DNA of 56,640 nt from Campylobacterota bacterium (GCA_013153475.1 JAADEJ010000017.1:1-56640), one strand, 5' to 3'. Shown: positions 1-56,640, numbered from the stretch's first letter. Numbers and translations: made by a program. The notes: a model not told the origin generated them from the letters alone.

Positions 1-1308
1 CGGGAGTTTTTGATGAAAGACGGTTACAGCTTCCACGCCGACGAAGAGGATATGGTCAGGGAGTTCAACCACATGGAAGCGACCTACCGCCGCATTTTTG
101 AGCGTATGGGGCTGGATTTTAGGGTGGTAGAGGCCGACAGCGGCGCCATCGGCGGCGAGGGAAGCAAGGAGTTCATGGTGTTGGCCGACAGCGGCGAAGA
201 TACTATCGTGGTGTGCGAGGGGTGTGACTACGCCGCCAATATCGAGGCGGCCAAAAGGGCTGAACCCACGCCGCCCGAAGAGGCGCCCGAGGCGGATCCC
301 AACCGTTTTCATACCCCCGGTATAAGCGCTATCGAGGATTTGGCGACATTCTTTTTTGTCGATCCCTGGTTTTTGGTCAAGACCGTGGCCAAGCGGGCGC
401 TGTATGACGAGGGAAAGAGCGAGATTGTCCTCTTCTTCCTGCGAGGAAGCGACACCCTGCAGGAGGTCAAGGCGGCCAACGCCGTCGGGGCCAACGAGCT
501 GGTGGACGTGAGCGAAGAGGAGTTGGTAGCGGCGGGGCTGGTGCCCGGTTTTATGGGCCCGGTGGAGCTGGTACGTAACGTCAACGCGCCCGAAGGGGCG
601 CCGGTCTACAAAGAAGAGCCGGCCGTGCACGGTGTCACGATGGTACTTGATGAAGGACTTCGTGGCGCGCAGAAGATGATCTGCGGCGCCAACGAGAAAG
701 ATTATCATTATGTGGGCGTGAACCTGGCCGTTTTGAATGATGCCCGTTTTGCCGATCTGGCCCAGGTGCAGGAGGGGGACGCCTGTCCCCGTTGCGGCGC
801 AAAACTGCGCTATACCAAAGGGATTGAAGTGGGGCACATTTTCCAGCTTGGCACCCGCTACTCCGAACCGCTGGAGGCGACTTTTTTGGATCAAAACGGC
901 AAGGCCCGCCCCTTTGTCATGGGCACCTACGGTATTGGCGTAAGCCGTCTGCTGGCGGCGGTGGTGGAGCAGCATCACGATGAGAAAGGGGCCATATGGC
1001 CCGCTACGGTAGCCCCTTTCGAGGCGGTGGTCGTGGTGGGCAACGTCAAGGACGAGGCCCAAAGGGAAGCGGGCGAGAAGATCTATGAGGCCCTGCGCCA
1101 AAAAGGGGTGGATGTCTTGTTGGATGACCGGCCCGAGCGGTTTGGTTTTAAGATGAAAGATTTTGAGCTCATCGGCTTTCCCTATGCCGTGGTGGTGGGC
1201 AAAAAGCTCTCCGAGGGCAAGGTGGAGCTGGTTTGCCGCCAGAGCCTGGAGAGAGAAGATCTAAGCCTGGAGGAGGCGGTTGCCAAAGTGGCCGAAAGCG
1301 TGCGATGA
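1..1308 (+). CDS. proS: Proline--tRNA ligase, 3' part (5' end outside window)
   Basis: Charges tRNA-Pro with proline in the cytoplasm. The reading frame is open from base 1, and the first residues, [12 protein letters not shown], match the conserved class II motif 2 region that lies well inside ProRS, so the start is upstream of the window. The bacterial-type insertion (editing) domain follows at roughly residues 105-260. Next come a zinc-like CPRC pair, motif 3 ([11 protein letters not shown]) and the anticodon-binding domain with [10 protein letters not shown] near the C terminus. The stop overlaps the fxsA start by 4 bases (ATGA). Closeness to hemC fits the hemA-proS-hemC order I recall from Campylobacterota. 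Identity is secure; only the N-terminal portion is missing. Confidence 0.96.
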
Positions 1309-1730
1309 TCTGGTTTTTGCTCTACCTCTTTTTGGAGATCTACGTTTCGGTCAAGATGGCGTCGGCGCTGGGCCCTTTTTGGACCTTTGTGGAGGTTATC
1401 GGCAGTGCGGTGGCGGGTTTACTGCTGTTAACCAACTTCCGCTATACTTTTTTTGAAAATATGCAGGCCCTGCGGGCCGGGGCGATCGGCCCGGAGACTT
1501 TTCAGAACCAGAATATGGCGGCGCTGATCGGGGCACTGCTTCTGATCGTGCCCGGTTTTTTGACCGACATCATCGGCGTGCTGTTGCAGTTTGGCGTGTT
1601 TGCCAACCTGCTGGCCGCCCGCCTGGCCGGAGGGCGCAAAACGCACAACACGGTAGATACCCAACCGTATGAAGGAGATATGGATGTCATTGATGTGGAG
1701 ATCGTTGACGACACTTGCGATCGCAGGTAG
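1305..1730 (+). CDS. fxsA: FxsA family membrane protein
   Basis: Cytoplasmic membrane protein of 141 residues of the FxsA family; E. coli FxsA counters phage T7 exclusion by the F plasmid, but the general function is unknown. Visible are an N-terminal hydrophobic segment with the family-like [12 protein letters not shown] stretch, a second membrane segment around residues 28-45, and a third around 75-95 with the [13 protein letters not shown] motif typical of the family. The tail is charged and acidic. The start ATG overlaps the proS stop (ATGA), so translation is probably coupled. Its 3' end overlaps the next gene by 47 bases. A longer upstream reading in the same frame is only the proS shadow. 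Confidence 0.85.
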
Positions 1731-2529
1731 CGTACTTATGGCCGGCGACGGCGATGTCGTCCGCTTTGTCAAACACAAACTCGCGCGTAATCCGCAGGTA
1801 CACGTCAACAGTGTCGAGATAACGGACAAACTGCCCATTCCCGGCATCAAGGGGTGGTCGGCCTACGTGATGGCGCTGGATATCAATCTGACCCGGGGAA
1901 AGCAGCGCCGGCGATTGGAGTTTGAGGATATACTCTTTGTCAGCAAGCAGTTGATCACGACGGAACTGGTCGATCGTAAAACGGGCCGTGACGTGCGCTC
2001 CATGATCCAGCCCAAAATGCCGTCGGGCATCTACGACAAAAGCCACCTGCTTTACGGCAAGGCCGACGCCAAACACAAAATCATCGTCTTTTCCGATCCG
2101 CTCTGCCCCTTTTGCCGCATGAGCGTGCCCGACATCATGAAAGCGGCCAAAGAACATCCCGACGATATCGCGCTCTATTACTACCATATGCCGCTGGTCT
2201 CTTTGCACCCGGCATCGGAAACCCTGGTGCGGGTGATGGCCGTAGCCCAGAAAGAGGGGCGCAAGGATATAGTGCAGAAAATGTATCATCTTCCGATCGA
2301 CTCGGGTCTGAAAGACGAGAAAAAGATTCTGGCGGTTGTGAAAAAACGGCTCGGTTACGCGCCCGATCCCAAACTTCTGCACGCGCCGTGGGTGGACAAA
2401 CTGCTCAAGCATGATCGTGCGACAGGGAGAAAACTGTTGGTGACGGGAACCCCCACGGTCTATGCCGACGGCAAAAAAGATGTGACAAGAGAACGATATA
2501 AACGTTTTATTTCCAAAAAGAAGAAGTAG
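1684..2529 (+). CDS. Periplasmic DsbC/DsbG-like thioredoxin-fold protein
   Basis: Probable periplasmic thiol-disulfide protein of 281 residues. It has a short signal peptide ([20 protein letters not shown]), an N-terminal domain of about 100 residues, then a thioredoxin fold with the active site FSDPLCPFCRMS (CPFC) and a cis-proline loop VTGTPTVYADG. This arrangement matches DsbC/DsbG-type isomerases more than DsbA. I chose ATG 1684 because AAGGAG at 1672-1677 sits 6 bases upstream; the in-frame ATG at 1669 precedes that site. The signal peptide is therefore encoded inside the end of fxsA in another frame. hemC follows after 3 bases. The precise redox partner cannot be read from the sequence. 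Confidence 0.8.
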   Translation: MSLMWRSLTTLAIAGSVLMAGDGDVVRFVKHKLARNPQVHVNSVEITDKLPIPGIKGWSAYVMALDINLTRGKQRRRLEFEDILFVSKQLITTELVDRKTGRDVRSMIQPKMPSGIYDKSHLLYGKADAKHKIIVFSDPLCPFCRMSVPDIMKAAKEHPDDIALYYYHMPLVSLHPASETLVRVMAVAQKEGRKDIVQKMYHLPIDSGLKDEKKILAVVKKRLGYAPDPKLLHAPWVDKLLKHDRATGRKLLVTGTPTVYADGKKDVTRERYKRFISKKKK

Positions 2530-2532
2530 AGT

Positions 2533-3492
2533 ATGACAGACAAATTGATTATCGCCACCCGGGGCAGCCAGTTGGCGCTCTGGCAGGCCGAGTATGTCAA
2601 GGCCGAGTTGGGTAAAGCCTTTCCCGATCTTACGGTGGAGCTTAAAATCGTGACCGCCACGGGGGATAAAATTTTGGACAAGCCTTTGGCGCTCATTGGC
2701 GGCAAAGGGCTTTTTACCAAGGAGATCGAGGATGTGATGCTCGCCGGTGAAGCCCACCTGGCGGTTCACAGTCTCAAAGACGTGCCCACCGAACTGCCCG
2801 AAGGGCTCCGGCTGGCGGCCATTACCAAGCGCGATGATATTCGCGACTGCTTTTTGTCCCACCGTTACCGAAACCTCAATGATCTTCCCGAAGGGGCGGT
2901 GGTGGGTACCACCAGCTTGCGCCGCCAGATGCAGCTAAAGAGCCTGCGTCCCGATCTCGTGATCAAAAACCTGCGGGGCAATGTCAATACCCGTCTGCGT
3001 AAGCTGGCCGAAGGGGAGTATGACGCCATCATTCTGGCCTATGTGGGTATGAAGCGGCTGGGTCTTTTGGAGAGCGTGCCCTTCCACGATCCCATCAGCG
3101 ACGAGATCATGATTCCTCCTTCCGGTCAGGCCTCTTTGGGCATAGAGATTGTGGATGACCCGGAAATTGAGAAGATCGCGGCGGTTTTGAATGACGCCGA
3201 TTCGGCTTTGGCGGCGAAAATCGAGCGTGATTTCGTGGCGAGATTGGAGGGGAGTTGTCAGGTTCCCATCGCCGTTCACGCCCGTGTGGCGGACGGCGAC
3301 GTGTCAGCCCGTGCCATGGTGGGACTTCCCGACGGAAGTGAAATATTGAAAGAGACACTCTCCGCGTCGAAAGAGTCGGCACAGGATCTGGGCATTCGTC
3401 TGGCCGATCGTATGATTTCGGCGGGAGCCAAGACGTTGCTGGCCCGGGCCGAAGCGATGGCTTTCAAAGAGGAGCGCTGTGAAAGGCTTTAA
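2533..3492 (+). CDS. hemC: Hydroxymethylbilane synthase (porphobilinogen deaminase)
   Basis: Joins four porphobilinogen units into hydroxymethylbilane in haem and other tetrapyrrole synthesis; cytoplasmic. The 319-residue length is normal. Motifs seen are the N-terminal [13 protein letters not shown], the substrate-binding region KDVPTELP and [18 protein letters not shown], and [12 protein letters not shown] carrying the cysteine that holds the dipyrromethane cofactor. It lies three bases after the DsbC-like gene, in the same transcription unit as proS. The stop codon lies inside a stem-loop shared with the convergent zinc-ribbon gene, whose stop overlaps it by 4 bases. Confidence 0.97.
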
Positions 3493-3500
3493 GCCTTTTT
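3482..3500. terminator. Bidirectional terminator spanning two stop codons
   Basis: AAAGGC (3482-3487) pairs with GCCTTT (3493-3498) around a TTTAA loop and runs into T residues on the plus strand. The loop contains the overlapping stop codons of hemC (+) and the yjdM-like gene (-). The symmetry, with A residues on one side and T residues on the other, suits termination in both directions. Identified by eye only. Confidence 0.6.
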
Positions 3501-3833
3501 GACAAGGCTCTGCTTGAGCTTGATGGCGCCGATGCCGGGTACTTTGCAGTCGATGTTGTGATCGTCGTTGCTTTCGACAAGGCGAATGTTCTTGATTTTC
3601 GTACCGGCTTTGATACCCGAAGAACTGCCTTTGACCTTGACATCCTTGATTACCACAACGCTGTCGCCGTCGCTCAGACGGTTGCCGTGGGCGTCTTTGA
3701 CAATCAGCCCGCTCTCTTCTTCTTTCTCTTCGCTCGCGCTCCATTCATGCCCGCATTCGGGACAGACCAGCAACGAGCCGTCTTCATAGGTATAGATGCC
3801 GCCGCATTCGGGACAGGGGGGAAGTTGTTGCAT
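3489..3833 (-). CDS. yjdM: YjdM/PhnA family zinc-ribbon protein
   Basis: A 114-residue soluble protein of the YjdM (formerly PhnA) family. The first 30 residues hold a zinc ribbon with two CPECG knuckles. A short acidic linker and the family core follow, with [23 protein letters not shown] and the [19 protein letters not shown] region. Despite the old name the family is not an established phosphonoacetate hydrolase, and its role is unclear. It is transcribed toward hemC and overlaps its stop by 4 bases. A GAGGT-like site lies about 5 bases before the start, read on the minus strand. The family call is confident; the function is unknown. Confidence 0.88.
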
Positions 3834-3878
3834 ATGAACCTCACTTGTTTGGAATAATGAGAGCCGTATTATACTCTT

Positions 3879-5840
3879 TCACGAGTAGTGGGCGCGAATT
3901 TCCAGGAAATCGTCGATATGGGCCAGGAACAGGTCGGTCAGCGCCGGATCGAACTGTCGTCCTCTCTGCTCTTTGATATAGGAAACGACCTTCTCCATCG
4001 GCCACGCTTTTTTATAACAGCGATCCATAGAGAGCGCGTCGAAGACATCCGCGAGGGCGGTAATGCGCCCGTAAATGTGAATATCCTCTCCTTTTAACCC
4101 TCTGGGGTATCCGGTGCCGTCGTAACGTTCGTGGTGCTCCCTGGCGATGATCGCGGCGGTCTGGAAAAGGGGTTTATCCGAATCTTTGAAGATGCGATAC
4201 CCGATCTCCGCGTGTTGTTTCATGGTCTCCCACTCGTCGGATGTGAGCGGTCCCTGCTTGTGGAGGATGCTGTCGGGAATGGCCACTTTGCCGATGTCGT
4301 GCATCGGGGAAGCGAGCCAGAGACGATTGATCTCCTCTTTCTCCATACCGATCAGCTCCGCCAGTCGTTTGGAGTATTCGGCGACCCTGTGGACGTGGTT
4401 GCCCGTTTCGAGACTTCGGGCCTCACTGATCTCACCCATTTTGAAAAGCAGGTCGCGCTGGGTGTTTTCCACCTCTTCCTTGAGACGGAAAACCTCGGTG
4501 ATATCGTGACGAATGGCAATGTACTCCACGATTTCGCCGGTATGGTCGAGAATGGGCTTGATGGTGGCTTCGACAATGTAGGAGCCGCCGTTCTTTTTAC
4601 GGTTCTTGACGATACCGTGCCAGGTTTTTTTGGCTTTGATGGTGGCCCACATCTGCCGGAACGCTTCGGCCGGCATATCGGGGTGGCGGACGATATTGTG
4701 AGGCTTGCCGAGCAGTTCGGCGGCACTGTAGCCCGAAATTTCGCAAAATTTGTCGTTGGCGTAGGTAATGACGCCGCGGGTGTCCGTTTTGGAGACGATG
4801 GTGCTTTGGTCCACGGCCGTTTTGTATTCGTTGAGCAGGCTGATGTTTTTGAGAATATTGCTGCGGATTCTGTTGGCCAGCCACGCGACGGTGAGAAAGA
4901 GAAGGATCAATACCACCAGGTCGATGCCCAGTTCCATATAGATTTTGGCGGACTGTTTTTTGGTCTGGGTGTCGATATCGTCAAAAAAGATGTTTTCGAT
5001 CTCGTAGAGCCGGTTGATGATTTTGGTACTTCGGTCCCACCAGATTTTCGGGTCGATCATTATGTGCTGGTGATGAACGACGAATTTCTGGAAAACGGAC
5101 TCTACCCACAGATAGTTTTTGCATGTCAAGACCCGGTTGAGTTTGGAGAGAATATCTTCCGACGCGGTGGCCGTAAAACGGTAGAGCGCGTTGTCGTGTA
5201 CCCCCTTGGCGTAGTTGATACGCGCCAACAGGTTTTCGTCCGGCGCCTTTTTGGAAAAGATGCCGTTGAACGCGCCGCGAATCTGTCCCAACGCCTCTTT
5301 CATGAAGATCAGGTTGGCGTAGCTCTCCAGCAGGTTTTTGATCGTCGCATTTTCCACCCCGGTCTTCATGCGCAGAAAATCGGTCTCTATTTTGCGGATG
5401 GCGTCGCTGTAGTAATCGAAAACATCGGAAGTGTAGATGGAAAACAGATCGACCTCCCGGCGGATTTCGGGGATGTTGATGCGGGTACGGCACTCGAGAG
5501 AAGGGTTGGCCCGGCATATCTCATCCAGGGCTTTGAGGGCGCGGTCCACTTTCTGGCGTTGTCCTTTGAGGGCGTCGGCGTAATGGGCGCCGCGGCTGGC
5601 GAGAAAACCGCTGCTGATACCGCGTTCCTGTTGCAATTCGTTGATCAGGGTCGCCGTGACCCGTATCTTTTTGAGTTGCTCGTGGAGTCGGTTCATGCGT
5701 TTGAGGGTGTCGTAGGAGTTGAAAGAGAAATAGAAGAAAACAATCAACAAAACCCCGAGCGGCAGCATGGTCAGAAGTCGGAGCTGCCTTAGAACGTTCT
5801 CCCTCTTTTTCATTTTCAGTGACTGTTGGAAAAAAATCAT
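3879..5840 (-). CDS. NIT-PAS-HD-GYP membrane sensor, probable cyclic-di-GMP phosphodiesterase
   Basis: A 653-residue signalling protein. Membrane segments lie near residues 22-40 and 300-325, with an extracytoplasmic region between them that looks like a nitrate/nitrite-sensing NIT domain (ELQQERGISSGFLASRG). The cytoplasmic part has a PAS domain of the aerotaxis type (ITYANDKFCEISGYS, HNIVRHPDMP) and then an HD-GYP domain with HDIGKVAIPD and HHERYDGTGYPRGL. HD-GYP enzymes hydrolyse cyclic-di-GMP to GMP, and all signature residues visible here are kept. The start ATG at 5840 has a weak GGGAA site; Met10 has none. The gene is monocistronic and divergent from the decarboxylase gene. The nitrate-sensing ligand is inferred from the domain only. 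Confidence 0.9.
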   Translation of the reverse strand: MIFFQQSLKMKKRENVLRQLRLLTMLPLGVLLIVFFYFSFNSYDTLKRMNRLHEQLKKIRVTATLINELQQERGISSGFLASRGAHYADALKGQRQKVDRALKALDEICRANPSLECRTRINIPEIRREVDLFSIYTSDVFDYYSDAIRKIETDFLRMKTGVENATIKNLLESYANLIFMKEALGQIRGAFNGIFSKKAPDENLLARINYAKGVHDNALYRFTATASEDILSKLNRVLTCKNYLWVESVFQKFVVHHQHIMIDPKIWWDRSTKIINRLYEIENIFFDDIDTQTKKQSAKIYMELGIDLVVLILLFLTVAWLANRIRSNILKNISLLNEYKTAVDQSTIVSKTDTRGVITYANDKFCEISGYSAAELLGKPHNIVRHPDMPAEAFRQMWATIKAKKTWHGIVKNRKKNGGSYIVEATIKPILDHTGEIVEYIAIRHDITEVFRLKEEVENTQRDLLFKMGEISEARSLETGNHVHRVAEYSKRLAELIGMEKEEINRLWLASPMHDIGKVAIPDSILHKQGPLTSDEWETMKQHAEIGYRIFKDSDKPLFQTAAIIAREHHERYDGTGYPRGLKGEDIHIYGRITALADVFDALSMDRCYKKAWPMEKVVSYIKEQRGRQFDPALTDLFLAHIDDFLEIRAHYS

Positions 5841-6011
5841 TGGATTCCCGTTTCGCTTGCGATATTTACCAATCAGTATATTTTATCCAATGGCATTAAT
5901 TATATGTTAAATCGGATAATATCTGAGTTTGTTGACATTTGGGTGCGTGTCAATGGAAATTTATCTCTTTGGCGATAAAATATGACCATTTCATTGTGGA
6001 AGGATGGCCCC
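5841..6011. promoter_or_regulatory. Divergent intergenic region, HD-GYP sensor / decarboxylase
   Basis: An AT-rich 171-base gap between divergent genes. It contains a TTGACA at 5932-5937 and TAAAAT-like boxes near 5976-5981 on the plus strand, but the spacing does not form a clean pair. The ribosome-binding site GGAAGGA at 5998-6004 is clear. No convincing sigma-54 -24/-12 pair was found. The promoters must be here but cannot be placed reliably. Confidence 0.4.
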
Positions 6012-7832
6012 ATGGCACAGATGCAGGCATGGTTGAAGCGGTTGGAGCAGGCCGGACGATTAAGAGTCATTGAGGAGCCGTGTGACGTCAATTTGGAGAT
6101 GGCCCACGCCGCCTACGTGGAGGTCAAACAGGACAAAAGTGACGTGTTGCTTTTCAAACGGCCGGTGAATCGGGAAAAAGGAATAGAGTACGAGATGCCG
6201 GTGGTAATGAATATGTTTGCCGATTTCAAAACCACCGAGATGATTTTTGGACGGCATCCCGACGCCATAGCCGAAGAGATCGAGACCCTGCTTCATCTCA
6301 AGCCGCCCAGAGGGTTGAAAGAGACCCTTGACCTTTTGCCGAGACTTTTTGCGTTGAAAAACGTCTTTCCCAAGCGTCTGAAAAACCGGGGCGCCTGTCA
6401 GGCGCGTGTTTTCCAGGGTGAGGCGGCCGATCTGGACACCCTGCCTATTCTGACCACCTGGCCCGAAGACGGCGGGCCCTTTATTACGATGGGGCAGGTC
6501 TATACCCAAAGTCTTGACGGCACCATGCAAAACCTGGGGATGTACCGTCTGCAACAGTACGGCAAACGGCGGCTGGGGATGCACTGGCAGATCCACAAAG
6601 ACGCCAGCCACTTTTTCGATCAGTACAAAGCGGCGGGCAAAAAGATGCCTGTCACCGTGGCCATTGGGGGTGACCCGCTCTATATCTGGTGCGGCCAGGC
6701 GCCCCTGCCGCACGGCCTTTTTGAGCTACTGCTCTACGGCTTTGTACGGGGCGAGAACCCCCGGTTGGTCAAGTCGCTGACCAACGACATCTGGATTCCC
6801 GAGGATGTGGATATCGTGATTGAGGGGGAGGTTGACCCTGAAAAACTGGAGATCGAGGGCCCCTTTGGGGACCATACCGGCTACTACACCCTCAAAGAGC
6901 CCTATCCGGTGATGGACGTTACCGCCGTAACCATGCGCCAAAATCCCGTCTACCAGGCGACCGTGGTGGGCAAACCGCCGCTGGAGGACAAATATATGGG
7001 GTGGGGCACCGAGCGTATTTTCCTGCCGCTTCTGAAAACCACCGCCCCGGAGCTGATTGATTACCATATGCCCGAAAACGGGGTCTTTCACAACCTGATT
7101 CTGGCCAAGATGGCGGTGCGATACAAAGGTCACGCCAAGCAGTTCATGCACGCCTTTTGGGGCGTGGGGCAGATGAGCTTTGTCAAACACGCCTTTTTCG
7201 TGGGCGAAACGGCGCCCGAGCTGACCGATTACGAGGCGCTGGCGGCCCATCTGCTTGATCGGCTCTCGCCAAAGCGGGTGTTGATCAGCGAAGGGATCGT
7301 CGACGCGCTTGATCACAGCAGTCCGGAAGCTTTGGTGGGCGGCAAGCTGGGGGTAGACTGTACCGGGGAGCCGGTTGAGGAGGGGGTGGCCACATTGTTG
7401 GATGACGCGGCGCTTTTGGAAAAGCTCAGGGCGCTTGATAGCAACGTAAAGGCGGTGCGTCAATATATGATCCATACCAAAAACCCCGTGGCGGTGATCG
7501 CTTATGAGAAAAGCGCGTCGGTCAAGAGGCTCTTTGAGCGGATGGAAGCGCTAAAAGCGCACCTGAAGGTGGCGGTGGTGGTCGACGCGGCCAAAAACAG
7601 CGTGGACAACCCCTATATGCTTATATGGCGGGTGGCCAACAACATTGACGCCAAACGGGATATCCGGCTGGCGCCGTTTATTATGGTGGACGCCACCGAC
7701 AAGACGGAGGTAGACGGCTTTACAAGGGAGTGGCCCGGCGACGTGGTGTGCGACGCCGAGGTGCTGAAAGATTTGCGCAAGCGTGGCATTGTGCGCTTTG
7801 ACGAAGCCTTTGCCGAGCGTTTTATGTTGTGA
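6012..7832 (+). CDS. UbiD-family decarboxylase, menaquinone (futalosine) pathway type
   Basis: A 606-residue UbiD-family enzyme. These enzymes use prenylated FMN to decarboxylate aromatic acids. The long (about 600 residue) form found in Campylobacterota is usually assigned to the late decarboxylation step of the futalosine menaquinone route (MqnL-like). Family features include the N-terminal LKRLEQAGRLRVIEEP, RGACQARVFQG, TWPEDGGPFITMG, the glycine-rich VAIGGDPLY region, the EGPFGDHTGYY loop and KAVRQYMIHTKNP. ATG 6012 was chosen because GGAAGGA lies 7 bases upstream; an in-frame ATG at 5982 lacks this. The S4-trpD-tsaE run follows after 55 bases. The substrate is inferred from family knowledge, not read from residues. 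Confidence 0.88.
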   Translation: MAQMQAWLKRLEQAGRLRVIEEPCDVNLEMAHAAYVEVKQDKSDVLLFKRPVNREKGIEYEMPVVMNMFADFKTTEMIFGRHPDAIAEEIETLLHLKPPRGLKETLDLLPRLFALKNVFPKRLKNRGACQARVFQGEAADLDTLPILTTWPEDGGPFITMGQVYTQSLDGTMQNLGMYRLQQYGKRRLGMHWQIHKDASHFFDQYKAAGKKMPVTVAIGGDPLYIWCGQAPLPHGLFELLLYGFVRGENPRLVKSLTNDIWIPEDVDIVIEGEVDPEKLEIEGPFGDHTGYYTLKEPYPVMDVTAVTMRQNPVYQATVVGKPPLEDKYMGWGTERIFLPLLKTTAPELIDYHMPENGVFHNLILAKMAVRYKGHAKQFMHAFWGVGQMSFVKHAFFVGETAPELTDYEALAAHLLDRLSPKRVLISEGIVDALDHSSPEALVGGKLGVDCTGEPVEEGVATLLDDAALLEKLRALDSNVKAVRQYMIHTKNPVAVIAYEKSASVKRLFERMEALKAHLKVAVVVDAAKNSVDNPYMLIWRVANNIDAKRDIRLAPFIMVDATDKTEVDGFTREWPGDVVCDAEVLKDLRKRGIVRFDEAFAERFML

Positions 7833-7853
7833 CACCTTTAAGGGGCAAAAGGC

Positions 7854-7859
7854 TACAAT
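7854..7859 (+). promoter_or_regulatory. Possible -10 box before S4-domain gene
   Basis: TACAAT lies 28 bases before the GTG start of the S4 gene, in the 55-base gap after the decarboxylase. No good -35 box is visible. The ribosome-binding site ACGGAG is at 7875-7880. Confidence 0.3.
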
Positions 7860-7887
7860 GGTCGGTAAAATTTGACGGAGTGTCAAC

Positions 7888-8139
7888 GTGCGGATCGATA
7901 AATATTTAAGCGGTGTCAACCTGGTCAAGCGCCGTACCGTCGCGCAGGATATGCTCAAAAGCGGGGTGGTGTTTCTCAACGGTCAGCCGGCCAAGGCGAG
8001 CCGGGAGGTGAAGGTGGGCGACAAAATCGAGATTCGCTACCTCAAAGGGAGCCGGCTCTATGAGGTGCTCAAAATCCCGCAAACCAAAACCGTGCCCAAA
8101 AGCGCGAAAGATGAATATGTCAAGGAGTTGACAAGATGA
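7888..8139 (+). CDS. Small S4-domain RNA-binding protein
   Basis: An 83-residue protein made almost entirely of one S4 RNA-binding domain: MRIDKYLSGVNLVKRRTVAQ, then SGVVFLNGQPAKASREVKVGDKIEIRY. It resembles Hsp15 and RqcP, small proteins that act on stalled 50S ribosomal subunits carrying peptidyl-tRNA; the sequence alone does not separate these roles from other S4 proteins. It starts with GTG, 7 bases after ACGGAG. Its stop overlaps the trpD start by 4 bases (ATGA). An S4 gene just before tsaE-lptB-rpoN is an order I recall from Campylobacter, there without trpD. Confidence 0.85.
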   Translation: MRIDKYLSGVNLVKRRTVAQDMLKSGVVFLNGQPAKASREVKVGDKIEIRYLKGSRLYEVLKIPQTKTVPKSAKDEYVKELTR

Positions 8140-9119
8140 CCTATCAAGAGGCGAAAGAGGCCTTCGGGCTTTTGTTTGAGGGCAAAATGGAGGCCGAGGA
8201 GGCGCGGGCTTTGTTGACGGCCATGTATGAGCGGGGCGAGAGCGTGGATGAGATCGTGGCCGCGGCCGAGGTGATGCGGGCCCATGCCGTTCAACTGCCG
8301 GTGAGCGAGGATCTGCGCGAAAAGCTCATAGACAACTGCGGTACCGGCGGGGACGGGAGCGGAACCTTTAACATCTCTACCACCGTCTCCCTGCTTCTGG
8401 CGGGGGCGGGCTGTTACGTGGCCAAACACGGTAACCGCTCCGTTACCAGCCGATCGGGCAGTGCCGATATGCTCGAAGCGCTGGGGGTGCGGTTGGATCT
8501 GTCGCCCGAGCGACAGGTGCGTCTGCTTGAAGAGTGCGGTTTTACCTTTATCTTCGCCGTCAACCACCACCCGGCCATGCGCTTTGTCATGCCGATTCGC
8601 AAGGCCATTCCCCACCGCACCGTCTTTAACATTCTGGGGCCTTTGACCAATCCCGCCGGGGTCAGACGTCAGCTTCTTGGGGTCTTTTCGCCCGACTATA
8701 CCCGCCGGGTGGCGGAGGCCCTGGCGCGCCTGGGCGGTGAGCGGGCGTGGGTGGTCAGCAGTCGTGACGGGCTGGACGAGATCTCCGTGGCCGACGAGAC
8801 AACGGCGGCGATTTTGGAAGAGGGCAGGGTCACTGAGCGAACGCTTACACCCGAAGAGGCGGGCTTAGAGCGTGCTGTGCTGGCGGAGTTAAAGGGTGGG
8901 GACGCCCGTACCAACGCCGAGATTACCCGCGCCGTTTTGGAAGGCAGGGAACGGGGCGCCAAACGAGACGCCGTGGTGCTCAACGCCGCGGCGGCCCTGG
9001 TGATAGACGGCAAGGCCGGCGATTTGCGTGAAGGCGCGGCCATAGCCGCCGAGACCATCGACTCAGGCCGGGCGAAGGCGGCACTGGAGAAGATCATAGA
9101 GGTCTCCAACCGCCTATGA
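8136..9119 (+). CDS. trpD: Anthranilate phosphoribosyltransferase
   Basis: Transfers the phosphoribosyl group of PRPP to anthranilate, the second step of tryptophan synthesis. The 327-residue protein has the helical N-terminal domain, the PRPP-binding CGTGGDGSGTFNIST, the KHGNRSVTSRSGSAD stretch, the MRFVMPIRKAIPHRTVFN loop and NILGPLTNP, all diagnostic of TrpD. It lies alone, with no other trp gene in the window, and overlaps both neighbours by 4 bases. The rest of the pathway presumably lies elsewhere in the genome. Confidence 0.95.
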   Translation: MTYQEAKEAFGLLFEGKMEAEEARALLTAMYERGESVDEIVAAAEVMRAHAVQLPVSEDLREKLIDNCGTGGDGSGTFNISTTVSLLLAGAGCYVAKHGNRSVTSRSGSADMLEALGVRLDLSPERQVRLLEECGFTFIFAVNHHPAMRFVMPIRKAIPHRTVFNILGPLTNPAGVRRQLLGVFSPDYTRRVAEALARLGGERAWVVSSRDGLDEISVADETTAAILEEGRVTERTLTPEEAGLERAVLAELKGGDARTNAEITRAVLEGRERGAKRDAVVLNAAAALVIDGKAGDLREGAAIAAETIDSGRAKAALEKIIEVSNRL

Positions 9120-9535
9120 GTGTTGAAGTCGTCAGCTCTTTGGAGGAGCTTCCCCAAAAGGTCAACCGGATCGCCGAGGCTTTACCGCCGGAGGGGGTGG
9201 TGTTTCTGCGGGGAGATTTGGCGGCGGGCAAGACGACGCTGGTCAAAGCCCTGGCCGAGTTGAAAGGCGTGTCCGAAGCGGTGACGTCACCCACCTTTTC
9301 CATTCAGCAGGTCTACGGAGAGGGGCTTTACCACTATGATCTCTACCAGTGCCCCAACGAGAAGTTTCTGGCCCTGGGATTGCTGGAGGAGCTGGAGAAG
9401 CCGGGCTGGCATCTGATTGAGTGGGGCGATGAAGCCCTGGAGAGCCTTTTGAAAGAGTACGGTTTTGTCACGGCGGTGATTACCGTAACCCCCGAGGGTA
9501 AGAAACGACGCTACAGGATAGAGCATGACGCATGA
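9116..9535 (+). CDS. tsaE: tRNA threonylcarbamoyladenosine synthesis ATPase TsaE
   Basis: A P-loop ATPase that works with TsaB and TsaD to form the t6A modification on ANN-decoding tRNAs. At 139 residues it has the usual size. It carries the Walker [29 protein letters not shown], the YHYDLYQ motif and LIEWGDEA, all typical of TsaE/YjeE. The start overlaps the trpD stop by 4 bases and the end overlaps lptB by 11, so the run is probably translated together. Confidence 0.94.
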
Positions 9536-10250
9536 GTTACGGGCCCAAAAGCTGGTCAAGACCATTAAAAAGACTCCCATTGTCAAAGGGGTGAGCCTCA
9601 AGCTTCAAACGGGTGAGGTGGTTGGACTCCTGGGGCCCAACGGGGCGGGCAAAACCACCACGTTTTATATGATATGCGGCCTGATTCCCGTCACCGACGG
9701 CCATGTCTACATAGATGATGAAGAGGTGACCAAAGAGCCCCTGCATATGCGCGCCAGAAGGGGTATTGGCTACCTGCCCCAGGAATCGAGCATCTTCAAG
9801 GAACTGACGGTGGAAGAGAACCTGCTGGTGGCGGCGGAGGCGGCGAAACTGGACAAAGAGAGCGCGGCCAAGCGGATAGAGAATCTGCTGGAGCTCTTTA
9901 ACATCGAACCTATCCGTAACCGTAAAGGCATCCGCCTCAGCGGCGGGGAGCGGCGGCGGACGGAGATTGCCAGGGCACTGGTCAACAAGCCCAAGTTTTT
10001 GCTACTGGATGAGCCCTTCGCGGGGGTTGATCCCATCGCCGTCATTGACATTCAAAATGTCATTCGCCAACTGCTGGAGCTTGGGATCGGGGTGCTGATT
10101 ACCGATCACAACGTCAGGGAGACCCTGGGGATCTGCCACCGGGCCTATGTCATGCACCAGGGTGAACTGATGGCCGAAGGCGACGCCGGGACGATTGCCT
10201 CCAACCCGGAGGTTATCAAGCACTATCTGGGCGAGCACTTCAGCCTCTAA
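9525..10250 (+). CDS. lptB: Lipopolysaccharide export ABC transporter ATPase LptB
   Basis: ATP-binding subunit of the LptB2FG complex that extracts lipopolysaccharide from the inner membrane. The 241-residue protein has Walker [15 protein letters not shown], the Q-loop [14 protein letters not shown], signature [15 protein letters not shown], Walker [13 protein letters not shown] and switch histidine [10 protein letters not shown]. The C terminus HYLGEHFSL is close to the HYLGE-type ending of LptB. The position directly before rpoN is typical of Proteobacteria. The start ATG lies within the end of tsaE. Confidence 0.95.
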
Positions 10251-10267
10251 GAAGGGGTGGGGCGGTC

Positions 10268-11530
10268 ATGGGCCTGAAACAGCGTCTCGCGCCGCAGACG
10301 AAAACCAGGCTCTCCACGACACTGCGCAGTTGGCTGCCCATTCTTCAGGCGGGACTGGAGGAGTTGGAAGAGCGCCTGAAGGCCTACGAGGAAGATAACC
10401 CCTATCTTCAGGTGCGCTCCGGTTTTGAGACCCAGGCACCTGAGCGTCCCGCGGGGCGTTTTGAGCGTTTCGAGAATTTTCGGGGCGGTCGGACCGAAGT
10501 GATCGAGGCGGTCGGCATTTATGAAAAGTCATTGTATGAGCGGTTGGAAGAGCAGATTGGCGCCCCCCTTTTCCCCACCCCCCGCAGTGAGAAGATCGCC
10601 CGGGCTATTTTGGCCTGGATCGGGGAGGAGGGGTATTTTGAGGGTGATACGGCCCATATCGCCAAAGAGTTGGGCGTGACGGCGGATGAGGTCGAAAAGA
10701 TTCGGCTTCGTTTTGCCTACCTGGAGCCGTCGGGGGTGGGGGCCCGCACCCCTTCGGAGGCGATGCTCTTTCAACTTTACCAGAGTGAGGTGGCCGAGCC
10801 GCTCTTTTCTACCGTAGAGGCGATGCTCAAAAATTTCGACGCGCTGGAGCGCTTTTATGATCATCCGCTCTATAGCGAGGCGTTGGGGGTGATTCGCCGC
10901 TTCAAAAACCCGCCCGCGCTGGAGACCATGCCCGCCTCCCGTCCCCTGGTACCCGACCTGATCGTGGAGCGGGAGGGGTACGGTTTTACCGTCAAAATCA
11001 ACGACATCTTCTACCCGGATATTGAGATTGAGGATCCCGGCATTGACGAGGCCTTTGTAAAAAAGCGTCTCAAAGAGGCGAGAGACCTCATTGACGCCCT
11101 GGCCATGCGCAAGGCGACACTCTATAAAATAGGGCTGATGATCGTGGAGTTTCAATACGATTTCTTCGCCGGCGGCGAGATACGGCCCATGAAGCTCAAA
11201 GACATCGCCGAGGAGTTCGACCACAACCCCTCCACCATCTCCCGGGCCATCGCCAACAAATATCTGGCTTGCGACAGGGGTATTTTTGCCATGAAGAGCT
11301 TTTTTGTCGCAGGGCTGGATGAGGAGGTGAGCAACGCGGCCATCAAGCGCTTTATTGCCGAAGTCATAGAGAAAGAGGATCGTCAAAAGCCCCTGAGCGA
11401 CCAGAAACTGCTGGAGATGGTGCAGGCGCGATTTGGGGTAAAGATGGTGCGCCGTACCGTTACCAAGTACCGCAAGCAGATGGGGATCGGCAGTTCGGGA
11501 GAGCGCAAGCGTCTTTACCGGCTGGCCTGA
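10268..11530 (+). CDS. rpoN: RNA polymerase sigma-54 factor
   Basis: Sigma factor for -24/-12 promoters, which in Campylobacterota drives mid and late flagellar genes; it needs an AAA+ activator. The 420-residue protein has the N-terminal activator-interacting region (LRSWLPILQAGLEELEERL, less glutamine-rich than usual), an acidic linker, the core-binding domain, and the C-terminal DNA-binding domain with a helix-turn-helix (HNPSTISRAIANKYL). The RpoN box appears as VRRTVTKYRKQMGI instead of the classic ARRTVAKYR. It begins 17 bases after lptB and is probably in the same operon. Confidence 0.95.
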   Translation: MGLKQRLAPQTKTRLSTTLRSWLPILQAGLEELEERLKAYEEDNPYLQVRSGFETQAPERPAGRFERFENFRGGRTEVIEAVGIYEKSLYERLEEQIGAPLFPTPRSEKIARAILAWIGEEGYFEGDTAHIAKELGVTADEVEKIRLRFAYLEPSGVGARTPSEAMLFQLYQSEVAEPLFSTVEAMLKNFDALERFYDHPLYSEALGVIRRFKNPPALETMPASRPLVPDLIVEREGYGFTVKINDIFYPDIEIEDPGIDEAFVKKRLKEARDLIDALAMRKATLYKIGLMIVEFQYDFFAGGEIRPMKLKDIAEEFDHNPSTISRAIANKYLACDRGIFAMKSFFVAGLDEEVSNAAIKRFIAEVIEKEDRQKPLSDQKLLEMVQARFGVKMVRRTVTKYRKQMGIGSSGERKRLYRLA

Positions 11531-11558
11531 ATTAAAGGCGGGTTAATGGAGGGTGTGG

Positions 11559-11564
11559 TAAAAT
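11559..11564 (+). promoter_or_regulatory. Possible -10 box of atpB
   Basis: TAAAAT in the 63-base gap between rpoN and atpB, about 30 bases before the start codon. The ribosome-binding site AAGGA (11583-11587) is 6 bases before ATG. No clear -35 hexamer, which is common in this phylum. Confidence 0.35.
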
Positions 11565-11593
11565 CTCCCAAATTTTAGTGAAAAGGAAGCCGT

Positions 11594-12274
11594 ATGGAAG
11601 GTGTCTTTACCTTTTTGGGTGCCATCAACCACTCTCACGGGTTCGTTTTCGCCGGCCACCTGCTCCTGACCGCCGGTCTGGCGCTTCTGCTTGCGAAAAT
11701 GACCATGAAAAACCTCCGTCTCGTGCCGGTGGGTACGCAAAACGTCATGGAAGCCTATCTGCAGGGCGTTATCGCCATGGGACGCGACGTCATCGGCGAG
11801 ACCAACGCCCGCAAGTATCTGCCGCTTGTGGCGACGATCGGAATCATTGTCTTCATCGCCAACGTACTGGGAATCATCCCCGGTTTCGAGTCGCCCACGG
11901 GCAATATCAACATGACGCTGCCTCTGGCGATTATTGTCTTTGTCTACTACAACTTCGAGGGTATCCGCAAAAACGGTGTGATCCACTATTTCGAGCACTT
12001 TATGGGGCCGGTGAAGATGCTGGCGCCTCTGATGTTCCCCATCGAGATCGTTTCGCATATCTCCCGTATCATCTCCCTTTCGTTCCGGCTTTTCGGTAAC
12101 ATCAAGGGGGATGACCTTTTCCTGTGGGTTCTGTTGATGCTGGCACCCTGGATCGTGCCGCTGCCCGCCTTTTTGCTTCTGACCTTCTCGGCCCTGCTTC
12201 AGACGTTTATCTTCATGATCCTCACCTACGTCTACCTGGCCGGCGCCGTGATGCTGGAAGAGGAGTCTCTTTAA
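11594..12274 (+). CDS. atpB: F0F1 ATP synthase subunit a
   Basis: Membrane stator subunit that forms the proton half-channels of F0. The 226-residue protein has several hydrophobic helices. The conserved segment [19 protein letters not shown] carries the essential arginine (SFRLFGN) that faces the c-ring, and the C-terminal helix has [19 protein letters not shown]. The gene stands apart from the other ATP synthase subunits, as I recall for Campylobacter and relatives. It has its own probable promoter and ends in a strong hairpin terminator. Confidence 0.96.
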
Positions 12275-12285
12275 TCCAACCTTTC

Positions 12286-12320
12286 GGCCGGGCTCTGCCT
12301 CCCGGCCCTCTTTCTCGCTT
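12286..12320 (+). terminator. Rho-independent terminator after atpB
   Basis: A perfect 7-bp GC stem, GGCCGGG (12286-12292) with CCCGGCC (12301-12307), an 8-base loop and a pyrimidine-rich tail, 11 bases after the atpB stop. Confidence 0.65.
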
Positions 12321-12387
12321 TCTTCTTTTTTCGCTAAGATAATCTTCTTTGAAACGCTTTAGACTATAGTACAAGCAAGGAGTCATG

Positions 12388-12693
12388 ATGCGCCGTACCG
12401 TGGCCGAAACCGTTGTCAGTTTTCTGTTGGGGGCCGCCTGGGCGATTGTGCTGCTGGGAGCCGTTTTGCTTTTTTGGTCGTTTTCGCCTTTTGGGTTGGT
12501 CATCGCCTTGATGGCGGGGATTATCGGCTCTTTTTTTGGCCTTTTTCTGGTGGTGGTGCTTGAGGCTATCTCCGCGCAGTTTGAGAAGGTACGCCTGTTA
12601 AAGCGCCAGGTGGCGTTGTTGGAAAAGATGGCGGGCCAAAGAGATGCCGGCAAACCTGAATCCGATGAGACTGCTTCGCTACGCCGTCACTGA
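12388..12693 (+). CDS. Small two-helix membrane protein of unknown function
   Basis: A 101-residue protein that I do not recognise as a named family. It has two hydrophobic helices, about residues 8-32 and 34-58, and then a charged helix (EAISAQFEKVRLLKRQVALLEKMAG) likely to form a coiled coil in the cytoplasm. AAGGAG at 12377-12382 is 5 bases from ATG 12388 and only 2 from ATG 12385, so 12388 is preferred. It follows atpB after its terminator. I recall a small integral membrane protein beside atpB in Campylobacter too. The end overlaps the thiE-like gene by 29 bases. Confidence 0.7.
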   Translation: MRRTVAETVVSFLLGAAWAIVLLGAVLLFWSFSPFGLVIALMAGIIGSFFGLFLVVVLEAISAQFEKVRLLKRQVALLEKMAGQRDAGKPESDETASLRRH

Positions 12694-13243
12694 CCCCCGT
12701 TACTACGGCCAAACGCCCGAAACGGTTCAAGAAAGGGTCAAAACGCTCTTGTCAAAAAACGGGGCCGATCTTGTCTGCCTGCGGGACAAAGGGGCCGACA
12801 GTGCGCGTTACGAAGCGCTGGCGAAAGCCTTTTTGGCGCTTAAACCCGCATTTTCCGACACCCTCTTTTTTTTGCATACCCATATTCATCTTGCAAAGCG
12901 TCTGAACGCGGACGGGGTGCACCTGCCGGCTACCGGCTTGGGCGTGGTATCCGAAGCGGTCGGGGCGGGACTTAAAACGGTGGTAAGCACCCATACCCTG
13001 CAAGAGGCGCTGACGGCGCAAAGCAGAGGGGCGTGGGGGGTGACCTACAGCCCCGTTTTCGCCACGCCGGGCAAAGGGGCGCCCAAGGGTTTAGAGAAGT
13101 TAAAAGAAATGAGAGATAAAATATCCGTTAAATTGATCGCCCTGGGCGGCATTGTCAGCGCCTCCCAGATTGCCGCGGTCGCCGAAGCGGGCGCCGACGG
13201 TTTCGCGTCGATACGCTATTTCGCAAACTACCTGGAAGGATAA
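12665..13243 (+). CDS. thiE: Thiamine phosphate synthase family protein
   Basis: A TIM-barrel protein of 192 residues related to thiamine phosphate synthase ThiE, which joins the pyrimidine and thiazole halves of thiamine, and to the TenI branch. Visible are [10 protein letters not shown] at the start, a [10 protein letters not shown] strand, [11 protein letters not shown], the phosphate-binding [17 protein letters not shown] and [30 protein letters not shown] placed the start at ATG 12665, just before the conserved LLRYAVTD; an in-frame ATG at 12644 would add seven unusual residues. No strong ribosome site precedes either. The catalytic versus TenI-like role is not settled by reading. Confidence 0.78.
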
Positions 13244-13250
13244 CAAAGCC

Positions 13251-14683
<1,433 letters not shown>

Positions 14684-14687
<4 letters not shown>

Positions 14688-16282
14688 AACAGCTGTTTAT
14701 CAAATACCTGGTGACGGTCTCCTACTTTCTGGAGGGGTCGACCCGGTATAAACGGATCAAGGGATTTTTTAACAACCTTCTCAACAACGACGACTATCCC
14801 TACAAAAAATATTTCGACCTTTTTATGGTCTTTATCATTCTCTCCTCCGTCATCATTCTGGTGGTGGATGTACGTGAACACGTGGCGGTCTGGCTGGAGC
14901 GGTACGACTTTTACGTAGTGACCTATATTTTCATTATCGAATATCTGTTGCGCCTTTGGGTGCATGACGATATGCACAAAGTCATTATCGCCCAGTACGA
15001 GGAGTCGCAGTTTTTCGAGAAACCTTTTTCTCTCAAACGCGCCTTTGGGGAGATTTTCGAGAACAAGTGGGCCTATGTCTCCTCTCTGCCCGCCATTATC
15101 GACCTGGTCGCCATTTTGCCCAGCTACCGTGAGATCAGGATTTTGCGGGTTTTCGTTCTCTTCCGCGCTTTCAAAATGCTGCGTTATTCCAAAAGCCTTG
15201 TGCAATTCTTCGAGATATTGAGAAACAAGAAGATCGAACTCTATGCCCTCTTTTTGCTCCTCTCTTTCTTTACGTTGATCGCGTCGATGATGATCTATGT
15301 TTTCGAGGGGGCCGGGCAAAATCCCAATATCAACTCGCTTTTCGATGCGATCTACTGGGCGGTGGTGACGGTGACGACCGTCGGTTACGGCGACATCACG
15401 CCCGTCACCCACGAGGGGCGGTTCGTCTCGATGCTGGTGATCATTACCGGCGTGGGGGCCATGACCTTTCTGACCTCCATTATCGTTTCGGCTTTCGGGG
15501 AGAAACTGCCCGAAATCAAGCGCACACGGGTACTCAACCAGGTGGCCAAAACCCGTGATCTGAACCTGGTGTGCGGTTACGGAAAGATCGGCCAGATCCT
15601 TTCTGCCAAGCTCAGGGAACAGGGTGAGAAACTGCTGGTGATCGAGAACGATCCTGATAAAGTGACCAAGGCGGAACTGGACGGGTTTCAGGTGCTCGAA
15701 GCCGACGCCACCAAGAGCGAGACGCTGTTGAAACTCAAAATCGACACCAATGTCAAATCGGTTATCGCCGTGACCCACGATGATATCATCAACGTTTTCA
15801 TCACCATCAATGCCCGCAGCCTTTGCAAAGAGGTGGAGATAATTGCTCGTTGTAGCGAACGCAGCGTGGCTACCAAACTCAAGCTGGCCGGGGCTACCCA
15901 CCTGATTATGCCCGAAGAGATCGCCGGACTGTTGGGGGCCGTCTACATCGGTCAACCTGTCGCTTTTGACGCGCTTCAGGCTATTTTGACCCGTAAAAAA
16001 TCGGCCCGGATCGACGAAGTGGAGGTGAAAATCGGTTCCTTTCTCGACGGTGCGAAAGTGGCGGATTTCGACTTCTCCTCGAACCGTCTGGTACTTTTGG
16101 CCATACTCAAGCCCATCGGTCGCGAGGGGCGAAGGGTCAACCATTACGTTCTATTCAATCCGCCGGAAGAGACGGATCTGCATGCGGGCGACATACTGGT
16201 GGTGATGGGGTATACCGTCAGTATCGCCGATTTCAAGGGAAGGATGGAACAGAGTGTTCGATATCAGCAAAGAGAAGCGTGA
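14684..16282 (+). CDS. Kv-type potassium channel with C-terminal RCK (TrkA-N/TrkA-C) domains
   Basis: A 532-residue inner-membrane channel. The membrane region covers about residues 45-265 with six probable helices. The fourth has positive residues at every third place ([16 protein letters not shown]), as in voltage sensors. The selectivity filter TVGYGD lies near residue 232. After it come a Rossmann RCK domain ([12 protein letters not shown], acidic VIENDP) and a TrkA-C domain with the typical [10 protein letters not shown] ending. It should conduct potassium under voltage and nucleotide or ion control. It starts with TTG overlapping the gatB stop by 4 bases, and the next gene, a second RCK protein, overlaps its end by 29. 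Confidence 0.88.
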
Positions 16283-16973
16283 GATTATCCTTTTCGGATA
16301 CGGCAAACTCGGTCACCGGGTCTATGAGATGCTCTCGACCTACTTCTCCAAAATTACGGTGGTCGAGCAGTCCGACACGCTGATCGACGATGCCAAGGCG
16401 CACGGTATCGCCCGCTCTTTCAGTGTCGATTACAAGCATGATCAGGAATTGATCGACCTGGGATTGGAGAATAAAATACTCTTTTGTGCCATGGACGAGA
16501 TGGCGCTCAATATCTTTTTGGTACTTTCACTAAAGAGCATGACCAGAAACTCCACTATCATCTCTTTCTCCACATCCGCCGAGAATACCCGCAAACTCAA
16601 GTTTATCGGGGCGGACAAGGTGATCGATATTTATGAGGCCAGCGCCAACCGGATCGTGGACATCATCACCCGGCCGGCGGTGACGCGGGTGCTGGATGAG
16701 ATTATTTTCGTGGATAACGGCATCAGTCTGGAGGAGATCGAGATTCCACCAAACAGCTTTCTGGAAGATAAGCATTTAAGCGAAGTGGACTTCAAAGCCT
16801 TTGGGCTGATTCTTGTGGGTATCACCGACCGGGAGATGGGGGATGACTTTATTTTTGTCTCCCGGGGGATCGACCACAAGTTTGATGAGGGGGATATACT
16901 GGTTTTGCTGGGGGAGAGCCAGGATCTGGACCGTTTCTACAAAAAGCTGCATGAAGGGGTGGTGCATGGATGA
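16254..16973 (+). CDS. RCK/TrkA-type potassium transport regulator
   Basis: A 239-residue soluble protein with one RCK unit: a Rossmann domain with ILFGYGKLGHRVYE and acidic VVEQSD for nucleotide binding, then a TrkA-C domain ending HKFDEGDILVLLGE. It has no membrane segment. It overlaps the channel gene, which already has its own RCK domain, so it may add mixed subunits to that channel's gating ring or serve another transporter. It starts with GTG 16254, about 9 bases after GGAAGGA. The family call is firm; the partner is inferred from position. Confidence 0.83.
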   Translation: MFDISKEKREIILFGYGKLGHRVYEMLSTYFSKITVVEQSDTLIDDAKAHGIARSFSVDYKHDQELIDLGLENKILFCAMDEMALNIFLVLSLKSMTRNSTIISFSTSAENTRKLKFIGADKVIDIYEASANRIVDIITRPAVTRVLDEIIFVDNGISLEEIEIPPNSFLEDKHLSEVDFKAFGLILVGITDREMGDDFIFVSRGIDHKFDEGDILVLLGESQDLDRFYKKLHEGVVHG

Positions 16974-17883
16974 GATAGCCGTCATCGGAGCCGGTAAGTG
17001 GGGACGGGCGTTGGCCCACGCGCTCTCAAGCCGGTGTCGGGTTCTTGTCGCCTCCGCGCGGGGGCGAGAGGCGGAGGGCACGACGGCGTTGGCGGAGGCG
17101 TTGACAAAAGAGCATATCGTATTGGCGCTTTCGGCGCAGGCGATGCGAAGCTGGTTGCACCGGTATGCCGATCGTCTCGAGAGGAAAAACCTGCTGGTCG
17201 CTTCCAAAGGGATCGAAGCGGCCAGCGGCGCTTTTTTGAACGAGATCTTCAATGAGATCGTGCCGGATGCGGGGATCACTTATTTAAGCGGCCCCTCCTT
17301 CGCACAGGAAGTGATGGCCTCTTTGCCGACGGCTCTGGTACTCAACAGTGACGATCTTGCCTTGGCCAGGGGGTGGGGAGAGCGTTTCCCCGACTACATC
17401 AAAACCTATGTCAGCGACGATGTCATCGGGGCCGAGGCGGCGGGGGCCTATAAAAACGTCATCGCCATCGCCGCGGGCGTTTGCGAGGGGTTGGCATTGG
17501 GCGAGAACGCCAAGGCGGCGCTGGTGGCCAGGGGATTGGTGGAGATGGCGCGCTTTGGTCGTCATTTTGGCGCCAAAGAGGAGACCTTTTTGTCCTTGAG
17601 CGGCGCGGGCGATCTTTTTTTGACCGCCAACAGCGTCAAGTCCCGCAACTACCGCGTGGGGCTGGGACTGGCCGAGGGCAAGGCGCTGGAAAGAATATTG
17701 GAAGAACTCGGCGAGGTGGCGGAAGGTATAGGCACCGCACGGGCCCTTCGGCGCCTTTCAGAGCAGAAGCGCATCTATCTGCCCATAGCCCAGGAGGTGG
17801 ACGAGATATTAAACGGCAAGGACCCCCGTGCCAGCCTCAAAGATCTACTTACCCATAGGAGAGACGGATGGAAAACTACCTGA
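16966..17883 (+). CDS. gpsA: Glycerol-3-phosphate dehydrogenase [NAD(P)+]
   Basis: Reduces dihydroxyacetone phosphate to sn-glycerol 3-phosphate for phospholipid synthesis. The 305-residue protein starts MDEIAVIGAGKWGRAL, with the GAGKWG nucleotide-binding motif, and has LVASKGIEAASG, YLSGPSFAQEVM, the catalytic-region lysine in YKNVIAIAAGVCEGL, ARGLVEMARFG and LSGAGDLFLT. The start overlaps the previous gene by 8 bases; the open frame upstream in this register is spurious. The end overlaps proA by 16 bases. Confidence 0.95.
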   Translation: MDEIAVIGAGKWGRALAHALSSRCRVLVASARGREAEGTTALAEALTKEHIVLALSAQAMRSWLHRYADRLERKNLLVASKGIEAASGAFLNEIFNEIVPDAGITYLSGPSFAQEVMASLPTALVLNSDDLALARGWGERFPDYIKTYVSDDVIGAEAAGAYKNVIAIAAGVCEGLALGENAKAALVARGLVEMARFGRHFGAKEETFLSLSGAGDLFLTANSVKSRNYRVGLGLAEGKALERILEELGEVAEGIGTARALRRLSEQKRIYLPIAQEVDEILNGKDPRASLKDLLTHRRDGWKTT

Positions 17884-19103
17884 AAGAGGCCAAAGCGGCC
17901 GCTTCGATACTGGCGACCCTTGAGGGTGAAAAGAAAAACCGCGTATTAAGAGAGATCGCCGACGCGCTTGAGCGTGAGTGCGAAATGATCATGGCCGCCA
18001 ACGCCAAGGATATGCAGGAAGGAAAAAACGCCGGGTTGTCGTCGGCGTTGATGGATCGGCTCTTTCTGGATGAAGGGCGCATTAAGGCTATGGCGCAGGC
18101 GGTGCGCCAGATCGCGGCGCTCAAAGAGCCGGTGGGACGTGTGTTGGAGGGCTGGGTGACCGACAACGGCCTGCGGATCGAGAAGGTTGCCATTCCCATC
18201 GGGGTGGTGGGCATTATTTACGAATCGCGCCCCAATGTCACCTCCGACGCGGCGGCGCTCTGTTTTAAAAGCGGTAACGTGGCCATTTTGAAAGGGGGCA
18301 AAGAGGCCAGCCAAAGTAACGCTGCCATCGCCGGTGTGATTCGCGACGTTTTACGCCGGGAGGGATTGCCCGAGGCGCTGGTGAGTCTCCTGCCCGACGC
18401 CAGCCGGGAGGGTGTGGCGAAGCTGATCCGGATGGATCGGTATGTCGATCTTATTATCCCCCGGGGCGGGGAGGCGCTGATACGCTTTGTCAACGAAAAC
18501 GCCACGGTTCCGGTGGTCAAGCACGACAAGGGATTGTGTCATACCTATATCCACGCCGGGGCCGATCTGGACGAGGCCGTCAAAATCGCCGTCAACGCCA
18601 AGTGCCAACGGCCCGGTGTCTGCAACGCCATGGAGACTTTGTTGGTAGATCGCGCCGTCGCCGCTACGGCACTGCCCAGACTCAAAGAGGCTTTTGACGC
18701 TGAGGCGACAAAACTCCTGGGAGACGAGGCGACCCGCCAAATCGTCCCCGTAGAGCCTGCCGGCGAAGAGGATTACGATACCGAGTACCTGGCCAATGTG
18801 TTATCCATCAAAGTGGTGGATGGCGTGGATGAAGCCATTGCCCATATCCGCCGTTACGGGTCGGGCCACAGTGAGGCGATTGTTACCAACGACCATAAAG
18901 CGGCGGAGCGCTTTTTGAATGAGGTGGACGCGGCGTGTGTCTATGTCAACGCCTCCACCCGCTTTACCGACGGCGGGGCGTTCGGTTTTGGCGCGGAGGT
19001 GGGCATTTCGACCAATAAACTGCATGCCCGCGGCCCCATGGGCATCAACGACCTGACCACCTACAAATACAAGATTTTCGGCAACGGCCAGATCAGGGAG
19101 TAG
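17868..19103 (+). CDS. proA: Gamma-glutamyl phosphate reductase (glutamate-5-semialdehyde dehydrogenase)
   Basis: NADPH-dependent reduction of glutamyl 5-phosphate in proline synthesis. The 411-residue protein has the aldehyde-dehydrogenase fold with VGIIYESRPNVTSDAAALC, LKGGKEASQSN, IIPRGGEALI, the catalytic cysteine in CQRPGVCNAMETLLV, YGSGHSEAIVTND and the C-terminal DGGAFGFGAEVGIST. ATG 17868 follows AGGAGAGACGG and lies inside the end of gpsA. proB is not in the window. Confidence 0.96.
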   Translation: MENYLKEAKAAASILATLEGEKKNRVLREIADALERECEMIMAANAKDMQEGKNAGLSSALMDRLFLDEGRIKAMAQAVRQIAALKEPVGRVLEGWVTDNGLRIEKVAIPIGVVGIIYESRPNVTSDAAALCFKSGNVAILKGGKEASQSNAAIAGVIRDVLRREGLPEALVSLLPDASREGVAKLIRMDRYVDLIIPRGGEALIRFVNENATVPVVKHDKGLCHTYIHAGADLDEAVKIAVNAKCQRPGVCNAMETLLVDRAVAATALPRLKEAFDAEATKLLGDEATRQIVPVEPAGEEDYDTEYLANVLSIKVVDGVDEAIAHIRRYGSGHSEAIVTNDHKAAERFLNEVDAACVYVNASTRFTDGGAFGFGAEVGISTNKLHARGPMGINDLTTYKYKIFGNGQIRE

Positions 19104-19107
19104 GGGG

Positions 19108-19695
19108 ATGGATGCGCCGGCCGAAACGGTACTCGATATTCAGAATCTGACATTCGGCTACCGTGCTGATCGGCTGTTGTATCAAAACTTCTCTTTGAGA
19201 TTAAAACGCGGGGAGATCGTAACCATTCTGGGCCCCAGCGGCAGCGGCAAAAGCACGCTGTTTGAGTTGATCGCCGGTTTTTTGAAACCGCTTGAGGGTA
19301 TCATTGAAAAGGTGCCCTTTTCCCAGGTTTTTCAAGACCCGTACAGCTCTTTTCACCCCTCTTTTACTTTGATCGATCAAATTCGGGATGTGGCCGATAC
19401 CTCGGGGATGGAATCTCTTTGTCAAAGGATGGGGTTTGATGTCGGCCTTTTGGAAAAACTGCCCCATGAACTCTCCGGCGGACAACTGCAAAGGGCTTCC
19501 ATTCTGCGGGCGTTGCTGATGCGTCCCAGACTGTTGCTGGCCGATGAACCCACGTCGGCGCTGGATAATCTGATTCAGCTCGATGTCATGCGTATGTTGG
19601 TGGAGAGCCTGGATGAGGTGGGGATTTTGCTCATCACCCACGACGAGGATCTGGCCAAATGGTGCAGTGACAAAATTATCAGGTTAGGAGCGTAG
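19108..19695 (+). CDS. Short ABC transporter ATP-binding protein, partner unknown
   Basis: A 195-residue ABC ATPase with all catalytic motifs: LGPSGSGKSTLF, Q-loop VFQDPYSSFHPSFT, LSGGQLQRASILRAL, LLLADEPTSALD and LITHDED. The Q-loop resembles the peptide/nickel importer ATPases of the DppF/NikE type, but the protein is shorter than those (about 250-330) and lacks their C-terminal extension. No permease or binding protein gene is next to it; the nearest binding protein, at 19.9-20.7 kb, is on the other strand and of a different family. It begins 4 bases after proA, and the next small gene starts directly after its stop. The substrate is unknown. Confidence 0.82.
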   Translation: MDAPAETVLDIQNLTFGYRADRLLYQNFSLRLKRGEIVTILGPSGSGKSTLFELIAGFLKPLEGIIEKVPFSQVFQDPYSSFHPSFTLIDQIRDVADTSGMESLCQRMGFDVGLLEKLPHELSGGQLQRASILRALLMRPRLLLADEPTSALDNLIQLDVMRMLVESLDEVGILLITHDEDLAKWCSDKIIRLGA

Positions 19696-19908
19696 ATGCC
19701 CAATAAAGAGAGTGAGACACCGACACCCGAAGCGTTGCAAAAAGAGTTTAAAGAGCTCAAGGCCCGCTATCTGGCGTGGGCCGAGAAGCTGGAGTGGGCC
19801 GATAACGATTTTGAAGAGGGCGAAGCCCGCCAGATGATGGCCAAAATAAAAGAACAGATTGTCGCCTGCAAAGCGAAGATGCGGGAAATCAACGGTCAAA
19901 ACGGATAG
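19696..19908 (+). CDS. Small coiled-coil protein of unknown function
   Basis: A highly charged 70-residue protein with no membrane segment, predicted by eye to be a helical hairpin or coiled coil (EALQKEFKELKARYLAWAEKLEW and ARQMMAKIKEQIVACKAKMRE). TTAGGAG lies 5 bases before ATG, which directly follows the stop of the ABC ATPase gene. The tail overlaps the convergent binding-protein gene by 20 bases. I do not recognise a family. Confidence 0.65.
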   Translation: MPNKESETPTPEALQKEFKELKARYLAWAEKLEWADNDFEEGEARQMMAKIKEQIVACKAKMREINGQNG

Positions 19909-20668
19909 GTGTGTCGGGGTTTGGCACCACAACCGCCGCCGGAATCCAGTGTCCGAGGATTTTACGGATAGTGCCGTTCTGGCGCCACGTTTGAATAGAT
20001 GAATCCAACGCTTTTTTCAGCGCTGTCTGGCCCGGTTGCAGGGCCCAGGCCAGGGGCTCATCGGTGTAGGGGAGGTACCAGCCGGCGATATGCTCAAGCG
20101 GGTGGACACTGGTGTAGTACCAGACGGTGGGGGCGTCCACAAAGAGGTAGTCGATTTGGTTACGAATAAGCGCGGCAATGCCCTCTTCGATTGTCTCGAA
20201 TCCAAAAGATTTGGCTTTATGAAAGCGGCGGGTAATCAGCAGTCGGCCTGTGGTCCCTTTGAGGTAGCCTACGCGCATGCCCACACCGTCGGAGGAGGGG
20301 TTGGGAATGAGGCGGTTGGCCTGATGGGTGAGGGCCATCTGGGCCGTATGCCACCACGGGACGGTAAAGAGCATTTTTTCGGTGCGGGGTTTGGTGATGG
20401 AAAGACCCGCCATGATGATGTCGATCTCCCCGTTTTTCAGGGCTTCAAAAAGCTTTTTGAAGGGTAGGACTTTGATTCGCAAAGGGCGGTGGAGGGCTTT
20501 GGCGACCAGGCGGGCCAGATCCATTTCGATACCCACCGTCTGGCCTTCGGCGTTTTTGAAGGTGTAGGGGGGCAGGGCGGTGTCGGTGCCGATGCGCAGG
20601 GGTTCGGCACTCCAGAGTATCGATGTGACAAGGAGCGAAAAGAGGAAAAGTTTAGCGAAGAAGCCCAT
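19889..20668 (-). CDS. Periplasmic solute-binding protein, family 3 (amino-acid type)
   Basis: A 259-residue exported protein. The signal peptide MGFFAKLFLFSLLVTSILWSA is followed by a type II periplasmic binding fold: LRIGTDTALPPYTFKN, GIEMDLARLVAKAL, LKNGEIDIIMAGLSITKPR, GYLKGTTG and LIRNQIDYLFVD. Proteins of this kind bind polar amino acids or act as sensory domains. No permease gene accompanies it. ATG 20668 is preferred over upstream in-frame ATGs because it opens the signal peptide and has AGAGG 7 bases before it. The start overlaps the plsC end by 17 bases, so it is the last gene of the ctpA-pur-plsC run. Confidence 0.82.
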   Translation of the reverse strand: MGFFAKLFLFSLLVTSILWSAEPLRIGTDTALPPYTFKNAEGQTVGIEMDLARLVAKALHRPLRIKVLPFKKLFEALKNGEIDIIMAGLSITKPRTEKMLFTVPWWHTAQMALTHQANRLIPNPSSDGVGMRVGYLKGTTGRLLITRRFHKAKSFGFETIEEGIAALIRNQIDYLFVDAPTVWYYTSVHPLEHIAGWYLPYTDEPLAWALQPGQTALKKALDSSIQTWRQNGTIRKILGHWIPAAVVVPNPDTPIRFDR

Positions 20669-21356
20669 GCTCAGCCTCTTCGTCAATGCGTCTTTGCATC
20701 TGGGCATGAAGCTCTTCATACCACTTTTGGGGCGCCTCTTTGGCGTCGATGGCCGGCAGGAAGATCACTTTGACGGTACCTGAGCCTGATGTTTTTTCAT
20801 GCTCGTTGACAATGCGCTTGCTTCCCACGATCACGACCGGCTGGACGATAAGACCGAATTTTTCGGCGATCATGCGGGTGCCCTCTTTGAAAGGCAGAAG
20901 CTTTTGGGTTTTGGAGCGGGTTCCCTCGGGAAAGATAGCTACGGGTCGGTGCATCTTTTCGATAGAGGTTTTCACCTCTTTAAGCAGTTTGATCAACCCT
21001 TTGCGATCCTGCCGATCGATGCTGATCATCTCGGCGTTTTTAAGCAGTAACCCAAACCACGGCACCTCAAAAAGCTCCTTTTTGGCGACCCAACGGAGGT
21101 TCTTTTTCAGTAGCGCTTCCATCACGATAATGTCGACGATGCCCTGGTGGTTCATGATGTAAAGCTGGGCTCTTTCATCGGGTTGGCCGACGGTCTCGAT
21201 GCGCGCGCCCAGCAGCGCCACCATCACCCGGTTGCCGTAGTGCAGAATCTCCCGTTTTCGGTTGGGAAAGAGAATGAGAGAGGGAATCATAAGCGAGACG
21301 ACGAAGGAGATGACGAACGCGGCGTAAAAGAATCTAATTTTGGCAAAGATCTTCAT
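20652..21356 (-). CDS. plsC: 1-acyl-sn-glycerol-3-phosphate acyltransferase
   Basis: Acylates lysophosphatidic acid to phosphatidic acid at the inner membrane. The 234-residue protein has an N-terminal membrane helix and the catalytic NHQGIVDIIVME (HX4D form), a substrate motif FPEGTRSK and a following VIVGSKRI region. The start overlaps the preceding BatD-like gene by 23 bases. Its place after purQ and an unknown membrane protein matches the order I recall in Campylobacter. Confidence 0.92.
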   Translation of the reverse strand: MKIFAKIRFFYAAFVISFVVSLMIPSLILFPNRKREILHYGNRVMVALLGARIETVGQPDERAQLYIMNHQGIVDIIVMEALLKKNLRWVAKKELFEVPWFGLLLKNAEMISIDRQDRKGLIKLLKEVKTSIEKMHRPVAIFPEGTRSKTQKLLPFKEGTRMIAEKFGLIVQPVVIVGSKRIVNEHEKTSGSGTVKVIFLPAIDAKEAPQKWYEELHAQMQRRIDEEAEHGLLR

Positions 21357-22449
21357 GTTTGACCCATCCTATTCGGTTGTTGGGAAGCTGGATTTTGACA
21401 TAGTCGCCCCGAACCGCCATCTCTTTGGCTTCGGTTTGAGTCTCCAGACGCAGAAACGGGGTACTTTGCGGTGTGGGCAGCAGGTAGACGACGGCGTTGC
21501 GTTTGAGACAAACCTTTTTTAGGGGAATAAGGTAGGTAAGCAGATAGGCGGTGGCCAGCGTGACATAAAAGGGATAGCGCCAGCGACGGGTTCTCCACCA
21601 AAGCAGCAGCCACAGAAGAATGAAAAAGAGCGTCACGGCGATTTTGAAACGGGTAAACTCGCTGGCCTGCGGGTCGAGGTTTGTCTGGGTGCTGACACTG
21701 CTGCGTTTGACAAGCACCGGAATACGGAAAGTCTCGTATCGGTTTTTGGTGAGATTGAAATAGCTGAAGCGTACCTGCTCGATATTCTCCGGCAAAATGG
21801 CGTAATAGACCATTTGTCTCTCTCCCAACGTGCCTTTAAGAGAATCGATTCCCTCTTTGAGGGCGCCGGACAGGTGGAAATCGCGCAGGTTGGCGAAAGA
21901 GGCGTCGATCTCGAGAACCAGTATGTTGCGCCCCTTGTCATAGGTTGAGGCCTGATAGTTACGCAAACGCATGGTACGGGCCAAGACGCCGCAAAAGTGG
22001 TTTGGCGGGTTGAGACGTACCGCCGTGAGAGAGGCGGGGGCCGAAACGGCCTTGTCCGAACCGTCTTCGTAGCGGACGACAAAACGGGGAAGGGTCGCCG
22101 GTGTGTCGGTGGCCTGCAAATAGAAGGTAAGGCGGTTGATAGCCCTGGGAGCGACCCTTCTGGGCCCGTCTATCACACGAATATGACGCCCCCCTTCCGT
22201 GGTGACGATATAGGGGAGATGCTTGTTGAGAGAGGTGATTTTGACGGTAACGGGAAAGATCTCCCCGACATAGACCTTTTCGGGGAGATTCTCAAGTGAG
22301 AGATAGAGGAGCGCCTCACGTCCCTCCTCTTCCGGCATCTGGGCGGAAGGCGGCGCATAAACCGGTCTCTCCTCTTCAAACGCGGCCGTCCCCCAGAGCA
22401 GGGAAGTGAGCGTCAGGGCGATGAAAAATATCCGCGCGATCAGGAGCAC
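21334..22449 (-). CDS. BatD/SH3-like membrane protein of unknown function
   Basis: A 371-residue protein. It has an N-terminal signal segment ([21 protein letters not shown]) and an exported beta-rich region around 45-150 ([23 protein letters not shown], like the immunoglobulin-type repeats of BatD and oxygen-tolerance proteins). Two membrane helices follow near 265-310 ([11 protein letters not shown]), then a C-terminal SH3-like piece ending [21 protein letters not shown]. The start is GTG 22449, overlapping the purQ stop; no other ordinary start is available before the signal. It lies between purQ and plsC, overlapping both, a place also held by an uncharacterised periplasmic protein in Campylobacter as I recall. 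The function is not known. Confidence 0.7.
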
Positions 22450-23111
22450 AACCCTTCCAACATTTTCACACCGTCATCGGAGCCCAAAACGTCCTCCATG
22501 GCCCTTTCCGGGTGGGGCATCAGGCCAAAGACATTGCGCTCTTTGTTGCAGATGCCGGCGATGTTGTCCACCGAGCCGTTGGGGTTGGCCGGGTTACCCG
22601 CTTCGTCGCAATAGGTCAGTAGCACCTGGCCGTTATCCCAAAGCGCTTTGAGGCCCTCTTCTTCGATAAAGTAGTTCCCCTCGGCATGGGCGATGGGAAT
22701 GTTTAACAGCTCTCCCGCCTCGCATTTGCTCAAAAAACGGTTGTCGCGATTTTCCACTTTGAGCCAGTGGTGCTTGGAGACAAAGTGGAGGTTTTCGTTG
22801 CGTTTCATGGCGCCGGGGAGCAGGTGGCTCTCAAGCAGGATCTGAAAGCCGTTGCAGATGCCCAAAACATAGCCCCCTTTTTCGGCAAACGCCTTGACCG
22901 CTTGCATGACGGGGCTGAAACGGGCGATGGCGCCGCTACGCAGGTAGTCGCCGTAGCTGAATCCGCCGGGGACTACGACCAGGTCGGTATTTTCGGGCAG
23001 GGCGGTCTCTTCGTGCCAAAGAATGGTGACGTTTTGGTTGAGTCGCTTAAAAGCGTATTGGGTGTCAAATTCGCAGTTGGTGCCCGGAAACTGCAAAACG
23101 GTCACGTTCAT
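22440..23111 (-). CDS. purQ: Phosphoribosylformylglycinamidine synthase, glutaminase subunit
   Basis: Class I glutamine amidotransferase that supplies ammonia to PurL in purine synthesis. The 223-residue protein has [31 protein letters not shown], the nucleophile elbow [19 protein letters not shown] and the C-terminal [12 protein letters not shown] with the catalytic histidine and glutamate. It overlaps purS by 4 bases. It works with PurS (next gene) and the small-type PurL at 40.7 kb. Confidence 0.96.
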
Positions 23112-23350
23112 GAGACAATCTCGACGTTGTAATCTTCAATCACGGTGTTGGCCAACAGGGTTTCGCACATCTTCTCCACTTCCGCTTTGGCCGCCTCTTT
23201 GTCATCGGCTTCCAGCTCCAAAACGATCTGCTTGCCGACACGGACATCTTTGACGCCGTTAAAACCCAGCGAATCCAGGGCGTGGTGAACCGCTTTGCCC
23301 TGGGGGTCAAGAACCCCCTCTTTCAGATAGACGTTGACGATGGCTTTCAT
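23108..23350 (-). CDS. purS: Phosphoribosylformylglycinamidine synthase subunit PurS
   Basis: A small 80-residue subunit that bridges PurQ and PurL in the three-part FGAM synthase. It starts [21 protein letters not shown] with the typical HHALDSLGF and [13 protein letters not shown]. It overlaps purC and purQ by 4 bases each. Presence of PurS agrees with the 736-residue PurL in this window, since PurS is used by organisms with the short PurL. Confidence 0.95.
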
Positions 23351-24066
23351 TTGTTTTCTCCCAAAATGCGTTTAAGAACCTCTTCATAGGCGACTTTCAC
23401 GCCGCCAAGTCCCTGGCGGAAGCGGTCTTTGTCCAGCTTTTCGCCCGATTCCATATCCCAAAATCGGCAACTGTCGGGGCTGATCTCATCAGCCAGCAGA
23501 ATGTTGCCTTCACGGTCGTAGCCGAACTCCACTTTGAAATCGACCAGGTTCAGGCCCTTGTCGGCGAAGAAGGATTTGAGAATGACATTGATCTCCCGGC
23601 CCAGCCGTTTGAGCTCCTCCAGGTCACCTTCGTGGCGCACCAGGTCAAGGATAAGGCAGTGCTCGTCGTTGATGATGGGGTCGTTCAGGTCGTCACGTTT
23701 GTAGTAGAACTCCACCAGGGTAAAGGGGAGCTTGGTGCCGTCTTCGATACCCAGCCGTTTGGAGAGACTGCCGGTGGCGATATTGCGTACCACCACCTCA
23801 ATCAGGATGATCTCCACTTTTTTGACCAGCATATGGTTCTCGTCGGGGGTATCGACGTAGTGGGTGGGGATCCCCTTGCTTTCAAGCAGTTTGAAAAGCT
23901 CGGTGCTGATACGGTTGTTCAATGCGCCTTTACCCGCTTCGGTGTCGTGCTTTTCGCCGTTGAAGGCGGTCAGGTCGTCTTTGAACTCGGCGATCAGCAG
24001 GTTGTCGTCGTCGGTGGTGAAGAGCCGTTTGGCCTTGCCTTCGTAAAGGAGGTCGCGTTTTTGCAT
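23347..24066 (-). CDS. purC: SAICAR synthase
   Basis: Phosphoribosylaminoimidazole-succinocarboxamide synthase, which adds aspartate to CAIR in purine synthesis. The 239-residue protein has the N-terminal [15 protein letters not shown], the KGALNNRIS loop, [27 protein letters not shown] and [14 protein letters not shown], all diagnostic. It begins 3 bases after the ctpA stop, inside the ctpA-purC-purS-purQ run. Confidence 0.96.
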
Positions 24067-24069
24067 CGG

Positions 24070-25389
24070 TTATTTCCTTCCGTGAGTGATGATGAGCGCG
24101 CGCAGAATATCGACACCCTCTTTGAGCTGGTTGTCGTCATGCAGCTCTTTTTCGGTGATGACCTTTTTGTCATCCTCTTTTTTGGATGATTGGGTGTCGC
24201 TCTTTTTACCGTCGATCTTCTCCAGTTCGCTTTTGAGGTGTTTTTTCAGTTCCGCTTCCTTGATGGCGAAGGTGTCTTCCTCGATCTGCACTTTGCCGAA
24301 AGGCACTTTGATGTCGGGCGTGACGCCGACGGCCTGGATGGTACGGCCGCTGGGAAGATAATAGCGGGCGATGGTAAGACGCAGGGCCTCTTTTTTGTTG
24401 ATGGGCATGATGATCTGTACCGATCCCTTGCCGAACGTCTTTTCACCCACGATGACGGCCCGGCGGTGGTCCTGCAACGAGCCGCTGACGATTTCGCTTG
24501 CGCTCGCGCTTCCGCCGTTGACGAGAACTACCAGCGGAATCTTGGCACGGGTGCCCTCTTTGTGGGCTTTGTAGACGTCGTTTTCCTCTTTGACCCGACC
24601 TTTTTGGGAGACGATGACGCCGTGATCGACAAAAAGATCTACCAGGCCCACCGCCTGATCCAGCAGACCGCCGGGGTTGTTGCGCAGGTCAATAATAATG
24701 CCCTTGGCCGTCGGGTTGTCGGCCAGGGCTTTTTTGACATCTTTGACCACCTTCTGATCGAAAGAGACCACCCGGATGTAGAGGATATCCCCGTCGATTT
24801 TCTTGGTGTAGACCGATTGGATCTTGATGATGGCGCGGGTAATGGGGATGACAATGGGCTTGGGTTCGTTTTTGCGTACGACGGTCAGCTTGATTTTGGT
24901 GCCGGGCTTGCCCCGCATCAGCTTGACCGCCTCATCCAGCGTCATGTTGAGGGTCGATTTGTCGTCGATTTTTAGAATGATGTCGCCGGCTTTGATGCCC
25001 GCTTTGTCGGCGGGCGTGCCGTCGAGCGGGGCGATGACGGTGAGCGCCCCGTCACGCATACCGACGGTAATGCCCAGTCCCCCGAATTCGCCGGAGGTCT
25101 GGATTTTCATCTCCTTGAAACTTTTGGCGTCCAGAAAGGAGGAGTGGGCGTCGAGATTGGCCATGAGGCCTTTGATCGCCTTGTTGATGATCTCGTTGAT
25201 GGTCAGATCGTCGACATAGTAGTGCTCGACGGTGCTGATGACTTGTGTAAATTTGGTCAGCGCTTCCAGTTTGGAGACGGTATCGGTCTGGGCTCTGTTT
25301 TTGGCGAGCAGTCCGGGTGCGGTCATCAGGCTGAGCGCGACGGCGGTGGAGAAGAAGCCGGCGGTAACAAACGATCTTTTGTGTTTCAT
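24070..25389 (-). CDS. ctpA: Carboxy-terminal processing protease, S41 family
   Basis: A 439-residue exported serine protease. It has an N-terminal signal (SFVTAGFFSTAVALSLMTAPGL), a cap region, a PDZ domain about 95-180 (GGLGITVGMRDG, AGIKAGDIILKIDD) and the S41 catalytic domain. The latter has LRNNPGGLLDQAV, the nucleophile region VNGGSASASEIVSGSLQD and the lysine in VGEKTFGKGSVQ. The tail after about residue 390 is highly charged and lysine-rich. It is the first gene of a minus-strand run divergent from clpB, the same arrangement I recall in Campylobacter. Substrates are not known. Confidence 0.94.
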   Translation of the reverse strand: MKHKRSFVTAGFFSTAVALSLMTAPGLLAKNRAQTDTVSKLEALTKFTQVISTVEHYYVDDLTINEIINKAIKGLMANLDAHSSFLDAKSFKEMKIQTSGEFGGLGITVGMRDGALTVIAPLDGTPADKAGIKAGDIILKIDDKSTLNMTLDEAVKLMRGKPGTKIKLTVVRKNEPKPIVIPITRAIIKIQSVYTKKIDGDILYIRVVSFDQKVVKDVKKALADNPTAKGIIIDLRNNPGGLLDQAVGLVDLFVDHGVIVSQKGRVKEENDVYKAHKEGTRAKIPLVVLVNGGSASASEIVSGSLQDHRRAVIVGEKTFGKGSVQIIMPINKKEALRLTIARYYLPSGRTIQAVGVTPDIKVPFGKVQIEEDTFAIKEAELKKHLKSELEKIDGKKSDTQSSKKEDDKKVITEKELHDDNQLKEGVDILRALIITHGRK

Positions 25390-25428
25390 GACTGTAGGGA
25401 TCCGTTCCTGGCGAAATTTTTGGAAGAT

Positions 25429-25434
25429 ATTATA
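25429..25434 (-). promoter_or_regulatory. -10 box of the ctpA-pur operon
   Basis: On the minus strand this reads TATAAT, about 40 bases before the ctpA start codon. No clear -35 hexamer is seen at the expected distance. Confidence 0.5.
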
Positions 25435-25520
25435 ATAGGTTGTCTCTGAAAAGCTGATAAATGGGAGAGGTCAGGCCATACTTTTTCGTTTTCTACCGTG
25501 CTTTTTGAATATAAAGAACC

Positions 25521-25548
25521 TTGACAACAATTGACTAAATATGATAAT
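25521..25548 (+). promoter_or_regulatory. Candidate sigma-70 promoter of clpB
   Basis: TTGACA (25521-25526), 16 bases, then GATAAT (25543-25548), about 125 bases before the clpB start. A second possible -10, TAAAAT, is at 25614-25619. No HAIR (HspR) or CIRCE (HrcA) inverted repeat was seen nearby. Confidence 0.5.
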
Positions 25549-25584
25549 GTTGTTTCGCTAAATAACTATTCCAAAGTGCGACTT

Positions 25585-25604
25585 AAGTTGCGGAAAAGTT
25601 GCGG
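25585..25604 (+). repeat. Two direct copies of AAGTTGCGG before clpB
   Basis: AAGTTGCGG occurs at 25585-25593 and 25596-25604, an 11-base period, close to one helical turn. It lies between the candidate promoter and the clpB start and next to a short palindrome (ACTTAAGT). It could be an operator, or part of a second promoter with TAAAAT at 25614. Confidence 0.5.
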
Positions 25605-25674
25605 GAATGGGTGTAAAATTTCCCCAAACAAAATGAGACGATCCGCCCAAAGGCGGTAACGAAGGAGCGTGAAG

Positions 25675-28248
<2,574 letters not shown>

Positions 28249-28250
28249 GC

Positions 28251-28279
28251 TCGGAAGGGGGCGGTCTGCCGCCTTCCGA
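28251..28279 (+). terminator. Stem-loop after clpB
   Basis: TCGGAAGG (28251-28258) pairs with CCTTCCGA (28272-28279) around a GC-rich loop, three bases after the clpB stop. The tail is not a clean T run, so the termination strength is uncertain. Confidence 0.5.
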
Positions 28280-28402
28280 TACGTTCTCCTAACCTCTACT
28301 AAATAATTATTACTTATGGAAAAAATAATTATCTTCCTTTAAAGAGAAAAGAGTTAAAATCCAGTTAACTTTCAATGTGACCATGTCGGAAAGGGAAAAG
28401 GG

Positions 28403-30322
28403 ATGCGTATATCGGTGTCGATCGCTCTGGCGGCACTATTATCGTGCGGTGTCTGGGGAAGCGACGATCTGGACGCCTTGCTTGGCGAGTATGCCCAAAA
28501 AGCCGACCTTTCCGAACAGACGCGTCGGGAGAGTGCCGGTTTTCTGCAGGTCTATACCCGGCAGGATCTGGACAGGATGCAGATCCGTCAACTCAAGGAG
28601 TTGCTGGAACGAATCCCCTTTTTCCGTTATACCGAAGACAAATACGGTTTGACCAATCCTTTCTACGAACCCTATCAACCTCCCGTTCCCAACGGCGTGA
28701 AAGTCTATATCAACGATCACACCATTTCGGGCGTGTTTACCAACGACGGCCTGCGGGTTTTCGGCCAGATGGATATGTCTTTTATCGATCACGCGGAGAT
28801 CTATCTGGGCATACCTTCCCAGACCTTCGGGATTGAAAGCGCCTATTACGTGATCAAACTCTATACGAAAAACCCGAAGAGAGAGAATACCTCGTTGATC
28901 GGTGCGTTGCTCGGCAGCCGGGGAACGTCGGAAGTATACGGGTATCAGGCCGGTGTGAAAGAGAACTTCGACTATCTGGCCTTTGCCAACTATTCCCACC
29001 TGAACCGGCAGGATGTCAAAGCGCCAAACGGCAATACGCTGCATCGGGACAAAGAGTATTCGACCGGGTACGGTCAGTTGCAAAGCGGCCACCATCGTCT
29101 GGAACTTCAGGTGATGAAGGGAAAGTCGGACGCTTTTATGGGGGACAGTCCCGACCTGATGTCGATCAATCCGGATTTTGACTTCAGCTATTTTTACGGC
29201 GGTTGGTATTACGACAACCCTGACAACGGTTTGAAAGCGTTTGTCAATGCCAGCTATTCGGTCAGCCTCTACGACGATAGAACGGAGCCGCCCTATCCGT
29301 TGGGGTTTTACGAGATCGAGCAACCGCCTTATGTTCAGTTCTATTACGAAGATCATACCCGGATTGAGGAGTTTATCTACGAAGCCCAGCTGAAGAAGCG
29401 TTTCAAATATGGCAAGTTCGTCAACGAAACAGGTCTTCAGGCCCGCTACAAAAAGTTCAATCTCGCCGATACGCCCTATCCCTCTCCAGACGATTACAAT
29501 GCCCAGACCCTGCTCTCTTTTTTCAGTGAGGAGAGTTATCTTTTCGACGATCATCGCATGGCGGTGGCTTCGATCAAAGTGGACCGTTCCATCGAGAACG
29601 GGCATGTGGAGGATTCAACCGTCTATTCCGGGCGGGTAGGGTTTATTTATAACAACGGAAACTGGATCAGCAAAAGTTTTCTGATGTACGCGGAGAGCCT
29701 TCCGGTCATGCAGGCCTACTACGCCAACCGTTATCTATTCCATCAGGATGAGGATCCCGACAAAGAGCAGGGGGCGGTCGGCGCGACCAAACTGATCTAC
29801 CGGACGGGGCAAAACGAGATCTCTTTTCTCGCCTCCAAAATGTTCCGGAAAGACAGTTGTTACTTCTTTCTTGACGAAAACGGAAACGGTAAATACGGCA
29901 ACCTTCCCGATACCATGAGTTTCAATACTTTCATGGCGGAATTGAAACACAACTTCTCTCCTCTCGCGAAAATCTCATTGAACGGATGGGAGAGTATCAA
30001 TATTCTTCGGAACGGTCTGGGAAGCTCCAAAACATTCGGCGGTGTTCTGTCGTGGTCGGCGACGGTCGACAAACTGGATATGCATACGGATTTCATCTAT
30101 CAGCGTTTTGAAGATTTGAAACCGGGGTTGGATTGGAATATGGCGGTGACATACCGCTACTCACGGGCGCTCAGCCTGTTTCTGAAAGCCAACGATATCC
30201 TCGGCAGGGCCCTGAAACAGAACTATTATGTTTACAACCCTTTGACGGGTGTGACGACCAGGCTGGACGGTGTGGATGTGATCGATCGTCGATTATGGGT
30301 CGGGTTGGAGTATCAGTTTTGA
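28403..30322 (+). CDS. TonB-dependent-receptor-like outer-membrane protein
   Basis: A 639-residue exported protein with a signal peptide (MRISVSIALAALLSCGVWG). The plug-like domain at about 40-165 has FLQVYTRQDLDRMQIRQLKE, ELLERIPFFRYTEDKYG and VKVYINDHTISG. The rest is a beta-barrel-like region with alternating aromatic strands, ending in phenylalanine (LWVGLEYQF) as barrel proteins do. I see no standard TonB box after the signal. The barrel is at the short end for transport receptors. The next gene overlaps its stop by 4 bases, and a GGDEF-EAL gene follows, pointing to sensing and not only uptake. I recall similar receptor-like genes beside signalling genes in other Campylobacterota. The ligand is unknown. 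Confidence 0.78.
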   Translation: MRISVSIALAALLSCGVWGSDDLDALLGEYAQKADLSEQTRRESAGFLQVYTRQDLDRMQIRQLKELLERIPFFRYTEDKYGLTNPFYEPYQPPVPNGVKVYINDHTISGVFTNDGLRVFGQMDMSFIDHAEIYLGIPSQTFGIESAYYVIKLYTKNPKRENTSLIGALLGSRGTSEVYGYQAGVKENFDYLAFANYSHLNRQDVKAPNGNTLHRDKEYSTGYGQLQSGHHRLELQVMKGKSDAFMGDSPDLMSINPDFDFSYFYGGWYYDNPDNGLKAFVNASYSVSLYDDRTEPPYPLGFYEIEQPPYVQFYYEDHTRIEEFIYEAQLKKRFKYGKFVNETGLQARYKKFNLADTPYPSPDDYNAQTLLSFFSEESYLFDDHRMAVASIKVDRSIENGHVEDSTVYSGRVGFIYNNGNWISKSFLMYAESLPVMQAYYANRYLFHQDEDPDKEQGAVGATKLIYRTGQNEISFLASKMFRKDSCYFFLDENGNGKYGNLPDTMSFNTFMAELKHNFSPLAKISLNGWESINILRNGLGSSKTFGGVLSWSATVDKLDMHTDFIYQRFEDLKPGLDWNMAVTYRYSRALSLFLKANDILGRALKQNYYVYNPLTGVTTRLDGVDVIDRRLWVGLEYQF

Positions 30323-30753
30323 GACGTCTCCTGCTTTTTCTGCCTTTCTTACTGCTGACTCTTTGGGCCGCGACGGCGGATGAGTTGAAGATCCGCATTA
30401 TGGAGAGTCTCGCACGGTTGGTGACACACAAGGAGAATCCCGGCGTCTATATCGATACGGGCAAACGGTTCGATACCAAGGCGGCGGCGTTGTCGAAAAT
30501 GCGTATCGTCTCCTCCTGTGAAACGGCGGATGTCCTTTTTACCGAGAATGTCGGCGCCCTGATGGAGCGCTGCCGTATCCGGCCGGGGCAGTTGGTCTTT
30601 TCTCTCTCCTACCGGGACTATCTCGCCCATAAAGAGAGGACTATCGGTGCCTTTTTCTGGCAAAAGGGCCGACCCAATATCATTTTGAACGGTGAAGAGC
30701 TTGAAAAAGAGCGGATAGAGATTCCCAAACGGTACGAGAAATATGTGGAGTAG
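30319..30753 (+). CDS. Small exported protein between receptor-like and GGDEF-EAL genes
   Basis: A 144-residue protein of unrecognised family. It starts at TTG 30319 overlapping the receptor stop (TTGA), with GGAG 9 bases upstream, and opens with a signal sequence (LRRLLLFLPFLLLTLWAATA). The mature part has two cysteine-free ends, one internal CETADVLF and one MERCRI cysteine, and a closing IGAFFWQKGRPNIILN then EIPKRYEKYV. That closing pattern and the place in the operon recall YfiR-type periplasmic regulators, which hold back membrane diguanylate cyclases, but this is a resemblance by eye only. An ATG at 30295 in frame would put 8 extra residues before the signal. Confidence 0.65.
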   Translation: MRRLLLFLPFLLLTLWAATADELKIRIMESLARLVTHKENPGVYIDTGKRFDTKAAALSKMRIVSSCETADVLFTENVGALMERCRIRPGQLVFSLSYRDYLAHKERTIGAFFWQKGRPNIILNGEELEKERIEIPKRYEKYVE

Positions 30754-30760
30754 CAAAAAA

Positions 30761-30775
30761 GACGGGCGGGCCGTC
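30761..30775 (+). other. Small hairpin in the receptor-signalling operon
   Basis: GACGG (30761-30765) can pair with CCGTC (30771-30775) in the 39-base gap before the GGDEF-EAL start. It has no T tract after it, so it is not a standard terminator; it might affect messenger stability or ribosome access. Confidence 0.3.
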
Positions 30776-30792
30776 GGGAAAGGTGCCGCCTG

Positions 30793-32706
30793 ATGTGGAA
30801 AAAACCGCTGCGTTATCTGTTACCCTATCCGGTGATCTATTCGGCCGTTTTGTTGGCGGTCACGGTTTCGGTATTGCTGTTTTACCGAAATATCGATCAT
30901 ACGTTCGAAGAGCTGACCGACGCGTTTTTGCGCTATCAGAGTGACAATATCGAGGAGTTTGCCAGAAATATAGAGGTTCGGGCCGTGCAACTCGTTCCCG
31001 ACAGACCCGTCGAGACGCTGAAACACAACCCGGCCCTGCGGGAACGGCTCAACCGTATTCTTTCTCTCTTCTCGACCAAAAGTTATCGTTATGTCTATAT
31101 GCTGCGACTGGATGATTCGGGCAAACTCCGTTATGTCGCCGACGGATCCTTTGAAGTGGGGGAACGGGGTGTTTTCGGGCAGAAATTCGATCCCGACAGC
31201 GACGCATGGCTCAAGGCGTTAAGAAGCGGAGAGCCGGTTTACCGCATACAGGACAATTTTACCGGCCTGTGGATCACCTACTACTATCCGATGAAAATCT
31301 GGCAGAAAAAGCGTTATCTGCTGGTGTTTGACATCTCTTTGACCATGCTGGAGAGTTTCAAAACGTTGATTCTCCCGATCAGAGGTCTTTTGAAAACCAT
31401 ATCGGCGGTTTTGATCGCGCTGCTTGCGTTGAGTCTGTTATGGGCGGTTCTCTTCTATTTTCAGCGTCGCAAAAACAGTATCGATCCCCTGACACGTCTT
31501 TATAACCGTAATATGCTCGACGAGGTACGCCATCGTCTCGATTTACGAAAGACTTCGGTGATTCTGGCGGATATGGACCATTTCAAGCGGATCAACGACC
31601 GGTACGGGCACGATACAGGCGACGCGGTATTGCGCCATGCGGCAAGAATTCTGATGCGTATGACCAGGCCGGAGGATATTCTGATCAGGTACGGCGGAGA
31701 AGAGTTTCTGATCTTTATCAACGGCGTCGAGAGTCGGGAGGATGTCATCGAGATCGCCTACCGGATTCACAACGCTTTCAGTATGCATCCGATGCGTTAC
31801 AACGGGCATGAGTTGCAGATTACCGTCTCAATGGGCGTGGTTCCGACACCCGGCGCGACGATGGACCTTTCCGAAGCGATTCTCATGGCGGACAAAATGC
31901 TTTATATCGCCAAGACGACCGGACGGAACAAAGTGGTGATTTTCGGTGAAGAGAAAAACGCGCCCCGGCCGCTTCTATATCACGAGATCGAGGAGTCGAT
32001 TCGGGAAGAGAGAATCTTTTTTCTCTATCAGCCGATCTATGATGCCGAAAGTATGGAGCTGGCCAAATACGAAGTGTTGGCGCGTATCCGGGACAAGGAG
32101 GGTAACGTTCACCTTCCCAACGAGTTCATTCCCGTTATTCGCGGTACCGGTGCCTACAGGGAGATGAGCAAACATCTGATCAACGACGCGCTCGCGTTGA
32201 TTCGCGAAAAAGGTGTCTCTCTTTCGATCAACTTCGATATCAACGATTTTTTGGATGAGACGCTTTTCGAGACGATCTACGACAGTTTCGAACGGTGTGA
32301 GGGGTTGACGAGACAGTTGACGATCGAATTGCTGGAAGAGAATCCGGTCCATGACATGAAGGGGCTTGAAAACAAGATCAGGCAGCTCAAGGAACTGGAT
32401 ATCGAGATCGCCATAGATGACTACGGAAAAGGGTATGCCGGATTGGAGTATATCTTGGCGTTTCGGCCTCACATTCTGAAGGTAGACAGGTATCTGGTTT
32501 CCCGGGTCTTTTCACATCCCCATGTTCCCGCGATTCTGGAGTCTATTGTGACAACGTGTCGTCGGATCGGTATCAAAACGGTGGCGGAAGGGATAGACAA
32601 CGAGTTGCAGCTGCAGAAAATGCGTCAGCTCGGTTTCGATTATCTCCAGGGGTTCTATCTGGGCAAACCCTCGGAAAAACTGGTTGAGGAAGAGCGCAGA
32701 CAATGA
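30793..32706 (+). CDS. Membrane GGDEF-EAL cyclic-di-GMP enzyme
   Basis: A 637-residue bifunctional-type protein. Helices near 12-30 and 200-225 enclose a periplasmic sensing domain of about 165 residues. The GGDEF domain has SIDPLTRLYNRNML, DMDHFKRINDRYGHDTGD, an intact I-site RPED five residues before YGGEEF (active-site form near residue 302), so it should make cyclic-di-GMP. The EAL domain reads YEVLARI for EAL, and keeps SINFDIN, IELLE, IDDYGKGYAGLEYI, LKVDRY, TVAEGID (Asp for the usual second Glu) and LQGFYLGKP. Most metal and catalytic ligands remain, so hydrolysis is possible. It lies 39 bases after the small exported protein gene; the HAD gene overlaps its end by 4. Confidence 0.9.
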   Translation: MWKKPLRYLLPYPVIYSAVLLAVTVSVLLFYRNIDHTFEELTDAFLRYQSDNIEEFARNIEVRAVQLVPDRPVETLKHNPALRERLNRILSLFSTKSYRYVYMLRLDDSGKLRYVADGSFEVGERGVFGQKFDPDSDAWLKALRSGEPVYRIQDNFTGLWITYYYPMKIWQKKRYLLVFDISLTMLESFKTLILPIRGLLKTISAVLIALLALSLLWAVLFYFQRRKNSIDPLTRLYNRNMLDEVRHRLDLRKTSVILADMDHFKRINDRYGHDTGDAVLRHAARILMRMTRPEDILIRYGGEEFLIFINGVESREDVIEIAYRIHNAFSMHPMRYNGHELQITVSMGVVPTPGATMDLSEAILMADKMLYIAKTTGRNKVVIFGEEKNAPRPLLYHEIEESIREERIFFLYQPIYDAESMELAKYEVLARIRDKEGNVHLPNEFIPVIRGTGAYREMSKHLINDALALIREKGVSLSINFDINDFLDETLFETIYDSFERCEGLTRQLTIELLEENPVHDMKGLENKIRQLKELDIEIAIDDYGKGYAGLEYILAFRPHILKVDRYLVSRVFSHPHVPAILESIVTTCRRIGIKTVAEGIDNELQLQKMRQLGFDYLQGFYLGKPSEKLVEEERRQ

Positions 32707-33173
32707 TAAACCTCACGATACCGGGACGCGAACCCTTGACGATACGGTCGGTGGTACTGGATTTCAACGGTACCGTGGCGCTTGACGGTTCGCTGTTGCC
32801 GGAGGTAGCGGAGCGGTTGGACGTTTTATCCGAGGCGTTTGGGGTGTATGTGCTGACGGCTGATACCTTTGGCAGCGTTCGGAAAGCGCTGGAAGGTTAC
32901 CAAGTGGGCGTAAGAATCCTTGAAAGCGGTGACCATACAGAGGAAAAGGCCGCTTTTGTCCGGCAATTGGGGGCACGACATTGCGTAGCCGTCGGCAACG
33001 GGGCGAATGATGCCCTTATGCTCAAAGCCGCGGCGCTGGGTATTGCCGTTATCGGCGGGGAGGGCGCGGCTGTCGACGCGTTGCTGAACGCCGACCTGGT
33101 TTGCAAAAATATTGCCGATGCGCTGGACCTTCTGACCTATCCCGATCGTTTGAAAGCCACGCTGCGTCGCTGA
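32703..33173 (+). CDS. HAD superfamily protein, soluble P-type ATPase-like
   Basis: A 156-residue cytoplasmic HAD-fold protein. Motif I reads VVLDFNGTVALDG, so the second acid of the usual DxDGT phosphatase motif is Asn, as in the small proteins annotated as soluble P-type ATPase (COG4087). Later motifs are VLTADTFG, KAAFVRQLGARHCVAVGNGANDALMLKAA and ALGIAVIGGEGA. The cap domain is minimal. Such proteins may be phosphatases of unknown substrate. The start overlaps the GGDEF-EAL stop by 4 bases, making it the last gene of that run. Confidence 0.8.
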   Translation: MINLTIPGREPLTIRSVVLDFNGTVALDGSLLPEVAERLDVLSEAFGVYVLTADTFGSVRKALEGYQVGVRILESGDHTEEKAAFVRQLGARHCVAVGNGANDALMLKAAALGIAVIGGEGAAVDALLNADLVCKNIADALDLLTYPDRLKATLRR

Positions 33174-33222
33174 GATCCCGAGACTTCCCAAACTCCTAAA
33201 CTCTCATTAAGCGAAATTTAAA

Positions 33223-33254
33223 TAAAATTACGGGCTAAATTTATATACCAAGGA
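33223..33254 (+). promoter_or_regulatory. Probable promoter region of the rpmH operon
   Basis: An AT-rich 88-base gap after the HAD gene holds TAAAAT at 33223-33228 and further TA-rich boxes (TTATATA near 33240-33247). The ribosome site AAGGA follows at 33250-33254. The exact -10 cannot be chosen by eye. Confidence 0.35.
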
Positions 33255-33261
33255 CAGTCGG

Positions 33262-33396
33262 ATGAAACGGACATACCAACCCCATAACACACCCCGCAAG
33301 CGCACCCACGGTTTTCGTGCCCGCATGAAAACCAAAAACGGTCGCAAAATCATCAACGCGCGCCGCGCCAAAGGGCGTAAGCGATTGGCGGTCTGA
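33262..33396 (+). CDS. rpmH: 50S ribosomal protein L34
   Basis: A 44-residue, strongly basic ribosomal protein. It begins [18 protein letters not shown] and ends [11 protein letters not shown], both classic L34. The AAGGA site lies 7 bases before ATG. The stop TGA overlaps the probable start of rnpA. This rpmH-rnpA-yidD-yidC-jag-mnmE order is widespread and often near the replication origin, but no dnaA gene or DnaA-box cluster is seen here. Confidence 0.97.
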
Positions 33397-33737
33397 TCCA
33401 CTACGAGTCGCTGAAACGTTCAGCGGACTTCAACCGGCTTTATCGAAGCGGCAAACGGTGGCATGACAGCGCGTTCGTGCTTTTCGCCATGCCCCGTGAA
33501 GGCAGCCGCAAAGTCGGTTTTGTCGCCAGCAAAAAGCTTGGCAACGCCGTCAAAAGGGCCCGGGCCAAACGGCGATTGAGGGCGCTCTTTCTAAGAGTCG
33601 CCCCCAGGCTCAAAGAAGGCGAATATATATTGGTCGCCAAACCGCCGGTTCTCGATGTGCCTTTTGCCGATATGCTCAAGGCGATGGATCGGGCGCTTCG
33701 GCGGCTGGAGATCGGAAAACGAGGCGGGGAATGTTGA
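33393..33737 (+). CDS. rnpA: Ribonuclease P protein component, rare start codon
   Basis: Basic protein partner of the RNase P ribozyme, which trims tRNA 5' leaders. The frame encodes [20 protein letters not shown], the normal N-terminal part of RnpA, followed by [26 protein letters not shown] (family motif with RAR where RNR is usual). No in-frame ATG, GTG or TTG exists between the stop at 33378 and GTG 33477, and starting at GTG would cut off the conserved N terminus. I placed the start at CTG 33393, which overlaps the rpmH stop as CTGA and gives 114 residues; ATT 33384 and ATC 33396 are alternatives. The end overlaps yidD by 7 bases. Confidence 0.85.
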
Positions 33738-34066
33738 GAAAACCTCTTTCGGCAGCGCTGCGATTTTATCAGAAATACTTGACGCTTCTCGGATTCGGCA
33801 GTTGCCGCTACTACCCCACCTGTTCCGAATACGCCAAATGGCAACTCTCGACAAATCCCAGCCTGTTCCAGGCACTGCTTCACACTTTTTTGAGGATACT
33901 GCGCTGCAATCAGCTCTTTGACGGCGGTATCGATTACCCCAAAATCTCCTGCTCCGTCGTTCGCGGAGCCACGTTCGGCAAAGTTTCCCGTATCCGATAC
34001 TGGTTTGTCCCCCGGTCACGGGGATGCCTGGTCGTTAAAAATATTTTTCAGAAAGGTTCACAGTGA
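33731..34066 (+). CDS. yidD: Membrane protein insertion efficiency factor YidD
   Basis: A small 111-residue membrane-associated protein that aids YidC-dependent insertion. The core LTLLGFGSCRYYPTCSEYA and RILRCNQLFDGGIDYP match the family (CRYYPTCSEYA is its hallmark). The C-terminal tail of about 30 residues is longer than the core. The start lies in the end of rnpA, and its stop overlaps the yidC GTG start by 4 bases. Confidence 0.93.
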   Translation: MLRKPLSAALRFYQKYLTLLGFGSCRYYPTCSEYAKWQLSTNPSLFQALLHTFLRILRCNQLFDGGIDYPKISCSVVRGATFGKVSRIRYWFVPRSRGCLVVKNIFQKGSQ

Positions 34067-35640
34067 CAGACAATATGAATACCCAGACCCGAGTGCTGGT
34101 GGCGACACTTCTCTCTCTTTTGGTCTTTGTCGCCTACGACTATCTCTTCATGCCCAAAACAACCCCGACGGCGGCCGATCGGAATACAAGTGCCGTTACA
34201 ACCCAAAAGAGTGCCGCGCCGGCCGTTTCCGAGCAAGCGCCCGCCGCCAAACCCGCTGCGGCGCAGGAGAAGCGTGTTTCCGCGATGGATCGGGTCACGG
34301 CAAAAGTGGAAACGAGCAATGCCACCATCGAGTTTGACGCACTCGGACGTATCAGCCAGGTCTATCTCAAAGACAGGCAGTATCGAAACAAAGAGGGGGG
34401 TGAGCTCAAACTCTTCAATCATCCCAAAATTCCCAAACCTCTTGAGATCCGTTTTGACGATCCCAAACTCAACGCGCAGGCCTTTGCTACGCCCTATCAC
34501 GTCTCCGTCGACCATCTGACGGTGGCGGACAAGCCCCGTACCCTGACATTTACCCAGCGCCTGGGTGAGGTAACGGTGGAAAAAAAGGTGACCGTCTATC
34601 CCGATCACCATTATGACGTATCGGTGAAGGTAAGCGGCAATCACCCCTGGTTTATCTCGCCGGGGTATCGTCCCGACATCCGTATCGACAACTACACCGT
34701 GCACGGGGCGATGATCGAGGAAGCCGACGGTACGCTGACCTTTATTCAGGATGGGGATGCCAAAGGTACCGAAGCGTTCCGAAAAGCGCGTATCGCCGTG
34801 GCGTTTGACCGCTACTACGCCACCGCCTTTTACGATTTTGACAAAGGCATGGACGTGGTGGTGGACAAAGACGCCGACGAAAACCCCATCCTCTTTGTCA
34901 AAGGGGAAGGCAACGCGCGTACCTTCCACGGCTATATCGGCCCCAAAGAGTATAAAATTCTGCAGGCGATCCATCCCGAATTGGTGAAGATCATCGAGTT
35001 TGGCTGGTTCACCTTCATCGCCGCGCCCATGTTCAAAGTGCTGTTGTGGTTGCACAACTTCATTCCCAACTGGGGCTGGGCCATTGTGGCGTTGACGATT
35101 CTCATTCGTCTGATTCTCTACCCGCTTACCTACAAGGGCATGGTGAGCATGCACAAGCTCAAGCAGTTGCAGCCCAAGATCAAAGAGATCCAGGCCAAGT
35201 ACAAGGGCGATCCGCAGAAGATGAATATGCACATGATGGAGCTGTACAAAAAGCACAAGGCCAACCCCCTGGGCGGGTGTTTGCCGATGCTTTTGCAAAT
35301 TCCCGTCTTTTTCGCCATTTATCGTGTCCTTCTTAACGCCATCGAGCTCAAGGGCGCGCCGTGGATTTTGTGGATCCACGACCTTTCGGTGATGGATCCT
35401 TATTACGTGCTTCCCCTTTTGATGGGTGCTTCCATGTGGTTGCAACAGCGGGTGACACCCAGTAACTTTACCGATCCGATGCAGGAGAAGATCTTCAAGT
35501 GGCTGCCGGTGATCTTCACCTTTTTCTTCGTCACGTTCCCGGCGGGTCTGGTGCTTTATTGGTTGACCAACAACATCTTCTCTATCGCCCAGCAGCTCAT
35601 GATCAACCGCATGCTCGAGAAACAGCCCAAGGTGGCGTAG
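34063..35640 (+). CDS. yidC: Membrane protein insertase YidC
   Basis: Inserts and folds inner-membrane proteins with or without SecYEG. The 525-residue protein is of the Gram-negative type: an N-terminal helix (VLVATLLSLLVFVAYDYLFM), a linker rich in A, T and P, a large periplasmic domain about 75-310, and then the conserved core. The core has WGWAIVALTILIRLILYPLT with the essential groove arginine, the cytoplasmic hairpin QPKIKEIQAKYKGDPQKMN, GGCLPMLLQIPVFFAIYRVL and a last helix pair with LVLYWLTNNIFSIAQQ. It starts with GTG 6 bases after GAAAGG; jag follows with no gap. Confidence 0.97.
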   Translation: MTDNMNTQTRVLVATLLSLLVFVAYDYLFMPKTTPTAADRNTSAVTTQKSAAPAVSEQAPAAKPAAAQEKRVSAMDRVTAKVETSNATIEFDALGRISQVYLKDRQYRNKEGGELKLFNHPKIPKPLEIRFDDPKLNAQAFATPYHVSVDHLTVADKPRTLTFTQRLGEVTVEKKVTVYPDHHYDVSVKVSGNHPWFISPGYRPDIRIDNYTVHGAMIEEADGTLTFIQDGDAKGTEAFRKARIAVAFDRYYATAFYDFDKGMDVVVDKDADENPILFVKGEGNARTFHGYIGPKEYKILQAIHPELVKIIEFGWFTFIAAPMFKVLLWLHNFIPNWGWAIVALTILIRLILYPLTYKGMVSMHKLKQLQPKIKEIQAKYKGDPQKMNMHMMELYKKHKANPLGGCLPMLLQIPVFFAIYRVLLNAIELKGAPWILWIHDLSVMDPYYVLPLLMGASMWLQQRVTPSNFTDPMQEKIFKWLPVIFTFFFVTFPAGLVLYWLTNNIFSIAQQLMINRMLEKQPKVA

Positions 35641-36516
35641 ATGAAACGGTTTGAAGCGGAAACGCTGGAAGCGGCCTACGCCGAAGCGGCGGAAAGCTTC
35701 GGCTGTTCCGTGACGGAACTGGAGGTTGAGGTTATTCAGCATCCGTCGAAAGGTTTTTTGGGGTTTGGACGGAAAATGGCGATCATCGTGGCCACTCCCG
35801 CCACCGGGAGCGCAAAGAGGCGGGAGACGGCGTCGGAGCCCGAAGAGAGTCCGGTTGTGAAAGAGAAGCCGGCAGAATCCGAGAAGCCGGCGGAGCGTGA
35901 GACGGAGAGAGAAGAACGGTCGGAAGAGGCGGATGAACGGGCCGAGATCGAAGCGATCGTGAGGGAGACGCTGGCCGAAAGTGAAGCGGTACGCGAACCT
36001 TTGGGGAAAGAGCGGGAGATCTTTGACAATTTCTACCAGGAGAAACCCGATATCCATGCGGTGGTTCCCGAAATTGCCGAAAAGATCAACCGTCTTTTCG
36101 CCCACGCCTGTTTTAAAATCGACGCCGTCGAAGTGGCCGCCTATGATGAGGAGACGGTGCTGGTGGAGATCAACGGAGAGGACGCCGCGCTTTTGATCGG
36201 GAAGGAAGGATACCGGTACAAAGCGCTCAGCCATCTGCTCTACAACTGGATTCACGGACAATACGGCTTTAGGCTTCGGCTGGAGATCGCCGAGTTTCTG
36301 AAAAACCAGGAGCAGATGATCGAAAATTATCTTCAGCCGCTTTTTGAGCGTGTCGAAATGGAAGGACGGGCCCATACCAAGGTATTGGACGGTATCTTGG
36401 TGCAGATTGCCCTGGTCAAACTGCGGGAGCGATTTCCCGACAAATACGTGGCGATTCGCTCCAACAAGGATGGCGGGCGCTACGTTATCGTCAACGATTT
36501 CATGGAGCGCCGGTGA
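35641..36516 (+). CDS. jag: Jag/KhpB-family RNA-binding protein
   Basis: A 291-residue protein with the Jag N-terminal domain (KRFEAETLEAAYAEAAESFG, HPSKGFLGFGRK) and a highly acidic and charged linker of about 90 residues. A KH domain follows (VEINGEDAALLIGKEGYRYKALSHLL). The C-terminal part (VQIALVKLRERFPDKYVAIRSN) corresponds to the R3H position but lacks the usual RxxxH pair, so that domain is changed or weak. Jag proteins bind RNA and act with YidC-linked and cell-envelope functions in other bacteria. The stop overlaps the mnmE GTG start by 4 bases. Confidence 0.88.
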   Translation: MKRFEAETLEAAYAEAAESFGCSVTELEVEVIQHPSKGFLGFGRKMAIIVATPATGSAKRRETASEPEESPVVKEKPAESEKPAERETEREERSEEADERAEIEAIVRETLAESEAVREPLGKEREIFDNFYQEKPDIHAVVPEIAEKINRLFAHACFKIDAVEVAAYDEETVLVEINGEDAALLIGKEGYRYKALSHLLYNWIHGQYGFRLRLEIAEFLKNQEQMIENYLQPLFERVEMEGRAHTKVLDGILVQIALVKLRERFPDKYVAIRSNKDGGRYVIVNDFMERR

Positions 36517-37856
36517 ACGACACCATTGCCGCCGTCGCCACCGCTTCGGGGGTGGGGTCGGTGGCCATCGTAAGGGTCAGCGGCCCGCTGGCTAAGCCTA
36601 TTGCCGAGAAGATCTGCCGATTTCATAACTTCAAACCTCGCTACGCCCATCTCAAAGAGCTTTACGACAACGAAGGCGGTCTCATTGACCAGGCGATTGT
36701 CATCTGGTTTCAGGCCCCCCGCAGTTTTACCACTGAGGAGGTGGTGGAGTTTCAGTGTCACGGCGGGATGATCGTGGCCGAGAGGATTTTGCAAACCGTG
36801 CTGACGCACGGCGCGCGGCTGGCCGAGCCGGGCGAGTTTACGCGCCGCGCCTTTTTGGGCGGGCGGATGGATCTGAGTGAAGCGGAGGCAGTGGCCAAGC
36901 TGATTGAGGCCTCCAGCGAGGATGCCGCGAAGATTCTGGCCCGGCAGATGAGAGGGGAGTTGCGCCGTTTTGTGGAAGAGACCCGTGACGCCCTGCTTAG
37001 GGCCGTGGCCCACGCCGAGGTGACGATCGATTACGCCGAAGAGGATCTGCCGGAGGATCTGCTTGAAAACCTTAAGGAACAATTGGAGGAGTTGGCGGGC
37101 CAGATGAGACGTCTCGTGCTGGTCAGCGAGCGGCGCCGGGGGTTGATCGAGGGCTTTAGAGTCGCAATCGTGGGGCGTCCCAATGTGGGCAAAAGCTCTT
37201 TGCTCAATGCCCTGTTGCATGATGATCGCGCCATTGTCAGCGAAATCGAGGGTACCACACGCGACACCATCGAAGAGCGCCTACGTGTGGGCAGCCACCT
37301 GGTTCGCATCGTCGATACGGCGGGCATTCGGGAGTCGGACGATCGCATCGAGCGAATCGGTATCGCGCGCTCTATGCGGGCAGTGGAGCAAAGCGACGTG
37401 GTGATCGCCCTTTTTGACGGTTCCCGTCCCTGGAGTGATGAGGACGCGCGGATTTTGAAGATGCTGGCCGATTACAGGGAACAAAAAGAGATCATCGTCG
37501 CGGTGACGAAAACGGATCTGCCCTTACGTCTTGATGTTACGAAACTTGAGGGGTGGAATCCGGTATTTTTGCGTCCAGAAGAGCGGGGCGAGCAGATCGT
37601 TTCGGCGCTTCAAAGACGGCTGGATCGGATGGGCGGCAGTGATGAGTTGATGCTGGTATCGTCCCGGCAGATCGATGCCGTCCGTCGGGCCGCCGAGGCG
37701 GTTGAAGCGGCTGTTGAGCCCCTTGAGACGGGAGAGCTGGAACTTTTCTCCTTTCATCTGAACGAGGCGATCGAGGCGATCGCCTCCATCTCCAGGCCAG
37801 TGGAGTTTAACGAAATAATGGATAAAATGTTCGGAGAATTCTGTTTAGGAAAATAA
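36513..37856 (+). CDS. mnmE: tRNA modification GTPase MnmE
   Basis: With MnmG it forms the cmnm5/nm5 group on wobble uridine 34 of certain tRNAs. The 447-residue protein has the N-terminal TrmE domain (DTIAAVATASGVGSVAIVRVSG), a helical domain, an inserted G domain with GRPNVGKSSLLNALL, GTTRDTIEE, DTAGIRES and a G4 motif that reads TKTD (usually NKxD), and the C-terminal CLGK motif that carries the conserved cysteine. It starts with GTG overlapping jag; glmS follows after 2 bases. Confidence 0.96.
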   Translation: MNDTIAAVATASGVGSVAIVRVSGPLAKPIAEKICRFHNFKPRYAHLKELYDNEGGLIDQAIVIWFQAPRSFTTEEVVEFQCHGGMIVAERILQTVLTHGARLAEPGEFTRRAFLGGRMDLSEAEAVAKLIEASSEDAAKILARQMRGELRRFVEETRDALLRAVAHAEVTIDYAEEDLPEDLLENLKEQLEELAGQMRRLVLVSERRRGLIEGFRVAIVGRPNVGKSSLLNALLHDDRAIVSEIEGTTRDTIEERLRVGSHLVRIVDTAGIRESDDRIERIGIARSMRAVEQSDVVIALFDGSRPWSDEDARILKMLADYREQKEIIVAVTKTDLPLRLDVTKLEGWNPVFLRPEERGEQIVSALQRRLDRMGGSDELMLVSSRQIDAVRRAAEAVEAAVEPLETGELELFSFHLNEAIEAIASISRPVEFNEIMDKMFGEFCLGK

Positions 37857-37858
37857 AA

Positions 37859-39658
37859 ATGTGTGGAATTGTCGGATATATCGGGAAACGGAACATCAAG
37901 CGGTGGTTGATCGACGGTTTGCGGGAACTGGAGTACCGCGGGTACGATTCAGCCGGAATCGCCGTTATGAAAGAGGGGGAGATCCACGCCTACAAAGCGG
38001 TGGGCAAACTGGTCAATCTGGAAGAGAAGACCAAAGGGTTCGAGCCGGAGGGACCGGGCGCGGGGATTGGCCATACCCGTTGGGCCACCCACGGCAAACC
38101 GACGGAATTGAACGCCCACCCCCATATGGGCGAGTACAGTTACGTGGTGCACAACGGCATCATTGAAAACTACCGTCAGATCAAAGAGGAACTGGAAGCG
38201 GAGGGTGTGGCCTTTTTGAGCCAGACCGATACGGAGGTGATTGTCCACCTCTTTGAGAAGATGACCAAAACGCATGAGGAACCCTATGCGGCTTTTAAAG
38301 CGACCATTGCCCGGCTGGAAGGGGCTTATGCCGTTTTGCTCATGAGTAAAAAAGCGCCCCAAACCATCTTTTTCGCCCGCAAAGGCTCTCCCATGATCAT
38401 CGGTAAAAACGCCGGGGGAGAGATCTTTTTCGCTTCTTCCGACGCGCCGCTCATTGGGGAGGCGACGGAGGTGGCCTATATGGAAGAGGGGACGGTGGGA
38501 TACGCTTCACCGGAGAAGATTTATGCCGAACCCGACGCTTTGCAGTTCGTGCCTTTGGCCGGTGACAAACTGACGGCCCAAAAGGGTGGCTACCGCTTCT
38601 TTATGGAAAAGGAGATCTACGAACAGCCCAACGTCATCGGCGATACGATGATCGGCCGGGTGCTGGATGAGGGTGTGGCGTTTGAGGAGCTTGGCGGCGA
38701 CTTTTTAGAAGGCCTCACCCGCATCAAAATCTGCGCCTGCGGTACCAGTTACCACGCGGCGTTGACGGGGAGCTATCTTTTTGAGCGTCAGGCCAAAATG
38801 GCGGTCAATGTGGAGATCGCCAGCGAGTTTCGTTACAAAGAGCCGCTTTTGACGGACGATACCCTTTTTGTGGTGATCAGCCAAAGCGGTGAGACCGCCG
38901 ATACGCTGGAGGCTTTGCGGATGGCCAAAGCGGCCGGACTCAAAACCCTGGCCATCTGTAACGTGGACAACTCCTCCATTGTGCGCATGGCTGACGCCAC
39001 CATTCTCACCCGCGCGGGCATTGAAAAAGGGGTGGCCAGCACCAAGGCGTTCGCGACGCAGGTGATGGTGCTTTGGATGCTGAGCCTCTTTTTCGCCCAA
39101 AAACGCGGCACCATAAATGCTGAGGGCGCCCGGCGTGAAGTGGAGGCGATGGACAGGGTACCGACCGTTTTGAAAGAGGCGTTGACGGTGCACGAGAAGT
39201 GTAAGCGCCTCTCCAAGCGCTACCTGCACGGCCACGGCTTCTTCTTTATCGGCCGTGACATCTTCTTCCCGCTGGCGCTGGAGGGGGCCCTTAAACTCAA
39301 AGAGATCAGCTACCTGCACGCTGAAGGGTATCCCGCCGGCGAGATGAAACACGGGCCCATCGCCCTGGCCGACGCGGAGCTCTTTACCGTGGCCCTGATG
39401 CCCCAAACCCTGCTCTATGACAAGATCAAAAGCAATGTCGAAGAGCTTAGCGCCAGGGATTCGACCATTCTGGCCATCTCCCCGCTTCCTTTCGATCTGG
39501 CCGACGACTTTGTGCTGACCCACGCGCATGATCATCCGATGTTGGAGTTTTTCGAGATGATGGTGGTGGAGCAGTTGTTGGCGATGGAGGTCTCCATCCG
39601 CCTGGGTAATGACGTGGATATGCCCCGAAACCTCGCCAAAAGTGTCACCGTTGAGTAG
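37859..39658 (+). CDS. glmS: Glutamine--fructose-6-phosphate aminotransferase (isomerizing)
   Basis: Makes glucosamine-6-phosphate from fructose-6-phosphate and glutamine, the entry to peptidoglycan and lipopolysaccharide sugars. The 599-residue protein starts MCGIVGYIGKRN with the catalytic N-terminal cysteine. It has LEYRGYDSAGIAV and GHTRWATHG in the glutaminase domain, two SIS domains (CACGTSYHAAL, SQSGETADTLEAL, GRDIFFPLALEGALKLKE) and the C-terminal PRNLAKSVTVE. No glmS ribozyme is expected or seen; only 2 bases separate it from mnmE. Confidence 0.97.
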   Translation: MCGIVGYIGKRNIKRWLIDGLRELEYRGYDSAGIAVMKEGEIHAYKAVGKLVNLEEKTKGFEPEGPGAGIGHTRWATHGKPTELNAHPHMGEYSYVVHNGIIENYRQIKEELEAEGVAFLSQTDTEVIVHLFEKMTKTHEEPYAAFKATIARLEGAYAVLLMSKKAPQTIFFARKGSPMIIGKNAGGEIFFASSDAPLIGEATEVAYMEEGTVGYASPEKIYAEPDALQFVPLAGDKLTAQKGGYRFFMEKEIYEQPNVIGDTMIGRVLDEGVAFEELGGDFLEGLTRIKICACGTSYHAALTGSYLFERQAKMAVNVEIASEFRYKEPLLTDDTLFVVISQSGETADTLEALRMAKAAGLKTLAICNVDNSSIVRMADATILTRAGIEKGVASTKAFATQVMVLWMLSLFFAQKRGTINAEGARREVEAMDRVPTVLKEALTVHEKCKRLSKRYLHGHGFFFIGRDIFFPLALEGALKLKEISYLHAEGYPAGEMKHGPIALADAELFTVALMPQTLLYDKIKSNVEELSARDSTILAISPLPFDLADDFVLTHAHDHPMLEFFEMMVVEQLLAMEVSIRLGNDVDMPRNLAKSVTVE

Positions 39659-40264
39659 CCGGGTTATCATTCCGATCCTGGCCGCGGCGGCCATGCTGGT
39701 ACTGTGGCGCCTGGCCTCCAAAACGCCGCCGGCGATCAGTTTTGACAAGCAGGGGATGGTGTTGCGAAACGGCACGTGCCAAACCCTCATTCCCGTCAAA
39801 CGCCTGGAGCGTCAGGATACGCAGGCGGATGTTGTAAGCATTAGCCGGCACTTTGCCACCCTTTATGACGGGGAGGTGGTGGTAGACGAGAAGATCACCC
39901 TGCCGGCCAACAACTATTTCGACAAAGCCGTCGAGGCGGTGGTGGCGGAAGTGTTTGATCTAAAAAACCAAAAAACGACGGCCCAAAACGGTAAAATGGC
40001 CCTGTTTGAGGGAGAACGTGACGGCGAGCCGTTTGCCGTACTGGCGATTTTCAAAGGCAAAAGCGATCTGGAACTGCTCTATCCGCTTCCAAACGGGCTT
40101 AAAGGGCAGGTGGTCGATTGTCTGATTGAGAAGAAGAGAGCCAAAGAGGCGACGGTGGTCAACCGTGTGGTGGAAGAGGGCGGGGCGTCGTCGACGCGCC
40201 CGAAACTTTCTCATTGGGACGACAAGCTCTTTTCGTTGGGCTATATCGTCAACAAGGATATGTG

Positions 40265-40265
<1 letters not shown>
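39651..40265 (+). CDS. Membrane-anchored protein of unknown function downstream of glmS
   Basis: A 204-residue protein. The probable start, TTG 39651, overlaps the glmS stop by 8 bases and directly opens an N-terminal membrane anchor (SSRVIIPILAAAAMLVLWRLA). The rest, about 175 residues, should lie in the periplasm and is mixed alpha and beta with no motif I recognise; one Cys (GTCQTLIPV) and one near QVVDCLIEKK might pair. A longer reading from 39609 would place 14 residues over the glmS end and is less likely. It is probably co-transcribed with glmS. Function unknown. Confidence 0.68.
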
Positions 40266-40693
<428 letters not shown>

Positions 40694-40698
40694 TTAAC

Positions 40699-40726
40699 TA
40701 TAATCGCATCAATTTCATCTCAAGGA
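40699..40726 (+). promoter_or_regulatory. -10 box and ribosome site of purL
   Basis: A perfect TATAAT lies at 40699-40704 and the ribosome site AAGGA at 40722-40726, 5 bases before ATG. No clear -35 box; the upstream part is T-rich, which is usual for promoters in this phylum. Confidence 0.6.
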
Positions 40727-40731
40727 TACCC

Positions 40732-42942
40732 ATGCAACAGGATCTGGCCGAACTTCTCAAAGCCCACAAGCTGAGTCACGAGGATTACGAGCATATCAAA
40801 CAGATTCTCGGTCGCGAGCCCAATCTCGTCGAGATCGGGATTTTCAGTGCCATGTGGAGTGAGCACTGCAGTTATAAATCGAGCAAGAAGTATTTGCGGG
40901 GCTTTCCTACCGAGGCCCCGTGGGTGATCCAGGGACCCGGTGAGAACGCCGGGGTCATCGACATCGGTGACGGGTATGCGGCGGTCTTTAAAATGGAGAG
41001 CCACAACCACCCCAGTTTTATTGAGCCCTACCAGGGGGCGGCGACGGGCGTGGGCGGCATTTTGCGCGACGTCTTTACCATGGGGGCGCGCCCGGTGGCC
41101 AACCTAAACGCCCTGCGCTTCGGGCGTGTGCGCGGTAACGATGAGAGCGCGGCCTACCAGCGCCATCTCGTGCGCGGCGTTGTGGCGGGCATTGGCGGCT
41201 ACGGCAACTGCATGGGGGTGCCGACCGTGGGGGGCGAGACCTTCTTTGACGACAGCTATAACGGCAACATTCTGGTCAACGCCTTTACGCTGGGTATCGC
41301 CAAGGCCGACGAAATTTTTTACGGCAAAGCCGAAGGGGTGGGCAACCCGGTTATTTATGTGGGCTCCAAAACGGGCCGTGACGGCCTGGGCGGTGCGGTG
41401 ATGAGCTCTGACAGCTTCACCGAAGAGTCCAAGAGCCTGCGCCCCACGGTACAGGTGGGCGACCCCTTTACCGAAAAACTTCTGCTTGAAGCGTGCCTGG
41501 AGCTCTTTAAAACCGATTATGTCGTGGGTATTCAGGATATGGGCGCGGCGGGATTGACCTCCAGCTCCTTTGAGATGGCGGGGCGTAGCGGAAGCGGTAT
41601 GCGGATGGACCTGGACAGGGTGCCGATGCGAGAAGAAGGCATGACCCCTTATGAGTTGATGCTCTCCGAGTCGCAGGAGCGGATGCTCATTTGCGCCCGC
41701 AAGGGAACCGAAGAGAAGATTATCGAGATTTTCAAGAAGTGGGATCTTGATTGCGCCGTCATCGGCGAAGTGACCGATACGGGGCTGATGGAGCTCTACT
41801 GGTACGGCGAGAAAGTGGCCGAAGTGCCCGTCGATCCGGTGAGCGAAGAGGCGCCGGTGCTGGATCGTCCCGTGGCGCGGCCCAAATACCTGGATGAGAT
41901 CGCCAAGGTTGACATCGATGCGTTTGACCTTCCTTCCAACCAGGAGGCGTTTGAGACCATTCTCAAAAGCATCGAGGTGGTGGACAAGGGGTGGGTTTAC
42001 ACCCAGTATGATTCGATGGTGCAGACCAATACCGTCAAAAAGGGCGGCGACCTGGACGGTTCGGTGATCCGCGTCAAAGAGAACGGCCGGGCCATCGCCA
42101 TGAGCAGTGACTGCAACCCCCGATACTGCTATATCGACCCCAAAGGGGGCGCGGCGGCGGCGGTGATGGAGTCGGGCCGCAACGTCGCCATGACGGGGGC
42201 GCGCCCGCTGGCCATTACCGATTGTCTGAACTACGGCAATCCCGAGAATCCCGAAGTGATGTGGCAGTTTGCCCAGGGGTGCGAAGGGATCAAGGAGGCG
42301 TGTGCGGCGCTGAACACCCCCGTTACCGGCGGTAATGTCTCTCTTTACAACGAGACCAACGGCGTGAGCGTCTTCCCCACGCCTACCATCGGTATGGTCG
42401 GGGTCAATGACGATCAGCACAAGGTGCTCCCTTCGGCTTTTCAGGAAGAAGGCGACGTACTGCTGCTGATCGGCGAGACCGAAAAAGAGTTTGGCGGCAG
42501 TATCTATCTAAAAGAGCTCTTCAAAGTCACCGGCGGCAAACTGCCCGCCATCGATTATGACAAAGAGCTGGCCCTGTGGGACCTGGTAATCGAGGCCAAC
42601 AAACAAGGACTCCTCAAAGCGGCCAAGGACCTGAACGTGGGCGGCCTGGCCATCGCCGCGGCGAAGATGGCGGCCGTGGGCGGCATGGGCGCCAAGATTG
42701 AAGCCGATGTGGGTGAGAGTGTCAATGTGTTTAGCGAAAGCTTCTCACGGGCCCTGCTGGAGGTGGCGCCCGAAAATGTCGACGCCGTGGCGCAGATGGC
42801 CAAGGAGCGGGGTCTGGCTTGTCAAAAGGTTGGTACCATCGGCGGTGATCGACTGCGTGTCAACGATATTTCCGTCTCGCTTGAAACCCTGAACGACACC
42901 TATTTCAACACATTCCGCCGCATTATCGAACAGGATATCTGA
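40732..42942 (+). CDS. purL: Phosphoribosylformylglycinamidine synthase subunit PurL
   Basis: Catalytic subunit of FGAM synthase in purine synthesis, using ATP and ammonia supplied by PurQ. At 736 residues it is the short PurL form, in agreement with the separate purS and purQ genes at 22.4-23.4 kb. Motifs include [45 protein letters not shown], the MGVPTVGGE loop, [16 protein letters not shown], and the second half repeat with [17 protein letters not shown] and [14 protein letters not shown]. It has its own promoter and a terminator-like hairpin. Confidence 0.97.
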
Positions 42943-42954
42943 TTTCTTCTTTCC

Positions 42955-42977
42955 GGCCCTGTGAGGGGCCAGGTTTC
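42955..42977 (+). terminator. Terminator-like hairpin after purL
   Basis: GGCCC (42955-42959) pairs with GGGCC (42966-42970), followed by AGGTTTCTCC. It starts 12 bases after the purL stop. Confidence 0.45.
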
Positions 42978-43072
42978 TCCAATTTTTCATAAAAAACCAC
43001 CGTTTTTGACCGCCTTCCCTCTTTTTTGTTTTAATTCATGAATAAAATTTAAAATAACCATAAAATTTTTAA

Positions 43073-43108
43073 CATTTAAGATTTGTATAAGAGAAATGCA
43101 TTTAAGAT
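43073..43108 (+). repeat. Two direct copies of CATTTAAGAT
   Basis: CATTTAAGAT occurs at 43073-43082 and 43099-43108, 26 bases apart, in the AT-rich leader before the hemerythrin-like gene. A TATAAG -10-like box at 43086-43091 lies between the copies. A regulator binding either side of a promoter would fit, but chance repeats are possible in such AT-rich DNA. Confidence 0.45.
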
Positions 43109-43156
43109 GGTTAATAGTTATTGACAAACAGTTTTGTTTAAGTGAAAGGGGTAAGC

Positions 43157-43603
43157 ATGTTTGGATGGTTCAAAAGCGATCCCACGGCACGGAAAAAAGA
43201 GGTGAAGCGCTGGAAAAAGGAGCATGCGGAGTTGGCCGGTATGCTTGAGAAAATCAACAACGCCTATGAGCGCGGTAACGACGCGCAGGTACGATTGTTG
43301 CTCAAAGAGTTCGGTACGAAAGTGGTGGAGCATCTTTTGTCGGAGGATACGGTCTTTTACGAGATTCAGCGCTCAGCCAATGAGAAAGATCCCGGATATG
43401 CGGATACCATGGCGATGATTGCCGAGTTTCGAGAGAGTTTTGGCGGCGCCAAAGCTTTTGTGATGAAGTTTCTCTCCAAGTATACCGCACCCGACGCCAA
43501 GTATGACAGAGAGTTTAAAGAGGCGTTCGATACGGTGGTAAAAGCGCTTTCAGAGCGTATTATGTTTGAAGAGTCGCAGTATTACGCGGTGATCAACCAC
43601 TGA
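43157..43603 (+). CDS. Hemerythrin-like (HHE-type) helical protein with missing ligands
   Basis: A 148-residue soluble, all-helical protein. The spacing of KEHAEL and VVEHLLSEDTVFY follows the first half of an HHE/hemerythrin-like bundle, where His and Glu bind a di-iron site. In the second half the expected histidines are replaced: the third helix reads MIAEFRESFGGAK and the fourth LSERIMFEESQYY (Arg where His is usual), though the EE pair is kept. It may therefore bind metal differently or not at all. ATG 43157 has AAAGGGG 5 bases upstream; an in-frame GTG at 43142 lies before that site. It stands alone after purL. Confidence 0.65.
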   Translation: MFGWFKSDPTARKKEVKRWKKEHAELAGMLEKINNAYERGNDAQVRLLLKEFGTKVVEHLLSEDTVFYEIQRSANEKDPGYADTMAMIAEFRESFGGAKAFVMKFLSKYTAPDAKYDREFKEAFDTVVKALSERIMFEESQYYAVINH

Positions 43604-43616
43604 TCCCAAGGGATCA
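43601..43616. other. Palindrome covering two convergent stop codons
   Basis: A perfect 16-base inverted repeat, TGATCCCA followed by its mirror AGGGATCA less the shared centre, contains the TGA of the hemerythrin-like gene at one end and the TGA of the outer-membrane protein gene (minus strand) at the other. No T tract follows on either side. Confidence 0.5.
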
Positions 43617-44330
43617 GAAGTCGTAGACAATGGCCACTTTGGAGGTGGTATCGGTATTGTCTTTGCCTTCGACCGGGGTATTGTCATATTTGACTTCAAA
43701 CCCGATTTTTAGAGAGAAGTTGTCTATGAGGGCTGTTTTAAGCGCGATACGAAAAACCGTTTCGTAGTTGTCGGATTCTTCCAGATCCTCCAGAAAATTG
43801 AGTTCGGAGACCACGCCGGTTTTTTCGGTAAAGTGGTATTCGTGATTGAGCCCCAGTTTGAAATAGTGGTTATCCTCGTCTGTCCCGGTTGTCAGGTTGG
43901 CGTAGCGGTACTGGTAACCGGCCCGGCCTTTGAATAACTGTTTGTCGTTTTTGATAAAGATATATCCCATGCCGGCGCCGCCGTTGTACTGCTGCTCATA
44001 TCCGTCAAAGACATTGCGCAAGGCACCGGCTTCAGCGTAGCTGTACCATCGCTCGGAGTAGTGATGATTGACAAGAAGATGGGCACGGTAGCGTTCGGCG
44101 TTTTTCTCTCCATCCTGCTCTCCGTAATGGGCATCGGCCCGAAAGAGGCTGTCGGTCTGTTCCGTCCACTGATAGGTGTGGCTGTAAAGCCCGCTGAAAG
44201 TCTGGCTGTCCGAGTTGCCGGAAGTACCGATGTAGCCCAGTTCGATATGTTGCTTGAATGTACCGGGTGCGGGATCTGCGGCCAGAAGAAGTGAAGCGGC
44301 CGCGAAAGTCGCAAGAAGGGATTTTTTCAT
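43614..44330 (-). CDS. DUF481-type outer-membrane beta-barrel protein
   Basis: A 238-residue exported protein. It has a signal peptide (MKKSLLATFAAASLLLAA) and a repeating beta-strand pattern typical of the DUF481 salt-induced outer-membrane proteins: HIELGYIGTSGNSDSQTFSG near the start, then RYRAHLLVNHHYSERWYSYAEAG, GAGMGYIFIKND and a C-terminal ending VAIVYDF with final phenylalanine. ATG 44330 has AGGAG about 9 bases upstream; the in-frame ATG at 44396 would put 22 non-signal residues first. The function of the family is not established. Confidence 0.85.
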   Translation of the reverse strand: MKKSLLATFAAASLLLAADPAPGTFKQHIELGYIGTSGNSDSQTFSGLYSHTYQWTEQTDSLFRADAHYGEQDGEKNAERYRAHLLVNHHYSERWYSYAEAGALRNVFDGYEQQYNGGAGMGYIFIKNDKQLFKGRAGYQYRYANLTTGTDEDNHYFKLGLNHEYHFTEKTGVVSELNFLEDLEESDNYETVFRIALKTALIDNFSLKIGFEVKYDNTPVEGKDNTDTTSKVAIVYDF

Positions 44331-44456
44331 ATTTTTTGACTCCTGATGTGAAATTTGATCACGGGTTTTATGCAAAAAGTGTTCCATTCGCTTCAAACTT
44401 GTTTTAAAAGAGTCTGATTATAATGCGCCATCACGATCGCCCAAGGAGAGCGCCCT

Positions 44457-46523
44457 ATGCCTCTGTCACGTCTGAATCCCGAGCAGCTTGCCGCCGCGAA
44501 AGCCCCGTTTGGGCATAACCTGGTTATCGCTTCGGCCGGAACGGGGAAAACCTCCACGATCGTGGGGCGGATTGCCCATCTGCTCGCTTCGGGTATTCGG
44601 CCGGAAGAGATTTTGCTGCTCACCTTCACCAACAAGGCGGCGGCGGAGATGGTGGAGCGGATAGCGGGCTATTTTGACCGTCAGACGGCCTCGCGCATCG
44701 AGGCGGGTACCTTTCACGCGGTGAGTTACCGACGACTCAAAGCCCTTCGTGAAAACGTGGTGTTGAAACAACCCATGGAACTGAGAACCCTCTTTCGCTC
44801 CATCTATGACAAACGCCAGTTTCACCGGCTCTCTTTGGATGGGCAACCCCTTTCGGCCAATTTTCTTTATGATGCCTATAGCCTCTGGCAAAACGCCTCA
44901 AATGAGGATTTTGTTATGTGGCTTAACGATCGGCACGAGGGGCAGGCGGTTTTTGGCGACATTTACCTGGATATTATCGAGGAGTTTCAAAAGACCAAAG
45001 AGGCCTACGGGTTTGTCGATTTTAACGATCTTTTGATTTTGATGCGGGAGCATTTTAGGCGGAGTGATTCGCCTTTTAAAGAGGTGTTGGTGGATGAGTA
45101 CCAGGATACCAACGCCCTGCAGGGAAGCTGGATCGACGCGCTCGATCCGCCTTCTCTCTTTTGCGTGGGCGATTATGACCAGAGTATCTACGCCTTTAAC
45201 GGGGCCGATATCCATATTATCGCGGGTTTTACCGAACGCTACCCCGACGCCCGGGTCTTTACACTGAGCAAAAATTATCGCTCCACCGCCCCGATTCTCT
45301 CTTTGGCCAACCGGGTGATCGAATACAATGAACGTATTTATCCCAAGAAACTGGAAGTGGTAAGAGAGGGAAGGGCGGAGCCGCCGAGGCTTTTGATGTT
45401 TGAGACCCTGATGCAGCAGTATGAGCAGATTGCGCAGATGATACGCCGCTCCACCGTGCCCCACGCCGAGATCGCCGTGATCTTTCGCAACAACGCCTCT
45501 GCCGACGGTATTGAGGCGATGCTAAGAGAGCAGGGGATTGCCTGTCGACGAAAAGGGGGACGAAGCTTTTTTGACGCCAAGGAGGTGAAGGCGGCGCTGG
45601 ATCTGGCGACGTTGACGGTCAATCCCAAGGATATGATGGCTTTTATCCATATTTTCGAGTATGCGCCCGGCGTGGGGAGTGCCACGGCCAAAGAGCTTTT
45701 TGAGGGGCTGACGGCCCTGGGACACGGCGATATGCTGGAAGGTCTGATGCGACCGGACGGGAGTATAAACCCGTTTAAGGCTCGAAAGGTCAATTATCAG
45801 TTGGGACTCTTTGACCATCCCCAGTATGTGGGATCGGTCTCCCGTTTTGCCCATTTGGGGCTTGAAGAGAGTTTTCTGGCCCATCCCATTCTCAAACATC
45901 CCGCTCTCAATGCGGAGGGGGTACGCTTTTTGTACGCCTTTTACCGTCTGATGCACGGCCTTCGGGTCAAAAAGCAGCCGCTAAGCATGATGCGGGAGAT
46001 TCTCGCTTCCAAGGTGTACGATACCGTGATACAGCAGTTGGCCAGAAAACGGTCGACGCTCAAAAACGGAGAAATAGATGAAACTCTCAAGGAGCAGGCG
46101 CTTGAGCGGATTCGCAGAAAAGGGAGATTGCTAAACCAGCTTGCCGGCGCCTATACCGGCATGGAGCGTTTTATCAACGCCATGGTGCTGGGCGGGGCGG
46201 AGCTGAGTGAAGGGGAGGGGGTCAATCTTTTGACGGTACACGCCTCCAAAGGGCTGGAGTTTGAGGAAGTCTATGTGATTGATTTGATGGATGGGCGTTT
46301 TCCCAACCGAAAACTGGCCAGTCGCGCCGGACTTATTGAAGAGGAACGTCGTCTTTTTTACGTGGCGGTAACCCGGGCCAAAAGCCGTCTTTATTTGAGT
46401 TTCGCCAAGGAAGATCGTTTCAAAGATGTCACGTTTGTGCCGTCGCAGTTTCTTTATGAAGCGGGGTTGTTGAAGAAAGATGAGACCTACGAGAGGCTAA
46501 AGAGCCTCTCGCTACCCGATTAG
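44457..46523 (+). CDS. UvrD/Rep-family ATP-dependent DNA helicase
   Basis: A 688-residue superfamily 1A helicase that unwinds DNA with 3'-5' polarity in repair or replication restart. All motifs are visible: LNPEQLAAAKAPFGHNLVIA, Walker A ASAGTGKTSTIVG, LTFTNKAAAEMVERI, VDEYQDTNALQG, GDYDQSIYAFNGAD, LSKNYRST, LLTVHASKGLEFEEVYVIDL and LFYVAVTRAKSRLYLSF. Length and motif spacing fit Rep/PcrA/UvrD. Which of these it replaces cannot be decided by reading. Its stop overlaps the stop of the convergent MshG-like gene by 4 bases. Confidence 0.93.
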   Translation: MPLSRLNPEQLAAAKAPFGHNLVIASAGTGKTSTIVGRIAHLLASGIRPEEILLLTFTNKAAAEMVERIAGYFDRQTASRIEAGTFHAVSYRRLKALRENVVLKQPMELRTLFRSIYDKRQFHRLSLDGQPLSANFLYDAYSLWQNASNEDFVMWLNDRHEGQAVFGDIYLDIIEEFQKTKEAYGFVDFNDLLILMREHFRRSDSPFKEVLVDEYQDTNALQGSWIDALDPPSLFCVGDYDQSIYAFNGADIHIIAGFTERYPDARVFTLSKNYRSTAPILSLANRVIEYNERIYPKKLEVVREGRAEPPRLLMFETLMQQYEQIAQMIRRSTVPHAEIAVIFRNNASADGIEAMLREQGIACRRKGGRSFFDAKEVKAALDLATLTVNPKDMMAFIHIFEYAPGVGSATAKELFEGLTALGHGDMLEGLMRPDGSINPFKARKVNYQLGLFDHPQYVGSVSRFAHLGLEESFLAHPILKHPALNAEGVRFLYAFYRLMHGLRVKKQPLSMMREILASKVYDTVIQQLARKRSTLKNGEIDETLKEQALERIRRKGRLLNQLAGAYTGMERFINAMVLGGAELSEGEGVNLLTVHASKGLEFEEVYVIDLMDGRFPNRKLASRAGLIEEERRLFYVAVTRAKSRLYLSFAKEDRFKDVTFVPSQFLYEAGLLKKDETYERLKSLSLPD

Positions 46524-47767
46524 TGGGCGCCTTTGACGGCGCGGGCAAGATCCCACATGGGCATGAAGATACCCAGTGCCAACAGAAGGACCATGGCAGC
46601 CAGAAAGGCGAGCATAATGGGTTCGATATAGGCGGACATATTGTCCAGAATGTTGTTGAAGCGCATACGGTAGTAGTCGGTGACTTTGTACATCATGGCA
46701 TCGAGCTGACCACTGGTCTCGCCGGCGCTGATCATCTGGATAATCATGCTCTCGAACAGGTCGGTGTCTTTGAAAGCATCAGTCAGGGTGACACCCCGTG
46801 ATACGCTTACTTTCACGCCCTCGAGCCGTTCCCGCAATACTGCGTTGTCGATCATGTCGGTGGCGGTATCGAGCGCTTCGGCGACGGGAATACCGGAGTG
46901 AATCAGCTCCGTAAAGACCAAAGAGAAGCGCTGCAGGGTCGCGAAGTAGATGATATCTTTGATCAGATAGATTTTGAGTAACAGTTTGTCTACCTGATAT
47001 TTGAATTTCGGATTGGTTCGGTAAAAGTAGACGACGGCCGCGATGGAACCGATGAGTCCCATCAGAATGAGCAGACCGTAGTGGGAGAGGGCGTACTCCA
47101 ATCCCAGCAGAATTTTGGTCGGCAGGGGCAGTTCGGCGTGGAAACTCTCGAAAATCGCCTTGAACTTGGGAACGACGACGGTAATGAGAATGGTAAAGGC
47201 CGCTGCCATGGCGGTCATGGTGATCAGGGGATAGCGCATGGCCTTCTTGAATTTGGCGATATTTTCCTGCACCTCTTCGAGAATATCGGCCAGACTGCCC
47301 AGGGAGTCGGCCATATTACCGGTGCGCTCACCCAGCTCCACCATGGCCAGCGTAATGCCGCCCAGCTCGTTTTTGTACTGTTTGAAAGTATCAGAGAGGT
47401 TCAAACCGGCGTTGATGTTGTCCACCGCCTGTTGCAAAATCTCTTTGAGTTTTTTGTCTTCGGTGGCTTTGACGATCTCTTTGAGTGAGTCATGCACGGA
47501 GATGCCGGCGTTGGTCATGACCGACATCTGCCGTACCGCGACAATGAGCTGTTTGAGAGAGACCTTCTTGCCGGTAAAGTTGTTGAGGAATTTCTGGATC
47601 AGCTCTTTGATCATCTCGTCCGCGGGCGCGGCCACCTCTTTGACCCGGACGAGTGTCCCTTTGTGGGACTGCTTGAACTTCTTGATCGCATCCTCTTTGG
47701 AGTGGGCCTTGAGCACCACCGTGAGTTTGGCGTTTTTCTGCCTGAATGAAAACTGATAATACTTCAT
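46520..47767 (-). CDS. MshG/GspF/PilC-type inner-membrane platform protein
   Basis: A 415-residue polytopic protein of the type II secretion/type IV pilus F family, the inner-membrane base on which the ATPase acts. It has two T2SSF repeats (VRQMSVMTNAGISVHDSLKEI and LQRFSLVFTELIHSGIPVAEAL), membrane segments near 185-215, 235-260 and a final one (PIMLAFLAAMVLLLALGIFMPMW). It is the last gene of the operon. In the MSHA order this is the MshG place. No minor or major pilin gene follows; the next gene is the convergent helicase. Start overlaps the ATPase stop by 4 bases. Confidence 0.9.
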   Translation of the reverse strand: MKYYQFSFRQKNAKLTVVLKAHSKEDAIKKFKQSHKGTLVRVKEVAAPADEMIKELIQKFLNNFTGKKVSLKQLIVAVRQMSVMTNAGISVHDSLKEIVKATEDKKLKEILQQAVDNINAGLNLSDTFKQYKNELGGITLAMVELGERTGNMADSLGSLADILEEVQENIAKFKKAMRYPLITMTAMAAAFTILITVVVPKFKAIFESFHAELPLPTKILLGLEYALSHYGLLILMGLIGSIAAVVYFYRTNPKFKYQVDKLLLKIYLIKDIIYFATLQRFSLVFTELIHSGIPVAEALDTATDMIDNAVLRERLEGVKVSVSRGVTLTDAFKDTDLFESMIIQMISAGETSGQLDAMMYKVTDYYRMRFNNILDNMSAYIEPIMLAFLAAMVLLLALGIFMPMWDLARAVKGAH

Positions 47768-49509
47768 GATAACCTCGCTACGCGTAATACTTCGTCAATG
47801 GTGGTTTTGCCCTCCACCGCTTTGTTGACGCCGTCCTGGATCATGGTGACAAATCCCTGGCGTTTGGCCTCCTCGAAAATCTCTTTTTTGGAGGCTTCCC
47901 TGGCGATCATACTGGAGATGGTCTCATTGGAGCGCAGGACCTCACTGATCATCTCCCGCCCCTGGTAACCGGTCCCCTGACACTCTTTGCATCCCGTTCC
48001 TTTGAAGAAGGTGGCCTCTTCGGGAAGGTACTCCTCCAACTCTTCGTAGATGTGGGCGGGAATGTCGGCAGGGGCCTTACAGTGGGGACAGATTTTGCGC
48101 ACCAAGCGCTGGGCTTCCACCGCGATCAGCGAACCGGAGATGAGGTAGGGCTCGATCCCCATGTCGGCCATCCGTGTGATGGCGCTGATGGCGTCGTTGG
48201 TGTGTAGGGTAGAAAGAACCAGGTGACCGGTCAGCGCGGCCTGGATGGCGATACGCAACGTCTCCTGGTCGCGGATCTCACCGATCATGATGATATCGGG
48301 GTCCTGACGCAAAATGGAGCGCAGGGCACTGGCGAAGGAGAGGCCCACCTTGGGGTTGACCTGTACCTGCTGGATCAGGTTCATCTGGTACTCTACCGGG
48401 TCTTCGACGGTGATCAGCTTGGTGTCGATGCTTTTAAGGTTGTTGATGGCGCCGTAGAGGGTGGTGGTTTTACCGCTACCGGTCGGGCCCGTGACCAGCA
48501 CGATGCCGTAAGGAACCTTGAGCGCTTTGCTGAAGATGTCGAAATTGTGGGGACTCATGCCCGCGTCTTCGAGTTTGATCATCGCCTTGGTTTTGTCCAG
48601 GATACGCAAAACGATGGACTCTCCGTTCATGACCGGCAGAGTCGAAACCCGGAAGTCGAAAGATTTTTCCATCAACGTGGCGGAGAAACGGCCGTCCTGG
48701 GGTTTGCGCCTTTCCGCGATGTCCAGGTTTGAAAGAAGCTTGAGACGGGAAGAGAGAGGCGGATAGATATCTTTGTCGAAGCGGAAGGTTTCGGTCAAAA
48801 GTCCGTCGATCCGGGATCGGACGATACAATTGTTTTCGGTCGGCTCAATGTGAATATCGCTGGCGCGAGCCTGAATGGCGGTTTTGAGTATGAGTTCGAT
48901 CAGTTTCAAGATGGCGGAGGATTCTCCCGCTTCCACTGCCGACGTACTCATACTGATCTCATCGCGAATTTCGGTAATGAGCCCTTTGATATTGTCGTTG
49001 AGCAACAGTTTGTCCAGATGGTATTTGACCTGGCTGGGTATGGCGACGATGGGATTGATCGGCTTGCGGGGGAAGAGGCGTTGGACGTTCTCGATGGCGT
49101 TGATGTCCACAGGGTCTTTGAAAGCCACCAAAACGCTTAGATCCTCCTCTTTCAGGGGGAGCGCGCCGAACTTTTCCAGCTTCTGAATCGGCAGTTTTGC
49201 CGTGAGTTTGAGATCGAAATCCACTTCATCCAGGTCGAGGAACTGATAGTCGAGTTGTTTGGCGAAATATTTTAAAAAGGCTTTGAAATTGAACTGGTTG
49301 CTGTCCTCTTCGATCTCTTCCAGGGTGACCAGCCCGCTTTTGAGTTTTTCGGTCAAAAACGGGTAGAGCTGTTCTTCGTTGAAAAGTTTATTGTCGATTA
49401 AAGACTTGAGAGTGATCTGTTTTAATCGTTTGACTTTTTGTAGCAGCGTGATCTTTTCAGGCGTTATAACGCCCGCATCCTGCAAAAGTTCAAGAATTTT
49501 CCCAGCCAT
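47764..49509 (-). CDS. MshE/GspE/PilB-type assembly ATPase
   Basis: A 581-residue cytoplasmic ATPase that drives pilus or pseudopilus extension. It has a long N-terminal region, Walker A GPTGSGKTTTLYGAI near residue 343, an Asp box, Walker B DPDIIMIGEIRDQET, the His box LTGHLVLSTLHTNDA and a zinc site of two knuckles, CPHC and CKEC, near residues 475 and 508. The first 60 residues (ILELLQDAGVITPEKI) recall the start of the cyclic-di-GMP-binding MshEN motif but lack its leading RLG. It overlaps the platform gene by 4 bases and lies 16 bases after the small exported gene. Confidence 0.92.
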   Translation of the reverse strand: MAGKILELLQDAGVITPEKITLLQKVKRLKQITLKSLIDNKLFNEEQLYPFLTEKLKSGLVTLEEIEEDSNQFNFKAFLKYFAKQLDYQFLDLDEVDFDLKLTAKLPIQKLEKFGALPLKEEDLSVLVAFKDPVDINAIENVQRLFPRKPINPIVAIPSQVKYHLDKLLLNDNIKGLITEIRDEISMSTSAVEAGESSAILKLIELILKTAIQARASDIHIEPTENNCIVRSRIDGLLTETFRFDKDIYPPLSSRLKLLSNLDIAERRKPQDGRFSATLMEKSFDFRVSTLPVMNGESIVLRILDKTKAMIKLEDAGMSPHNFDIFSKALKVPYGIVLVTGPTGSGKTTTLYGAINNLKSIDTKLITVEDPVEYQMNLIQQVQVNPKVGLSFASALRSILRQDPDIIMIGEIRDQETLRIAIQAALTGHLVLSTLHTNDAISAITRMADMGIEPYLISGSLIAVEAQRLVRKICPHCKAPADIPAHIYEELEEYLPEEATFFKGTGCKECQGTGYQGREMISEVLRSNETISSMIAREASKKEIFEEAKRQGFVTMIQDGVNKAVEGKTTIDEVLRVARLS

Positions 49510-49525
49510 GTGCCCTTTCTCCCCC

Positions 49526-50098
49526 CTACCAATAGCGATGTATTTTAACTGTTTTGCCGTCGACGATCTCTTCCACGATCATGTGAGGCCCCCGTTTGTG
49601 CGATTCCAGATAGAGTTTGTAGCTTTTGCCTGACCGGTTGGGGTCGGTTAGAAAATAAACCCCTCTCTTTTTTTCGTAGTTGCGATGAACGATCAGATCG
49701 AAAACAATGGAGATGACGTGATCGGTTACCGGCAGACGTACGGTTGAGAGATCCAATCCGTCAAGAAGTTTTTGATAGAGCATCTTTTTTTGCAGAAGAA
49801 TGGTGGCGAAATAGGTAGCGTTTTTTCGTTCGGTCGGGGTGTACCGCAGGGCGGTGAGAGGAACCGCCAGCCGGTCGATATAGTCGGCATGGAGACAGGA
49901 AAAGCCGTAGAGCATCACGAAATCGTTGTTCTTTTTGTACTTTTCAAAGTACCGAAGCCCGACATTGCACGCTTTTTTGTAATACCCTTTTTTGTATAGA
50001 GAGACCATCTGCCTTAAAGGTGTCTCCTCGGCGTGAAGAGACAGGCCCAGCATACTGATGAACAAAAGAGGAGTCAGAAATCTTTTTACCGTTACCAT
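49526..50098 (-). CDS. Exported protein of unknown function within the MSHA-like operon
   Basis: A 190-residue protein with a signal peptide (RFLTPLLFISMLGLSLHA) and a helical, TPR-like start (LYKKGYYKKACNVGLRYFEKY). The following region is basic and mixed, with VTDHVISIVFDLIVHR and a final beta-like GPHMIVEEIVDGKTVKIHRYW. Two cysteines (KKACNV and GFSCLH) may pair. I recognise no family. It sits between the MshN-like and MshE-like genes, a place that has no gene in the MSHA operon I recall. Its start overlaps the MshN-like stop by 7 bases, so it is almost certainly co-translated and part of the machine or its control. Confidence 0.75.
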   Translation of the reverse strand: MVTVKRFLTPLLFISMLGLSLHAEETPLRQMVSLYKKGYYKKACNVGLRYFEKYKKNNDFVMLYGFSCLHADYIDRLAVPLTALRYTPTERKNATYFATILLQKKMLYQKLLDGLDLSTVRLPVTDHVISIVFDLIVHRNYEKKRGVYFLTDPNRSGKSYKLYLESHKRGPHMIVEEIVDGKTVKIHRYW

Positions 50099-50958
50099 GC
50101 GGATGCCTCGATCAGTTCAAGATAGGCCCGGATCTTTTTGGAAGAGTATTGGTTGAGATAGGTTCTCAGGGCATTGACGGCATCCTCTTTCTGTTTGAGC
50201 GCCATTTTCGCTTTGGCAAAAAGCAGCCAGCTCGTTTCGTTTCCCGGTTCGATGGAGTTGGCGATGATGCTCCAGCGGATCGTTTCGTTGTAATTTCCCT
50301 TTTTGTAGAAACTTTGGGCGATATAGGTAGCCAGTTTCGGGTCTTTGGTCTGGTTGAAACGGTGAATGAGGGTTGAGAGGGTGTTGTTGGTCTTTTTGGA
50401 AGTGATGACAAGTCCGCTTTTGCCGCTCTCTTTTTTGGCGCTGACCGTGATTTTTGGCGTTTCAGCTTTTTGGGGCTGGGCGGTGACCGTTTGGGAAGGA
50501 GATCTCTTCTTCTTTACAGGCGATTTTTTGACAGAAGTGTTGACGGGTTTCGTTTTGGCGATTCTCTCTTGTTTCGTCGTTTTGTCAAGGCGTTGGAGAA
50601 AGTCCATGTCCGGTTCGATCGTCGGGTTGCTTTCCGGTCGCTCAACGGTGTTTTGCGCAATCTTTTCCACCGGAGCCGTGTGATGCAGGGTTGGTGCGGG
50701 TGTCGGAACGCTCGTGCCGGATTCGTTTTTCACTGTTTTCGGTGTTTGAGGGGAAAGGGACTTTTTTACCGGCTGCTCTTTTTGATGGGTGACGGGGAGG
50801 GCCTTTTTTTGCGTGGAGGATGCGGGTGTGTCCGTTTTGACAAAAAGGATGGCGGCAGCGATAGAGAGTAGAGTTGTCGCGCCTATGATGGCCGGAAGGA
50901 TACGGCGTTTAAGATGATAACGTCGCCAGGCTTTTTCCAATGCTTCTATGTCATGCAT
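50092..50958 (-). CDS. MshN-like membrane-anchored TPR protein
   Basis: A 288-residue protein with a short cytoplasmic start, one membrane helix (ILPAIIGATTLLSIAAAILFV), a long low-complexity linker rich in K, P, T and S (about 45-190), and C-terminal TPR-like repeats (YIAQSFYKKGNYNETIRWSIIAN, SWLLFAKAKMALKQKEDAVNALRTYLNQY). The layout and operon position match MshN of the MSHA pilus. The linker is long enough to reach across the periplasm toward the secretin. It overlaps its upstream neighbour by 8 bases. Confidence 0.78.
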   Translation of the reverse strand: MHDIEALEKAWRRYHLKRRILPAIIGATTLLSIAAAILFVKTDTPASSTQKKALPVTHQKEQPVKKSLSPQTPKTVKNESGTSVPTPAPTLHHTAPVEKIAQNTVERPESNPTIEPDMDFLQRLDKTTKQERIAKTKPVNTSVKKSPVKKKRSPSQTVTAQPQKAETPKITVSAKKESGKSGLVITSKKTNNTLSTLIHRFNQTKDPKLATYIAQSFYKKGNYNETIRWSIIANSIEPGNETSWLLFAKAKMALKQKEDAVNALRTYLNQYSSKKIRAYLELIEASAW

Positions 50959-51757
50959 GGATATACCCCAGTTTCAGTCCCGCCATTTCGATAAATTTGT
51001 TCTGGAAGGTATTGCCGGCTATTTTGGAGGGCTGTTTTTTTTCGTAATAGTCGTAAATTTCCAACAGGGTGTACATCAGTTTGTTGATCTCCCTGTAATT
51101 GCCGCCGGTAAGACGGTGGATCAGTTTGACGTTTCCTTTTGTCAACATGGTGGCGACTTCAAAAAAGTTTTTTTGCACGATCTTCTTTTGCAAGTAGACC
51201 TGTGCGTCATGAACCGTGCCGTTTTTGAGTTCGATGGTCTCCCAGATACGTGACTGGAAATGCTCTTTGGCGATGAGATCCTCCCGATCGGTTTTATGCA
51301 GGGCCACGACAAATTTGATGACGCGGCTGTCGGAAATGAGCCGGATCTTCTCCATCATCGTCGAATCATAGAGTTGGGCTTCATCGAGCAGGACGATGAT
51401 ATGTTTTTCATCTTTCAGTGTATGTAGAATCTGGATGAACCGGTTGAAGCTGATCGTTTCGGGTTGCTCTTTTTCAGGAAAAAGAAAATCGTAGAGTGTT
51501 CGCAAAAACTCCTCTTCGTTGAGGATGGGTGTCGAGATCAGATAGATGGGTTTGCTCTCTTTGTTGTCATGATGGATTTTGTTGAGAAGAACACTTTTAC
51601 CTGTTCCCGGTTTGCCGAAAAGCAGGATCATCTTCAGGGGTTTTTCGATACTCTCCATCAGTTTGTTGTAAAAAAGAATCGACGTATCGAGGCCTATATA
51701 TTCGTCGGCCTCGATCTTGTCGATAAAAGCGCTCTGAAGCTCTTTGTATTTGCTCAT
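50951..51757 (-). CDS. MshM/ExeA-like AAA ATPase
   Basis: A 268-residue cytoplasmic AAA ATPase. It has YIGLDTSILFYNKLMESIEKP, Walker A LLFGKPGTGKSVLLNKI, Walker B IIVLLDEAQLYDSTMMEKIRL and a sensor region (SRVIKFVVALHKTDR), then a helical lid. Such proteins (MshM, ExeA) are found with secretins; ExeA helps ExeD assemble in the cell wall. Unlike ExeA, it has no membrane helix or peptidoglycan-binding part. It lies next to the secretin gene, overlapping it by 4 bases. Confidence 0.85.
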   Translation of the reverse strand: MSKYKELQSAFIDKIEADEYIGLDTSILFYNKLMESIEKPLKMILLFGKPGTGKSVLLNKIHHDNKESKPIYLISTPILNEEEFLRTLYDFLFPEKEQPETISFNRFIQILHTLKDEKHIIVLLDEAQLYDSTMMEKIRLISDSRVIKFVVALHKTDREDLIAKEHFQSRIWETIELKNGTVHDAQVYLQKKIVQKNFFEVATMLTKGNVKLIHRLTGGNYREINKLMYTLLEIYDYYEKKQPSKIAGNTFQNKFIEMAGLKLGYIHA

Positions 51758-53322
51758 GGCATCTTGGTCATGTTGCTGTCGGAGAGGCGTGCGAATCCAA
51801 GATCTTTCAGCGTCATGCGGTTTTTCGCTTTGACCAGATGGGGGGTGACAATGATAACCAGTTCGATCTTCTCGTCGGTCTTTTCGTCATATTTGAAGGC
51901 GTTGCCAAGCAGCGGAATATCGCCGAGCAGAGGTACTTTGTTTACCGCCGTCTGGATTTTGTCCGTAATCAGACCGCCGAGAATCACATGAGAGCCGTCT
52001 TTAACGGTTACAACAGAAGCCATTTGACGGCGTTCCAGGTCCGGCGGCATGGTGCGCTGGGTGTTGTCGTCGGTGATAGGTTGAATGGTGTCGCTGACTG
52101 AAGGGTTGATTTTGAGTGTGATGGTGCCGTCGGATGAGATTTCCGGTGTGATATCGAGCAAAATACCGGCGAATACGGAGTCGATGATTTCGTTGGTCGC
52201 CTGAGAGCCGGTACCGGTGCCCGCCAATGTCTGAACGTTTTGGATTTTGTAAAAATATTGTTTGCCCACCGTAATCATGGCCGCCTGGTTGTTCAGGGTC
52301 AGAACTTTGGGGTTGGAGACCGACTGTACTTCACCCTGTGACTCGAGAAACTTGACGATGGTGCCGATCTGGGCGTTCATGACGATGTCGGTGAAGGTGG
52401 AGATGGGATCCGTACCGAACTGGCTGATATAAGGGAGCTGGCCGCCGTCGGGAAAGGTGATTTCATGAACGTTGCTGTTGGTTCTAAGCCGTTCTCCCGT
52501 GACGGTAAAGTTTTGCAACTTGTAAATCTCACGCCAGTCGATCCCTTTCTGGTGGCCGTCGGAGAGAGTGACCGCATACATTTTGACGTCGATAAGGACC
52601 TGTTTGTGCAAGCGGCTCATGAGGGTATTGAGGTACTCTTCCACCCGATCGAGCTGTTTTTTGGTTCCCGTAATGGTGACGAGCCCTGACTCTTTGTCGA
52701 TGACGGGAGCGCCGGCATGGTAGTGATCTTCGGGGCGATTGAGAATATTGGTGATCTGATTGGAGAGCTTGTTCCAAAAATCGAACTTGTCGTCCGAAAC
52801 GATATCGATACCGCTTTGCGACTCTCCGGTTGTGAAATTGCTTCCCGTTACGGTTGCGCCGGTCGTGCCGCCCTGGCGTTGTCCACCGTTTTGAGAATTG
52901 CCGCCGACACCGCTGGCAAGGGAGATTTTTGTCGTGCTCCGGCTGGTGCGCTCCGTGCCGATGTAATCGACGTGGAACGTTTTGGTCAGCAGGTAGGAGA
53001 TTTTCAGAATATTCCCATCCAACGTATAATTGAGGTTGTGTTCGCTGAGCGCGACGTTCAGGACTTCCGGCAAAGAGACATTTTTCAACGAAAAGCGGTT
53101 GAGAGTCGCCTTCATCCGTTTGGCCGCTTCCGTATCTTTGATGATCAGTGTCAGGTCACACTGTTCGGCCAATTGATCCACCAGTTCCGATATTTTGGTG
53201 CCTGGTCCCGCCTTGATGGTAAAGAGCTCTTCCGTACAGTCGGCCTGCAGGGAGACAGTGGCGCTAAGCAGCAGGGCCGCCAGAGAGAGTCGGCAGGTTC
53301 GCATGGGTTTTAAGATATTCAT
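51754..53322 (-). CDS. MshL-type secretin (outer-membrane channel)
   Basis: A 522-residue secretin that forms the outer-membrane gate. It has a signal peptide (RLSLAALLLSATVSLQA), an N-terminal STN/N0-type domain about 30-110 (LPEVLNVALSEHNLNYTLDG), and a Gly/Thr/Ser-rich stretch near 135-165. Further on are an N1-like domain (DKESGLVTITGTKKQLDRVEEYLNTL) and the secretin core about 320-510 with VSNPKVLTLNNQAAMITVG, GSHVILGGLITD, KVPLLGDIPLLGNAF and VIIVTPHLV. The length and layout fit MshL/PilQ. No pilotin gene was recognised nearby. Confidence 0.92.
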   Translation of the reverse strand: MNILKPMRTCRLSLAALLLSATVSLQADCTEELFTIKAGPGTKISELVDQLAEQCDLTLIIKDTEAAKRMKATLNRFSLKNVSLPEVLNVALSEHNLNYTLDGNILKISYLLTKTFHVDYIGTERTSRSTTKISLASGVGGNSQNGGQRQGGTTGATVTGSNFTTGESQSGIDIVSDDKFDFWNKLSNQITNILNRPEDHYHAGAPVIDKESGLVTITGTKKQLDRVEEYLNTLMSRLHKQVLIDVKMYAVTLSDGHQKGIDWREIYKLQNFTVTGERLRTNSNVHEITFPDGGQLPYISQFGTDPISTFTDIVMNAQIGTIVKFLESQGEVQSVSNPKVLTLNNQAAMITVGKQYFYKIQNVQTLAGTGTGSQATNEIIDSVFAGILLDITPEISSDGTITLKINPSVSDTIQPITDDNTQRTMPPDLERRQMASVVTVKDGSHVILGGLITDKIQTAVNKVPLLGDIPLLGNAFKYDEKTDEKIELVIIVTPHLVKAKNRMTLKDLGFARLSDSNMTKMP

Positions 53323-53325
53323 TCC

Positions 53326-53751
53326 TCAATCCTTCGTCTGGATAAGTTTGATGTTGCTTTTTTTGCGGGCACGCATGGAGACGTGAACCGTTTCGCGTCC
53401 GCGCTTCAGGGTGACGGCGTCGGGTGTCACTTTGGCTATGATATAACCGTACAGCCTGTCCCCCTGTTTATACCATTTGCCGTTGAGTTTGACTCTGTCG
53501 TTGAAAACGGCGGTCAGCGTGAACTTCCTTCTCGGTTTGGGAGCCGGTTTTTTCACACTGATCGTTTTGTTGTTGTCTGAGTGAACAAACGGATCAAACG
53601 AGGCAAGGATCTCCTTATGCGTCAATCCCTTGCGCGGCTGTTTGATCTGATTGATCAATCGGTCGATCTTCTCCAACGGCGATTGCGCATAGAGCAGCAA
53701 GGCCGTTCCCGTCGCCGCCAGGGCGACTTTGATTAGTAGTTGATTCCCCAT
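53326..53751 (-). CDS. MshK/PilP/GspC-like periplasmic protein
   Basis: A 141-residue protein with an N-terminal hydrophobic segment (LLIKVALAATGTALLLYA) and a basic linker. The C-terminal beta-rich piece reads FTLTAVFNDRVKLNGKWYKQGDR, then YIIAKVTPDAVTLKRGRETVHV. This last region resembles the homology region of GspC/PilP and MshK, which contacts the secretin N domains. It lies directly before the secretin gene (3-base gap), in the MshK position. Similarity is by pattern; the call is moderate. Confidence 0.72.
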   Translation of the reverse strand: MGNQLLIKVALAATGTALLLYAQSPLEKIDRLINQIKQPRKGLTHKEILASFDPFVHSDNNKTISVKKPAPKPRRKFTLTAVFNDRVKLNGKWYKQGDRLYGYIIAKVTPDAVTLKRGRETVHVSMRARKKSNIKLIQTKD

Positions 53752-54377
53752 ACCGAAACCTTCATAGCGGATGATATCTTCTTCCCGCCTTCAATGTTGA
53801 TGTCATAGATATCGACAACCAGGTTGCTCTCTTCGATGGCATTGATAAAGGCAAGAAGATTTTTGTAGCTTCCTTCGCACTCTATCCCGATCTCAAGTAC
53901 ATGCCCGAAGCTCTTTTTGTTGTCGATAAACTTGTTGGAGAGCAGGGTGATACGGACATGGTGTTTTTTCGCCTCTTTGGTGATGGAGTCGAGGAATTTC
54001 GCCCAGTTCTTTTCGTTAAAGAGCATTTCCGACAGCGTCTGGATCTGGAAGTCGAAGTATTCATTCAACTCCCGGGTGTCTTTGAATTCGTTTTTCAGGC
54101 GCTGAATATCGTTTTGAAGAAGTTTGATCTTATAGCGCCGATCGCCGTTGACGGTAATGGAACTTAAGTACTTTTCATGGCCCCGTATGGTACTTTCCAA
54201 CGTTCTTTTCGTCATCAGGTCCCGCTTGAGAACCTTTTCGGACATCGGAATCAGCATACCGTAGGAGAGATAGCCGAAAAGAAAGAGAATACCCACGACG
54301 ATGATGTAGAACTCACTCTCTTTGCGTCCCTCGAAATAGTTGTCCAGGTTTTCCAGGGTGTCTTCTATGAATTTCAT
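53733..54377 (-). CDS. MshJ/PilO-like inner-membrane alignment protein
   Basis: A 214-residue bitopic protein. It has a short cytoplasmic part, one membrane helix (FYIIVVGILFLFGYLSYGMLI), a coiled coil about 60-110, and a C-terminal ferredoxin-like fold (VRITLLSNKFIDNKKSFGHV, LEIGIECEGSYKNLLAFINAIEE). This is the PilO/GspM/MshJ layout; such proteins pair with a PilN-like partner, here the C-terminal half of the next gene upstream. It overlaps neighbours by 4 and 19 bases. Confidence 0.82.
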   Translation of the reverse strand: MKFIEDTLENLDNYFEGRKESEFYIIVVGILFLFGYLSYGMLIPMSEKVLKRDLMTKRTLESTIRGHEKYLSSITVNGDRRYKIKLLQNDIQRLKNEFKDTRELNEYFDFQIQTLSEMLFNEKNWAKFLDSITKEAKKHHVRITLLSNKFIDNKKSFGHVLEIGIECEGSYKNLLAFINAIEESNLVVDIYDINIEGGKKISSAMKVSVWGINY

Positions 54378-55912
54378 TTCAAACTCACCTTCAAGTCTCC
54401 GAAGTAGACGTTGCTTTCGGAGTTTTTGTAGATTTTGTCGATGTCCGCGTCTATCTCATCTCCATATTTGTCCGTGATATGTTTGATATATTCGGTAATC
54501 TGTTTGTCTGTCGCCGCAATCAGCGAAAAGATGAATTCGTTTTCATGGTTTGTCACTTTCGTGATCTTGACACGGTAAGGCTTCATATCGTCGGCGAACT
54601 GTTTGATTTTTGTCGCCTTCATGGGGTATTCCACTTTTTTCTTATAAACGGCACTCAGTACTTTCTGTTTTTTGACCAGGGCTTCCTGCTCCTGTGCCAC
54701 CTTCTCCTGGTAACTCTTTTTGGTCTTCTGCAACGCGTCGATCTCGTTACGCAGCGCGGTGGTGATACGTCGTAACTTGCTCTCTTTTTCACGCAGCAGG
54801 ACAATGGCGGCTTTCGTGTAATAGTCGTAGACATAGTTGTAGATGGGAACGGAAAGCGCCAGCAGGATCGCCGCCGCGGAAACCAGAATGAATTGCCCGC
54901 TTTTTCGTTTGGGAAACGGCGGCGGTCGGTAGAAGAGGGTGAAGTTGAGATTTTCGATCTCCTGTGGATCCGAGGAGAGAATTTCGGTCACGCTCAGATA
55001 ATGGAACTGGTCGATATACCAGTCGTCGTGGCGGATGTCGTAATCGAAATCGAAGTCCATCGCCTCGATGCCCAGATAGGTTTGGGCGTATTCGTTTAGT
55101 CCGAGGATCGGGCCGATAACCGAGCCGATGTAGAAGAGGTCGATTTTTTCAAGGTTATAGGCCCGTTTGGCGTAGGTGAGGATATCGTTGACATGCATGA
55201 AGATCTCGCTGAAGAGCTTCATGAGGATATCCTGATACTCGATATTGGAGGTTTTGAGTCCCTGTTCTTCGAGCATGTTGTAGAAAGTCTCTTCGTCTAC
55301 CCGCTCCCCGAAGAGTTCGCAGAAACGCTCGAAAATATGTTCCAGGGTGAACTTGATGGGTTTGGAGTAGAAGTAGTTGCCGTCCTGATATAGGGCGATG
55401 AACGCGTCTTCCTTGAAAAAGTAGAGGTAACCCTGTACCCCGGCGGATGCCAGAATATTACGTTTATAGAGGTTCTTGATAAGCAATGGGCGGGGCAGGA
55501 TAAAATCGATGAATTTGATGTCGTCGACCACATCGGCGTATGTCTCGAAAATGACACTCGCTTCCGTGACGAAAACATGGAAGAAACGGGTGTCCTGCGT
55601 TCGCATCTCCGGCGCTTCGACAAAACGGATGACGTATTCGATCTCCTGGTCAAGACCAAGGTCTTCATAGGTCTTGATTTCGATGGTGTCCTGAAGATCC
55701 TCTTCCGGTACGTTGCTGCTTACCTCGATGAGCGTGGAGATGAAATCTTTGGAAGCGAGAGAGGATACGATCAGGTTCTTTTTCTCGAACTTCGGTTTAT
55801 CCAGTCGGCTTAAGGTATTATCCGCGTAGAGATAATAGGACGATTGATAGGCATTGACGGAGAGAATGTTGCGATGACCGCTTGTTTTGTTGCCGGAAAA
55901 AAGACTTTTCAT
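54374..55912 (-). CDS. MshI-like protein, PilM-like and PilN-like parts in one chain
   Basis: The 512-residue first gene of the operon. The first 330 residues are soluble and resemble an actin-like PilM/GspL cytoplasmic domain by size and by the IDLFYIGSVIGPILGLNEYAQ stretch near 260-280, without clear nucleotide-binding motifs. A membrane helix follows at about 340-360 (FILVSAAAILLALSVPIYNY), then a coiled coil 365-425 rich in E, K and Q, and a PilN-like periplasmic domain to the end. This resembles GspL/MshI, which link the ATPase to the periplasmic ring. A probable promoter lies in the 156-base gap before it. Confidence 0.75.
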   Translation of the reverse strand: MKSLFSGNKTSGHRNILSVNAYQSSYYLYADNTLSRLDKPKFEKKNLIVSSLASKDFISTLIEVSSNVPEEDLQDTIEIKTYEDLGLDQEIEYVIRFVEAPEMRTQDTRFFHVFVTEASVIFETYADVVDDIKFIDFILPRPLLIKNLYKRNILASAGVQGYLYFFKEDAFIALYQDGNYFYSKPIKFTLEHIFERFCELFGERVDEETFYNMLEEQGLKTSNIEYQDILMKLFSEIFMHVNDILTYAKRAYNLEKIDLFYIGSVIGPILGLNEYAQTYLGIEAMDFDFDYDIRHDDWYIDQFHYLSVTEILSSDPQEIENLNFTLFYRPPPFPKRKSGQFILVSAAAILLALSVPIYNYVYDYYTKAAIVLLREKESKLRRITTALRNEIDALQKTKKSYQEKVAQEQEALVKKQKVLSAVYKKKVEYPMKATKIKQFADDMKPYRVKITKVTNHENEFIFSLIAATDKQITEYIKHITDKYGDEIDADIDKIYKNSESNVYFGDLKVSLK

Positions 55913-56068
55913 GATAAACCTGTCCTCTCTCTTACATTCGATGTCATATTCTAACGCTTGTATTCTTAAAGATTGTTTCTAAAATCAGGGAAAGGCCCTG
56001 TCGGTAATACTCGTTGATATAAAACCGCCGGAAAGCGGCCTAAACCAGTCCCGAAATATCAGAATGGT
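55913..56068 (-). promoter_or_regulatory. Gap between era and the MSHA-like operon
   Basis: A 156-base gap holding a terminator-like hairpin for era (55986-56000) and, nearer the first operon gene, a TAGAAT box at 55948-55953 on the minus strand, about 36 bases before the start codon. No strong -35 box. A second, weaker hairpin with TTTT lies near 56022-56038. This is the only gap of note upstream of the operon, so its promoter is probably here. Confidence 0.4.
55986..56000 (-). terminator. Terminator-like hairpin after era
   Basis: On the minus strand CAGGG and CCCTG form a 5-bp stem with a CCTTT loop, followed by ATTTTAG, 69 bases after the era stop. Confidence 0.45.
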
Positions 56069-56640
56069 TTAATCGAAGAAGTAGCCCACTTCCTCCAAAG
56101 CCTTGCGATCTTTGCTCCAGCCGCTTTTGACGGAGACAAAGAGTTCCAGGTAGATTTTTTTGCCGCAAAAAGCTTCCATTTTCAGCCTCGCGTCCCTGCC
56201 TATGCGCTTGATGGTACTGCCGCCGCGGCCCACGATGATCATCTTTTGGCTCTTTTTTTCGCAGATAATGGTGGCTTGTACCCGATCCAGGTGGGGAGAT
56301 TCCTCAATCTTTTCGATCACCACGTCGGTTTCGTACGGAATTTCGTCGCTTAGGTTGTCAAAGATCGATTCGCGTATCAGCTCTTTGTAAATATCGCGGA
56401 TATTATCGGTTGTGAGAAGTTCGGGGTCGTAGAGCCAGGGGGAGGGGGGAAGGTGTTTGACAATTTCATCAAGCAGTTGCTCTTTGCCCACGTTTTTGGT
56501 AACAGAAACAGGAACAAGCGCCAAGAAACGATCCTGGAATGTCTGATATTCGGCGATTTTTTTCAACAAAGCCGCCTGCGAGACTTCATCGATTTTGGTT
56601 AAAACCAGAATGTGGGGGCGGTTTTTGGTGTTGAGCTCCA
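56069..56640 (-). CDS. era: GTPase Era, 3' part (5' end outside window)
   Basis: Ribosome-assembly GTPase that binds the 3' end of 16S rRNA. Only the C-terminal part is present. The frame is open to the window edge and begins with RPHILVLTKIDEV, the G4 motif region (TKID where NKxD is usual). Then come ALVPVSVTKNVGKEQLLDEI (G5 region), PYETDVVIEKIEES, and the KH domain with KMIIVGRGGSTIKRIGRDARLKMEAFCGKKIYLELFVSVK, a near-perfect Era match. The stop lies 156 bases before the MSHA-like operon on the same strand. Confidence 0.95.
   Translation of the reverse strand, partial: ELNTKNRPHILVLTKIDEVSQAALLKKIAEYQTFQDRFLALVPVSVTKNVGKEQLLDEIVKHLPPSPWLYDPELLTTDNIRDIYKELIRESIFDNLSDEIPYETDVVIEKIEESPHLDRVQATIICEKKSQKMIIVGRGGSTIKRIGRDARLKMEAFCGKKIYLELFVSVKSGWSKDRKALEEVGYFFD

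Follow-up and report, generated by a model that had tools for sequence, protein, structure and literature searches.

A TonB-receptor-like barrel, a small, probably YfiR-like periplasmic protein and a GGDEF-EAL enzyme are encoded as a conserved trio in Campylobacterota and Aquificota

Introduction

Could a plugged outer-membrane barrel act as the outer sensor of a system that controls cyclic-di-GMP from across two membranes? The question is raised by three consecutive genes in a 56,640-nucleotide stretch of DNA from a Campylobacterota bacterium (GCA_013153475.1 JAADEJ010000017.1:1-56640; hereafter the window, with positions counted from its first letter). An earlier reading of this DNA, made from the sequence alone (the sequence-only reading), had proposed that the three gene products could do the job of the YfiBNR (TpbB) system. 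The modular core formed by YfiN and YfiR has outputs that include GGDEF-EAL proteins and histidine kinases, and YfiB is often missing from such systems (PMC3375315). Distantly related YfiR-YfiN pairs mostly have no YfiB (PMC3375315, PMC5550408). In the HmsCDE system, HmsC interacts directly with HmsD and represses it, an effect that HmsE counteracts, and another sensing protein is suspected where YfiB is absent (PMC5550408).

Gene organisation and encoded proteins

The three open reading frames described in the sequence-only reading are all present in the window. The first (28403..30322, + strand) encodes a TonB-receptor-like outer-membrane barrel of 639 aa, identified by a Plug match and by its family alignment, which features a signal peptide, a plug domain (28526..28837, + strand; PF07715, E 4.7e-6 over residues 42-145) and a terminal Phe. 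Residues T40, Y134, K156 and F639 are invariant or nearly so in an 85-member family alignment, and the PF00593 barrel model gave no more than a weak match, in one relative. As had been noted, no TonB box is evident: a strict motif recognised one in 0/85 family members and in three of the genome's six TonB receptors that do not belong to the family, an absence that is weak evidence because TonB boxes vary. Ahead of the plug lies a family motif, LSxxTKxExxG (42/85 members by a strict pattern, 78/85 by a relaxed one). The protein has the above-threshold plug and the aromatic barrel C-terminus of a TonB-dependent receptor and, by motif, lacks the TonB box. The genome encodes a third barrel of this family as a solitary gene (L191).

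The second gene (30319..30753, + strand) encodes a small exported periplasmic protein of 144 aa (SP) with a signal sequence and no lipobox. Its TTG start codon (30319-30321) lies across the barrel stop codon (TGA, 30320-30322), which bears out the reported start inside that stop, and the resulting TTGA overlap (30319..30322, + strand) recurs in 68 of 99 relatives. A Shine-Dalgarno-like GGAG (30307..30310, + strand) is located 8 nt before this start. SP can start on TTG only because the last barrel codon is the Phe codon TTT; the last barrel residue is Phe in 98 of 99 relatives, and the odd start codon would be a by-product of this outer-membrane sorting Phe.

The third gene (30793..32706, + strand) encodes a 637-aa membrane protein with two transmembrane helices, a GGDEF domain (31480..31932, + strand; E 3.2e-37) featuring GGEEF and an RPED I-site, and an EAL domain (31984..32670, + strand; E 8.7e-53) featuring an EVL motif with metal and catalytic residues present. 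Across the enzyme family there is hardly any variation in the GG(D/E)EF motif, the I-site or the metal and catalytic residues of the EAL domain, and these intact sites place the protein among bifunctional GGDEF-EAL enzymes. The periplasmic domain recognised earlier (approximately residues 34-198; 30892..31386, + strand) is a single-Cache/PAS-like sensor domain, for which AlphaFold2 gives a confident model made up of a long helix and a PAS/Cache-type sheet. Foldseek matched it to the extracellular domain of WalK (TMt up to 0.72) and to Cache sensor domains, and the Pfam Cache models match relatives below cut-off only.

The three genes are thus confirmed as a coupled unit, in which the barrel and SP genes overlap. 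SP and the enzyme do not overlap in the window, where a 39-nt gap separates them, but they do in many relatives. The unit is flanked by open reading frames for ClpB-like and HAD-like proteins, and the HAD-like gene (32703-33173) overlaps the enzyme stop codon, so the operon continues beyond the trio. This gene was rejected as a fourth part of the unit, as it lies 3' of the unit in few relatives only.

Conservation and distribution of the trio

Rarity of the trio in relatives, which would have told against the proposed unit, failed to materialise. The barrel, SP and a GGDEF(-EAL) protein are encoded by directly adjacent genes in that order on one strand at 90 of the 104 distinct SP loci besides the window, a count that takes in three loci with the shared sensor domain and a kinase output; two loci are cut at a contig end and 12 deviate. 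This linkage is far above chance. The commonest spacing between SP and the enzyme gene is a 4-nt overlap (45 loci).

Among 60 near relatives, 27 carry a relative of SP, as do 54 of 298 genomes chosen to sample the phylum, and a one-genome-per-species collection contains 126 SP loci in Campylobacterota and Aquificota, 80 of which were retrieved. The Campylobacterota include records named Sulfurimonas, Sulfurospirillum, Nitratiruptor, Hydrogenimonas and Arcobacter, among others, and the Aquificota include Aquificaceae, Persephonella and Hydrogenothermaceae. The hosts of the trio are mostly marine and vent bacteria. Searches of plasmids for SP and for YfiR found neither.

Within the genus, the two genomes with no barrel match (G010 and G013) also have no SP. 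Barrel and SP show a correlation of 0.82 between their patristic distances. In the trees of SP, of the barrel and of the sensor domain, the Aquificota sequences cluster together (5/5 or 5/6), and in the short GGDEF tree they do not. Taken informally, these distances and trees suggest that the trio has been inherited as a unit.

Relationship of the small protein to YfiR

SP matched nothing in Pfam, NCBIfam or PDB, whether searched by sequence or by profile, and none of 28 SP members matched PF13689 (DUF4154, the YfiR family) above the Pfam cut-off. The comparison with YfiR that had been called for was made through structure prediction and profile alignment. AlphaFold2 produced a confident SP model (mean pLDDT 93.9, pTM 0.84), for which the top PDB folds in Foldseek were single-lobe substrate-binding proteins (8wgl, 6k1y and, at rank 3, 3LKV; E 0.002-0.006). 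YfiR chains account for seven of the top 18 PDB matches (TM 0.46-0.54, E 0.13-0.37), drawn from structures 4yn9 (4yn9_B, TM 0.54), 4yn7, 4zhy, 4zhu, 4xjy and 5eb1. The predicted fold thus resembles that of YfiR and of 3LKV, but these TM-scores of approximately 0.5 are borderline and equal to those against single-lobe ABC substrate-binding proteins. 3LKV is itself among the Dali neighbours that the authors of a YfiR structure give for YfiR (PMC4655355).

Alignment of full-length SP with DUF4154 using hhalign gave a score of 37.4 (probability 79%), which is inflated partly by the signal peptides, so we relied on combined profiles of the mature parts and on the fold. A single comparison of mature parts scored 21.0, where the highest of 100 shuffles reached 21.4. 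Mature SP against combined DUF4154 profiles scored 29.4 (E 2.6e-4) and was collinear over 115 columns, with shuffled controls at 10.9 +/- 2.0 (maximum 17.6, n=60); across comparisons that excluded signal peptides, E-values were 0.0003-0.007. From these profile alignments, SP and YfiR/DUF4154 are probably distant homologues, and the homology is detectable but weak, short of proof.

The strongest conservation in SP falls on Y98, W114, K116 and R118, within and before the signature GAFFWQKGRPN, and this region corresponds in the alignment to the C-terminal portion of YfiR that carries the mapped YfiN-binding face. Cys67 and Cys85 covary: by a simple motif count, both are present in 55 sequences, neither in 28 and only one in 15 (Fisher 1e-11, with relatedness ignored). 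This co-occurrence suggests that the two residues form a disulfide, and a redox-sensitive pair of Cys residues is present in YfiR, too (PMC4655355). Elsewhere, an SP-profile match inside a 327-aa frame (G025:C43) was considered as a fusion with an enzyme and rejected.

Exchangeable outputs around a common sensor domain

Complete enzymes at the SP loci comprise 66 of GGDEF-EAL length and 20 that are GGDEF-only. Beside SP at three further loci (L123, L132 and L137), the same periplasmic domain (E 9e-42 to 1e-53) is joined to a histidine-kinase output, and the sensor domain is thus conserved across all three kinds of output. At L061 and L106, the downstream gene encodes a histidine kinase with a different sensor part. 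Gene order is enzyme-barrel-SP at L037, and the enzyme is absent from four loci, namely L038 and L041-L043, the last three of which have the HAD gene directly after SP. Collectively, the deviating loci indicate that the barrel and SP are a pair tied to one type of sensor domain, whose cytoplasmic output is exchangeable.

The adaptor next to this sensor domain is exchangeable as well. Canonical DUF4154 proteins are encoded in 22 of the 298 genomes. Of 26 DUF4154 loci examined, 24 include a TonB-type receptor within the retrieved stretch, mostly adjacent and usually accompanied by a GGDEF protein or kinase. At L200/L201, counted as one locus, the kinase that follows a canonical YfiR (9.6e-37) and a TonB receptor has the periplasmic domain of the SP trios (E 1.1e-23). 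Relative to this sensor domain, SP and YfiR thus hold equivalent places, and no other single observation argues as strongly that SP acts as YfiR does.

A proposed trans-envelope switch and its alternatives

We consider it probable, by analogy, that the locus encodes a divergent YfiBNR/HmsCDE-like trans-envelope switch in which the plugged barrel replaces the YfiB lipoprotein. The barrel, with no recognisable TonB box, would sense something outside the cell or in the outer membrane and would thereby alter the availability or conformation of SP, acting as a soluble periplasmic adaptor. SP would in turn bind the Cache-like periplasmic domain of the inner-membrane enzyme and so set the balance between cyclic-di-GMP synthase (GGDEF) and phosphodiesterase (EAL) activities. 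Direct contacts among the parts and the direction of signal flow are what we infer from this arrangement, and the analogy with YfiR implies that SP would repress the enzyme. The YfiBNR-like role put forward in the sequence-only reading thus gains from the trio, the SP fold, the weak DUF4154 homology and L200/L201. The four loci without an adjacent enzyme and the solitary barrel L191 tell against it. Docking speaks neither for nor against contact between SP and the enzyme. SP and enzyme residues 1-230 are in frame in the window, so they could be folded as one read-through chain with the intervening TAG read as Q, using an alignment of 12 paired and 73 unpaired rows. In the resulting model the domains are confident (mean pLDDT 90.6), while their relative placement is without confidence (pTM 0.58) and the linker must cross the membrane.

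The alternative that survives best keeps the trio and reverses its sign: SP would activate the enzyme, or mainly switch its EAL domain, such that stimulation lowers cyclic-di-GMP. The near-invariant EAL residues of 66 relatives make a phosphodiesterase output plausible, but the 20 GGDEF-only relatives share the same sensor domain and the characterised YfiR and HmsC proteins repress, and we regard this version as rather unlikely.

Cache domains often bind small ligands, which lends something to a second alternative in which SP is a small ligand-binding protein. Here the ligand itself would cross the periplasm, in place of repressor sequestration: the barrel would import or pass it on, and the SP-ligand complex would activate the Cache domain. 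The best Foldseek matches of SP are indeed the substrate-binding proteins 8wgl, 6k1y and 3lkv, and the invariant W114, K116 and R118 could line a pocket. SP is, however, single-lobed and hence has no classical cleft, the missing TonB box argues against energised import, and the repressor YfiR shares the fold and the structural neighbours of SP (PMC4655355), all of which makes a ligand shuttle improbable. Least credible, and in our judgement very improbable, is an ordinary TonB-dependent transporter with SP as accessory and a GGDEF-EAL protein co-transcribed for shared regulation of uptake and lifestyle genes without protein contact; the Plug domain and the several relatives with barrel and SP but no adjacent enzyme favour it, against a membrane signalling enzyme coupled in about 90% of loci, one particular periplasmic domain retained while outputs change, the absence of a TonB box by motif and transporter genes that are not regularly adjacent.

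Beyond the proposed switch lies a wider claim, which we hold tentatively and rate a little short of even: that SP founds a new periplasmic adaptor family, that the barrel represents a family of TonB-independent sensing receptors, and that together they are a general input unit for cyclic-di-GMP enzymes and histidine kinases in Campylobacterota and Aquificota. If true, this input unit would be the outer sensor that YfiR-type systems without YfiB are missing.

Comparison with known systems

Plugged barrels that signal across the envelope via a periplasmic step are known from TonB-dependent transducers of the FecA/FpvA type. Unlike these, the trio barrel has neither an additional signalling domain ahead of its plug nor an adjacent FecR or sigma factor and, by motif, it lacks a TonB box.

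The statement in the sequence-only reading that no named system has these three parts holds within the open-access papers covered by the search, among which we found none linking TonB receptors to YfiR or cyclic-di-GMP control. The arrangement itself is not unique to SP, as most canonical YfiR genes of the phylum also adjoin TonB receptors. Those canonical DUF4154 loci (e.g. L074, L199 and L200) have the same three kinds of part, encoded by genes that overlap slightly, and L200/L201 also shares the periplasmic sensor domain. They differ in that the adaptor matches PF13689 and the receptors match PF00593 and mostly belong to another subfamily. The open-access papers searched yielded no published characterisation of such loci.

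The closest characterised systems are tripartite like the trio: YfiBNR/TpbB of Pseudomonas aeruginosa and E. coli, and HmsCDE of Yersinia. All share an outer-membrane protein, a soluble periplasmic adaptor, probably of the same fold type, and an inner-membrane cyclic-di-GMP enzyme, a GGDEF protein with a periplasmic sensor domain, and their outputs are likewise swappable (PMC3375315). The outer partner in the trio is a TonB-receptor-like plugged barrel, whereas YfiB and HmsE are Pal-like lipoproteins; SP, unlike YfiR and HmsC, is too divergent for the DUF4154 model; and the trio enzyme differs in its Cache-like periplasmic domain with a long helix and in usually having an EAL domain as well. 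With no YfiB lipoprotein and an SP that falls short of the DUF4154 cut-off, the trio cannot be filed as a YfiBNR member. The receptor-like barrel, found beside the adaptor in approximately 90 loci and beside most canonical YfiR genes of the phylum, is a concrete candidate for the sensor of YfiR-YfiN pairs without YfiB and, if this is true, a TonB-receptor-like protein would gain a direct part in cyclic-di-GMP control.

Trio copies and neighbouring genes

A second full trio of TonB-receptor-like barrel, small periplasmic protein (SP) and GGDEF-EAL enzyme is encoded in the source genome (locus L072, G000:C79:12516-12923), and its SP is 27% identical to that of the window, the two trios being only distant relatives. 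A third member of the barrel family in this genome (G000:C5:11627-13504; L191:4625-6565) has neither SP nor enzyme alongside. In the window, the gene for a HAD-like protein (32703-33173, + strand) overlaps the stop codon of the GGDEF-EAL enzyme gene; at loci L041-L043, where the enzyme is missing, the HAD-like gene comes after the barrel and SP. Elsewhere in the window, inspection by eye indicated two features on the minus strand: a membrane protein with NIT-like, PAS and HD-GYP-type parts (3879-5840), which is probably a further cyclic-di-GMP phosphodiesterase, and a gene cluster (46520-55912) that looks like one for type II secretion or for a type IV pilus, with an ATPase, an inner-membrane protein and secretin-like proteins.

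Comparison with YfiR/DUF4154 systems

At a further locus of the source genome (G000:C40; L073:4331-9205), an 868-aa protein in which a DUF4154 (YfiR) domain is fused to a hybrid histidine kinase, a single chain that is both adaptor and output, is encoded with a TonB receptor gene divergent to it. SP scores slightly better against A3, a divergent DUF4154 subfamily aligned from L035, L168-L174, L177, L178 and L181, than against canonical YfiR. A3 loci mostly comprise a TonB receptor, an A3 protein and a GGDEF protein (e.g. L199, L202 and L205). Among other Campylobacterota, a TonB-type receptor lies within the same stretch as the canonical YfiR/DUF4154 gene at 24 of 26 loci (L074, L192-L217), usually together with a GGDEF protein or kinase.
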